Assembly (NCBI GenBank): GCA_037447655.1
Contig: JBBHKE010003445.1
Span: forward strand, 9,921-73,920
Length of the DNA stretch: 64,000 bases
DNA from: Zygnema cylindricum
Taxonomy: Eukaryota > Streptophyta > Zygnematophyceae > Zygnematales > Zygnemataceae
Reading direction: 5' to 3'
The position numbers and the translations under genes are program-made. Under the pieces are notes generated by a model that saw only the letters and a list, made by a program, of their open reading frames with translations, had not been told where the DNA came from and searched no databases. Positions 1-64,000 of the stretch are shown here, one piece after another. The stretch's first letter is position 1. Each line of letters begins with the position of its first letter.

Positions 1-1656
1 TTTATACGCCATCAGAACAGATAAAAAACAGCGTCTGGACCCCCTACCTCAACCATAGCCTACCTGCGTGTGTAGCCTCCGCGAAGATTGGCAGTCTTTG
101 ACTAAGGTTGTAGTTCTGATCTTTAGCTATGCCCAATGACATCACACATAGTCTCCAGCGTTTTCAGTTTTAAAATGTATTGGCTTTGGCTGGCAAAAAA
201 AAAAGTTTTAGACTCATAACTGCGGGCTGGCCCAATACAGTGCGAGGTTTTAACAATTGGCAATTGGCTGGCCGCAAATGCTTTTATTTTCAATTGGCTT
301 TGAACTAAAGAGCGCTGATTGGCACGGGCGGGCATTGGCTTTTTCATGTTTTAATAGATTACATGCTGCATACTTATTCGGTTATTAATGCTAAGCAGCG
401 CAAGGGAATCTAAACGCTTTACTTATCACAATGATGTGGCGCTTAGCAATAATCACAGTTTCAAATTTGTCACAACTTCTTTTAAATGGCATTAACTACG
501 ATTAATTCTTAAACTTTAAAAAGTTTCACGGTTAGTCGCGAGAAATCAAGTTTCGGTTAACTTTTATTTTCGTAAACGCCGGTCGGTTAACGGTTAACAA
601 TTTTGGAGCGTGACATAACCCGGTCGGGCGTCAATACTCAGATTTTGAAAAAAAAAACGGTCGGTTTCGGTTATGTAAAATTTTGACTTTTGCGACCTCT
701 GATACACACTACAGTAACCCGTATCGATTTCTAGTCTTGATGTTGGAATCAGTTTCTGACGGTTAGAAGCGCCTCCGATGTGTGCGTCCATCCGATACCA
801 ACTCCATCCCCCAGGTCTGCGACAAAAAATAGACAAGACTACCGCATATTTAGACCGCAAGTTGTTAATTTCACAATGTGGAATTGGTCACGATAAAACC
901 ATCCAAAAGGTGGTAAAATACTAGAATTGTTTCAACGGACCCAGCTTTCAGTTTACCGTTTCTTGTATTGGCTATGCTATGTTTGACTGTTTGTTATCGA
1001 TAATAAAACTATATCGATGCATTTCCGATACTCTCATCAAAACCTTCCACCAAAACCGTTGCAAGAAAGAACTTGCCGGCCGGAGCAAAAGTGGCCGGCA
1101 AAGGCTGCGGAGGCCATGGACCTATGTGCTCATCTCACGCGCCATCATGATGTAATGCGTCTCCGCCACCATTCCAAACCTTCCATTTCCGCCCTAACTG
1201 GAAAATGCAAGGCGAAACAAACACAGGAAAAGAAAGCCGTCTCTTCTTAATACGTCAGCACGTCCTTCCGAATCTGACGTTCTCCACCTTTGTCTTCTTT
1301 CGAAGCAGTCGTTTTTCACCATTTTTTCCTCCCTTTTGTTTTATCTTTTGAGTAGATTAAACCGACGACAGACTTTTTGACCAAGCGATTGAGAATCTTT
1401 TTCTTACATTCACTTGTTGAGGAGAATAGTGCAGCAGTGGTTTTTCAAGAAACTTGGTGTTTGATACACTCGATCCAGTTCTCTCCTTTCCTTTCTTCCC
1501 CGGGACATTCGGTGTAGGAGTCAGTGATTATAAGCATTTGTAAGCGCTGAAGCAGAAAATTTTGTTTACATTATTTGGAGGAACAGAAGAATAGAGGTGT
1601 AGAAGTGCGCGAAATCAGTTATTATGTTAGGGGGGCAGCCCTAGAGCTTTCTGAAG
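1..1656. other. Upstream intergenic region of the NST1-like gene
   Basis: No open frame here has a recognisable protein or a plausible exon series. Around 520-680 the DNA carries several CGGTTAAC/CGGTTWCGG-type short motifs in both orientations, which looks like a decayed inverted-repeat element. The last 350 bases are probably promoter and 5' leader of the gene that starts at 1657, but no clear TATA box or transcription start can be assigned. Confidence 0.4.
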
Positions 1657-4600
1657 ATGCCAATTGTATCCCACAGGGGGACCTCTTCTGATCACTCATC
1701 TGTATTGCTTTCTGGAATTTCCGGTTCGGGAATTGAGGCTCGGAGCTCGCTTTGGGTGAGGTCAGGAGTGGAAGATGTTACTCCAATAGAACTACAGAAG
1801 GTAACATTTTTTCAAGAAGACCTCTAGAAGGTCAGAAGGCTAGGTTTGCAGTTATTTTCATCCAACAATTTCTTTCTACTAACAGATCTCGTCTTCATGT
1901 TCATAACGATCTCAACGGAGCCAAATGCGTTTTAGTTATGTTCTTATGTGTCCGTTTGTGTTTGGATTACATCTTTCTAATTTATAACATCTTCTTAGGA
2001 ACGACCAGTTGCTTGGTTTATGTAGCTTCTCAAACATTTTTTGTTTTTGCTAGTCTGCAAGCTCAGTCATTCTGAACAAGACATTTTGAGTTGAGAGTAG
2101 AAACCTTACAGCTGTCACATTACATCTGCCAAGTTGTCTTTAGTGTTCACTTGTGTAGACGAAGCCATTGTTATTCGGAATTCACTATGTGGTGCAGAAG
2201 AACGTGTATATCACGGTGACGCTGAAGGTGGTGATTTCTTCAATTTTTCTTGCGTATTTCTGCAGTGAATATGGCTTAGGTTTTTCATTAATAGCAGTCT
2301 ATGTGTTGACCATATTGTGAACGATATCCACGTGATTCCAATTACAGTGATGATATCTCGAGATGGGCCGTTTTGATGTTTGCCATCAGTCTGGATGACC
2401 TACTGTGTCAGATTTTTACGAGAATGTGGGAATCATAATGCAAATTCTAAATTGCCTTTCTTGTGAACTGCCTTTCTTTTTCACAAAGTGACATACCTCA
2501 GGTGGAGTATGTTGTGCTTTTTTAGGTGCTTTTCCCATTATAATAATTGTGGTTTTAAATTTGTGTCGTGTGCACATTGTTGTCCTTTTTCTCTTCTTTT
2601 TTAGTTATAGAGTTGTTGGCTTTTTTTGGAGGATTCCGGTTTGACGATTCCTGTGGATGTGTGCAACAGAAGTTTTGTCGCTTCCATGTTAAGAAAGCTG
2701 CTGATAAATGTATGAAGTCTGTATTACGGCTTGTTGTCCTTCTGGCGGATATCTGTGGTCCTGTATGTTTCATGCCTCCTATAATTTAAAAAGATGCCGG
2801 GGGTTATCCAGTCAAGTAGACATCTTGGGGACTACTGTTATAAACTGCGCCAATGCTATGAAGGATCAGAAATTGGTTAATGGCTAGTTTAATTTGCATA
2901 TAAGTAATTAAAAAAGCTGTGAAACTTGCTGCTATAATGCATGGACCCGGAAATTGGTTTGTGGCCTAACTACCTTCTAATCAAGCTTTTAATTCTTTGC
3001 CTCAGCATAGGCGGGTTCTGGTCAAGCTAGTTTGGGAATTCCTCTCGTGGTTTGGAATTTTATTATTCTGTTTTAAAGCTGATATTCTGCAGACAGGCAT
3101 TGCGTAATTGTTTTCTGTAGACTTTTTCTCATTTGCTTCCATTCCAAGCTTTTTAGGTCAATGGTTGTGCATTGTCGGCTGTAAAGGCAACATGTCTTTG
3201 TTGTCTGTCTCTGCATTTCCTCCAGCTTTTGTTCAATGAGACCTTGGCTTTAGTTGTGATTTTCCACTGCGTGTACCAGTAGATTTTGGGCATGTTCCTC
3301 TTACATAGGCTTGGTGTGTAGACGGACAAAGACAGGAAACTCCATTTTGTCGTAAGGTCGTGGATGCTAAGACTTGAAATAGCAACTTGCTGTGACACAC
3401 TAGCATTTTAGTGAAGTGCTAGACTTTCGGCGTAATCTTAGTTCTAAAAACTCCATTTCTTCGGCCTCTTCTGTGTGAACCTGCGACTTTTTGCCGTTGA
3501 CTGAAAGTGAGTTCCTCATGTTGCAATTTTGTGCAGTTTTGGGACTCGCTGTCATTTGAGGAACGGAAAGAGCTTTTGCGGATTGATAAGCAAACACTTT
3601 TTGAGCAAGTCCGGAAGAATCTCTATTGTTCTCGATGTCATGGGCTTTTGGTCGAGGGTTATGCCCAAATCACATTGTATGGGAAGGGTCAACAGGGAGG
3701 AGGGCAGTCCTCTAAGGGGGGAGGAAGCAATGGATTTTCTTCAGGAACAAGCTCTGGGAGAGGGGTAAATGGAACACATGCGGCCATGTATGACGATACA
3801 GATGATCCATCGGTGCACCCTTGGGGTGGCCTTGCCTCCACTAGGGACTCAATGCTTACCTTGCTTGACTGTTTCCTTCGAGGAACACCTATACAGGTCA
3901 GTTGTTCTTATCTGGGCTGCCCGTATAGCACTTAATAAGGACTAATGAACTATCTGTGTCTGTAGTGAGGTGTTCGTTGCATGAGTTGTGTATTTTTGTA
4001 GAATTTGGTAATAAGTACTCATTCTGGTGAATGGGTTGGAATGTTGGCTCGTATAATGAATTGACTAGAACGCCGTTTAGGGAAGATGTAGGAGTATTGC
4101 CTTTAATAAGGCGACTTCCTTCATGTGTTTAAAGTCTTACATGCGGTTCAATGCCACAGCCGCAGCACTATAAGTGAAGTTCTCTGCATAAGCATTGTTT
4201 TCAGGCAAAGGGTTCAGGGTTTATGCGATGATTTCACACTGAACATCTGGACAATGGCTGTTATTGTTAACCTTAGTTTTTCACTCCCATAATTACGTTT
4301 TTACTCTCCGAATGGCCAAGTAGTACAATTCCGGTGCAGAGTGAGACGGCAATATCCGGCTGCAAAGCGCTGTAAAGGTGATTCATTGCAGTCTGGATGA
4401 AATAGCATACATTATTTTTATTTATTTGTATGGTCAAGAACTTTGGCAAAGATTGTTATGATTTTTCAAGCAATATAAGTTCTGCTGTTTACAGTTGATC
4501 AAATTAAAAGTGCTTGACAGTTGGGAGAGAAAATTTTGCATGCAATGGTCGACGCTCTGGTTTCTTGTGTTTCTCTGTTTAGTATATACCTGTGATTTAG

Positions 4601-7600
4601 TGTTGAAGTTTTATGATCTTATATGTATTTCTGAGTGTGAATCTTAGCTGCCTTGTTAAACTTAACGACCTGCAATATTATACCGCTAAGCTTGGATGGG
4701 GACTGGGATGGAGCACATTACCTTATACATTGAAAACTCATGCATGCATTCCTCAAATTGTCACTTCAGCTGAGTATGTCCATACTAATTCCAGCGGGAG
4801 ATATAGTACTTTCATCATTAATGGATTTGAGTGGACACCTTTAGGTTGTTTGAGCCTCTTATTTAGCCATGCTCTCGTTGTTCTTGTTAATCATTCGGAG
4901 GTTTAACGGAAAAGTTGCCCATCATGATTGTTAGTTCGATGTTCATTCTATTGTACGATGAGGTCATGCATGTGAACAGTCATTTTACACAGCTGATGTT
5001 TTGGTAATGGCCGAAAGTTGAGGTTGAGGTTGTCTTGCCGATCTTTCGAAGTTGCTGTCAAGTGGAGAAATTAAGATTTTGTTGTTTCTCATTCATAGAA
5101 CGAGGACTTGACGCTGTTATTATGGATTGGAACTGCAGGTGTTTTACAGTGCAAGGGCAAGGGAGAAAGAAAGAGAGTCCTTGTATCCAGATGCTTGTGG
5201 TGGGAACGGGAGGGGCTGGATTAGCCAAACTAGTGCAGGAAGCAGTGGTAGGGGGCATAGCACGAAGGAAAGTTGTGCATTGCACACTGTGCGACTCTCT
5301 TGTGAAGCACTTGTAGATTTCTGGTCGGCTTTAGGAGAAGAAACTCGGAGATCTCTTCTTCGGATGAAGGAGGAAGATTTTATAGAACGTCTTATGTTCA
5401 GGTAAGTTTGTGCCGCGGAGGAGGAGATCACGTTGTTGTGGCACATGTGAAATTAGTGGGATCGGCATAGTCATGGCATTGGTAACGTGCCAATGTCACC
5501 TGTGTTTCAAAATTGACTTGTGATTTTTTTCTTTTTTCCCGAATGGCTGTAGCATGAACTTGATTTGGGTCTTGGTCAGATGGTCCTTCCGTAGCGATGT
5601 TATAACCTGAGCAGATTATGGCTGTTTCCGATGTAGGTGCTTTAGGGTATTGCAGATAGTTTTAATATTCAATCTTTTAAGGAGGAAGGACATGCCACAT
5701 CTACTCTTTTGATACCTCTTTGCTGATGTTGCGGTGGAATGTTGCAGATTTGAGAACAAACGATTTTGCCGAGACTGTCGACGTAATGTGTTGCGGGAAT
5801 TCAAAGAATTGAAAGAACTGAAACGATTGAGGAAAGAGCCTCGGTGTACGCCCTGGTTCTGTGCTGCAGATACAGCTTTTCGATATGAGGTTAGTTTTTT
5901 GTGTTAGTGCTCATTGCTAGCCCACATGAGCCCGAAGGTTGCCTTTGCCGTAGGTTTTGAGGTAATCATTTTTGTCAATGACTCGCGGTTGATTACTCGG
6001 TTTGTGTTTGGTCTAGTTTGCTTTGAAGCCAAATGTGATGCTCAGGGATGTTCAAGACCCAGTAATCACATTAATGCTAAAACCTCTCCCTCACACATAA
6101 TCTTCACACGGAATTGAAGGTTTCTATGAAATTCATGTGTTTCATGGACAAGTTGGTAATGGGATTGGAAATTTCTGACATAGAGAACAGGCCAACTAAA
6201 CCGTGACTGCGGACTGATTTAGTGTTAATAGGTCTATTTTGGTCCAAAAGACGTGGACGATTCTGAACCACAAAAAGAATTAACGTTTTCAAAAACCAAT
6301 TAGTTTTAGCAACGCTATTTTGCATTGGGAGGGCAAAAAAAAAACGAGACGGAATCAGTGTCATTAACGCTTCTAGGGATCCACAGTGTATCGTAACAGC
6401 TACCCTGCTCAACTCGAACGGTTTGTTCTGAATATTGAACTTTTGGCGTCAAGTTTTTGAGATAGTTGAAGTACTGTTGTTAATGAAAAGTTTGAAGCTT
6501 TATATTCGTGGAGGATATAATGTTTGTCGTAGGCAAACTGACGTGTTCGAATTGTCAAACTTTTGGCACAGAACAACATTAGAATACCCCAAGTGTTTAA
6601 AGTTCATAAGGGTGGCTATTACAATGTAAAATACTACTGTTAGTAGTTTTCACACAAATTGGCTTGTTAACGTTATTCAAGACTTTTTTGTTGTGTGTAT
6701 TGATCAAATTATAGGTTGTCCAGCAGACATGCATGAGCATAGTTATACGCAGAAATGTCACGTGTGTGAACAGAACATCCACAATCTATAGATTGATTGC
6801 TTTTCATACTACTCTTCTAGCAGCAAATTATAGACCTTATTGTCAACTTTTTGTCAAATTTGCGATTTTCATTTTTGGGGTTTCTGTGAAACAGGCTGTT
6901 CTTGGATTTTTTTTCCCTTTGATGTTTCTATTGATTGGTTGAAGTCATGTGCTCTGGAATCTTACCAAGCGCAACTCACCATTTTCAGGTGATGGATGTT
7001 TCCTTCTCATATGGAATTGGCCGCTGATATAATGATGCAGGTTACAGATCGTTCACTCTATATGGACTGGCGAGAGTGCTTCCTTGGAGACGCAGCTAGT
7101 TTGTATCAGAGGTTCGAGTGGGCTTTAGGAACAGCAGAAGGAAAGGGAGACATTCTTCCTTTTGAGGATGTTGGACTTTCTGAAAGTGTTCACGTGGATG
7201 GCTTGGACCTTAGTGGCCGTACAGTATGTTACTTGACTGTTAGGGGATGGAAACGTGACGGTAGGAGCAGCGAATTATGGGTTAAAGCGTGCGCTGTGAA
7301 GGGGCAGTTATGTGTCCATCGTCGACTATTGGTGGGTGATGGTTATGTGTCCATCACAAAGGGCGAGAGCATTCAGCGGTTTTTTGAACGAGCAGAAGAA
7401 GCTGAAGAAGAGGAAGTAAGCCAATCATCTGTTAAGCCCTTGGAGAAGTCAGAGGCCTAATAATCTAATATTCCACCCTGTGACGTGGGGCTGACTGGAC
7501 ATTGTTGATATGATTGTTTTGTCTTTTTGGGTGTTTTTCCTACTGTTTTTATTCCGATTATCACTTAAGGCCACTAACGGCCTGTCCACGTTGGTTGTCG

Positions 7601-10600
7601 AGTTTTTAAAAGTGAATCCTCCTGATGGTATGATGTAAAAGTGAACACTCCTGATAGTATTTTTCTGCTCTATGCGTTTCAGGAAGTCATTCCAGGCAAA
7701 TTGTCTTCACAGTCATTGTCTCCTTCACAACAGGGACCAGAAAGTAGCATTTACTGATCGGTACATGTTCTGGGATTTCATGAAATTAGGAGGAGGAGGC
7801 CCTGGATAAAGAGGGTAATGAGCTTGATGGAGATGGTCTGCGACCTCAGAAACATGCCAAAAGTCCGGAGTTGGCCAGGGACTTTTTGTTGGATGCTGCT
7901 ACTGTGATATTTAAGGAGCAGGTAAAAATGAAGGCACATTGGTCCTTTCTGCTCATTTGACTTTCCAAGAGTCGCAGGTCACGTACATATGTATTTGAGA
8001 TTCCAAACATGGAAAGTCTTTCGGTTGTGTAGGGCTTTTTTTTGTTTTTCTTTATTTTTGAAGCTTGTATTTCACTTGATCAAACAGTTTTCTGTTAATG
8101 TGAGGTAAGATACGTGACTTAAGTATCTATTCCGTTTTCCAATTACTGGTAATATTAGAGGCTTGACTTCGGTGAACGGTTTACTTTTGTGCAGGTTGAG
8201 AAGGCATTTCGTGAAGGCACTGCAAAACAAAATGCTCATAGCATCTTTGTCTGTTTGGCGTTGAACTTATTAGAAGAACGAGTAAGAGTGGCTTGCAAAG
8301 AAATATCAGCATTGGAGAAGCAGGTTGGTTCACGGGCTAACATCCTAGTTTTCGTTCTTTGCACGGAGGGACTTTTGATGAATGCCATCCTCTGTTTAAG
8401 TATAGGGATTAAGGGTTGTCACCTGGAAGTCATGGTGCACTAACTTGAGCAGCCTTCCATACTAACATTTTTGCCTTCGTGGTGGTCTTTCTTGCAGAAT
8501 AAACTTCTGGAAGAAGAGGAGGATGAGAAGAGAGAGGAGGAGGAGCGCAGAGAGAGACGGAAACAAAAAGAGAAAGAACGAAAGCTACGAAGGAAGGAGA
8601 AACTGAAAGGCAAAGATAAGGGCAAAGGAGAGGAAGAGAAGGAAAAAGTTGTGACGACCGAGGAAGATGAAGGAAAAGCGAAGGAAAATGGGCCTTTGAG
8701 TCAACCGCTGTTTCCTCCAGCTGTACCCAGCTGGCCGTCGTCTGGGAAAACCTCTGTCACAGGCAGTGACGATGAGGAGGATCACAGAAATGGTGTCTTT
8801 CAGGCTGTGAAGGGGAATGATATCGGTGAAGGGACTGAGGTTGATGGTTATGGTGAAGATAGAAATGAGGAGGGGCGGGTGGACAGTGAGAATCATTTTG
8901 GAGATGTGGAAGAGGAGACTGGAAAGGACAACCATTTTGCAGAGGATTGGGATAGAGATGGTACTGATAATGCACAGGTTGGGCAAAAGGGAATTGCAAG
9001 TAGGACCCATGGTCTGGTTACTGTGTCACCTAGTAAAGCGATACAGGGGAAAAAAAAAATTCCAAAGCATTCTGTGCAAGCAACAAAAGCAGCTCTTGCA
9101 CTTGCTGGTGGTTTGACATCAACCGCAATGCCCCTTGCGAAAGTTACGCCGAGGCCTTCAACTTCGGTTAACTCTTCATCGGTTTCTGTCTCAATTCGAC
9201 CACCTTCATCTTCCTCCACTTCCGCTTCCTCTTCTTCTTCCTCGTCTTCTTCTTCTTCCTTTTCTTCTCTTCCTACTTCTTCTTTTCCTTCGTACTCTTT
9301 ACCTTCTTCGTCCTCCTCTTTCCCTTCCTTTTCCACTTTCTCCTCCTCTTCCGCTTCCGTGTCCTCTTCCTCCTCTTTTGTTTCCACTTCTTCCTCTTCC
9401 TCTTCTTCTGCCTCTTCTATTTCTTCCGCTTCTTCTTCTTCTTCTTCTGCATCGTCATCTTCTTCTTCTTCTTCTTTGTCTTTGTCTTTGTCTTTATCTT
9501 CTTCTTCTTCTGCTACTATTACAACTACTTCTCCTGCGTCTATTTCTGCTTCTGCTCCTGTACAAAGTAGCGGAGTACAAAGTGGTGGAGTTTGTCGAGA
9601 AACGTCTGAAAATGATAAAATAACGCCTGCCCAAGGAGGAGGGCTGATACAGAGGGGACCGAACCAAACCCAATATGCTGTGCCACCTGCTCCCAACACG
9701 GAAAGTGTCCATAATGGAGCTCCATTGAGACAATTTTTGCCTTCCGGAGCTCCTTCTGCAAGTGCGTTCGGGACTCTAACTTCTCAGGCTATGCCAGTAG
9801 GTGTGGTAGGAAGTCCTCCCTTGTCAGCTTCTTCGGTTGGTGCTCAAGTTTCAGTCCCAAGCTCTCCATCCTCTCTCCGACCTTCAGAGTCCAGAGCAAC
9901 TGGAGTTGGGACAGAGCAAAACTCATCTGCTCAAAGGCAGCCGGAAAGACCAAGTATGAGTGGGAGTGATTCCGGCGGAGGGAAACTAGTTGGTGGTACC
10001 CAGTTGCAATCAGCTACAGCCAAGGATACATTTGTAGGACCATCTCCTCTTCATGGGCCAGGATTATCCTCAACAGGGTCATCTCTTGGGCCAGACAATT
10101 CCTCTGGTTTTCTTCTCTCTGGTTATAATAGTAACAGAGGACCATCCTCTGATTCCAATGCTACCCGCCCACCAACTACACCTGATTATTCTCTCCTCGG
10201 AGAGGAGGCTCTTGGTGATTCCTTACCTCCAAAACCACGAGAGACTAGTGTATCGGCCAGTAAGGTACCCTTACGAACTCTACCTGGGTCAAGGCCTGAG
10301 TCAACCACAGAATCAAGCTCCTCAACTCTCGGGGGACAGGGCTCAGCAAACCAAACTACAGCCGGCCATAGTCCCACCTTACCTTTACCCCTTTCTCAAC
10401 GCTCTTCATCTCAACCATCGTCTGTCTCTAGTCATATTCAACTCGGGAGTCAGCATACGAGAGAGGAAAGAACAAATCCAGGCTTATCATCAATAGGCGT
10501 CCAATACCGAAACGCCCCTCCACATGTGGCGGTTTCAGTAAATTCTTTATCTCAAGCCGGAGCTCCATCTAAAACAGCGGTTCATAGTAGAGTTCCCTTG

Positions 10601-11572
10601 CCAGCTGGCACGTCAGGACAGGGCGTTCTCCCGGTGCCACCTGGTCATGGGCAAATGGGGATTCCAGGAACAGGAATGGGTCCAGGGGGGATGTTGGGGT
10701 CTCCTCCTCTTGTTTCTGTACCGGGACTTAGTCAGGTTCATAGACCTGGGACTCATCCTCAGTCTCAAGGACAACCGGGGGGTTTTTACCAAAGTCGAGG
10801 TGGTCCTCAATGGGTTCCCAGAGGGCGAAACGGGATGCTTCCGATACCGACGGGAGGTGGTGGGCCATACATGACTCCGGCTGGAAATGGAAGGTTAGGA
10901 GGGATGGCCTCCCAGGGTCTCCCAGTTGGAGGATTGCGACATAGTCATCCTGTTCATGTACAAGATGGTGGTATATCTGGAGTCGGGAGATCTCCTGTCG
11001 TCTCAACTGGTATTAGTCCTCAGATGCCTCCTCCTCCTGCGGAAACTGCTGTAGGGAGACCGGCGGTCGTAAGGTCCAGTGGGGAATCTTCTTCTTCCGG
11101 TGGTCATGTCACTACTCAAGGTACAGTCCACCCTCTATCAAGTCAAGTTCCCATGAGTGGGCCGGACGGAGGAGTTATGGCTATGGGTCTTCCTAGACCA
11201 TCTCTTGCTTTTGCGGCTCCTGGTCCAGTGAATACGGCCTCCATACCTTTGTCAGTGGATATATCTTCCGATAAATGTAAGCCCCCGAGCCACGATCCTT
11301 TTAGTTTTTCTCTTTTCCATTTTGGTGGTCCGGCTCCTGTCCCTCCATTGGTTGTTAGTGGTCCGACCTCTTGTGGAATAATTGGGGGTGATGGATTCTC
11401 GGATGGTCGTTTGAGAAATGGAGGAGGTCAGGATAGAGGAATGTATGAGCCCAGTGTAGAGGAAGTGGGAGCGGCTCGAAGTCGAGTGATTGTTAGAGAA
11501 GAGAGTGACGTGAATATTGGGGAGTATAGTTTATTTTCTTCTGGAGCAGGAAAGAGTTTCGGATTTTTTTGA
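1657..11572 (+). CDS. NST1-like protein (plant 'stress response protein NST1' type), 8 exons, about 1539 aa
   Basis: Exons read from open frames and GT-AG junctions that keep phase: 1657-1800, 3537-3896, 5139-5401, 5748-5889, 7041-7415, 7790-7921, 8195-8323, 8498-11572. The ATG at 1657 opens a 48-codon first exon. Residues 49-90 hold the family's conserved start (FWDSLSFEERKELL) with a CxxC pair (YCSRC). A second Cys cluster follows near 260-300 (FCRDCRRN, then C-x3-WFC). Exons 5-7 encode the conserved globular region and a segment ending in LEKQ. Exon 8 begins with a Lys/Glu-rich coiled-coil-like stretch, then a poly-Ser tract (about residues 742-870) and a Ser/Pro/Gly-rich, probably disordered tail. 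The match to land-plant NST1-like proteins is strong over exons 2-8. The molecular function is not established; paired Cys suggest zinc binding and the basic stretch suggests nuclear location (inference). The tail after residue 560 is much less conserved. Confidence 0.88.
6180..6400. repeat. Decayed small inverted-repeat element in intron 4 of the NST1-like gene
   Basis: The segment contains the family signatures 'TTTAGTGTTAATAG' near its left side and 'CAGTGTCATTAACG' plus 'CACAGTGTATCG' near its right side, in inverse arrangement. The same words recur at 14706-14930, 19861-20057, 52230-52420, 56040-56350 and 59150-59320. The ends are too diverged to give exact borders. Confidence 0.35.
9176..9560 (+). 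repeat. TCT/TCC microsatellite coding a poly-serine tract
   Basis: About 385 bases of the last NST1-like exon are an impure pyrimidine tract of TCT, TCC and CTT units. In frame it encodes mostly Ser with scattered Ala, Phe, Thr, Pro and Leu. Long E-rich (antisense) and L-rich (shifted frame) open frames over the same stretch are by-products of the tract. It remains open for over 120 codons, so it is probably translated. Confidence 0.85.
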
Positions 11573-13128
<1,556 letters not shown>

Positions 13129-13590
13129 TATTTGGTTCTCTCTGTCCTAGCCGGGAAATCCAGATTCCATGTCTGTTTAGTGCAAAAATTCACCGACTGT
13201 GACAGGCGCCAAAAACCGGGCACTCAACAAGATAAACTTTTTAAGACCAGCTGCATGGAATGAAGCGATGCAATATGTAATATGTCACAAAATAAAAGAT
13301 GGAGGTGTGTCTACTGGCTCGGCGTCGCTGGAGAATACAAAAATGGGATTAAGAATTGGAAAAAACTATGAAATAGAGCTTTGTAATTTTTTAAAGTTGT
13401 CAAAGAAAATTGAAAGTTTTTTTTTCTGCCACGCCATTCATAGTTGGTCTATCTGATTGCAATTTTTGTGTGCTTGTGGTAAACATGGAGTCTGGAGTTT
13501 TGATGAAATGAATGATCGCCATCTAATATTCATCGACATTTTGAACACGAATGTCTCAAGCCATGACAACCAACACATATCTATTATTAT

Positions 13591-14388
13591 TAGTGTTGTG
13601 TATCAGTAAAAAATTTATCGTGATAACACCGATACCGATAGTTATCGGTTATCGAAAGGTCAGAGGTCTCGATATATCGGTCCGAGATCAACAAATTCCA
13701 TATCGGCGATAACGTAAAAGAATATAGTATGCATACGATAGTACTTTATAATATACTGTATTATATTATTGACTTTATATAGCGTGGTATGCCACGTGTA
13801 ATAATTTGTTCCGTACGCTGTTTAACTGAATTTTATCACGGATAACGCGGCACAAAAACGTTGACAAATTTAAAATAATAGTTTCTAGTTCTAAAATTAT
13901 AGTACCGAAACGAAAAAAAAAATTACATTGTAAATTTGTAAAATCAAACTTTTTCAAAAACCAGACGAACAGGCGAAAAAAGCAGATGAACAAATCTGTC
14001 AGACTGCCGCCATTAACTGCCATTTATAAAAAAATAATAGTCAAAAGGACATTTTGGAAGGGGTACCCAAGTAAAACCCCCTTAAATTAGAAATAATGAA
14101 GGAATTATCGCGATTTTTTATCGAAATCGGGGGGAAGGGGGTCCGCAGCGCGTCCGGGGAATAACACGTCCAGTTGAGTGTACTGGCCGTACATTCATCT
14201 GTACGGTCCGTACTGATATTGCCAATAGGTATCGATATCGGTGTCATCGCCGATAATAACCAATAAATATCGGGTATTTATCGGTGATAACACCGATAAC
14301 GATATATCGTACCAATATATCGATTATCGGCTATCTGAAAAAAGGCCCATATCGGTTATCGGCAAATCCTTACCAATACACAACACTA
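13591..14388. mobile_element. hAT-type MITE, 798 bp, with 8-bp target duplication
   Basis: The ends are TAGTGTTGTGTAT on the left and its reverse complement ATACACAACACTA on the right, agreeing with the TAGNG-type termini of the hAT superfamily. The flanking octamer ATTATTAT occurs at both 13583-13590 and 14389-14396, a perfect 8-bp duplication as hAT transposases make. No transposase is encoded, so the element is non-autonomous. Both subterminal regions are packed with TATCG/CGATA words (for example TTATCGGTTATCG), the kind of dense short motif that hAT transposases bind. A related, incomplete copy starts at 25505. Confidence 0.9.
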
Positions 14389-14705
14389 ATTATTATAATA
14401 ATAAGACTTTATTTACGGTACTTACAAACTTGGTAGCATACTACACTATCCATTGTTGTTACTGTTTAAAGATACATTAGTGTTAATGCGATATTAGAAT
14501 GCACAATGCTAATTTAGTGCAAGGAAACGTGTCAGATTATAGTACCTTAAGTAGTGTTGTGAAGGCCAATTTCATGATTTCTGGCCAAAAATGAAAAAAA
14601 ATCGCGACCGGATTAGTGTTATAAACTCTAATAACGATGCGCGGTGTAGCTAGAGTAACCGAACTCCAAACAGTTTTTAACTTGGATGGTTTGGACAACA
14701 ATCCG

Positions 14706-14930
14706 TACACCGTGTATCGCTATTAGTGTTAACAATTTTTTCGCCACTTAAAACATATTTTCTCCGTACACACTTGTCCTATTTTCAATTCGAGACCGCC
14801 AATCGGAAGCTCAGAATCTTACCTTTCAATCGCCACCGTCAGATCCACAATCCGACAACTGTGTACAGAGAAAAGATGTATTAAGTGGCAAGAAAAACAT
14901 TAACACTAATAGCGATTCGCGGTATAGTGT
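14706..14930. mobile_element. Small inverted-repeat element (intron-seeding MITE family), intergenic copy
   Basis: The left arm ACACCGTGTATCGCTATTAG, continuing GTGTTAAC, is repeated in inverse form on the right as TTAACACTAATAGCGATTCG followed by CGGTATAG. The interior shows a second inverted pair (CACTTAAAACATATTTTCTC versus the reverse of GATGTATTAAGTGG), so a transcript would fold into a long hairpin. There is no coding capacity. Diverged relatives sit in introns of all three genes of this window. Confidence 0.65.
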
Positions 14931-14945
14931 CGCCGACTGTTTTCG

Positions 14946-16947
14946 TACGCTATACTGTGCGTACATTTCAGATATTGCATTGTACGGTCTTCGAAAATTC
15001 TATGGTACGATTTGTATATTGAGTGACCACTTTACCCCATTCCTCAAACCGGTAGGTCAAACATAGTCAAACTACTTTTTTGTCGGCAGAGCCACCGTGC
15101 TGGAATGCGACTATATGTTTTCAACGGGCAGGCAGTACATGACGCCATCTTTATTAAAACGATGTCGGCGCCATGTCGTCACCAAGGTTCCACGATGTCG
15201 GGGAACTGGGGGAGAGTTGTCCGAGAGTCTACCGTAAAGAAAAGTGCAGACATTTCGTACGAAGCAGCACGAAATTAGTATACCGTGCGTAAAATCCCTA
15301 GACGATGGGAATCGCTATTTGCAGTAATATTTTTTCGGCCTTTAAACTCATCTTTCCCGTGCACACTCATAAGAAGATTAAATGTAAGATCCTTACCTTC
15401 GTATTGGCTGTTTCTGTGAAATTGGACAAGCACTACAGTAAAAGTCGATTTAAATCGCAGAAAACATCAGCGCTATTGACAGTACACCTTGAATCGTTAT
15501 TAGCGTATAGAAATTATTAGTGCAAAGAAAAAATTAGCGTCATTCATTCTAGTTTAGTGCCAGGAGACGTGGCAGATTATGGTCCACTTTCTTAAATAGT
15601 GTAATTTATTATATTTAAGGTATCAATGTCAAAATTTTAGGGTGCCGATATAGCGTACATAAGGCTAATAACGATTCACGGTGTACTATACAGGGTGTCG
15701 TATACTAAATTAAATTTGATTCAATTTGATTTCACGCGGCCGCACGGAATTTTCTGTATGGAAAATCGTCGTTCTGCTGCACACTTCCTACCGTACGTGC
15801 AGACTCCGCACTTTAATTAATTAATTTTCGCACTTTCTGAACTTCGGTTCGAGTCTTCAAGCAGACAGTGCCTTGAATCTATATGCATCTTGCAAGACAA
15901 ACCTAGCCATGAGTGGTGCAGCTAGTCATTCCTTGCCAGGTGGCAGTATTTGCCGCCGTTGTCACCTTTCTTTCTCTTCAAACTCAAATTCTCCCTCCGC
16001 TTGTCGTTTCCACTCACGCCTGTACGTCACTCGCCGTCACGATGACCAGCTCAGGTATTTGAAATTTGGACCACGACTATTCCTTTAAGGCAAAACTAAA
16101 ATAATTTGAAATATGTATGTTTCCATGTCAATGTTCAATATGGTGGTTATTAGCAATATTGTAAACGTTTCTTAAAACAATAGTCTTGTTTTGTTAGTGA
16201 TTTTTTTGATTTCGAAATTTTTGATGTTGTGAATTAAAACTTGCTAAGTCCTTTCAAAAAAAATATAGAACCATATCTAAACAGATGAGAACATTAAATT
16301 GTCAGGGAGAGGAGGAGGGAGGGGGGAGGGATACGTTCAAATAAGTTAACCAAGTTAATCATGTGATGGTTAATCTAATTATGCAAAAAAAAAAATGTTT
16401 GAAGATTGGTTTGATTGAGAGCTACACCGTTTATTGTTATTAGCTTCAGGAGTTATTGGCGTGGGGTTTATATTTGTGTAATTGATTTTAATTAGTTTTG
16501 AATGCCGTAGCTAGTTTGAACCGTTCAAAGAATTAGCGTCAGGAAAAAAGCAGTTAGTGGCATTCACACCATTTTAGGTTACATAAACCTGTGTACCGTT
16601 TTAGGAGCATAAGTGGCGATCAAATATTTCTTTTGAAAAAGCCTGGCAAATTATAAGCATAAGTTATAAGAAAGTTCCCTCTCTACATTTAAGTTTTGTT
16701 GGTTTACGGGTTATTTAACTGTATTCAACTGTATTCATTTTCCAATTACATGGAAAAGTCAATTGCTACCACAAAATTATAATTTTGCACATGTCGGCTC
16801 GCATATGTGACCCTTATATGGGACTCGTCACGTAACCTTTCACTTTCTTGAAAAAACCAAAAAAAAACCATGAAAGAAAGACCAAGACTGTAGAAAGTCA
16901 AATTAAAGACTATTATCCTTCTATGTATTTGTACGTTCTGTGTCAAG
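14946..16947. other. Repeat-rich intergenic DNA
   Basis: AT-rich with many CGTAC words (15100-15300 and 15700-15800) and further fragments of the inverted-repeat family (ATTAGCGTCATT and ACGATTCACGGTGTA near 15535 and 15670; TTATTAGC...ATTAGCGTCAGG near 16436-16560). No coding exon could be supported. Confidence 0.45.
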
Positions 16948-17106
16948 ATGGCAACCAGTGGTGGCCGATTTTTTTGCAGATACTACGAGCTCAAAGAGGG
17001 GGACCCTCCATACGAAGCCAAATTCTATGACTGTTGCGGTGCTGAAGATCCAACTGCACCAGGGTGCCACGTGGCACCACATGTTTCGTACGATGAATCA
17101 GGATGA
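16948..17106 (+). CDS. 52-codon cysteine-rich ORF upstream of PEX1 (uORF or exon relic)
   Basis: ATG at 16948 to TGA at 17104-17106. The product starts MATSGGRFFCRYYELKEG and ends with a compact Cys/His pattern, FYDCCGAEDPTAPGC followed by HV, 4-5 residues on. CC-x(n)-PGC-x(n)-HV arrangements occur in small zinc-binding modules, such as that of REXO1-type exonucleases, which suggests metal binding (inference). Amino-acid composition is unlike random frame and the opposite strand offers nothing better. It ends 122 bases before the PEX1 ATG on the same strand, so it is either an upstream ORF in the PEX1 transcript, a separate tiny gene, or the last exon of something broken. The family name is not certain. 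Confidence 0.45.
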   Translation: MATSGGRFFCRYYELKEGDPPYEAKFYDCCGAEDPTAPGCHVAPHVSYDESG

Positions 17107-17228
17107 CTGTAGAAGCAAATATCTTTTTACATCCAGGAGTCCTCGTTAAATAAATTGGATCTTGCTTTTGATAGACAACGCACTGAAGTGAATGCTGTAA
17201 ATTAGCAACTTTTCTGTCGCTCATAAAT

Positions 17229-20200
17229 ATGGAGTTCCTTGTGGAGCACGTCACTGCGAAGGACTGTCATGTCAGGCTCCCTTACAGCCTGGTGCAGGTT
17301 CTCTCAGAAACCAATTTTCCACCGGTCCCTCTGTTTTTGGAGCTACAGCCGAGCGGTCAGAAGAGGAATGGGACCATGGTGGAGGGTGATTCTCGTAAGG
17401 ATGCGGTGAAAGATACACGCTGGTGTTTGGCTTGGATGGGAGAGATGGCAAGGAGCGAACATTTAGAGGTACCTGTAGCATTTGGAAGATGTATTGGCTT
17501 GAATAACAGGACTGGGGTTCGTGTGCGTATTAGAAAGCCGGAAGAGATTGCAGCTGCAACGATGGTGGAATTGGAACCATCTGGTCCGGACGACTGGGAG
17601 ATGCTCGAATTGAATCGCGAGTATTTAGAAAAGAACATCCAAAGTCAGGTGAGCTTTCTTAAATTTGTTGTCTCTGGATGCTTATGCAATTATTGGAATC
17701 TGAGGTTTGGATTCGTTTGGTTTGTCTTCTCCTGGTTTGGTTTGTTTTGGTTTGGTTTGTCTGTCATGCTTCACTTGAGCCAGCGTTGCTTCGGCTTGAA
17801 ACTTTTGAGATTTGTTGGTCTGATTTGACAACTTTTTAATGTGTTTTCTGTCCGTCTGCCAGGTTTCCATTTTATGTGAAGGACAGCAGGTACCTATTTG
17901 GATCCGGCATCAAGCCTTCATCTCATTGCGCATTGTAAAATGTTCTCCACAGCCTCTAGTTCGCCTAATGAATGGCTCGGAGCTCATTGTGGCACCCAAG
18001 GAAAGGTCAACCAAAAAAACAAGCTCAGGTGGTCCAGCAATTTCAGGCACGCCAGGAAATGTGTCGAATCTTCCCGGTAATTCAGGCAATTTGCGAAAAG
18101 GCAAGATCGCCAATGGGCTGAGTGCTCCGACTGGAAGATTTGTCGAAGAAGGTGAAGACCGAGGCAAACTGGTTACTTCTGAGGCGGTAAGGCCCAAAGG
18201 GAGGGTTATTGCACGTTTGCGAGTGCAGGAAGTCCATCCGTCACTTGCCAGACTTATATCCTTTAATGGAGAACTTGAAGCTGTGGCAATGCCTTCCTGC
18301 CATATCTACTTGTCACCAATTACAGCAAATCAGCTCTGTCTTTCAAACTGCCAGCTGGTTTTTATTTCTGCTCCATCATCCGTTTCCTCCGCTTCGTCAG
18401 AGTCGGCACTTTTTGAGTCTGATTCCAAGAATGATAACAAGACTTTGGCTATTGGACCCTCTTCTAATGGTACTCTTGTTCAGATAAGACTGTGGGAAGG
18501 TGTTGCCCAGGGGCATGCTATGGTTGGGCCCACTCTTCGTTTGCAAGTTGGTCTTGATCTTCTAGGACAGGTCAAACTGCATGTATCTGATGCTGTTCCT
18601 ATGGACCCTCCTCGTTCCGTTCTCTTATCTCCACTGCATTTTAAGGGTGCTCGAGATATTCTTCGAAATGGCTCTGAAAAGGAGAGGGCCGAAGAATCAA
18701 ATCCAAGGAAAAAGTTGGACAAGGTGGCAACTTTAAGCTGGCAAAGTCATCGTGATTTATTAAATGCAGCCAAAATTGGCACAGCTATTAGGAACCAGTC
18801 AAGTAAAACAGAAACCAGATCGGAAGAACTCGGTGGTAGTGGAGCTTTGTTTGCCAAATGGCTCATTTCTCAAGCAGGAGAAAGGGATGGCATAGAGAAG
18901 GAGGCACCTTTGGCTGATGGAATGGTTATTCATTTGAAAGTCCGACATAGGGTGGGGGGCACAGTGGAGGTAAATGGTTTTGTAAAAGAAGGGGAAACCT
19001 CAAACGAATTGAAGAGCCACACTCCAGGGAACAAAATCGACGTGCAGGAGAACCATTGGGATAGCGATGACAAGTCAAGGGGGAAAGTCATTGTGAGAGC
19101 ATCTTCAATGATAAATGGTGTAAAGGAAATAGACACTTATTTCATGATTAGCTTTGAGGCTGGCTCATTGAGTGGCGTTGATGGCAAAGATGACGAAGAT
19201 GCGTCGCGACGTGGGAGAAAGGAGAGAAAAGAGGAGGGAGTTTTTTCCAAAGTAGCAGCGGTACAAGAGGCTCTGGCAGTAGGGAATATCAAGGTGAAAC
19301 TAGGAAAGGCTGTTCTTGGACATGTTGCAAATTCTGGTGTAAAGTCTCAGGTAGACTTGTTAAACAATTCCCCAGTTATGCCTCCTCGAAGGTGGCTTCA
19401 GCCAACTGCAGAAAATTTACGAATACGTCTTAAGGCAACACTGTCAGAACCGGCTCGAACAATGAGGTTAAAGATGGGTACTCCACGGCCAGGGGGGTTG
19501 TTGTTTACAGGTGCTCAAGCAGGAGAAGTGAAGAAAGTTGCCTTGGCTGTTGCGCGTGAGTTGAGGGAGGACTCTAACTGTCTGGCGTATGTGGTTGTGA
19601 TCAAATGTGCGGAACTTGTGGGAGAGTCTCTTAAGGAGGTTCGAAAGACAGTGGAATCGCAAGTTGGAGAAGCTATTGAGCACGCACCTTCTATCATTGT
19701 CCTTGATGATCTTGATGTTCTATTGCCTAGTGCAAATGAAGCAGAGGCTGGAGCTGGAGCAGCTGCCATTGTGGCTTATTTGTCAGACATAATCGATTAT
19801 TGCCAGGTAAGGGGAAGGATATTACGCCTTCGGCATTTTGATTCTCTTGAATGTTGCTGTGGTACACCATGGATCGCTATTAGTGTTAATGTTTTTTTTC
19901 ATTCCATGCACACATGTTCGATTTGCATTTGGAGACCTCCAACGGGAAGGTAAAATTCTCACCTTTCCATAGCAATCGTCGGTCGAATAATGCGACGAGA
20001 AAAATGAGTTTCAAGGTCGGAAAACACAAGAACTCTAATAGTGATACATGGTATAGTCTGTTGTTTGACGTTTTCAAAAATGCATCTCAAAACTTGAGAG
20101 TGGCCCGAAATTCCAGGCATAACTTATCTTACCCTGTTCTTCCATTCTATAGGCTGAGCTTACATCCGAGGCTGACCTTGGGCGGGAATTTTGCAGAGTG

Positions 20201-21579
20201 ACAGTTGCCCTCCAGTTGCCTTTTTGGGGTTGGCTCGAAGCCCAGCAACTTTGGCCCAAGGTCTTCAAGTTTCCGGCAGACTGGATTTCCATGTGGAACT
20301 GCCTGCTCCTGGAGAGACCGATAGACTCGCCATTCTCACAGAAGCTCTGGAAGAGCGTAACATGCATTGTTCAGAGACTCTTTTGACCTCCGTAGCTTCC
20401 CGATGTCAAGGATTTGATATTTTGGATATGGAAGTGCTCGTGAATCGGGCCGTACATGCTGGATCTGCAAGGTTGTTGGTACAGTTGTCTGAGATGGGGA
20501 GGGAGAGAGAGGATTGGAAGGCTGGGAATGGACAAAGCAACAGTTTTATACATAAGCGAGAGAGGTTGGAGCTTCTGGAACGTGACTTCAGGAAGGCCGA
20601 AGAAGGTTTTGTACCTGCGGCAATGAGGAGTGTGGTGAATTCAGGGGCAACGGGCCAAGTGGTTACAAAGGGATGGCAAGATGTTGGTGGTCTCTGGGAT
20701 GTTAGGAAAGCTTTACAAGAGATTTTAGAAATGCCTGCGAAGCATTCTCGACTTTTTGCCGGCGCTCCTTTGAGGTTACGGAGTGGAGTTTTGTTATATG
20801 GACCTCCAGGATGTGGCAAAACCCATGTGGTAGGAGCTGCCGCAGCTGCTTGTGGTCTTCGATGTGTGGCCGTAAAAGGACCCGAGTTACTGAATAAGTA
20901 CATAGGAGCCTCGGAACAAGCGGTTCGAGATGTATTTTCAAAGGCTTCTATGGCAGCTCCATGTATTTTGTTTTTCGACGAGTTCGATGCGATTGCCCCG
21001 AAACGAGGACACGACAATACAGGAGTTACGGACCGAGTCGTAAACCAACTCCTCACGGAATTAGACGGTGTGGAGGGACTCACGGGAGTCTTTGTTATTG
21101 CGGCCACTAGTCGTCCAGACTTGATAGACGCAGCCCTGTTACGGCCTGGGAGGCTGGACCGATTGTTGCTTTGCGACTTCCCGAGGGAGGAAGACAGGGT
21201 GGAAATATTGAGGGCTCTTTCGAGGAACCTTCCTATGGCTTCTGACGTAGATTTGAAGGAGGTTGGAAAGATGACAAACGGGTTTAGTGGAGCTGATTTA
21301 CAGGCTTTGCTTGCTGAAGCACAATTGGCAGCGGTACATGCAGTTTTAGAGACGGAAATCGAGATTGAAAAGCACGGTACAGTACATGGAACTGTTTCCG
21401 ATGACTTGAAAACACCGTTAATAACACCTTCAGTTATACAGCAGGCTGTAGAAGCAGCAAGGCCGTCGGTCCCGGAGTTAGAGAGAATGCGACTCGATGC
21501 AATTTATGATTCCTTCCTAAGCAGTAAAACTGCTGGTCCATCTAAGGAGTCGAAGGGGAAACGAGCGACTTTGGCTTAA
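17229..21579 (+). CDS. PEX1: Peroxisome biogenesis protein 1 (PEX1), AAA ATPase, 3 exons, 1248 aa
   Basis: Exons 17229-17648, 17863-19806 and 20197-21579, all joined in phase 0. With PEX6, PEX1 forms the ATPase that pulls ubiquitinated PEX5 receptor from the peroxisomal membrane. Residues 1-140 match the PEX1 N-terminal double-psi-barrel domain (ending DDWEMLELN) and continue into the second N domain in exon 2. The D1 AAA domain (about 670-910) keeps a Walker-B-like VLDDLD near 754, but its P-loop position near 690 reads [10 protein letters not shown], without GK[S/T]. D2 is canonical: GPPGCGKT at about 990, FFDEFD near 1049, SRPD and the RPGRLDR arginine-finger region, then GFSGADLQ. The C-terminus KGKRATLA is the plant PEX1 ending. 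Length is slightly above the Arabidopsis protein (about 1130 aa), mostly from linkers in exon 2. Intron 2 holds an inverted-repeat element. Confidence 0.96.
19861..20057. mobile_element. Inverted-repeat element in PEX1 intron 2
   Basis: The left arm GGTACACCATGGATCGCTAT, then TAGTGTTAATG, is mirrored on the right by AACTCTAATAGTGATACATG, then GTATAG. The interior words GGAGACCTCCAACGGGAAGG and CTCACCTTTC parallel GAGACCGCCAATCGGAAG and CTTACCTTTC in the copy at 14706-14930. The element occupies about half of the 390-bp intron. Confidence 0.65.
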
Positions 21580-22296
21580 ACTTTTTGTTCTTTTTTTTTG
21601 TTTTTTGTTCGTTGTTAAGTCAAACTCATATTGTCGATGTTGGAAAGCATCTCCCATTTTTAAAGCATCACTGATTTTTTGTCACTTGAGTTTGCAATTT
21701 GCAAACACCATGAAATCATTCATCATGGTAAACATTGTACATAGCTTTTGGATTTTAACAAAGTTCAAACAACAATTATTTTTTTGATGAGCAAGTTGTT
21801 GGCATCACTCAGTCCGTTGTCGAGTTTCTTGGGTATTTCTTCTCGGCTTTGGTCTAACGAGCCTTTCCAGTCAGATATTTTTGAGGCGGAGCGTGAAAAA
21901 TAACATTTTGGTTAGATATTTTCGAGGCAGATAAAGAAATAGAAACTTTGATAAATGTTCAAGAGCTCTTGGGCCGTCGAGGATTGTTTTTGAGGATTAT
22001 GATGATTATGACTTCGAGCCCACAAGGATTATTGTACAATTAGGAGTGAGCGAATTGCAGGCATTTTCAAAGTTATGACACGTGAAAAGTTTGGAAAATC
22101 AAATGACTGTTTGCTGGTAATTTCTTGCAAAGAGGACGAACACAAAGAAAAAAAACAAAAATTACATTGTGATTTTGTGGATGCCGGATAGTTTTTTTTT
22201 CTTAAGGAATCTCCATTTTATTTGCTGATGTAACAACGGCTAGCTGGTCACTCACGCTATTCATATCAGAGTTCATCACTGTTTCAGCAAAATAGT
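21580..22296. other. 3' flank of PEX1
   Basis: AT-rich DNA after the PEX1 stop, with poly-T stretches and no supported coding sequence or repeat. It presumably includes the PEX1 3' UTR. Confidence 0.4.
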
Positions 22297-22600
22297 TTGG
22301 CGAAAATCTCGTTCAGCGGATCTATTTTTCCTTGTATTTTATCTCTTGTTCTCTTGTTTTATGTCTCTTGGTCTTCTGTTTTTTATCTCTTGTTCTTAGT
22401 AACTCTTTTTCTTTTCTTTTTGTTCCCATCGCTCTATTTGTTTTATATTGTAGTTTTTCAGTTTTGGCCATGCCACCCCTTTTGTACCCTGGACTCATAT
22501 GGGTTACCATCGTGCTTTTTAATTTATCCTGCTACTCTCTATATTGACAGTCACTCGCAAAGGTTCTTAAATAACTATTGTGATGATATGTTCTAGATTT
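22297..22600 (+). mobile_element. 3'-end fragment of a non-LTR element, first copy
   Basis: The words GTTTTTCAGTTTTGGCCATG and CCACCCCTTTTGTACCCT at about 22455-22490 recur, diverged, at 24358-24395 (CAGTTTTGGCTATGCC, ACCCTTTTTGTACCCCT), followed in both places by GTTTACCATCG/GGTTACCATCG and a T-rich tail. The repeated segment lies downstream of the coding relic at 22640-24240, so this copy looks like the 3' end of a neighbouring, otherwise lost copy of the same element. Confidence 0.45.
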
Positions 22601-22639
22601 TATGCACATATACCACTGCAAGTAAAGTTTGCGTGTAAA

Positions 22640-24240
22640 TGTATTTCCCCCTTTCTTTGATAATTTTTTCAAGGATCGTTTCGCTGAACTCAACCTTTAT
22701 GTCCAGCCCTCGAAGTGTGTTATTTGGTCCCCTCAGGATATTCCACTTTCCTTAACTCCCCCCTCTGCTTTTCAAACTCCTCTTCCCTCATATGGCGTTC
22801 GTACGTTGGGTTGCCCGCTTCGTTTGGATACTTTTGTGCCCAATTTTTTGATGTTGCTCTTTAGACAGATTTATCCCACGTGGACGATCTTCCTCACCTT
22901 CCCGATCCCCAAATGGATTTTGCTATGTTGACTAGGTGTTTCCCTCACGCCCCTCTTACCTTACTGGGACTTCCCCTCCCACACCGACGTTTGTCTCCTC
23001 TCTCTCGGCCTTTGATGACCGCCTCATGGACATCTTTCACACTTTGTTAGGTTGTGGAACATTTGATCACGAGTCTAAGCCTTCGGCCTGCATTCACGCT
23101 ACCCTTCCTATCTCTCAAAGGGGATTGAGTTTATCATGGACTACTCTTGTTGCTCCCGCCAATGATTTGAGAAGTTGGTGCCATATTGCCTCCACTCTTG
23201 TTTTTCGCTTTTTGGTTGGGGACACCCGTGTTCTCGCCATCATGGCCACCTGAATAGTGTGTTCGCCTTCAAGGGTTCCTATAAGACGCGACACGTTCTC
23301 TTCCTCCTCCTGCCTTAGTGGATATGACGGTTCTTTCCACCCTTGTTACGAAATCCGTTGCTCGTGGTCAGGAATAGACTTCTGATCCGGTTGTCGCCGC
23401 CATCAAATCCGGGCTTCTCAAGCCGCTTCCCTCTAATTCTTTGTGTGCGCTTATTCTCTCTTGTGGAGTACCTAGTTTGCCATCCGCTACATTTATTCTA
23501 TCCACTCTCCGATTCACACCTGCTCAATTCACCGCCGACCTCCGGTTTCACCTTAGCCTCTCTCATCCTCCTTTACTATGCTCTATAGTGTGCTCGTGTG
23601 GTCGTTTCTTTGAGCCCGATGGCATCCATTTGCTTCGTTACTCCCATGGAAGAGAATTGATCCATGCGACGGTACTATCCGCGACGCCATTACGACTATC
23701 GCTTCGGAGGGGGGCTCTTTTGTGCGTCGGGAAGTTTCTCACATTATTCTCTCGTGCCGGATTGATGTTGTTTTGCTTTATGGTGCACGCTGCATCTTTA
23801 GGGACATTCTTTTGTGGAACCCTACTTCGGCTACAGTCGTTGGTCAATCGACTCGACATGTTGGGGTGGCCGCCCATGATCCGCTAAGGCAAAGGAGCGT
23901 GATTTTGCAACACCGAGACCCTATGAATATCTTTATTTCGATGGCGGTTGAGATCTTCTGTTTTTTGGGTGTTGCGTTGGACGAGTTTCTCCATACTTGT
24001 GGCCGGCGCTCATTCGAGCGACGAGGACTTGGGAGCCCTTCTCCTTTGATCCTTACTTCTTTTTATCGTCAATGTTATCTGTGGCTTTACACTGAATGCA
24101 AGCTTCTATTCTCCTTAGATTGGTTATTGCGGTTATGGATTGTTGACGTGTTTTGTAACTCCCTCAATGTGCTCCCTCGGGCTTGGGGGACTTCCGAGGT
24201 TGTTTTTTGTAGATATTTTATTGTGTTGGGGTTGGGGTTG
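22640..24240 (+). pseudogene. Degenerate non-LTR retrotransposon polyprotein (reverse transcriptase C-terminal part)
   Basis: Successive frame-shifted open frames align in order with a reverse-transcriptase family that is abundant in mosses, lycophytes and ferns. 22680-22930 gives FAELNLYVQPSKC and SLTPPSAFQTPL. 22936-23253 gives FDDRLMDIFHTLLGCGTFDH and ISQRG. 23441-24200 gives WNPTSATVVGQS...AVEIF...DEFLHTCG. These correspond to the thumb region after the polymerase and a C-terminal domain; the latter resembles the nuclease-like end seen in such elements (inference). The fingers and catalytic YxDD region are absent and at least four frameshifts or stops break the frame, so it is dead. Confidence 0.6.
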
Positions 24241-24611
24241 TACTGTTGATTTAAGTGAGTTGCTATGATTTTCTATTTGGGTTTGAGTGTTTTTGTTTTA
24301 CGTGCCATTTTTATGTGTTCACGTTGCTTTCTTTGTTTTATATTGACCTGCTTGTGGTTTTTCAGTTTTGGCTATGCCACCCTTTTTGTACCCCTAAACT
24401 CAGATTGTTTACCATCGCGGTTTTTAATTCAATCTGCTATTTTTTGTGTGTACTTTGTTATTTGGCACGTTGCATCATGTTGTTTGTTGCTTCACATGTA
24501 CATGTGTTTTATTGTTGTTAAGTACAAATACTTTGTCTACCACGAAGAGGTTGGCGGAAATGGTTTTGGAAAATCCTACATGATTGTCGCAATAAATAAC
24601 TTTTTCTCACC
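24241..24611 (+). mobile_element. 3' end of the degenerate non-LTR element
   Basis: T-rich, non-coding continuation of the relic, sharing a block with 22450-22530 (see that entry). The end is not sharply defined and no target duplication was found. Confidence 0.4.
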
Positions 24612-24883
24612 ATAGTTCAAAAGTAGGTGAAAGTATGTCCATACAATATGCCTATTGTATGCAAACTATACAATATGACCTTAAGACCCATGTTGTATTC
24701 GGACCTATTCGGACCAATTAAAACATTCGGACCACAAATTTTTATTTACACCGTCAGATTCGGACGATCGGACGGTGGCTGATCAAAGTAGCGATCTAAG
24801 AAGATCACATGAAAAGCCCATAACACAACTTACGATAAAGGCGCCGACCAAAGGCCTACCATAAAAACGCCTACTTTTGAATC
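24612..24883. mobile_element. MITE with ATAGTTCAAAAGTAGG terminal repeat, copy 1
   Basis: Begins ATAGTTCAAAAGTAGGTGAA and ends with the inverse CGCCTACTTTTGAA. Contains the family block CGTCAGATTCGGACGATCGG, then GCTGATCAAAGTAGCGA, TCACATGAAAAGCCCATAAC and AAGGCGCCGAC. No coding capacity. It directly abuts copy 2. Confidence 0.7.
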
Positions 24884-25338
24884 ATAGTTCAAAAGTAGGT
24901 GAAAGTACACCCATACAATATGCCTATTGTACGCAAAAAATACAATATACCCTTAAGACCCATATTGTATTGGCCGCAAAATGAAATAAAATAGTAACAT
25001 GGTTGAGTTTCACATCGTTCGATAGAGAGTTAAACGTCATGTCTAAATTTTGAAAAACATTCGGACAAAAAATTATTTTTCTGTGAGTTTTGAGGTATTT
25101 TTTATTCAAACCGTCAGATTTGGACGATCGGACGGTCGCTGATCAAAGTAGTGACTTAAGAAGGTCACATGAAAAGCCCATAACACAACTTATGATAGGA
25201 CTATCGTCAGATTTGGACGATCGGACGGACGCTGATCAAAGTAGCGACTTAAGAAAATCACATGAAAAGCCCATAACACAACTTATGATAAAGGCGCCGA
25301 CAAAAGGCCTACAATTGAATCGCCTACTTTTGAACTAT
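24884..25338. mobile_element. MITE with ATAGTTCAAAAGTAGG terminal repeat, copy 2 with duplicated interior
   Basis: Starts ATAGTTCAAAAGTAGG and ends CCTACTTTTGAACTAT, a perfect 16-bp inverted repeat. The block from CGTCAGATTTGGACGATCGG to CATAACACAACTTATGAT occurs twice in tandem (25108-25197 and 25206-25289), against once in copy 1. The copies sit head to tail with no spacer. Confidence 0.75.
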
Positions 25339-25504
25339 GTTTTGAACTATGGTTCTCATGTTTGCATAAACCCGAACTCCTACAGAGAAACCGGAGGACA
25401 CAAGAAAGGACATTGAGATAGTGTGGATGCCGTTTTCTTCTTTCTGCTGACCACTTCACCCTGGCATGCTCGTAAGGAGTACGTATGTACGGGATTGTAC
25501 TGAC

Positions 25505-25727
25505 TAGTGTTGGGTATCGGGTAGTTTCATATCGCGATAATTTCGATATTCGATATATCGAATATCGATCGAACAGATTCCTCGATATATCGTACCGGGA
25601 CCAACATAAATTATCGCGATATATATCGCAAAAATTGCTTGTCCGTACAGTGAGCGTACGGAAAACTGTACGGAAAACTGTACAAAAAATCGTACGGAAA
25701 TCCATCCCCCCCCCCCCACACTGAGCG
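25505..25727. mobile_element. hAT-type MITE fragment running into an assembly gap
   Basis: Starts TAGTGTTGGGTATCGG and carries the same dense CGATA/TATCG words as the complete MITE at 13591-14388. A run of about 13 C lies at 25705-25717 just before the gap, so the right end cannot be seen. Confidence 0.6.
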
Positions 25728-25737
25728 NNNNNNNNNN
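25728..25737. other. Assembly gap (10 N)
   Basis: Ten N bases. The true length of the missing sequence is unknown; open frames across it are meaningless. Confidence 0.99.
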
Positions 25738-25890
25738 TCGCGCTGCTTTCGAGCAATGCTCTAGTGAAAGCACTAAAGGCAACTTAAAAACTTACATATA
25801 TAGTACACGCTATAAAGAGCTAAAGGCAACCAAACGGCAGCACTGTGCATGTAAGTAATAGGTCGCACAGCGCTGAATCAAGAAAAACAT

Positions 25891-25925
25891 TTACCACTAC
25901 ATGGAGGAGTTCCATGTAGTGGTAA
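25891..25925. repeat. Perfect hairpin H1 (15-bp stem, 5-nt loop)
   Basis: Arms TTACCACTACATGGA and TCCATGTAGTGGTAA, loop GGAGT. Its flanks (AAGTTTCTTTGAAAGCTTCA on the right) are the inverse of the flanks of hairpin H2 at 26154-26188, so H1 belongs to an inverted copy of the same cassette. Confidence 0.9.
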
Positions 25926-25964
25926 GTTTCTTTGAAAGCTTCACTTACGAAGCGCTTCTTTGTA

Positions 25965-26696
25965 GGTTGCCGGGACAAAAAGTGAGGTTGTTTACAGAAA
26001 TCCGCACCTATCCGTACTACACCGTACCTCTTATTTTGTTTTTATTCGCAAACAACATTACAGAGAATCTTGCCAATATTCTCCAAAGTTTTGCGAGTTA
26101 ACAGTGGCCGTTGGATGTTTCTTCGCGAAGCATTCACTTCGAAAGTTTCTTTGAATGGTGATGTACCTTGAGGAGGTACATCACCATTTACAAAAAGAAC
26201 TAAGTCGCGACACGCTGGATAATGAATGTACGTGTCACGACGGCAAACCAACGGAAATCGAGAAATATCGCACATGATATATACATTCAAAAATTCAACG
26301 GAAATCACGAAAGTGATCTCGTAACGAGCTTTCGTCGCGCTATTTTTGATACCGGCCATTCGTCACACTATTTGTGGAAGCGCTCATTCGTCACGCGAAA
26401 AAGCAGAAACCCTAAAAATAACGAACTAGCATCTGACAAGCGTTTGCAAAGAGTACAAGATGTGTGTGGTACGATGCCCTGGTCCGCACGTACATGGTAT
26501 ACAAATGACGATTTTTAGTTGAAGTTGGTCGGTGTAAAAAATATTTGACGGATTTCAATATACGATCTTATCTTACGTGGCACCACTCATTTCTGAGCAC
26601 GTGGATTACAGACTGCGCGAGAGAACAACGTTCAAAGTGTAGCATTCTATAATGTTGTTCGTACGATTACAAAATTTCCTGATGGAACGCCACCCT
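25965..26696 (+). mobile_element. TIR element with internal hairpin, copy 1
   Basis: The left part (GTTGTTTACAGAAATCCGC, TCCGTAC, ACATTACAGAGAATCTTGCC) and the middle (GACACGCTGGATAATGAATG, ACGTGTCACGACGG) match the inverse of 63505-62990. The right end is CCTGATGGAACGCCACCCT. It carries hairpin H2 at 26154-26188 (arms AATGGTGATGTACCT and AGGTACATCACCATT, loop TGAGG). No transposase is visible; non-autonomous DNA element (inference). Confidence 0.65.
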
Positions 26697-26697
26697 T

Positions 26698-27400
26698 AGG
26701 GTGAACCTCCATCATGCGAAAAATGGGGTTGTTTACCGAAAAAGTTGCATTTCCGTACATATCCAGCTCATTGCCGTACAGTGCCGTACTGTTTTTTATT
26801 TTTTTTACAAACATGATTACTATCGGCCAGTCAAGTTTCTCCAAACTTTTGGGCGATAACATCAACCGTCCCATTATGACTTTTCGAAGCAAGAGGTCAC
26901 GTCGTCCAGTGATAAATTACTCTCCTCGAAGGAGAGTAGCCAATCACCGGACGTGTAAAACGTTTACGCGTGGAAAGGTGAAGTACAAGCCATGCGTCTT
27001 CAGACAGGCGGAAATCATATACGACAAAAACCACAAAAAAAGTTTGTTGAAGAATGTGTCGTGTCGCCTCCACCACCACCCATCGTCAACCGGAATTTGT
27101 TGCGCCTACTGTCTTCAAAATTCCGATATGGTTTTGAAATTTTGTCAATTCATTTTGCTTTTTAGGAAGAAACCAAAATTCCTTTTGGCACCATTTTTGA
27201 AAAAAACAGCATTGTGTCTCACGATTAGGAAGATGGAAGAAACAATAAAACTAAACAATTTGGGTTATTTTCAAGTATTCGTTATCAAAGTGTCTGCCTT
27301 CCGTCTTCATTTTCATAGAAGGATGTCTTTTCCAAGGGGGGGTTTTATAACCCCTTTGCCTATATTCCGAGATTGCTACCTCATCCTACACATACTCTTG
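26698..27400 (+). mobile_element. TIR element with internal hairpin, copy 2 (right border uncertain)
   Basis: Starts AGGGTGAACCTCCATCATGC right after copy 1 ends in the inverse sequence, so the two lie end to end as mirror images with one base between. Followed by the family words GGGGTTGTTTACCG and CCGTACTG-poly-T. Hairpin H3 at 26918-26938 (TACTCTCCT, loop CGA, AGGAGAGTA) is at the equivalent place. The right end is not recognised. Confidence 0.5.
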
Positions 27401-27409
27401 CGAATATAG

Positions 27410-27655
27410 CTTCACCGGTCTTAAACAGACAGCTATACTATAATGGGGCTACTCCACACTCTCACGGCGTGTGGACCACACGTAATGTTATCAACCATTA
27501 AGAATATTGTGTTTTCGTGCAAGGAAATGGGCCAACCAATATGGACCCCACCATCTCACGAGGAAGAGCAAGCACTGGCAACAATAAAACTAAAACACTA
27601 AAACAGGTGTGGTTTTTTAACTGATGCAAACCCTAAACAGATAACCTTTTATAAT
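27410..27655. other. Intergenic DNA
   Basis: No supported gene or repeat. Confidence 0.4.
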
Positions 27656-27995
27656 TTCAAATAGCAAAACAATAAACTGTGTAATAGTTATAACTAGGGT
27701 AAAAAAATGCGGAAACTCTGTAAAAACTGTCTAAAAAAATGAAAGAATGAAAAGTGTAAGATTCTCACCAGACAGAAAGTTATAATTAACAAAATACATG
27801 GAAAATTGTCCACACTATAAATTGAAAAATAGTTAAAAATTGTTTAAAAAACTGAAAGTAGGAAAAGTGTAGGATTCTAACCGGGTAGAAAGTTATAATT
27901 AACAACAAAATTGGAAAATTGTCCACACTATAAACTCTATAATAGCTATAACTACGGTAACTAGGGTAAAACAGTGCGGAATCTTCGTAAAAATT
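27656..27995. repeat. Imperfect tandem repeat
   Basis: AAAGTTATAATTAACAA and GGAAAATTGTCCACACTATA recur at about 27776-27816 and 27887-27930, with GAAAAGTGTAAGATTCTMACC and TAGCTATAACTA-type words also repeated. The unit is about 110-120 bp with insertions, at least two full copies plus partial ones. AT-rich and non-coding. Confidence 0.55.
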
Positions 27996-28189
27996 GTGTA
28001 ATAACTTCATTCTGATTTATTTGTGTTCCTTGTAGATCGAGGGGGTCTTCAAGAGAAAAACACAGATACACGGTGAACATTAGGAAAAAAACTCTGCAGC
28101 CAAAAAACAAACCAATGCAAATGGTGAAGAAAGAGCGGGAAAAGGGGAAGGAAAAAATGTGAGACAAATAAAAAAAGGGGGAAGGACAT

Positions 28190-28930
28190 AAAAAACCATC
28201 TACGTATGACAGATGGACTTAAAAAGAAGCTTCATTACTAATTGATTCTAAGGTGGATGAAATACGTAAGGAGAGATTTAATGGATTACAAGCAACTTAT
28301 CGCTCGGCGGAGGAGAAATGTAGAATAATAAGTGTTGAACTTGAGGAGAAAGGTGTGTTCAAAACGTATTTAAAATGTTGGCACAAGTGGGAAAATGCCC
28401 TTACATAATTTATAAGGGTGAAGGAATGGCAGAGTAAAATACCTAGTGGAAATATAGATTACAAGGCCATGCTTTTGAGAGATAAGACAGAAAAAAATTG
28501 CCATTGAGAGATAGGACAGAAAAAAAAATTGCCAAGCAATTTTTCCGAAACTTTCTATGTAGCATTAGATGAAGGTATTGGAGGTAACAAAAACATTGCA
28601 CTAAAACATGTGCGAGATACTTTTGTCCTTAGTTCACGTGGGTCAAGCACCGCTGATGAAAATCAGAGTGGATCGGTGAAAAAACCATTACACGAGACAG
28701 GAACCAACACTCCCTCACCCGTTAACATATATAACAATATTAGTGGTAAACGAAAAAAGAAATTAAAACAAATCAAGCACGGCAAGTGCACTAGATCCTG
28801 ATGGATTTCGAGAAATAGCGTTGGAAATGCAGAAAACGAATGTTGAAGATAAAAAAGAAACAGTCAACCAATTCGGAGAATTATTAAAATCAAATTGGGA
28901 AAGGAATGAATGACGTACGAACTGCTTAAT
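28190..28930 (+). pseudogene. LINE-like relic (region before and at the start of reverse transcriptase)
   Basis: One frame from 28230 gives an alpha-helical, charged segment (LLIDSKVDEIRKERFNGLQ ... KCWHKWENALT) that ends in a stop, then continues as VKEWQSKIPSGNIDYKAMLL. At about 28770-28850 the frame reads SSTASALDPDGFREIALEMQ, close to the 'S-A-x-G-P-D-G-F' signature that opens LINE reverse transcriptases. Several stops and frameshifts are present and no catalytic motifs follow. The assignment rests mainly on that one signature. Confidence 0.4.
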
Positions 28931-30240
28931 TGAAACCATTTTGCTCACTCAAAGAAAGACTCCTGGTGGACGCGAGATACACTATACAACTTAAAATTGT
29001 CAAGGTACACCGCACAATTTTTGCCATTTCATCTTTATTTGTTAGCATTTTTTGTTTTTTGGGGCATATCGTAAGTTTTATAACTGCTTTTTTTTCTAGC
29101 TGAAAACTCATTTAATCATGTACGTTTTTTATGATGTCTGAGGTGCACGGAACATTTTTTGGGGGAAATCATCACTTCGATTTGTTCCACGAAACAAAAT
29201 GGATCTTCACAGCTACTTGTTTTCTCTTGTAGGCAAATAGTTGTAGATTTTTGTAGTTTTTTGAACGCATATTTAGATCCAGTCACAAATTGTGGTTTTT
29301 TAGGCTTTTTTGTTTTTGAATGAAAAAACTTCAAAATGATTTAAGAGGAAAAAAAAGGGATGCTTTTCTATCGATGAATGCATGACAACTCTTGTTTTTG
29401 TAATTTGTCATTTTTTTTTCTATGAAAAAAAATTTTAGTTTTATTTCGTCTATTTTTACTCTGTAATCTGTAATTTAAGCTGTTCATATTATATTTCCTA
29501 CTTGTAAACTTCATTTTTAGTTATGCAAAACATATTAATTACTTGCAAACTCTATTTGTATATTCACATTCTAAATTGCCTTTGGGTAATCTATAATTGT
29601 AGTTTTCCATTATATATTTGTTACATATAAACTATAATGCGAGTTCTATTTCATATTTTCTTTTTTTGTAATGTGTAATTGTATCTCTCCATAACATATT
29701 TCCTAACACTTCTAATCTCTAACATAAAGTCAAACAAGATGCAATTCATTTTATTACGACCTTCCTTTGGACAGAATTATACGAACGCAAACACCAACAA
29801 AATCATATGCATGAAACTCTTACAAACATAATGAGAAAAATACAATTCACGAGAAACACAAATATTAAGCATGCGATTTTTTTGAAACTATTTATAATAG
29901 TATAAAGAATACAAAACAGGAAAAGAATCATTTGTATTTGTTGTTTTAATTGAAATGGATTAAATTTCTTTGTCAAGCCAGAACTATGCTCCATGGTGAA
30001 AACTACAAAGTGATCTAACAACACAATCCTATTTAGATCACAATCCTATCGCTAATTCTGATAGTTATCTTCCCTCACATTTCAAACTTATCTGGCTAAA
30101 ATGATAACACCTAACATAGCATCTAACATAGAATCGCAGCCAAACACTTCCATGAAGTCTATTATCTTTCGTAAAAAACATAGAAATAACCAATGTAATC
30201 TACTTAACCACCATGCCTTTCGTAGAGATCTACAGCTAAG
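28931..30240. other. AT-rich intergenic DNA
   Basis: Strongly AT-rich. At 29460-29720 a loosely repeated phrase (ACATATT...TACTTGYAAACT) recurs four times at irregular 60-90-base spacing and may be a decayed satellite. No gene was found. The last five bases, CTAAG, are the probable target site of the copia element that follows. Confidence 0.4.
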
Positions 30241-31279
30241 TGTTGGAATTTATAAATCTTTATTTCAGTTTATAGGGGTAAAAATAACTTAGGATATTTT
30301 TTCTAGTAATACTTACCTTAATTAGTGTTAGAGTAGCAAAAGGTACAGTAGAGTGTATTGTACTTTTACAGGGATACGTGTTGGCGAAAGAACGTATGCA
30401 GGTTTTTCGGAGTAGCGCCGACAGTCAAGCATACGTGTCAAAAAGTTGACGATGCGATTCACATAATCGGACGAACGGGATCTGTCCCGAGTATTCCGGA
30501 AACATATGATACAGATCGACGGTACCACCGTCAATCGAATCTGTTCCAACGGACGGGATTCACCTGGGACCACAAGCGTGATTCACGAGGGGCCACAAGC
30601 GTGATTCGCGTGGGACCACAAGTGACGAAGCACTCGGGTGCTTCGTACTACACGACCACATTCGGCTGGACTTTAGCGGTCACCGCTGACTAAGCATTTG
30701 GAACGTTTTGTGTACGGTTAGAACGTTTTGTGTACGGTTCAATTTCTGTAAATTTTTGAATAACATTAGTTTGTTGTTTAGTGTGATATAAAATAGTGTT
30801 ATATTAATCAGGTTTTTAGAAAATAGTAATTAGGGTTTTTGAGGTACAGTGACGTACGGGTAGGATGCTTTGTCGTTAGTGAGGATAATAACCGTAGTAA
30901 CGGTTACCCAAGTTAGTGTAGATCAGTAGATACACACAATGAGTATATAAATTAGGACTTAGCCAATTTTGTAGTATCCAGTTTTGGGAATATGATTTTC
31001 TAAGGGCAGTTTTTGGGAAACTTGGCAGTTTTTGGGAAACTTCCATACATCATATCTTATGGTTTACTAGGTCATTTGAGCTGCAATATTGGGAATTGTC
31101 AGTTTTTTTGTATTGTGTATCACTGTATCAAATTTGAAACATATTGGGGTTCTGAGTCATATTTTGTGTCAGCTCAAAGTTGGTTGTTGAGCGTTACTTT
31201 GATAGTTTCTGTTGTTTTTCATGTCTACTTCTACTACTACTGCTAATTCTCCACCTGCAACGGTGGTTGTAGAAAAACA
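30241..31279 (+). repeat. Copia element 1, 5' LTR
   Basis: 1039 bases, TG...CA. Holds a U3 tandem repeat (about 30568-30632: three units of GGACCACAAGCGTGATTC type), a TATA box at 30944-30951, and a short duplication of CAGTTTTTGGGAAACTT near 31002-31043 that the 3' LTR lacks. The gag ATG lies at 31221, 59 bases before the LTR end. An open frame of 111 codons at 30358-30693 is also open in the 3' LTR, but this only reflects LTR duplication. Confidence 0.92.
30944..30951 (+). promoter_or_regulatory. TATA box of copia element 1 LTR
   Basis: TATATAAA in the 5' LTR, about 275 bases before the gag ATG and also present in the 3' LTR copy (about 42502). Transcription would start some 30 bases downstream. 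Confidence 0.6.
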
Positions 31280-32055
31280 GGTTATGGGCCTTTCGTCAAG
31301 AATTCCTATCTTCAATGGCCAAAAGTATGCGTACTGGGCGGCAATGGTTGAATCGTTGTTTGAAACTGCTGACTTATTGGGGGTCTTGGATGGCTCCCTT
31401 GATGAAACAAATCCAACTTGGGCAAAAAAGAATTCAATGGCAAGGAACAATCTAATTCTTTGTTTTTCAGAAAATTTGGTGATGTCCCGACTGAAAATGA
31501 AGAAGGCGAGGGAGATTTGGACATCCCTCAAAACCGCTTTTGAGAAAGCGAATGTTCAAGAGGAGCTTTTGGTGGCTGGAAAAATTTGGGGATACAAATA
31601 CACGGGGGGAACTATGGTTGAGTATTGTGACAATTTTCGTGCACTCATTGATGCTCACTCTTCTGCTGGGGGGTCATCACCTGAGTTTCAACAGGCAGCT
31701 TTGCTTATTAGAGGTCTCCCTAGTAGCATGAAGGGTGTGTCTACTCAATTAAAGAGTCATGATAAAGCTAGCTAGTCATTTCAGTTAGAGTATAATCTTA
31801 TATTGGAGGAAGAAACAAACACTAAACTCCTTGAGGGAGAAGGAAAGGTTGAGGCACTTCCAACAGACTTTGACAAAAGGAATCAGTTTAATCAGAATAG
31901 GACCGAGTTTAACCAGAATCAGAATCAGTATAATCAGAAACAGAATAGGCCATCTACTACTACTTGTTTCTATTGATCTGAAAAGGGTCATGGATACAGG
32001 TACTGTCCTAAATTGAAGAAGGCTAATGAGACAGGTTTATACAGGCCAGGTTGGT
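31221..32055 (+). pseudogene. Copia element 1 gag (broken)
   Basis: The frame opens inside the LTR (MSTSTTTANSPPAT…) and runs through the primer-binding site into the conserved gag core (RIPIFNGQKYAYWAAMVE, later VLDGSLDETNP). A TAG at 31773-31775 interrupts it. Reading on, an Asn/Gln-rich segment leads to a zinc knuckle in which the second cysteine codon has become TGA (CFY-stop-SEKGH…YC). Confidence 0.85.
31280..31290 (+). other. Primer-binding site of copia element 1, half-tRNA-iMet type
   Basis: GGTTATGGGCC follows the LTR end (…AAAACA) with no spacer. It is complementary to the anticodon arm of initiator tRNA-Met (…GGGCCCAUAACC…), as in Drosophila copia, and not to a tRNA 3' end. It lies inside the gag frame, encoding the end of Gln then Val-Met-Gly. 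Confidence 0.8.
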
Positions 32056-33228
32056 AACAGAGTCAGTATCACAGAGGTTTTTCTGGAAACCCTTCTCGTG
32101 GAAATGCTCTTTTTTCAGCTTCTGCAACTGATGCAGATGAGTCTCTCATCTTCAATGAGCAAAAGGAGGCGGATTTATTTGCTATGGCGGCTGCCATGGA
32201 GGGTCCAAAGGATGCGGGATGGATCATGGACACGAGAGCATCTACCCACATGTGTTGGAACAAGGCGGCTTTTACGAATTTGCAGCAAACATCTCCAAAG
32301 AGATGTATCATTGATGGTAGATGTGGGGGGGAAGTCGGTAGAGAGAACCCTTCACAATTTTTTGTATGTTCCAGATTTTAAGAAAAATCTTTTTTCTACA
32401 TCATTAGTGGAGAGCAAAGGCTTTGAAGTTGTTCTGAAAGGAGGGAGACATGTTGTTAGCAAGAAAGACAAAGTTGCAGTAACAGGAACTAGAGATGCTA
32501 GCAAAATGTACCGGATGGACATGGTTGAATATAAAGATAATGATGTTCTCTACTCCAGTGTCGAATCTTATAATGAGTTGTGGCATAAGAGATTAGGACA
32601 CATGAATTATGATAGTCTAAAGAAAATGGTGAACTCGGGAAAAGTTGATGGAGTTTCTCTCACATCTCATCCTATAAAAACATGTGATGGTTGTTCACTA
32701 GGCAAGATTCACAAATTGCCATTTCCACAGGAAACAGACCATAGATCGGAAAAATTTCTGCAGCTCATCCATTCTGATGTTCTCGGTCCTTCACAAGTGG
32801 CTTCGGCTGGAGGTGTCCACTATATGGTCACATTCACAGATGACTACTCGAGGTGCACCAAAGTTTACTTCATGCAACATAAGAGTGAAGTGTTTACTCA
32901 CTTCAAACACTACAAAGCGTGGGCGAAAAAGCTCCATGGGGTTCCAATATTGGCGCTAAGATCGGACAACGGGGGAGAATACACATCAAAGGAATTCGAA
33001 GAATTTCTCCTTCAGGAAGGTATCAGTCACAATCTTACAATTCCATATACACCGGAGCAAAATGGTGTTTCTGAGAGATTAAATAGGACATTGACAGAGA
33101 GTGCTCGGTCTATGCTTGCAGATAAAGGGCTAGATTTGAAATTCTGGGCTGAAGCGCCTAATTGTGCTGTTTATATTAAAAATATAATTGCTTCTAGGTC
33201 TGTTAGCACTACACCTTATGAGCTTTAG
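32026..33228 (+). pseudogene. Copia element 1 protease/integrase (broken)
   Basis: The protease active site reads DTRAST in another frame at about 32230 where copia proteases have DTG/DSGAS. The pre-integrase zinc region follows (ELWHKRLGHMN, then CDGCSLGK), then the integrase core with HSDVLGP, RSDNGGEY and EQNGVSERLNR, covering the D, D and E catalytic positions. Frameshifts lie upstream near 32300, and a TAG at 33226-33228 (after TTPYEL) ends the frame. Confidence 0.9.
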
Positions 33229-33342
33229 ACAGGGGAAAAACCTGATGTTAGTCACTTTAAGATCTTTGGCAGCAAGTGTTTTATTTTAGATACGTCACAG
33301 GATAGATGGAAAATAGAGGCTAAAGGCTTACCTGGGATTTTC

Positions 33343-35363
33343 ATGGGGTATGATGATAATGCGAAAGGATATAGAGTCTTTGTACTTGAGAAACAGAAAG
33401 TGATTATTTCTAGAAATATCCAGATTAAAGATGAACAGGATTCGGTTGACCTTTTTAAAGTGCTAGATCAACCGGCAAAGGAAAAGCAAGAATATGTCAT
33501 TTTTCACCATACGCAGCGAGTTTACTTTCCACCAGCATGTGCACCTCTTCCTTTTGTTCCTCTGGTGCCTTTACAAGATGCTTCACCACAAGCTACACCG
33601 CAGGTGGAAGGAACTACTACACATTCTGTCCCAGATGACGTTACGGGTCAAACTAAACAGAAAAATCAGAGGTTGCCGACAATCTCGACCTCAGAATTTC
33701 CGGGGGGAAAGAGATTTAGCATCCGTCTGCAAGCAAGCTCTCACTTTGTTTTTTCTGCAGCTACAGAGGAACAGCTAACGATCCAGGAGGCCTTCTCATC
33801 ACCTGAGAGAAATCATGGAGCGAGGCGGCAAGCGATGAAATGAAGTCCATTATGGAGGCACAAACATGAGAGTTAGTGGATCTCCCTCCGGGCAGGAAAG
33901 CCATCGGCAGCAAATGGGTATTCAAGGTGAAGCTGAACCCGGACAACACCATCGAAAGGTATAAGGCCCGACTAGTGGCCAAGGGGTATAATCAAAAAGA
34001 AGGTATTGACTTTGAGGAAATCTTCTCCCTAGTTGTTAGATTTCCCACTGTCAGAATTTTGCTAAGTCTAGCGGCTATAGAGAATATGGAAATACATCAG
34101 ATGGATGTTAAAACTGCTTTCTTGCATGGAGAGTTAGAAGAAAAAATTTATATGAAACAACCTGAAATGTATGTTGAAATGGGAAAGGAAGAATTAGTGT
34201 GTAAATTGATGAAATCTTTGTATGGGCTAAAACAAGCCCCGGGTCAGTGGAATCTGAAGTTAGATGAGTTTTTAACAAGGCTAGGTTTTAAGAGAATTAG
34301 CTCAGATCATTCTGTATATGTTCTACAAGGAGAAGATGGGGTAGTTTATATTGCTGTATATGTGGATGATCTATTATTAATAAGTAAGTCAATGGATGAA
34401 ATAAACCGCATTAAAGCGGCTTTAAGGTCTAGGTTCGAGATGAAGGACCTCGATGAGGCCAAATATATTTTAGGAATACAGGTAGAAAGAGACTGATACA
34501 AGAGGCTGATTATGTTGACTCAGAAAGAAGCAATAGGTAACATGCTAGAAAGATTTGAAATGAAAGATGTGAAAGGATCTATAATTCCCATGGAATTTAG
34601 GCACAAAAAGGGAAGGAATTGATACAGATTCAGGCATAATTGTCAGTAAGAGTCTAGAGATATGGGAGGAAGAGTTTATGGCATCAAAGCCATATAGACA
34701 GGTTATTGGAAGTCTTATATATTTTATGAATTGTACGAGACCCGACATTGCGGCAGCTGTGGGAGTCTTGAGTAGAAATCTGCAAAATTCTAAAAGGGCT
34801 GACTGCGAAGCAGCGAAAAGAGTGTTGAGATATCTTGCAGGTACTCAAAATCTCAAGCTTGTTCTCGGAGGAGGAGAGGTGAAAATCCAGACATGGAGCG
34901 ATGCTAGCTATGGGGACATGCCAAGCCGGAAATCTACGACCGGCTTCGTACTGAAGATTGGAGATGGAACTTGCTGTTGGAGTAGCAAATTACAAAAGGT
35001 TACAGCTCGATCCACAATGGAGTCAGAATATGTGGCAGCAGCTTCCGCCCCAAGGAGCTCCTATGGGTCAAGTCCATTCTACAGGAACTTCGGTATATGC
35101 AAACTGGCCCTCAAGCTATATGGTGTGACAACCAAGCTGCCATAGCAATTGCCTCTAACCCCAGCCATCACTTTAAGAGCAAACACATGGATGTTAGACT
35201 TCATTTTGTTAGAGAAAAAGTACTTCCAAAAGTCATTAAATTGTGTTATTTACCAGATGAGAAGATGGTGGCTGACATGTTAACAAAAGCCCTTCCTGCT
35301 CCTAAGTTACAGTTTTGCAGAGATGCTGTTGGACTAAGAGAGGAACTGAGTCTAAAGATTTAG
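33343..35363 (+). pseudogene. Copia element 1 reverse transcriptase/RNase H (broken)
   Basis: Begins with the integrase C-terminal GYDDNAKGYRVF motif. The RT segment at 33876-34496 holds [45 protein letters not shown] and the catalytic YVDDLL. The RNase H region is split over frames to 35363 (WSDASYGDM, STMESEYVAA, DMLTKALP). Stops at 33841 and 34494 and frameshifts near 34610 and 35060 inactivate it. Confidence 0.92.
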
Positions 35364-35368
35364 GGGAG
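35362..35368 (+). other. Polypurine tract of copia element 1
   Basis: AGGGGAG lies immediately before the 3' LTR start TGTTGGAA. The same run precedes the 3' LTR of elements 2 and 3. Confidence 0.8.
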
Positions 35369-35483
35369 TGTTGGAATTTATAAATCTTTATTTCACTTTA
35401 TAGGGGTAAAAATAACTTAGGATATTTTTTCTAGTAATCCTTACCTTAATTAGTGTTAGAGTAGCAAAAGGTACAGTAGAGTG
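35369..35483 (+). repeat. Copia element 1, 3' LTR, left piece
   Basis: Matches the first 115 bases of the 5' LTR and stops at GAGTG, the 5-bp target site of nested element 2. Confidence 0.93.
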
Positions 35484-36529
35484 TGAAACTCTGAGACCTC
35501 TATAAGTCCTCAGAGTGGACAGCTTCCAAGAAGCCTCTATGATAATTCTGACCCCATTGTGTTTCAGCAAAAACAACTGCCACTCTGGCAGATAAAAACT
35601 CTGACCACGTGCAACCCTGTGAAGGCAAGACTCCCCTGAGTCGATAGCAAAAAGAATCTCTAAATTTGCTCCCCTGAGCAATAAGTTATGGAGGGTCAAA
35701 GTTGACCTTTTGTATTGAAGCTCTCTAGGAGAGAGGGTCCTATCTTCTAATTTTTCTAAGTCCTATCTCTCTCACAGACTCTATCTACTGATGTACGGAA
35801 CCAATCAGAATACAGTTCCGTAAGCAAAAGTAGAGCTGCCGGTGTACTTTATGTACCGACATTGTACGACATGGCCTAATGTTCACACGTGGAATATCCG
35901 GATTCGCTCGTTTAATCCTCGGAGATGCAGCGCTCCAATGTAACATCGCCACGTGTCATCCGATGTGGCGATGCCCACAAACCGCTGAATTCTTCTTCCG
36001 CGATCTCGGCGTTAATTTCGGCTGCCGATTAAACTCGCATTTGATCGTAGCCGTAATAAATACATGCGCGATATTTATTTCGCTTACGAAATCAATGCGA
36101 GGTATTGATTTCTTATCCGTACCGCAATTCGTACTTTTACACTACTATATCTATGTATCTCGTTAACATTTATAGTTAAATGATTTATCCTACGTGTACA
36201 TGTTTAAATCATTATCGTACTATATGCTATGTAACACTACTTCTAGACTTAACGGCTAAGGCTACCGGCTATATACTCTTTGACGGCCGGCAGGTACCAA
36301 GATCAAATCCTGTCGCCGGCACATACCTTTTAGTAATTAATCCCTTGACTAATATAAATTTCCCGTAAACCTCAGGATAGCCTAGGTAGCCATGGCTCTA
36401 GCTTCCTCTCCAATTTCTCAGTGATTGCGACAAGTTTGAGAGTTGGAGAGAGAAGTTAGAGGTAGACTGCCTCGGCTTCTTTATTTCTATTCATACCTAG
36501 AAAATACTTAAAAACCATTAATTTCTACA
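35484..36529 (-). repeat. Copia element 2, 3' LTR
   Basis: 1046 bases. In this copy the position of the gag start codon reads ATA on the minus strand, against ATG in the 5' LTR, consistent with a mutation after insertion. Carries a tRNA-like segment at 36252-36322. Confidence 0.93.
36252..36322 (+). other. tRNA-like segment in copia element 2 LTR, antisense to the element
   Basis: GGCTAAGGCTACCGGCTA…GATCAAATCCTGTCGCCGGC resembles the second half of a tRNA with a B-box-like GATCAAATCC. It recurs at 41651-41721 in the other LTR, where the stem CAGG/CCTG around ATCAAAT is intact. Acceptor pairing is poor, so a functional tRNA is unlikely. Confidence 0.35.
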
Positions 36530-36540
36530 CTCCCCTTATT
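36530..36540 (-). other. Polypurine tract of copia element 2
   Basis: On the minus strand AATAAGGGGAG precedes the 3' LTR (TGTAGAAATT). Confidence 0.8.
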
Positions 36541-36542
36541 TT

Positions 36543-38496
36543 CTAGTCAATCTTTAATTTCAGACCACACTTCATCCTGCAGAAAATTAGCTTAGGGGAA
36601 GGCACAGGTTTGGTCATCATATCTGCTACCATATCACTATCTGGTCGGTACTCTAAACTGATTATTTTATTTTCTACTTTTTCTCTAACAAAGTTGAGTC
36701 TGATATCCATGTGTTTGGCTTTAAAGTGATGTTTAGGATTGGCAGAAATAGCAATTGGTGTCTGATTATCACAAAATATTTTTTGCACACCACTCTTAAG
36801 ATGACCAAGTTCACCAAGTAAAGACTTGACCCACATCAATTCTTTTACAGCAGAGCAAGAGGCCATATACTCAGCCTGCATGGTGGACTGAGCAATAACC
36901 TTTTGCTGTTTGCTACTCCAAGAGCAAGCCCCATCACCCACATATAATACATATCCAGAAGTGCATCTCCTCATCGGAGCATCACCATAACTAGCATCAC
37001 TCCAAGTAGTGATGTCAGTATTCTCCCCACCCAAATGCAACCATAGATCCCTAGTTCTTATCAAGTATCTAAGGACTCTCTTAGCTGCCTCCCAATCCCT
37101 CTTAGTGGGAGCATTTAGACTTCTGTTCAGCACTCCTACAGCTGCAGCTAAATCCGGCCGGGTACAATTCATAAAATAGATTAGACTTCCCACTACTTGC
37201 CTGTAAGGAATAGTATGCATGAACTTCTGTTCTTCGAAGATAATTCCTCGTCTAAGACTATGACTCCTTCTTCCTCACTCCCCTCACTTCCCTTCTTCAA
37301 CTCTATTGGAGTTGTACAACTATTAGCTTTATCCATTTGAAATTTTTCAAGCATGTTCCCTATTGCTTCCTTTTGAGTCAATCTTATCATTTTTCTTTTT
37401 CGGTCTCTCTTTACTTGAATTCCCAAAATATATTTTGCTTCCCCCATATCCTTCATTTAAAATCTCCCTTTAAGATCGGTTTTCAGTTTATTAATTTTTT
37501 CCATTGATTTACTTAAAACAAGCAAATCATCAACATAAATTGCAATAAATATAAAACCTTCCTCATCTTCGAAAACATAGATTGAGTGATCTGAGCTGAT
37601 CCGGATATATCCCAAACCGGTAAGAAACTCATCAAGCTTCTTATTCCACTGTCGAGGCGCCTGTTTCAAACCATAAAGAGATTTAATCAGCAGTTATACC
37701 TACTCTCCTCTCCTTCTTCCACAAACCCTTCGGGTTGTCGCATGAAGATCTCCTCTTCCAATTCTCCATGCAAAAAGGTTGTTTTGATGTCCATCTGGTG
37801 CACTTCCATGTCTTCCGCTGCTGCTAGGCTGAGAAGTATGCGGACGGAGGGAAATCTGACCACCGGGGCAAAGGTTTCCTCGTAGTCAATTCCCTCCTTT
37901 TGTGTAAATCCCTTTGCCACTAGTCGGGCCTTGTAGCGCTCGATTGTGTAATCTGGGTTCAATTTTAATTTGAAAACCCACTTACAACCGATTGGTTTTC
38001 GGTTAGGTGGACAATCCACCTGCTCCCAAGCATCGGCTGCCATAATTGAGGCCATCTCCTCATTGATGGCTATCTTCCACCGATTTTTTTCTGGACAAGT
38101 CATCGCCTCTCCATAAGTTTGAGGTTCATCTTGATGAGATAGTTTAGTTACCTTGTTATTAATCTGTTTTTCTTGCAGTCTTTTGCTACTTCTCCTTCCC
38201 CCCTTCAAATCAGAGGCCGAAATAGATGGTTCTCGTGGATTCTTTCCAACAAACTCGGCTTCTCCCCTATCCTTTGATTCTGAATCAATTTCCACCACGT
38301 CTTCCGCTTCGGGTAGAGTTGTCACTGGAGTTTCCACAGCCAAGTCCTTTTCAGTCTGATTTGTACCTGCAAGAATGTCATCTTCTCTAAAACCTGGATA
38401 GTTAGGAAGCCCAATGTCATCGGAATTTTCTGACTCAAATCTGATTTTTAATGACTTTGCATATTTGAAGGGATCCACAGACTTTCTTTCATCCAT
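36543..38496 (-). pseudogene. Copia element 2 reverse transcriptase/RNase H (broken)
   Basis: RT motifs on the minus strand: [34 protein letters not shown] and RQPEGFVEEG in 37687-38496; YVDDLLVLSKS in 37457-37669; ILGIQVKRD in 37193-37456; then WSDASYGDAP, STMQAEYMASCSAV and DMMTKPVP of RNase H in 36543-37220. Three or so frameshifts or stops separate the pieces. Confidence 0.93.
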
Positions 38497-38553
38497 AACT
38501 ACTAGATGTTTTACAAAGATTATATCTTCCGTTTTTAGATCATAAACTCTATA

Positions 38554-39750
38554 TCATTTAACATCCTCATCATATCCTAATAAGTATCCCGATTTTCGTT
38601 TAGGATCTAGCTTACAATTAGAATGATCTGTATCTAGACTAAATACTTGACTGTCAAAAACCTTTAAGTGAGATATGTCTGGTTTCCGGCTTGTCCATCT
38701 CTCATAAGGTGTTTGATCTTTTATAGCTGAAGTAAGAACTCTATTTTTGAGGTAATTAGCATAGTTCATTGCTTCTGCCCAAAACCTTTTTCCTATCTTC
38801 TTATCTGACAACATACTTCTAGCACTATCACTTAGTGTTCTATTTAACCTTTCAGCTACCCCATTCTGTTCCGGGTTTTTGTGGAACTGTCTTTTGGTGT
38901 TGGACCCCATCTTCCCTCAGAAAATCCTCAAACTGGTTAGAAGTATACTCTCCACCATTGTCACTCCTTATTCTCTTGATTGGAGTTTCATGGAGTTTTT
39001 GGCTCCATGCTTTATATTGTCTAAAACAATCCTGAGCGTCGGACTTGTTTTTCAAAAAATACACTCGGGAATACCGAGACCAATCATCAGTGATAGTCAT
39101 CATAAATCTCTTCCCCCCCCGGTGAGGGTACTCTAGCCGGTCCCCAAATATCTGTGTGTACTTGATCTAGAATTTATTCTCCTTTATAGGTGGCTGTTTT
39201 AGAAAAGGGTAATCAGAGTGTTTTACCTTGAGCACACCCACTCTTATCACTTATATTATCACTCTCACTAAACTTAATCCCTTCCACCACTCCCATCTTT
39301 TTCATCTCTCTTAACTTGTCTAGATTCACATGCCCAAGCCTCTTATGCCACATCATAATATCATGAACACCAACATAATAAAGTTTTTTCGTTTCATTAC
39401 TTAAGATCAGCCTAAACATCCCATGGTTACCTTTCTCAGCAATGAAATAGACATCCTCCTCAAAACTAGCAGTAAAGACTCCTTCCCTAGTGGTAGTGAA
39501 AAAACCCTTATCATCTAATATAGATGTAGAAATAAGGTTTTTGTTCAGCTACGGAATAAACAATACATCGGAGAATGTTAATATGGATGTCTTTCCTTCT
39601 ACTAACACTTTCACATCTACCAATCCTACAAGAGTAGTGGTGACTATCCTCCCATCCCCGTACTCTATCTCTACGGTGGGAATCTTTCTTATCTTATTGA
39701 ACAGGTGCCTATCCTTACACATGTGCATGGAGGCACCTGAATCTATAATC
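38554..39750 (-). pseudogene. Copia element 2 protease/integrase (broken)
   Basis: The protease signature DSGASMHMC appears directly after the stop that ends the gag frame (about 39735). The pre-integrase zinc region (MMWHKRLGHVN … CAQGK) is at 39213-39419, the integrase core (RSDNGGEYTSNQFE) at 38852-39103 and EQNGVAERLNRTL at 38554-38910. A frameshift lies between the last two and stops lie at 39750 and near 39555. Confidence 0.9.
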
Positions 39751-40901
39751 TAGCCTGCTTCACCTTTCAATCCACCGTAAACACATTTCTGCCTTCGTGG
39801 AATTTTAACCTCATTTTTCGCCTCCAACTCCTCATCCAAAAGGAGCTCATCGTCCTCGTCCTCGGATTCTGCCTCAAGTACCTGTGTGACAAGGGCCTTT
39901 TTCTTTCTTCTCGGGGTACCACCGGTCTGCCCCTCCTTTAACCGAAGCTTGGTTAGATTAGTGCACTCTGCCATATAGTGCCCCGGTTTGTTACAAAAAT
40001 GACATAAACCTTTGGGAGCCCTTGGTTCGAACTCGTCAACCTCATTATTCTGCTCCCTCCCCCTATAGATTCCGACCGGTTTCCGTGAATCCTTGTTCCT
40101 CCAATCGGTCGCTGTTGCCAAGGCTTGGCCACTCTTTCCTCCCCTTCGGATCTCAATCGTATTCTCTCGAACGAGAATCATCCCTACCACTGAGTTCCAT
40201 ATCCACCTTGAGTCCGGCAAGTCCTGCACACGGTTGACTATGTTCTCGAACTCATCAGGTAACTTCATCAGTAAACAGTTAACCTTTTCTTTTTCACTAA
40301 AAACTTTTCCCGCACTCTCTAGCTCCATGAAGAGTGTAGCAAACTCATTGCAAAAATCCAACATATTTCCCCCTTTGTATACATACTCGTTAACTTTCTG
40401 ATCAGCCAACTGTTGTTGCTGAATCGTACCACTTCGGTACATCTCTATGAGAGCCATCCAAAGATCGGATGCCCTTTCTACCTGCAAATGAGGACATGCA
40501 AGTCCTTGAGTGAGATGGCGTAGGATGAAGTGCTTTGCCGCCATATTGTTGAAGTCCCAGGTTTCAGTATCATTCTCCTCGTTCCTCCGAATAGGTGACA
40601 TGAATGCTGAACCATTTGTTATTGGTGTGGTCGCCTCCTTCTCCTTTCCTTTGTCCACCACCTCTCCTTCTTTTGTTTCCACCGTTGAAGGTCAATCCTC
40701 TTTCCTCGTGAATCTGCTTCCTCTACACCCTGGAGGAATTCCAAGACTTGATGGACGCCCCAATTGTCCACTCACTATCCCCCAAAACCTTTTTTCGCAT
40801 AGAGCTCCTTTCATCATACTTTCCCATTATATGAAGCCTGTTCCATTAAAGATTGGTACCCTAGAGGGTGGGCCCATAACCTGAAACTCTGAGACCTCCA
40901 T
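39751..40901 (-). pseudogene. Copia element 2 gag
   Basis: The start codon (minus strand ATG at 40901-40899) lies inside the 5' LTR, 20 bases from its end; the frame runs MEVSEFQ then through the primer-binding site (VMGP). Premature stops follow within 30 codons, then a clean frame of 310 codons (40682-39750) carries the gag core and the zinc knuckle CHFCNKPGHYMAEC (CX2CX4HX4C). Confidence 0.9.
40867..40881 (-). other. Primer-binding site of copia element 2, half-tRNA-iMet type
   Basis: The plus strand reads GGTGGGCCCATAACC, identical over 15 bases to the anticodon arm of plant initiator tRNA-Met, so the element's sense strand is its complement. It abuts the 5' LTR without spacer and lies inside the gag frame. 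Confidence 0.85.
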
Positions 40902-41928
40902 AAGTCCTCAGAGTGGACAGCTTCCGAGAAGCCTCTAGGATAATCCTCACCCCTTTGTGTTTCAGCAAAAAAAACTGCCACCCTGGCAGATAAAAACTCT
41001 GACCACCTGCACCCCTGTGAAGGGAGGACTCCCCTGAGTCGATAGCAAAAAGAATCTTTGAATTTGCTCCCCTGAGCAATAAGTTATGGAGGGTCAAAGT
41101 TGACCTTTTGTATAGAAGTTCTCTGAGAGAGAGGGTCCTATCTTCTAATTTTTCTAAGTCCTATCTCTCTCACAGACTCTATCTACTGATGTACGAAACC
41201 AATCAAAATATAGTTCCGTACGCAAATGTACAGCTGCCGGTGTACTTTATGTACGGACATTGTACGACATGGCCTAAATGTCCACACGTGGAATGTCCGG
41301 ACTCGCTCCTTTAATCCTCGGAGATGACGCGCTCCAATGTAACAAAGCCACGTGTCATCCGATGTGGCGATGCCCACAAACCGCCGAATTCTTCTTCCGC
41401 GATCTCGGCGCTAATTCCGGCCGTCCGATTAAACTCGCATTTGATCGTAGCCGTAATAAATACATGCGCGGTATTTGTTTCGCTACGAAATCAATGCGCG
41501 GTATTGATTTCTTATCCGTACCGCAATTCGTACTTTTACACTACCATATCTATGTATCCCGTTAACAGTTATAGTTAAATGATTTATCCTACGTGTACAT
41601 GTTTAAATCATTATCGTACTATATACTATGTAAGACTACTTCTAGACTTAACGGCTAAGGCTACCGGCTATCTACTCTCTGACGGCCGGCAGGTACCAGG
41701 ATCAAATCCTGTCGCCGGCACATACCTTTTAGTAATTAATCCCTTGACTAATATAAATTTCCCGTAAACCTCAGGATAGCCTAGGTAGCCATGGCTCTAG
41801 CTTCCTCTCCAATTTCTCAGTGACTGCGACAAGTTTGAGAGTTGGAGAGAGAAGTTAGAGGTAGACTGCCTCGGCTTCTTTATTTCTATTCAGACCTAGA
41901 AAATACTTAAAAACCATTAATTTCTACA
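40882..41928 (-). repeat. Copia element 2, 5' LTR
   Basis: 1047 bases, with a TATA-like TATACAAAA (minus strand, 41114-41106). It starts TGTAGAAATT and ends GAGTTTCA on the minus strand. A tRNA-like segment lies at 41651-41721 on the plus strand. Confidence 0.93.
41651..41721 (+). other. tRNA-like segment in copia element 2 5' LTR, antisense to the element
   Basis: Better preserved copy of the segment at 36252. CAGG-ATCAAAT-CCTG forms a T-arm-like stem-loop, followed by GTCGCCGGCA. It lies on the strand opposite to element transcription. Confidence 0.35.
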
Positions 41929-41933
41929 GAGTG

Positions 41934-42818
41934 TATTGTACTTTTACAAGGACACGTGTTGGCGAAAGAACGTAGGCAGGTTTTTCGGAGTAGCGCCGAC
42001 AGTCAAGCATACGTGTCAAAAAGTTGACGATGCGATTCACATAATCGGACGAACGGGATCTGTCCCGAGTATTCCGGAAACATATGATACAGATCGACGG
42101 TACCACCGTCAATCAAATCTGTTCCAACGGACGGGATTCACTTGGGACCACAAGCGTGATTCACGAGGGACCACAAGCGTGATTCGCGTGGGACCACATG
42201 TGACGAAGCACTCAGGTGCTTCGTACTACACGACCACATTCGGTTGGACTTTAGCGGTCACCGCTGACTAAGCATTTGGAACGTTTTGTGTACGGTTCAA
42301 TTTCTGTAAATTTTTTAATAACATTAGTTTGTCGTTTAGTGTGATATATAATAGTGTTATATCAATCAGGTTTTTAGAAAATAGTAATTAGGGTTTTTGA
42401 GGTACAGTGACGTACGGGTAGGATGCTTTGTCGTTAGTGAGGATAATAACCGTAGTAACGGTTACCCGAGTTAGTGTAGATCAGTAGATACACACAATGA
42501 GTATATAAATTAGGACTTAGCCAATTTTGTAGTATCCAGTTTTGGGAATATGATTTTCTAAGGGCAGTTTTTGGGAAACTTCCAGATATCATATCTTTTG
42601 GTTTACTGGGTCATTTGGACTACAATTTTAGAAATTTTCAGTTTACTGTATTGTGTATCACTGTATCAAATTTGAAACATATTGGGGTTCTGAGTCATAT
42701 TTTGTGTCAGTTCAAAGTTGGCTGTTGAGTAGGTACTTTGATAGTTTTTGCTGTTTTTCATGTCTACTTCTACTACTACTGCTGGTTCTCCGCCTGCAAC
42801 GGTGGTTGTAGAACAACA
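41934..42818 (+). repeat. Copia element 1, 3' LTR, right piece
   Basis: Resumes the LTR at TATTGTACTTTTAC after the duplicated GAGTG and ends GTAGAACAACA. Contains the LTR-borne gag ATG (42760) with the same 59-base coding tail as the 5' LTR. Confidence 0.93.
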
Positions 42819-43006
42819 CTAAAAAGTCGCTAGTTCTTTGGCTTCCTCGTTTGTGTATGCATCAATCTCCTCTCTGTCAACCTCTTGCTCGTCGTTTCGA
42901 GGAGTACTAGGTGGAGTATCTTCGTCTATGTGACGAACTCGCCCATCTTTCATCAAGTTGTGCAAAGTGCACACATTCATGATAACATTAACGACATGCT
43001 CCGTGT
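42819..43006 (-). pseudogene. PIF/Harbinger-type transposase, C-terminal fragment
   Basis: The minus strand reads EHVVNVIMNVCTLHNLMKDG followed by an acidic tail ending KELATF and a stop at 42819-42821. 'I-x-x-x-C-x-LHN' is the usual end of Harbinger DDE transposases. It is cut on its N-terminal side by the LTR of element 3 and on the other side by element 1, so two independent copia insertions bracket it. Confidence 0.6.
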
Positions 43007-43218
43007 TGTTGAAATAAGTGGTTTTTGGCATTTTCTAGGTCTAAAAATATTAGCGGAAATAGATAAAGAAAATGCAGGCAACCAGCCTCCTTCTCTTCTC
43101 TCTTGCCACCATACTTGTTGTAGTCACTGGAGGAGAGAGAGAGAGCCATGGAGCCATGGCTGCCTCCACCCCATATGAAGGACTAAAGAGTGACTTGAGT
43201 CACTCTCAACAAAAGGTT

Positions 43219-43279
43219 GAGTTCGGCAGGACTCGAACCCACGACCGAAAGAGTGCGGCGTAGCCATTAGCTCTAACTA
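43219..43279 (-). other. tRNA-like segment in copia element 3 5' LTR, antisense to the element
   Basis: On the minus strand it reads GTTAGAGCTAATGGCTACG … GTGGGTTCGAGTCCTGC. GGTTCGAGTCC is a perfect RNA polymerase III B-box and forms the T loop of a GTGGG/CCTGC stem. The anticodon arm is weak and the acceptor stem does not pair well. A second copy is at 47739-47799. Confidence 0.45.
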
Positions 43280-43792
43280 GTCTGTCATAGAAGTCTGTTA
43301 GGAGATATAGGGTTTGATAAGTATTTAAACTATCGTATAATATTGAAATCATTTAACTAAAATATAGACGAATGAACATAGAACTAGTTAAGGTTTAGTG
43401 CGAAAGTCATTTTGCACAAAAAAAATAAATCGGACAGTTGTTTCAACGGTCGACATTTAATGTCGAATTTAATCCGACGGCGCACATTATCGCCGAGATC
43501 GCGGAATGGTCACTTTGGCTTTTATGAACGTGGCATGACCTGGCGCCGCGTGAAAGGATGACACTCGGTCGCGGGAATTTTGGAGAATATACGAACAAGT
43601 GGAAAAGTGACACGCGTCCACTTAGTAGCTTTGTCGTACACCGACCGTACAGAAAGGACATCGACCGTAGTACCTTTTCTGTACTTTACAGTTAAATGAT
43701 TGGATCGTACTTTAGTAGATAGGGGTTGTGAGAGAGGTTTAGGACTTAGGAAATTTAGGTAGGTAGTCACCTCTCTCTCTAAGAGAGCTTTG

Positions 43793-43799
43793 TATAAAT
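43793..43799 (+). promoter_or_regulatory. TATA box of copia element 3 LTR
   Basis: TATAAAT about 200 bases before the gag ATG, in the position equivalent to the TATA-like box of element 2. Confidence 0.55.
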
Positions 43800-43993
43800 T
43801 GGCAATTTTGCCGGTTCATAACTTATCGGATGGTTTTCCGTTTTCACTAATTCTTTTTGCTACGAACTCAGGGGAGTCCTGGCTGCACATGGGTGCAGTC
43901 AAACTGTCATTTTGCCTTCTTCTACAGCAGTGGTTGTGGCTTGAAGTGGGTTAGTTAAATATCACCTAGAGGCTTCCTGTATTCTGTGGTCCA

Positions 43994-45050
43994 ATGGAGG
44001 ACACAGAATTGCAGGTTATGGGCCCACACTTTAGGGTGCCCACTTTCAATGGATCTGGGTTCATCTATTGGGAAGCTATGATGATGGGAGCTTTGTGTTG
44101 AAAACGACACTGGGGTATCGTCAGTGGACAAGTGAAACGTCCACCTTCGGGAAACGGATTGGAGGGTAAGTTTCTGAACAACGGTTTCCTCAGCGAAGGA
44201 GGCAAATGATGGGGAGAGCAGTGTGTCCGAAAAGGGGAAAGGGAAGGAGACACCCCTTACTCCTATTGCGACAGTATCAGGAGCGGCGACGATGAAATCC
44301 GCGGAGAACGATACTCAAATGTGGGAGGATGTAAACATGGTTGCCAAGAACTTCATTTTGAGGCACCTCACTCAAGCTTTCGCCACCCCTCATCTTCAGC
44401 TTTACAAGGTTGAGGAGTTGTGGGTGAGTTTGGTGGAGATTTATAGAGCTGGAACTATTCAAGAGCTCCAGTTGGCTGAGCAAAAGCTAGTGAGTTACAC
44501 TTATAAAGGAGGAAAGATGTTAGATTACTTTAATGATCTTTCTTGATTGTATATGGAGATGGAAAGTGCTTGGTGGACAGGTACAATGAAAATGAAAGTT
44601 AACAACCTTACCATGAAGTTACGAGATGAGTACGAGAACATAGTGTACCGAGTACAGGAAAATGCCTGATAGTTAATGGAAATGGAACACAGTGGCTAGG
44701 ATGATACTTGTGCACGAAAACACAATGGAGATTAGGAGAGGAGGAAAGAGCATTCAAGCTCTAGCAGGAGGAGGGGACCGATGGGGGAAGGACCCGAAGA
44801 AACCGTACAAAGGGGAAAGAGATCATTCCGGAGGACCGAGGACTCCAAAAGGCTTTAGTCATTTTTGCAAAAAGTCGAGACCCTTCATCGCAGATTATGC
44901 AAGCTGTTGGAGCTGAGGGTTTAAGAGAACCGTGGAGGGGGTTCTTTCGGAGGGAAGAAAAATGCACTTGTGGTTACAAAAGTGACAGGAGAAATTGAGG
45001 ATGAGTCTTCTAAGGAGGATGGGGAGCTTCTTCTTGACGGGAGTCTAAGT
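43994..45050 (+). pseudogene. Copia element 3 gag (broken)
   Basis: The frame opens in the LTR with MEDTELQ, reads through the primer-binding site and shows the core RVPTFNGSGFIYWEAMM before a stop at 44098. Later parts are recognisable in shifted frames: ENDTQMWEDVNMVAKNFILR at 44283-44360, the zinc-knuckle region near 44850-44900 with cysteines lost, and an acidic segment ending LLLDGS near 45046. Confidence 0.8.
44014..44027 (+). other. Primer-binding site of copia element 3, half-tRNA-iMet type
   Basis: GGTTATGGGCCCAC abuts the LTR end; 14 bases are complementary to the plant initiator tRNA-Met anticodon arm. In the gag frame it encodes Val-Met-Gly-Pro. Confidence 0.85.
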
Positions 45051-45460
45051 TGCATGAAACCCCCATTAAGAGGATAAGGAGTGACAATGGGGGGGAATAT
45101 ACCTCTAACTAGTTTGAGGAATATCTAAGAGAGGAGGGAGTGCAACACCAGAAAACTGTACCATGTAACCCGCAACAAAATGGGGTAGCTGAGAGGTTGA
45201 ATTGAACACTAGGAGATAGTGCAAGCAGTATGTTGGCCAACAAGAAAATAGGAAAGAGATTTTGGGCAGAAGCAATGAACTGTGCCAAGTACATTAAAAA
45301 TAGAGTCCTTACCTCAACTGTAAAGGGAGTGACACTTTATGAGAGATGGGTTTGAAGGAAACCAGAAATCTCACACATTAAAGTATTCGATAGCCAAGTT
45401 TACAGTCTTGACACGGATAGGAAAAACTGGAAACTAGATGCTAAGGGAAAACCTGGATAC
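45051..45460 (+). pseudogene. Copia element 3 integrase remnant joined directly to gag
   Basis: Immediately after the gag tail the sequence becomes KLHETP-like and RSDNGGEYTS (about 45079), then QQNGVAERLN, LGDSASSMLANKKIGKRFW. Protease, the pre-integrase zinc region and the first catalytic aspartate are missing, so a deletion of roughly 1.3 kb relative to element 2 has fused the two parts. Additional stops are at about 45111, 45202 and 45355. Confidence 0.85.
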
Positions 45461-45463
45461 TTT

Positions 45464-47514
45464 GTGAGATATGATGAGGATGTCAAGGGATATAGAGTCT
45501 ATGACTTAGCAAAGAAAGATATCATTTTGGTCAAACACCTCGTTGTCATGGATGAAGGGAAGTCATTTGACCCTTTCAAATATACAAAGAAGATAAGAAT
45601 CAAATTTGAGTCCGAGAGTGAGGAGAACTCGGTCATTCTCGAAAAAGACATAAATGAAACCATGATTGCAGATTCACGCGAGATCCGAGATACAACAGAC
45701 TTAGCGGAAATCTCACATACTCCTATGGACTTCGAGGAGAATGAAGAAGTGGGTCCAGAACGGGCTCGCATGGATAGGTGAGCCGATGACATAGTGAGGA
45801 GAAATCCCAGACTTCTATCCACTCCAGCTTCGGAGTTTGAGGGAGGGAGAAGGAGCAGCAAAAGGATACAAGAAAAATAGGCCGCTCAAAACGTAACTAT
45901 GCAATCTCACCCAGATGAGCCTCAGTCTTTCTCGGAGGCAGTAAATAGTCCGGAGAAGGAAAGGTGGATTAGAGCCATAAATGATGAGATGGCTTCGATC
46001 ATGGACGCAAATACTTGGGAGCTAATGGATTGTCCTCCAGACAGAAAAACCTATTGGGTGTAAATGGGTATTTAAACTAGAACTGAAACCACATAATACC
46101 ATTGAGAGATATAAGGCTCGATTGGTAGCGAAAGGATTTACCCAAAAGGAGGGGATTGACTATGAGGAGACCTTTGCTCCAATTGTTGGATTCCCATCCA
46201 GTAAGGATTCTCCTCAGTCTGGCAACAAGGGAAGACATGGAAATACACCAGATGGACATTAAAACTGCTTATCGTAATGGTGAGTTAGAGGAAGAAATTT
46301 TCATGAGGCAACCCGAGGGGTTCGTGGAGGCAGGAGAAGAGAGCAAAGTTTGTAGGCTCATAAAGTCCTTATATTGACTGAAGAAAGCTCCCCAATAGTG
46401 GAATAAGAAACTAGATGAGTTTCTCACCGGTCTGGGATATATCCGGATCAGCTCTAACCATTCAATCTATATGTTTGAAGATGAGAATGGTACCATTTTT
46501 ATTGCAATTTATGTGGATGATTTTTTTTGCTTGTATAGAGTAAGTCTTTGGAGAAGATCAATAGACTAAAGAAAGATCTTAGGGGTAGGTATGATATGAA
46601 AGATTTAGGTGAGGCAAAATATATTTTGGGGATCCAAATGGAGAGAGATAGGGGGAAAGGATTATCAGACTTACTCAGAAAGAAGCAATTGGTAATATGC
46701 TTCAAAAATTCCATATGGAAAAGGCTCAAAGTTGTACCACTCCCTCGAACTTGAAAAAAGTAAGTGATGGGATTGTAGAAGGAGGAATGATGATCTTAGA
46801 TGATTTTAAGAGTCCAGAGGAGAGAGAGTTTATGAAGTCTATCCTTTATAGACAGGTCGTCGGAAGTTTGATCTATCTTATGAACTCTACCAGGCCGGAC
46901 ATAGCGGCAGCAGTAGGGGTCCTCAGTAAGAGTCTTAATGATCCTAGGAAGAGAGATTAGGAGGCAGCCAAGAGAGTCATGAGATATTTGGTAGGAACTA
47001 GAGAGTTATCGTTACATTTGGGAGGGGAGCACACTGATATCACTACTTCGAGTGATGCTAGTTATGGGGATGGACCTATGAGAAGATGCACTCTGGGTAT
47101 GTGTTGTATGTGGGGGAAGGTGCTTGTTGTTGGAGAAGTAAACAACAAAAGGTGGTTGCTCTGTCTACTATGGAGGCTGAGTATATGGCCTCTTGTTCCG
47201 CTGTGAAAGAGTTGATGTGGGTCAAATCCTTGTTGCAAGAATTTGGGTATATGAAAGAGGGAGTGTATGAAGTTTTTTGTGATAATCAGGCTGCCAATGC
47301 CATTGGAGCCAATCCAAAACATCATTTCAAGGCTATACATATGGACATAAGATTGAGCTTCGTGAGGGAAAAGGTTGAAAATAAAATTGTAAATCTTGTG
47401 TATAAATCGAATGAAGAAATGGTGGGTTACATGATGACCAAACCTGTGCCCTCTCCAAAGTTAAAATATTGTAGGGAAAAATGTGGATTAAAAGAAAAGA
47501 TGAAATTACACTAG
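45464..47514 (+). pseudogene. Copia element 3 reverse transcriptase/RNase H (broken)
   Basis: The integrase C-terminal DEDVKGYRVYDL motif opens it. RT pieces: [20 protein letters not shown] at 46104-46160, [14 protein letters not shown] at 46252, and a frame-shifted YVDD near 46508. The RNase H end at 47086-47514 is clean: STMEAEYMASCSAV, VFCDNQAAN, HHFKAIHMDIRL, MMTKPVPSPK. Confidence 0.9.
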
Positions 47515-47527
47515 AAAATAAGGGGAG

Positions 47528-48169
47528 TTTTGAAATAAATAGTTTCACGTATTTCTAGGTTCAAAATAATTAGCGGAAACAGATAAAGAAAATGCAGGCA
47601 ACCTGCCTCCATCTCTTCTCTCTTGCCTCCATACTTGTTGTAATCATTGAAAGAGAGAGAGAGAGCGATGGAGCCATGGCTGCCTCAGCTCCATAAGAAG
47701 GACTAAAGAGTGACTTAAGTCACTCTCAACAAAAGGTTGAGTCCGACAGGACTCGAACCCCCGACCGGCAGAGTGCGGCGTAGCCGTTAGCTCTAACCAG
47801 ACTGTCATAGAAGTCCGTTAGGAGATATAGGGTTTGATAAGTATCTAAACTATTGTATAATATTGAAACCATTTGATTGAAATATGGACGAATGAACATA
47901 GAACTTGTTAAGGTTTAGTGCGAACGTCATTTCGCACGAAACAAATGAATCGGACATTTGTTTCAACGGTCGACATTTAATGTCGGACTTAATCTGACGG
48001 CGCACATTATCGCCAAGATCGCGGAATGGTTACTTTGGCTTTTATGGACGTGGCATGACCTGGCGCCGCGTGGAAGGATGACATTCGGTCGCGGGAATTC
48101 AAGAGAATATACGAACGAGTGGAAAAGTGACACGCGTCCACTCAGTAGCCTTGTCGTACACCGGCCGTA
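47528..48169 (+). repeat. Copia element 3, 3' LTR (truncated)
   Basis: Preceded by the polypurine run AGGGGAG (47521-47527). It follows the 5' LTR to about 48169 (GTACACCGGCCGTACC), then changes to an A run. The first base pair of the LTR has mutated from TG to TT. Includes tRNA-like 47739-47799 and palindrome GAGTGACTTAAGTCACTC at 47707-47724. Confidence 0.88.
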
Positions 48170-49734
48170 CCAAAAAAAAAAATTTGCTTTACATTTTTTT
48201 ACGTTCGATTCTAGTTGATTTTGATTGGTTATTCGTTTATGGGTTACCATTTTAGAAAATTTCGTATAGTACGGATGAATCATTCGAGATGCGACTTCAT
48301 GTTTTTTCAAAGTCGGATTTCTGAATTCCGAAAAGGGTTCCCGGAAAAGAAGATGACTTACCACAGTTGTCAAGTTTTGACGCACTTGACCGTACGTTTT
48401 TGTCTGTAGGCACGCTCCAAATCGTATATTTTGTCCGTCGCTACGCCCCAAAAAGGTTGACAGCCGAGCAGTCGGTCAGTTTAGCGCCTCTGTTTTTGTT
48501 TTTTTGCGAAATGAATGGTACGGGATCATTCATTTCCTCATCTCATTCATCATCCATTTCCGGTGTGAATGCAGCAAGTGCTCTGAAGGCACATCAAACA
48601 ATTTTTAAACGTTTTAACTAATGATAATCGTGGACGACCATCGTCGATTGCTTTTTTCACTACGGATGTGTTAAACTCGAATTGACGGGCGTACTTTTTT
48701 TAGTTTTTTACGTGATATGTTTTTTCATTTTGTTCTCATATCGTACATGCAAAATGAATCCTTAACTATGTTCCATATATTTTGTGAAGTTTTGCTAATT
48801 TCACATCGATATTTTGCTGATGTTTACTTCACGATTAGTGTTAAACAGTTAAAGCAGCATTCAATATAAACTTTACTCATTCGCGGTCTGTCACGTGTCT
48901 CGTTTATGAAGTACGATTACAGTTTTGGCTCAAGAAAATCCACACTCGAACTAACGTTGCTAACTCGCCGTAAGGTGACTTCCCGACCAGTTGTTATTTT
49001 TTTTTTTTTTTACTCCCCTTTGTACCCGGATGGTTTTTCTATCGCAAGTTTTGCAATAAAGTTTCACTTTCCAGTAAAATCTAAAACTAGTCGGCGGCGG
49101 TCTTTATGGGTGTTCTTCCTGCCGCCTTTCTCGCTCTGATTTCTGAACCCCGCCGCACTCCTCCGACCGACGCGGCATATTTTGGAGGATACGGTACACG
49201 AGGTTCCGTACTTCACGGAGTGGATCTCGACCTTCCGACTAGTTAGATCCTGACCGTTCATACTTCATGACTGCAAAAGCCCGATTTGATGTCATAGTTT
49301 TTGAACGGCAAATTTGTCCAGAAGCCGCCAGCCTCCAGTACAGAATTCTGCGAAACAATTCGTGAGTGCTCTGATTGGCTGCACGCCTCCATACATTTTG
49401 GAAAGCTGTACTTTTGCTTCAACGCTGTAAGATGTACGTCGGCTTGAAAGGAAAAAGTTACACCGTCTATCATTATTACGCGTCAATGGCACTATATTGG
49501 TGCCCCTAAATTTTTCCACTCGAACCAAAAATACTGTTAGCGACATAATTTTTATTGATCGATGCTAATTGATCTAACGGTTCAGAATCAGCCACGTTAT
49601 ATGACACTGAATTAGAGTTTGTAACAGTAATATAGACCCCAGGGTAATAAAGCCGTGACGCTAGTAACGATACACGGTGTAGTGAGAGGTATAAGGGGGG
49701 GGAGGGAAGGGCGAGGTAGCAAGCGAAATCGTCT
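48170..49734. other. Intergenic DNA upstream of the helicase gene
   Basis: Mostly unassigned. On the minus strand around 48690-48550 a frame reads KKYARQFEFNTSVVKKAIDD, which has the look of a helix-turn-helix start of a transposase-like protein, but it ends after about 45 codons. Near 49660 the word GTAACGATACACGGTGTAG is an end of the inverted-repeat family found in introns here. The promoter of the helicase gene should lie toward 49734. Confidence 0.35.
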
Positions 49735-49836
49735 AGTTGTTTTGAAGAAAGGAAAGGAACGAAGAGAGAGAAGAGAGAAGATAGAGAAGAGAGAAGAGAG
49801 AGAAGAGAGAGAGAGATAGAGAGAGAGATAGAGAGG

Positions 49837-49887
<51 letters not shown>

Positions 49888-49935
49888 GAGAGAGAGAGAG
49901 AGACAGAGAGAGAGAGAGAAGAGAGAGAGAAGAGT
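49735..49935 (+). repeat. GA-rich microsatellite in the helicase leader/promoter
   Basis: About 200 bases of GAGA and GATAGA units on the + strand, ending 70 bases before the start codon. GAGA runs in plant promoters and leaders are known targets of BASIC PENTACYSTEINE proteins, so a regulatory role is possible (inference). A complementary pyrimidine run lies at 50617-50782 in intron 1. Confidence 0.9.
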
Positions 49936-50005
49936 GATAAGTTAAAAGAAATTGGAGTTGGCAGCTGAAAAGATAGGATCTGTGAGACGAGGACAAGGGA
50001 GAGAC

Positions 50006-53000
50006 ATGGCTGGTCTGACCGTGGTCGCCAATGGCCACAAAAGTCCCGTGTCTGTAGGGAAAGGAGAGGGTCTTAAGAACAAGAAAGTGAAAGGGAAGGC
50101 CGAAAAGAGTACGGCGGTTGGAACTATCTCTGCAGAAAAAAGTGAGAAGAAGAAGAAGAGAAAAAAATCGGAAGCTGAAGCTGATGAGGATGAGGAGGAG
50201 GAAGAGGAGGGAAAGGCCAATGGTAAGGAAAGTACAAGTGTAGGTGATGTGAGTGAGGAGGAAACACTGACACCAAAAAAGAAGAGGAAGTTATCTAAGG
50301 AAAAGAAGTCGGCGGAAGATGGAGGTTTATCATTGTCGAATGGGAAAAAGAAATCGAATAAAAAGACACTTGTAGGGGAAAACGGTGAGGTAGAAGCCAA
50401 TAATGAAACTGCTGAGGAGAGTGCAGAGGAGGAGGAAGCAGCTGAAGTAGTGGAGGACCCTCTTGCGGTGACAAATTTCCGCATATCGGAGAATGTTCGA
50501 AATAAGTTGAAAGAGAAGGGCATTACTTCTTTGTTTCCTATTCAAGCTCAGACATTTAATATTGCTTTGGATGGTCATGATTTGGTTGGGCGTGCTCGAA
50601 CTGGACAGGTATATTTATCTCTCTCTCTCCCTCTCCTCTCCTCTCCTCTCTCGCCCCTCTCTGCCTCCCCCTTTCTGCCTCTCACCCTCGCTGTCCTTCT
50701 CTACCTTCCCCTCGCTCCCTCCCCCCCCCCTCTTTCTCTCTGCCTCTCCCTCTTTGTCCCTTCCCCTCCCTCTCCCTCTCGGAAGATGTTCTTGTTTCAT
50801 TAGTTCCTTGAAAACCTTAGTTCAACTTTTTAAAGACACTAAAAAACATCTATTACGTGCAAGTACGGGGTAACTACATATAGCTTTCCCAATTCTCTTT
50901 GCACATGTGAATTATGCTGTATACGCCCTGTCCTTCATCTGCCAGTTTGTTTTTTAATGGTGTTATTCATTTTCTTATTCTTAATAACAAACTCATCTCT
51001 ACCAAAAGATGTAATCTAGGATTCGAGCGAGAAGATTAATTTCTGCGATTTTGTTTTCCTCCTCTCCTTCACTTGTCACGGGTTTGCCATGCCAATATTG
51101 GTGTCAAGTTAGACACCCGAGCTAAAAAGAAGATCCAACTTTGTTTTATTCGTCCTTTCTGATTTTGATGGAAAGTCTTTGTATTTTGTATGTTCAAACT
51201 TTTTTTTTTTATTTTCCCTTCCTGGTTCGTTTTTGAAAAAATATTTGATTTTCTCTTGTTCAAGTTTTGTTCTTTTCGTCCTTCCTGACTTTTTAGAAAA
51301 ATGTTTGACGTTCTATTTGTCCAGACTTTGTTTTATTCGTTCTCTCTGATTTTTACTAATAATCTACTTGATTTTCTGTTTTGCAAGTGCAGGGCAAGAC
51401 GCTGGCGTTTGTTCTCCCTATATTGGAATCTCTGCAGAAAAACGGACCAAGTAAAAGGGCCTATGGCAGAGCGCCAAGTGTCATCGTACTTGTTCCTACA
51501 CGTGAGCTTGCCAAGCAGGTAAAATACTGTAACCAGAATATTATTATGGATGTGTTGAGTATGTTGCATGTTTACATTATGCACTTTTACATTTTATATG
51601 CTAGGCTATATGTGTTGAGGTTTATGAACCTTTACCTTTTTAAATGTGGCTGTACCTTTTAGTAGGATTGAAGTGTTATTGTCCTTGTTCCCACGCGTGA
51701 ACTTGCCAAGCAGATAAACTCCTTTTGAGAATTTTTTTTATGAAAGGGTTGAACAGGTTTTATCTTTTTGGATCATACAGCTTGACTTTTTTATAAACTT
51801 TTTTAGTGTTTTGGATCTGGAATGGTTTCTGTGTTGTCGACATTTAGTGATTGATGTGACATATACCGTTTTTGTCGTTGTTTCCAGGTTGGGCTTGACT
51901 TTGAGACTTTAGGAGGCTCGATAGGGCTTTCTACACTATGTGTCTATGGAGGAGCCCCTATTCAACCACAGGAGAGTGCTTTAAGAAGGGGAGTTGATGT
52001 TGTCGTTGGCACACCTGGTCGCATCAAGGTGACTTTTTTTACAACCCGTTGTGTTTTGTTTTGTTTTGTGTTTTATATTTGCCTTATTGCTTTTTTGTCC
52101 TGTCAGGCTTTGCTGACTTTTGTTCAATGTGTAGGGGAAATGACTGACACGGTGAAGGAGTTTATTACTTTATGGATACTATGTCTAATGTATCTGTCCT
52201 GAGCTGATAATGGTGTATACTGTCGGTTGTTAATTATTGTTAAAGTTATTTGTATATTAGAATTAGTTGTTAATATCTTGTTTCACCACTTAAAATCAAT
52301 TTTCTTCGTTAAAACGTGATTCAGATTCTGAATCTGCAAGTTTGTACAGTGAAAATTGAGTTTAAAGGCCAGGAAAAATATTAATGGTATTAATGAGGCA
52401 CAGTGTAGTTGACCAATTGCCATGGTTTTAAAAGTGTTCTACAGTTGTGCAAGGTTTTTATTTTTTGCGTACTTTACATTTGGGTCTCAGGATCATTTGG
52501 AGCGAGGAAGTTTGAACCTGAAGACTCTTCTATTCAGAGTGCTTGATGAGGCAGATGAGATGCTCAATATGGGTTTTGTGGATGATGTCGAAACTATTCT
52601 AGGTAAACTGCATTTGAAAACGCATGTTAAATAATTCCATGTGAACAAGTAAAATTGTTGCTGTATCATCTCATCGAAATTTGAATATTCAATTTGAATT
52701 TCCAAATTTGAATTTGGAATTTGGATTTTCAAGGTTTTTATGATGTTGGTGCGGTATAGTTTAGACACGTGTTTGATTTGTGCGTGGCTTAGTATCGAGG
52801 CTCCAGGAAGTGGTAAAATTGATTGTCCAGGTCGCATGTTTATTTATTCTTAGGTAATACCTGTTAGTAAGAGAACAATAAGTCATTAAACTGAATGCTG
52901 TTTTTCCTGTACATTCTAGTGCACACGAATTAAACCAGAAACACCTTTACAGAATGTATCTAAGCATGAAGATATGTCAATTGTTGCTGTGTTTGCAGTC

Positions 53001-56000
53001 AATAGGCGCATAGGTGGTTACCAGTCTCGATCCGAATGACTGGAGAAGTCCAATCAGTAAAAAGAGCATTGAATAATAATTATCTGATTAATATCACAAG
53101 TTTCAGACTTAGGTTATTGCACTTCCAAATACTAAAACTCGGTACCCCCGGTTATAATCACAAAATTGGGACTCCTTGCATAATGATGCTTGCGAAACTA
53201 TTCGTAGAGTGAATGTTTACTGAATGCGACAAAAGAAGATTTGACAAACTGACTTGTTTGGGGTCGACTTGAACAGGTGCTGTCAATGACGCTTCTAAAG
53301 TTCAAACACTTTTGTTCAGTGCCACTATGCCCACATGGGTTAAACAGGTAACTTTTTTACTATCTGTTTGGTTTCTTTGTATCTGTTTTTTTTTCTGTTC
53401 AAGCCATGTACATGGTTGTGGTCAATTAGTATGTTTTAGTCAACTGTAATCAGACAAAAAAATCATCGTACAAAATTGCAAAATTGTACAATTTCTTTGA
53501 TTATCGACCAGTAAAGCCAGTAACATTGCTCGTAGAACTACCTTATTATTCCCCTTTGAAATGTATAGTCATTTTTTTGTTCGATTCTCGTTTTAAGCAA
53601 ACTGGATCTTTCTATTTATGTTGTTTGATATTAAATGATGATAAGTATGTATTGTTACCTTATCTGTCGTCAGAAGGGGTCATTGAATCATTTGCCAATT
53701 TTCTGGCCAACTTTTTATGCCTTTTTAATGGGTCACGAGAGGTCAGAGGAAGAGGTTTCTCACAGCAAATTTTCGGCAGATTTGCTTCTCTTGTACGTGT
53801 TCTGACTGTTACAGGTCTTTCGTAATTGTTATGTTTATAATGAAGGTCATTTTTTTGTATTTGGTGCAGATAGCAGACCGCTTCTTGAAGACAACGAAAA
53901 AGACTGTTGACTTGGTAGGTGAAGAAAAGATGAAAGCGAGTAACAGTGTTCGACATTTATTGCTTCCATGCCACTGGACACAAAGGACGCAATTGGTTCC
54001 CGATTTGATTCGTTGTTATGGCAGGTAAGAAGGATTTAATATGTGCATTTGGTGATCTGGGGATAGAGGGAGCGTACCAGTTCTGATCAGGATATGTTTC
54101 TTTAATTGCTTTCAAGCATATCATTTTTATTGTAGCCATAGGTTTCTCTGCTGGCTGCTATAGATGCTGGCTATCTGTGCAAAGACTCTTATGCTTTTTA
54201 AAGTAGTGGTTTGAGATTTAAAGTTTACTGTATCCTTCTATTCCGGCTATGCCAGTAAGGTTATCAAATTCCTCCAAAAATGTGCTTACCACCTCGCTGG
54301 TTTCTCCCCCCTAGAAAACTTGTGGAGATATCTTTCACTGGGGAGCTATATTAGATTTGCTAAAACGAGGAAGGCTAAAATGAGCTGGGGGGGAGCATTC
54401 GTGAAGGATAGAGGAAGTATTCATGTCAAAGTGAAGTGTGTCATAAAAGAACATTAGGAGTTACAGAAGAGTAACGGAGGACCTGCCATCCTTATAGAAA
54501 ACATGGAGTGTCTACAAGTGAAGGATAAACCTGGCACCGCTAGTAAGAATCAGTGAGAGCTGAAAATAAAGCTGTAACTCTTCACGTCATTTTGTAATTT
54601 TGCAGCAATGGCCGGGTCATTGTGTTTGCCGAAACAAAGAATGATGCCTCTGAGGTTGCTCAGAGCTTGCATCATCTCTCTGCGCGAGCCTTGCATGGAG
54701 ATATAGCACAGTCACAGCGTGAGGTAGGGCCATGTCCTCCATATTTTTAGTCCATTTCTGTTTTTTGTTTTGTTTACTTTTTCTTTGTGGAATGTTTTGT
54801 TTTGGAACTTTTCGTTTTTGTGAATTATTGGTCTAGAACACTGCTGTTACTGGATAATTTTTTTCCCATGCTCCATATTTTGTTTCATGCATTTTTTTTT
54901 TTTACGCCAGACGTTTTTGTCACATGCGCCTTTGTATTTTGTTTAACCTGCGTGTATTTTATTCTTTTAACATTGCTCTTAATGTTACAAGTAAGCTGCT
55001 CAGTGTCTTATGTTTGTTGTGGTGTTTTATGCAGGCAACTTTAGCCGGTTTTCGTAGTGGGAAGTTCCTTGTCCTTGTTGCAACGGATGTTGCAGCTCGT
55101 GGTCTTGACATTACAGATGTCCAGCTTGTCATCCAGGTACTACTTCAACTTTGTGTATGATTTTACACTTACTCATATGTGATCACTAGCCCTACTGGTC
55201 AGGAATTGCAGTAACCTTACAGAAAATTTAGTCGAATTAAATTAAAACCTACATTTTTCTGTATGATTTCTTATATTATTTTGCCGGTATTTTGCCCATA
55301 GGCTGTTTCCCTACTTGTAAGATGCGTCTTTTTAAACCTGTCCCGCACATTGCCCACTGCCCCTAGCAAACCACAGTTCCTATCATCCCGTACCAGCTGT
55401 GCTGCATGTAAGTTTAGAGAGCAGATTTCTGAATGAGAGGTGCGAGAGAAAACCCAGAGTTAAATGGTGACACAAACATTTAAAGTTGATTCATGAGTTG
55501 TTTGTAATGCTATCTGTTATCTGTTGTCGACCATTTTTTCCCCCTGTTAACTTTGAAACAAAGAAAGGGATGCATAAGTGGTGGTAGACAGCCGTGTGTC
55601 TTGTTTCCTAGGTATTTTACGTTTTCACAGTTTGCTCGCAAAGTATGACGTTAAAGTCACTACAGCCCATAGCAAGAGTTTAGACAGGTGTGATCCGTAC
55701 CGCCTTGGGTTTGGATGTGTTGATTCGTGAGAGATTTCTAGTGCAGCATGTTATTGAAACTTCATTACACTGGCATTTTGAAGTCAAGGACACAGCTTGG
55801 ACGCTCTTTCTTATTTTACTGATATTGCTGTTGTGTTGATGGGGTTTTTGGTTCAGATAGAACCTCCCAAAACGGAGGAGACTTATATTCACCGCTCGGG
55901 CCGAACAGGCAGAGCAGGTCTGTGTCTATCTCATTCATCTGTAACCTGTTGCTTGTTATTGAATTGTTAGCATTATCTCTTTTTAAAATTATTCGCACTA

Positions 56001-59000
56001 AATTACGTATCAAATGTGCGTCATTATGAGCACACAACTACATAGTGTTATTAGCATTAATTATGACTTCAAGTCAAAAAAATCACTCGTCAATTTGAGT
56101 GGTTAACTCTAATAGTGATGGGGCAGTGCTCACTGTGAATTGCTATATATGTTAGGAAATTATTAGTATGATGTGTCTTTGTGTAAATAATTCTATTACC
56201 GGTCCAAATGTTGTGGACGATTGTAATCGCAAAAAGGATATAGCGCAAAGAAAATAACAATTAGTATAAGAATTAATTAGGCTGTTGTGTCCAAAAGGGT
56301 AAAAACAATTGGGACGGATGTAGTGTTATTAGTGCAAAAGGCAATTCCCAGTGAAGTCATGCAAGCATTTGAAGAAGGTTTATGGAGCAAATGACGGTTA
56401 CATCCTGACTGTCAGGGCATGGCTTTGAACTGTGTCTACTGGTAGTCCTGAATTGTTATATTTTTTTAATTTTGCTAATTTCCAAGTCCTTCAAAAACTT
56501 AGCCGGTCTTTTCGACACTTTAGGTTCAAATGGAAGCATCCAATATGAAGGTTCTTAAACCATAATAGAATTTTGTACAGAAGATATTTGAATGTAAAAT
56601 CTTATGAAGGTATACACAGATGGTCTTTTGGATCGGTGTATGTAGACAACATGATAGTCAATGCATGAAACATCCAATATCTTGCATCAAGAAAAACTAG
56701 TCCAGAATCAAAGTTTGGATTCCTGCAACTAATTATGTATGGGTGAATATTTGGAAAACACAACAGTTTGTAGTGAATTTGTGGAAAGTTTTGAGCTGGG
56801 TTGAGTGGTCAGCTGGTTCTTAGTAACACAAATATGTTTTGTGTATTTGGCGATGCGATACATGGGCTGCCTGTAATAATTTGTTGTGACTTTCCTTTTG
56901 ATACTGATGAAGTTTTATGAAGTCCTTGTGGCACAGGTAATACTGGTATTTCTGTCATGTTGGTTGGGGCCAAAAAAGAGTACATGGTGAACATTATTGA
57001 AAAGAAAGCTGGTGTCAAATTTGAACGAATTGCTGCCCCTCAACCTAGAGATATTGCCCTGGCATCAGCTACTCTTGCAGTAGACGGTGTCCGAGGAGTA
57101 GATGACAGGTAATTGACTTGCCTCTTGTCTTTTTGTTTTGGTTTTAGTTTTTTTTTTGGTTTTAGTTTTGGGTGTTCAGTTACATGCTGTCGTTAATCAT
57201 TGATGGTGACATAATCAGAGTTGTTGTCTATCTACAATTTAGCGTATAATGATGACATGACGCTTCTGTTTTTGACGTGACTTTTCAGATTTACGTTTCT
57301 TCCTACAGTTTAGCACACTTGCTCCTAGGAAAAAAAAATATGGTCGGTGTTTGACAAATTGGAAGTTTTTCTCGGTTTTATGCAGTGTGATACCTCTCTT
57401 CCGTGAAGCAGCTCAGAAGTTGATGGACTCTTGTGCATCTCCAGTGGATGCTGTTGCGAAGGCCCTGGCAAAATTATCGGTGAACTCTTTTTCCATGCTT
57501 TGAGTTTGCTTTTATTTGGAATTTTTTGTAGTTAGCTGATCTTTTGTTATTCTATGGCTCAGTTATTGCAGTTTCCTTCCATAGGTTATTCTATTGTATC
57601 CATCTATTGTGTTCATAACTACTAGATAAGGGAATAATTATCGTGAAACCTTGATTAGAATTAACTGCACTAAAGTTTGTCGTTGCATGTGGCTCATTAT
57701 AGGTCACTGCATCAAACAGCGTTTATAATACTAATTTCTGAGTTTGGGTCAAAATACACTCACTGGAATTAGAATGATCTTCTAGCGATGGGCAGTGTAT
57801 TGAGCTATTGTATTGTTCTGGTTTTTTGTTGAGAGGGCTCCTGAGAGTGGTTAGTTTTTTTTCATTTAATGATATGTTGTATGCTGATATAAATTCTGTT
57901 TTGTTTTCGAACATACAGGGTCACACAGAGATGAAGACACGTTCCCTCCTTACGGCACATGATGATGTGGTTACATTACATTTCAAGGCGGATACAAGTG
58001 TCCGAACGCCATCGTAAGGATACATTTTTTTGTAGCTTTTGGCTGATGATTTGTACATTTTGGTCAACTTAGTCTCTCTTTATCATTGTTTTGCATAATT
58101 TGATTTGTAATGGAAGCCTTCTGTTATGATCCACGACATAGAATGCAGTGCTGATTTACTCTGCATCGATGTTTGTTTCTTTGCTAGAAAGTTGGTATGG
58201 ATGTATCCGTCAAGTATTTTTGATTTGTATTTGTATCTGTCTTTTATATTCACAGCCTGGTTCTTGCCACTTTTGTCCAGGTATGTGTTTTCGTATCTCC
58301 GGAGATTGCTCCCGGAAGAATCCCTCACAGAAGTTCGACGTATGTCGCTCACCACTGATAATAACGGGGCTGTTTTCGATGTGCCTTCAAACCTTGTCAA
58401 CGAGTTTGTAGATGGTAAGAGCCTTTTCCCTAATTTTCTTGTGTCGTTTGTGTGCCGTTGAGAGGTCCTTGTAGTGACCTTTTCTCCAAATACCCTGAAT
58501 TATATCGAGCAGTAGAGGCAAGGTGATGATATGTTAAGGTACCATGCTGAAGCCGATACCGGCTCTCTGATGGTAAAAAAAATAGATATCTGATTGCCAT
58601 CACACCCCATAAAAATGTGTTATTAAATTTGTGGTATTGATTGAGAATTTGAACCATGTGGAGATAGTGTTCAGAAAGCATAAGGAGAGATTAGAATCTC
58701 TGCATATCCATTTCTAGTTTTCAATAGGTATCCTGTTTGCAGACAATCTGCTGTAGTAAACTTCGGACTCTATATTCATTGCAAGTTCTGGCTTTACGGC
58801 AACATTTTTTCTACCTCATCTGCTCTTCAGTTGGCTACATAGATTATAGGTGGCTAAAACCACACTGTTTCCTAGAATTCGGGGATTTTAGGATTTTTTT
58901 TTTGGTTATTTGCTCTGCCCTTTTGTTGGTAAATAGAATGTAGACAGGCCAATGACGACTAAAAAGCACGTATTATCCGATGGCAAACTGCCATATGCGG

Positions 59001-60072
59001 ATACCATTTTTGTCACTACCACTGAGGCCTGGCACATGAGAAAAGTTAAAGACATCAGCTGAAAGTTTTGGCTCTATTGGGAGAGTGATTCTATTACTGG
59101 TTCGTAGCTCAAGAATCGTCAAGCATGTGATTGATTAAAGGGCACCTTGAATTGTTATTAGGGTTAAGAAGTAACTAGGTGGGGCTGTTTGGTGTTAGAA
59201 ATTTTACTTCTTGTCCAAATGACCTAAGAGGATTGTGTACTGCAATAAGAACTAGCGTTAAGAAATAAACAGTCAGTATCATTAATGTTTTTTTTCTGTT
59301 TTTAGGCCTAAATATATTGGGGCTGGATTGGTTTTTATCAACGCCAATAATGGTCCATGGTGTAATGCTTGTGTACAGTTGCTTGTGTACTTTCAATATT
59401 TGGCAGTCCCTCACTTGTGAGTTATGCTTATTGGATCTGGCACTTACACGTAGTGCATTTGAGTTGTTTTATATTCCTTATGGTGTACTTTATGAAACCA
59501 ATGGCTGATGTGGGGTATGGTGTTTTGGATTTATGTGCAGCATTTAAAAATGACCATGATGAGGGGCATCGTACAAAGGTGACCCTTGAGGTCGCCGTTT
59601 CACTACCAGAGTTACAAGTACGACCTGAGACTTCACGGAGGTAAGGATGACGGTTCATTGTCTGGAAATAAAGTTGTGACTATAGTTTAAATGTGAGAAA
59701 ACTATTGGAATCTTTATATTTGGTAACTTCCTAATGTACATATATTATACCCCATTAGTATGGGATAGTGTATGGTTACTTTGTGTGTTTGAGAAGTTTG
59801 TGGTCATTGTCGTTATATATGTATGCTTTGTGAACTCCTGATAGATAAAAATCCTTAACATATTTCTGAAGGTTGTCTTTTATTGTTGCAGTCCTGGGTT
59901 TGGTGGTCGAGGACGTGGAGGTGGTGGTGGTGGCAGTTATGGAAGTGGAGGAGGTGGATACGGAGGTGGAGGTGGTGGATATGGAGGGAGAGGAGGATCC
60001 GGTGGAGGAAGGGGTGGTGGAGGCAGGTTTGGTTCCAGTGGAGGCTTTCGAGGTCGAGGGAGAGGGAGGTAG
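50006..60072 (+). CDS. RH7: DEAD-box ATP-dependent RNA helicase, RH7/DDX21 (Gu) type, 15 exons, 754 aa
   Basis: Exons 50006-50608, 51393-51518, 51888-52028, 52491-52602, 53277-53347, 53870-54024, 54606-54723, 55035-55136, 55857-55917, 56937-57108, 57386-57479, 57919-58013, 58281-58414, 59541-59640, 59892-60072; all junctions GT-AG and in phase. The nucleolar RH7/PRH75 family unwinds structured RNA in ribosome biogenesis and RNA quality control. The N-terminal 150 residues are Lys/Glu-rich with likely nuclear signals (KKKRKK, PKKKRKL). Q motif region about 155-185, motif I ARTGQGKT across the exon 1/2 junction (about 197-204), Ia PTRELAKQ, Ib TPGR, DEAD at 309-312, [27 protein letters not shown] at 488-497. 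The GUCT domain follows (about 590-690) and an Arg/Gly-rich tail ([12 protein letters not shown]…RGRGRGR) typical of RNA-binding ends. An ATG at 50006 is the first in frame. Introns 3, 9 and 13 carry repeat insertions. Confidence 0.95.
50617..50782 (+). repeat. CT-rich microsatellite at the start of helicase intron 1
   Basis: Pyrimidine tract (CTCTCTCC, CCTCTCCT units, a run of C near 50720) starting 9 bases after the exon 1 donor. It could pair with the GA-rich leader tract. Confidence 0.9.
51672..51713 (+). pseudogene. Fossil duplicate of the end of helicase exon 2
   Basis: 42 bases in intron 2 encode the same 14 residues as the end of exon 2 ([14 protein letters not shown], motif Ia). The six base differences from the true exon (51477-51518) are all third-position and synonymous. 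The base after the exon end has changed the donor from GT to AT, an in-frame TGA lies just upstream, and no acceptor is placed well, so it is not used now. Confidence 0.85.
52230..52420. mobile_element. Inverted-repeat element in helicase intron 3
   Basis: TTGTTAATATCTTG…CACCACTTAAAATCAATTTT parallels GTGTTAAC…GCCACTTAAAACATATTTTC of the copy at 14706, and the right side AATGAGGCACAGTGTAGTTG resembles the family end. Diverged. Confidence 0.5.
56040..56350. mobile_element. Inverted-repeat element fragments in helicase intron 9
   Basis: TAGTGTTATTAGCATTAATT on the left, AACTCTAATAGTGATGGGGC in the middle and TGTAGTGTTATTAGTGC near the right are recognisable ends of the intron-dwelling family, perhaps two nested copies. 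Confidence 0.45.
59150..59320. mobile_element. Inverted-repeat element fragment in helicase intron 13
   Basis: GAATTGTTATTAGGGTTAAG and GAACTAGCGTTAAGAAATAA plus CAGTATCATTAATG repeat the family vocabulary. Borders are unclear. Confidence 0.4.
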
Positions 60073-60189
60073 TCTGATTGGCAGGACTTTTTAATTGTGA
60101 AAAGGTACTGAACATATGGTTTTGAGCTCGTTATTGTTTCGGGCCTCGAATAGCTCTTATGGCTCTGATACAGTTCCCCAACGAACAAA

Positions 60190-60730
60190 GGAATGTTGAC
60201 ACGACAAAGAAGTGGTGTTACAACAAAGTTATGTCGCTACAACGTAGTGATGTTTTGATGATGTTTTTTGGATTATTGTTACGACAAAGGATAATTATTA
60301 CGGCGGAGGATCTTTGTTATGACAAAGGATTATTAAGGATTATTGTTATGACAAACAATTATTGTTACAACAAAGGATTATTGTTACAACAAAGGATTAT
60401 TGTTACAACAAAGGATTTTTGATACAACAAAGGATTTTTGATGCGACAAAGTGATGTTGTTACAATAAAAGATTATTTGTTACGACAACAAGATGCGGTT
60501 ACGACAAAGGGTTCTTGTTTTTAAAGGATTATTTTTGCGACAAAGGATTGGAATATTAATATAACAAACTGATATGGTTACGACAAAAGGTTATTGTCCT
60601 GGCAAATGAGATGTGGTTATGAGGATTATTGTTCTTAAAGGATTATTGTTCTTTCAAAGGAGTGTCGTTACGACAAAGGATTATTGTCACGACAAAGGAT
60701 TGTTCTTACAAGAATGTGATGTTCGTATGA
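60190..60730 (+). repeat. Decaying 20-bp minisatellite after the helicase gene
   Basis: The unit GGATTATTGTTACAACAAA recurs at 20-base spacing, best preserved at 60340-60430 (three near-perfect units). Outward, units drift (GGATTTTTGATACAACAAA, TGATGTTGTTACAATAAA) and spacing becomes irregular. It starts 120 bases after the stop codon, so it may lie in the 3' UTR or just beyond. Confidence 0.85.
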
Positions 60731-60734
60731 CAAG

Positions 60735-62026
60735 GTGATGAAGTTATGACACAGGGACGTTGTTACGAGAAGGGATGTTGTACGGTTAGGAACCATTTTA
60801 TGCTTTCTTGGACCTTAGTACCATCCAATCTGGGTGCTGGGGATAAATTGAGCTATGTGTGTTATAGGTTGGGATTTGAATTTGATTTTTCACTCCCTAC
60901 AAGTAGTGGACGACGTATTATTGGCCGATGTTATTGTGTGGGAAAGCTTCTATTATAATTTTCATGATTCTTTTTTCTACTGCAAGGGGGCTTTTAAAGT
61001 GAGGTTTTTACGAGATTCCTTGGAATCCAATCTCTACTTGGGAAAGAGAACTCAGAGAGGAGAAAAAGTACACGGCCGGGAGGGGCTCTGTTCTTTAGCA
61101 ATGAATTCTACCACATCCTTTGTAAACCTTCTGGATGAGGCTAAAAGTACATTTCAGTAAGATATTAAGCGATGATGAATTATCCAATGTTTGGGAGAAA
61201 AAACAAATAATGATGTCTTTGTTGTGGAGGTGCTCTTTGTCTTATTCCTTGCGTTTTACTCGTTACAAATGAATTTGTAAATTTGAATTGTGTTCATGGA
61301 GGAGACTGAGAATTGCTAGCTGTGTTATGTATGCAATTACAGTATCAATTTCTTAGGGCCCCTGATCATACAATTGCTTTTGTGATGTTAAATGCTATTT
61401 CTTCAGGTGAAAATTGTTGCATATTGCATATATTAAATGACTGATGGCTTCATGGAAAGCAAAAGAAAGATAAGAGGGAAAATAAAGGTGAAAATTGTCA
61501 CATGATTAAAGCTGCTGTTTAGATCACGTAACACTTCATGAACTGTTTACAAAACCTTTTCGTGAACTGTTACCTTGTTTGTTCAAACTCTCACCCCATT
61601 CACTACAACAATTGCTTACCGATTTAGAAAAATCACATACCTGGCGGAATCTTCCCAAAATTCTCTCCGAATGAGCAGGCATGTCTGAGTCTACACCTAA
61701 ATTTCGTGCAACTTTTCAACAACCGATAGCTACACTCAGTCCAAACGTGAAATTGTAATATTAAGTAATACGTGGAACCATTAAACCGCCTACATATGTA
61801 GCTTTTAGTATGAAACCACGTACAAACTGAAGGTTGTGCATACAAAACATAAAGCGCGTATAATGCTCGAACTGATGAATCGTATTTTTGTTCTATGGCT
61901 AAGATATGTTGTTTATTGGTCAACATTTATATACGACCCTTGCAGCATTAACAATTGGGAAACTAAGGGTCAAAATCCATCACACATTTCTGTAATTGTA
62001 CGGCCAACTCTACAGACCAGGTCGAT
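60735..62026. other. Intergenic DNA
   Basis: No gene or repeat could be supported. Confidence 0.4.
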
Positions 62027-62801
62027 TGAGGGTAACCTTCCATCAGGCGAAAAGTGGGGTTGTTTACTGGAGAAAGTACCTTTCCGTACTAAGCCGTACT
62101 GTTTTTTTTTTTTTTTTACAAAAGGTGTTTACCAGAAATTCGTTAAGATTCTCCAGACATTTTGGCAAAAGTTCCACCGACCGATTTTGAAATTTCGACG
62201 CAAACACCCCTTCTATCCAGTACCTGGCGAGTCTCCTCCGACTGTCCTCAGGAGGACACTTTGCGCTTACTGGATGCGTGTATTGGCCCACTTGTAAAAG
62301 TCAGAGTTGATCCACGACGGACGTGAAGCTATAAACTAACATGTGTCAAATGGCGTGTACTTTTTGACATCAAAGCCACCCTGTTTGACGACAAAATCTT
62401 GGTTGTAGGACATCCTGTCACGCCTCCGCTGGTACAGCGATAATACATGAACCTACAAATGGTACATTTATGGACATTTGTACGAATTTTCATTTTGCAA
62501 CGGTTTTCGTGACTGTTGGTACAACGACAAATATAAGGATGTACGGATTGTACATTAGCGTGACGCTACTAGATATTTTAATCTGGGTCCGCCCGTACAG
62601 ATACGCAGTTGAGATTTTGTACTTTTCAAATCTTTCATTAATCCCGGGCGGCTCAACAGGTTCCTACGTGGTACCAATCGCAATCTAACACGTAAGCGAT
62701 TTTTGCTTCACATGCACTACCTGATGGAAAGGTGTTACAAATATTACTGCCAGTAAACGTGACCGTACGATTAGGGAACGCCTGATGGAAGGTTACCCTG
62801 A
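62027..62801. mobile_element. TIR element with internal hairpin, copy 3
   Basis: Left end TGAGGGTAACCTTCCATCAG (then GCG), right end CGCCTGATGGAAGGTTACCC (then TGA): a near-perfect inverted repeat of about 23 bp. GTCGAT flanks both sides (62021-62026 and 62802-62807), a possible 6-bp target duplication. Hairpin H4 at 62243-62258 (TGTCCTC, loop AG, GAGGACA) stands inside a wider CCAGTA…TACTGG pairing. No transposase. Confidence 0.75.
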
Positions 62802-62814
62802 GTCGATGTTCCAT

Positions 62815-63505
62815 CACGAAGAATCTGTAAGCCACGTGTTCTAAATCGACTGGCGCCACGCAAGCTACGATCCGATATTGAATATCTTTTAGATTTTTAG
62901 CACCGACAAACTTAGCTTCAAATCTTCACTTTCGTACCATGTACCTTCATACGAAGTAATCATAACTTTTAAAATATAACTCCAAATAGCGTGATTCTTT
63001 TGCGGGCGTCTACCAAATTTAGTACTCTATAATCATAACACCTAAATACCCCTTTATAAACAAGTTCGATCCGCTATTGCTGTTACAGAAATAGTGTGAC
63101 GAACAATAATTATCGAAAATAGCGTGACAAAGGAATGTTACGAAATTACGTTTTTATTTTCGGTTGTATTTTGGAAAGCGCGTGTCATGTGCAAATCTTA
63201 AGATTTTTTGTTGGTTTTCCATCATGACACGTAGCTTAATCGTCCAGCGTGTCACGGTTTTTTTCTTCTGTATCTGCCAACCCACCTCCTCGAGGTGGGT
63301 TGACAGTTACAAAGATAAATGAAGCGAACTCTTTGCAAATGAACATCCGACGGCCAGTATTACCTCCAAGACCTTCGGAGAGTATTGGCAAGATTCTCTG
63401 TAATGTTGTTTTTCGTATAAAAACAAAATAGGCGGTACGATTTGGTACGGAGAGTCGCGGATTTCTGTAAACTTCCCCACTTTTCGCCTGATGGAACGTT
63501 ACCCT
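62815..63505 (-). mobile_element. TIR element with internal hairpin, copy 4 (left border approximate)
   Basis: The right end at 63505 (minus strand AGGGTAACGTTCCATCAGGC, GAAAAGTGGGG) and the interior match copy 1 in inverse orientation over most of its length (GACACGCTGGA, CGTCACACTATTT). Hairpin H5 at 63274-63306: inner arms AACCCACCTC and GAGGTGGGTT with loop CTC, extended by CTGCC/GACAG to a 15-bp stem with one mismatch. Confidence 0.65.
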
Positions 63506-64000
63506 AAGACCCGTATGGTTAAATCGTAAACATTGCAAGCATCATGCATTCAGGACGATGGTGAACATGCTCTCCCACATTTTTCATGTTTACTTTCACA
63601 ATGTATAATCTTCCAAACAGCAATTCTTAATATTCGGGAATTGTGAATAATTTTTGTTCATGTCAATAACAAATTTTGCCTAAAAGTCTCTATGACCAAG
63701 GACTGGTGTATCTCAGCAACAGGTGTATTCTACTAAACCAGTGTAGGTTATACCTTATGATTAATATGTCTCATAGTATGTCTCATCTTGCTTAAAACAT
63801 TACAATATTCCCAGCTCGACTACACAAAATGCAGTAGATTTCCCATCTTTACAGTCAAAAGCATTTTTATGCCCAGTTTAACTTCAACCTTGGGAACAAA
63901 CAGGATTGCAAGTCGCCTACCCCTCTCGTGACCAAAGCGACAGTCAGTCCACCTGAATGGTGACAGCGACAATGGTGAGAAGAGGGGAAATGAAAAAAGA
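63506..64000. other. Intergenic DNA at the window end
   Basis: Nothing recognised. Confidence 0.4.

What the first reader, a model, noticed from the sequence alone, without database searches (positions are those of the whole stretch)
31280..44027. Three copia elements carry a half-tRNA (initiator Met anticodon arm) primer-binding site
Seen: GGTTATGGGCC(CAC) directly follows the 5' LTR in element 1 (31280-31290), element 2 (minus strand, 40881-40867) and element 3 (44014-44027), with no spacer and with no TGG-type site matching a tRNA 3' end. Known: Drosophila copia primes with a 5' fragment of tRNA-iMet cut in the anticodon loop, and its site begins with the same bases; most plant copia elements use the 3' end of intact tRNA-iMet. 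Inference: this lineage uses cleaved tRNA-iMet as primer in a plant genome, which requires an endonucleolytic tRNA cut in virus-like particles. Element 2 matches the plant tRNA over 15 bases, element 3 over 14 and element 1 over 11.
Basis: partly seen in the sequence, partly recalled or inferred. Interest (0 to 1): 0.86.

Follow-up and report, generated by a model that had tools for sequence, protein, structure and literature searches.

The report
Algal retrotransposons primed by half a tRNA
Three jumping genes in this green-alga DNA carry a start site for copying that fits a cut piece of the initiator tRNA instead of its usual end; this trick is already known from fruit flies, yeast and some plants, but here its signature sequence occurs thousands of times in one genome.

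Summary
All three copia elements carry GGTTATGGGCC(CAC) directly behind the 5' LTR at the stated coordinates; it pairs with nt 39 backwards of the genome's own tRNA-iMet over 11, 15 and 14 nt. The host genome (353 Mb; best named relative of one window gene is Closterium, so probably a streptophyte alga) holds GGTTATGGGCCCA 7254 times against 11 for the reversed control. Of 24 sites examined, 16 have a downstream LTR copy; 15 of these end CA, and 9 of the 16 pairs have a clear exact 5-bp target duplication. The motif is shared by LTR groups without detectable DNA similarity, one apparently without gag. A primer ending at tRNA nt 39, a half-tRNA, is the best reading; the cut itself is inferred. 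The mechanism is not new to green plants: Neumann et al. 2019 report half tRNA-Met sites in Osser, Bryco and part of Gymco-II. So this is a new member of a known kind; its lineage was not determined. Added here: its abundance, coexistence with 414 intact-iMet-type sites, and a site read in frame inside gag (Q-V-M-G), with an ATG in the LTR.

The parts
30241..31279 (+). 5' LTR of element 1; its end holds an ATG in frame with gag
   Evidence: 30350-31279 pairs with 41928-42818 at 91.6%, 30239-30356 with 35367-35484 at 98.3%; borders; frame
31280..31290 (+). primer-binding site of element 1, 11 nt complementary to tRNA-iMet nt 39-29
   Evidence: family form CAGGTTATGGGCCTT at 267 places in the genome, control 0
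31281..31772 (+). gag reading frame of element 1 through the site
   Evidence: Retrotran_gag_2, E 5.8e-13
32026..33228 (+). pre-integrase and integrase piece of element 1
   Evidence: gag_pre-integrs and rve
35369..35483 (+). first part of the 3' LTR of element 1, interrupted by element 2
35484..41928 (-). element 2, inserted in the 3' LTR of element 1, 5-bp target duplication GAGTG at 35479-35483 and 41929-41933
   Evidence: LTR pair 94.9%, borders, duplication
40867..40881 (-). primer-binding site of element 2, 15 nt complementary to tRNA-iMet
39750..40682 (-). gag piece of element 2 (the frame through the site is broken after 17 codons)
   Evidence: Retrotran_gag_2, E 1.5e-15
37687..38496 (-). 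reverse-transcriptase piece of element 2
   Evidence: RVT_2, E 2.1e-39
41934..42818 (+). rest of the 3' LTR of element 1
   Evidence: 91.6% to the 5' LTR
43007..44013 (+). 5' LTR of element 3
   Evidence: 43009-43650 pairs with 47530-48170 at 90.2%; end placed by relatives L009 and L021
44014..44027 (+). primer-binding site of element 3, 14 nt complementary to tRNA-iMet
47528..48170 (+). truncated 3' LTR of element 3

Best explanation
These are Ty1/copia LTR retrotransposons whose minus-strand DNA is primed by the 5' part of tRNA-iMet, cut after nucleotide 39 in the 3' side of the anticodon stem, as in Drosophila copia and yeast Ty5. Shown: site position, complementarity to the genome's own tRNA-iMet, LTR borders, the same site in unrelated LTR groups. 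Inferred: that the tRNA is cut, that the cut leaves a 3'-OH, and by what nuclease. An enzyme that leaves 3'-OH ends (an RNase P-type activity, as PMC5371799 states for Ty5) fits better than an RNase T2-type one, which would cut in the loop and leave a cyclic phosphate (recalled, not tested). The site also codes for gag residues V-M-G, because gag most likely starts at or before the ATG inside the site.
For: GGTTATGGGCCCA 7254 against 11 reversed; CAGGTTATGGGCCCA 6237 against 9, so 86% are preceded by the LTR-type CA. Of 24 distinct sites in 20 fetched stretches and the window, 16 have a downstream copy of the LTR end, 15 of these end CA, and the script found an exact 5-bp duplication before TG in 10 of 16 (L011 among them doubtful) (LTR pairs). 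3'-end match at most 3 nt in 25 of 25, complementarity into the LTR in 0 of 25. Six tRNA-Met(CAT) genes carry GTGGGCCCATAACCCAC. By blastn linkage the LTR parts of the 25 sites fall in five groups and the internal parts in four, yet share the site. L014/L007 has only 12 open codons behind the site, LTRs 98.0% alike and duplication TCACC, so coding does not explain the motif there.
Against: No cDNA, RNA or particle data. 8 of 24 sites had no downstream LTR end in the stretch fetched. The element 1 family pairs over only 11 nt. The 25 sites were chosen by the motif. Two element junctions outside the 25, L035 and L036, were found by a 17-mer search and do continue the complementarity 3 nt into the LTR. 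The two bases before the site are not CA in 2 of the 25 (L022, L025 minus). A genome count of silent-site variants (CAGGTNATGGGNCC) did not complete.
Confidence: 0.9

Rival explanations
1. The site is a conserved stretch of gag coding sequence (Q-V-M-G) and the primer is something else.
For: The frame CAG GTT ATG GGC is open into gag in el1, members of the el2/el3 group and L025; ATGGA-N10-TTKCAGGTTATGGGC occurs 3908 times, control 5, with a stop at codon 5 in 4 of the 100 listed.
Against: A group with only 12 open codons behind the site (L007/L014) keeps all 14 nt; flanking DNA differs between groups while the 11-14 nt do not (sites chosen by the motif); the motif abuts the LTR end.
Confidence: 0.04
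2. The primer is the intact 3' end of another tRNA, paired from the TGG five bases behind the LTR.
For: TGGGCCCAC starts at +5.
Against: The iMet 3' end matches only 3 nt; element 1 keeps only TGGGCC; the shared block starts at +0, not at +5. Other tRNA 3' ends were not searched.
Confidence: 0.03
3. Self-priming by a fold of the element's own RNA (Tf1, TAR type).
For: Predicted in plant copia of the TAR lineage (PMC6317226, passages).
Against: Apart from the three sites themselves there is no match on either strand of the window, even with one mismatch, so the window LTRs hold no complement of 10 of 11 nt.
Confidence: 0.02

Closest known systems
Half tRNA-Met copia lineages of green plants (Osser, Bryco, part of Gymco-II; Neumann et al. 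2019, PMC6317226)
   Same: Copia elements of Viridiplantae with a site complementary to half-molecule tRNA-Met (passages).
   Different: Lineage of the present elements not determined. The main text has no hit for charophyt or Klebsormidium; other charophyte names and the supplements were not searched. The motif is very abundant here.
Drosophila copia
   Same: Half-tRNA primer (PMC5371799, passage); that it is tRNA-iMet cut after nt 39 without a spacer is recalled.
   Different: In copia gag starts behind the site (recalled); here gag reads through it.
Saccharomyces Ty5
   Same: Anticodon arm of tRNA-iMet as primer (PMC5371799 and PMC10886601, passages; the Ty5 paper itself was not read).
   Different: Host, and no genetic test here.
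Fungal Copia and Helenus elements with anticodon-loop sites (PMC10886601, passages)
   Same: Internal tRNA priming site; iMet is the commonest in fungal Helenus.
   Different: The short partners seen here (L013, L025, L014) have LTRs of about 1.1-1.4 kb, not TRIM size.

Membership tests
Ty1/copia (Pseudoviridae) | gag, then integrase before reverse transcriptase | tested here: met
   L016 pieces in this order: Retrotran_gag_2, rve, RVT_2. In the window: el1 gag and rve, el2 gag and RVT_2; el3 not scanned, but 73-77% alike in DNA to el2 over 1.9 and 0.6 kb
Ty1/copia (Pseudoviridae) | LTRs TG...CA with 5-bp target duplication | tested here: met
   exact 5-bp duplication in 10 of 16 pairs by script, L011 doubtful
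Half-tRNA (hemivirus-type) copia | site at the LTR end complementary to the tRNA-iMet anticodon arm, not to its 3' end | tested here: met
   25 of 25 sites, chosen by the motif, pair over 11-16 nt and match the 3' end over at most 3 nt
Half-tRNA (hemivirus-type) copia | cleaved tRNA used as primer | not testable with these tools
   needs cDNA or particle RNA
Osser / Bryco / Gymco-II lineages | position in RT, RH, INT trees | not tested

The most novel reading that the evidence does not exclude
The primer site doubles as the start region of gag: its AUG is in frame, and the gag start motif (such as R-V-P-I-F-N-G) follows within a few codons with no other AUG between. A tRNA-iMet half annealed there would block translation of that RNA and commit it to reverse transcription: a switch between translation and copying made from the initiator tRNA itself.
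Probability: 0.12. Interest if true: 0.6.

Novelty: new member of a known kind. Interest (0 to 1): 0.33.

Why it matters
It shows a half-tRNA-iMet site as the commoner of the two iMet types in what is probably a streptophyte alga (7254 13-mers, against 414 intact-type 14-mers), and offers many copies, some young (LTRs above 99% alike in L009, L013, L025, L028), for working out how such a primer is made where RNase P is the protein-only kind (recalled for plants; not checked for this host). Pipelines that look only for tRNA 3' ends would miss these sites.

Tried and rejected
Window-only statistics were not decisive (4 of 100 shuffles reach 3), so the whole genome was used. A second (bipartite) box complementary to the tRNA half was looked for and not found in a consistent place (7-nt hits at varying positions; one 9-nt hit in el2). 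A TAA between the LTR ATG and the site in the young copy L009 looked like evidence that gag starts at the site's own ATG; rejected, because its 3' LTR has GAA there, so the stop probably arose after insertion. L041, where the site follows a different LTR stretch, looks like a rearranged copy joined at a shared CAGG. A scan of the held sequence (without L001-L008 and L029-L037) for CA followed by the 14-mer with 1-4 mismatches gave 3 hits: one decayed junction (L013), el1, and one that looks like chance. The silent-site search (CAGGTNATGGGNCC) did not complete. Paper searches answered. Searches on Closterium, hemivirus/Osser and half-molecule tRNA failed, so I make no claim that the gag overlap or the Closterium case is absent from print.

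Full report
Observation. The three sites exist as described. Self-comparison of the window and borders give: element 1 at 30241-42818, with element 2 (35484-41928, minus strand) inserted in its 3' LTR with a 5-bp duplication GAGTG; element 3 from 43007 to about 48170 with a truncated 3' LTR. In each, GGTTATGGGCC starts on the base after the terminal CA of the 5' LTR.

Host. The PEX1-like gene at 20191-21579 has its most similar named hit in Closterium sp. Yama58-4: 82% identity, but over 49% of the query only, so it ranks 19th by E-value; the other hits that bear a plant name have 50-57%. I call the host Closterium-like on this one gene.

Genome-wide. GGTTATGGGCCCA: 3675 + 3579 = 7254 exact, reversed control 11. 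CAGGTTATGGGCCCA: 6237, control 9. The element 1 form CAGGTTATGGGCCTT: 267, control 0; of 4 loci fetched, 3 (L040, L042, L043) show its LTR-located protein start or its remains, the fourth (L041) is rearranged. The site for intact tRNA-iMet, TGGTATCRRAGCCA: 414, control 8; 2 of these were fetched: L039 has the site at the end of a repeat of at least 1.1 kb (99.9% alike), L038 at the end of a 101-bp repeat (92%). Both types of site therefore occur. The counts compare a 13-mer with a 14-mer and are not counts of intact elements.

Copies. Stretches of up to 10 kb were taken at 20 of the first 22 places listed (C4 and C11 left out). Together with the window they hold 24 distinct sites. 16 have a downstream copy of the LTR end; 15 of these end in CA (L027 ends GA). 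The script reports an exact 5-bp duplication before TG in 10 of 16; L011 is doubtful because no purine tract precedes its 3' repeat. Not met: L010, L018, and near misses el1 (CTAAG/CTAAA) and L025 (AGGTC/ATGTC). In L016 and L027 the downstream LTR is followed by another site (GGTTA), i.e. tandem elements sharing an LTR. 8 of 24 had no downstream LTR end in the stretch. LTR identities run from 84.6% (L018, 175 nt only) to 99.8% (L009), so some insertions are recent.

tRNA. GTGGGCCCATAACCCAC occurs at 9 places: six tRNA-Met(CAT) genes, one degenerate iMet-like sequence (L033) and two element junctions (L035, L036). Against the tRNA, 25 sites (3 of the window, 22 of loci; chosen by the 11-mer) pair from nt 39 backwards over 11 to 16 nt; none continues into the LTR; none matches the tRNA 3' end over more than 3 nt. 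L035 and L036, outside the 25 and found by a pattern that demands it, do continue 3 nt. The 14-nt core equals the anticodon stem-loop without the last three stem bases. The primer 3' end is thus set at nt 39, inside the stem, which is where copia's primer ends (recalled).

Coding. In the gag-bearing groups seen the frame reads CAG GTT ATG GGC. An ATG lies 7 codons (many of the el2/el3 group), 9 (L018, L025) or 20 (el1) before GTT in the LTR; in some copies (such as L001, L002, L020) that frame is closed by a stop. 3908 places match ATGGA-N10-TTKCAGGTTATGGGC (control 5); 4 of the 100 listed have a stop at codon 5. Long open frames through the site exist (L009 1442 and L016 1482 codons). Whether the LTR ATG or the ATG in the site is the start is open. 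Short elements with a gag frame only (L013, L025: Retrotran_gag_2) or without an open gag frame at the site (L014; not scanned with Pfam) share the site, as expected of non-autonomous partners.

Known or new. Neumann et al. 2019 (passages read) found half-molecule tRNA sites in about 2% of plant LTR elements, half tRNA-Met in Osser, Bryco and part of Gymco-II. Fungal Copia and Helenus elements have anticodon-loop sites too (PMC10886601, passages). Copia and Ty5 are the classical cases (PMC5371799, passages). The finding is a real, strong instance in what is probably a streptophyte alga, not a new mechanism. The gag overlap has a precedent in Ty1, whose gag also starts in the LTR (recalled).

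Noticed in passing
window 35479-41933: Element 2 is nested in the 3' LTR of element 1, minus strand, with target duplication GAGTG.
   Followed up: yes
L016 and L027: Tandem copies in which the downstream LTR is directly followed by another primer site, i.e. elements sharing an LTR.
   Followed up: partly
L013, L025, L014: Short elements (internal part about 1.9-2 kb, LTRs 1.06-1.39 kb, 98.0-99.5% alike) with a gag frame only or none open at the site: likely non-autonomous partners.
   Followed up: partly
L038 position 1211: A short element with a roughly 101-bp repeat and an intact-tRNA-iMet site; listed places 285-286 bp apart on C103, C315 and C346 may be tandem arrays of it.
   Followed up: partly
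genome: Most listed intact-type sites read CGGAG, CAGAG or CAAAG, which match the three acceptor-stem forms of the tRNA-iMet genes seen; two listed places read CGAAG. The pattern allowed only these four forms.
   Followed up: no
window 25728-25737: A run of 10 N, an assembly gap, near repeats at 24.6-25.3 kb.
   Followed up: no
window 14706-14926: A 221-bp imperfect palindrome (73%).
   Followed up: no
window 13007-13126: A pure (AT)60 run.
   Followed up: no
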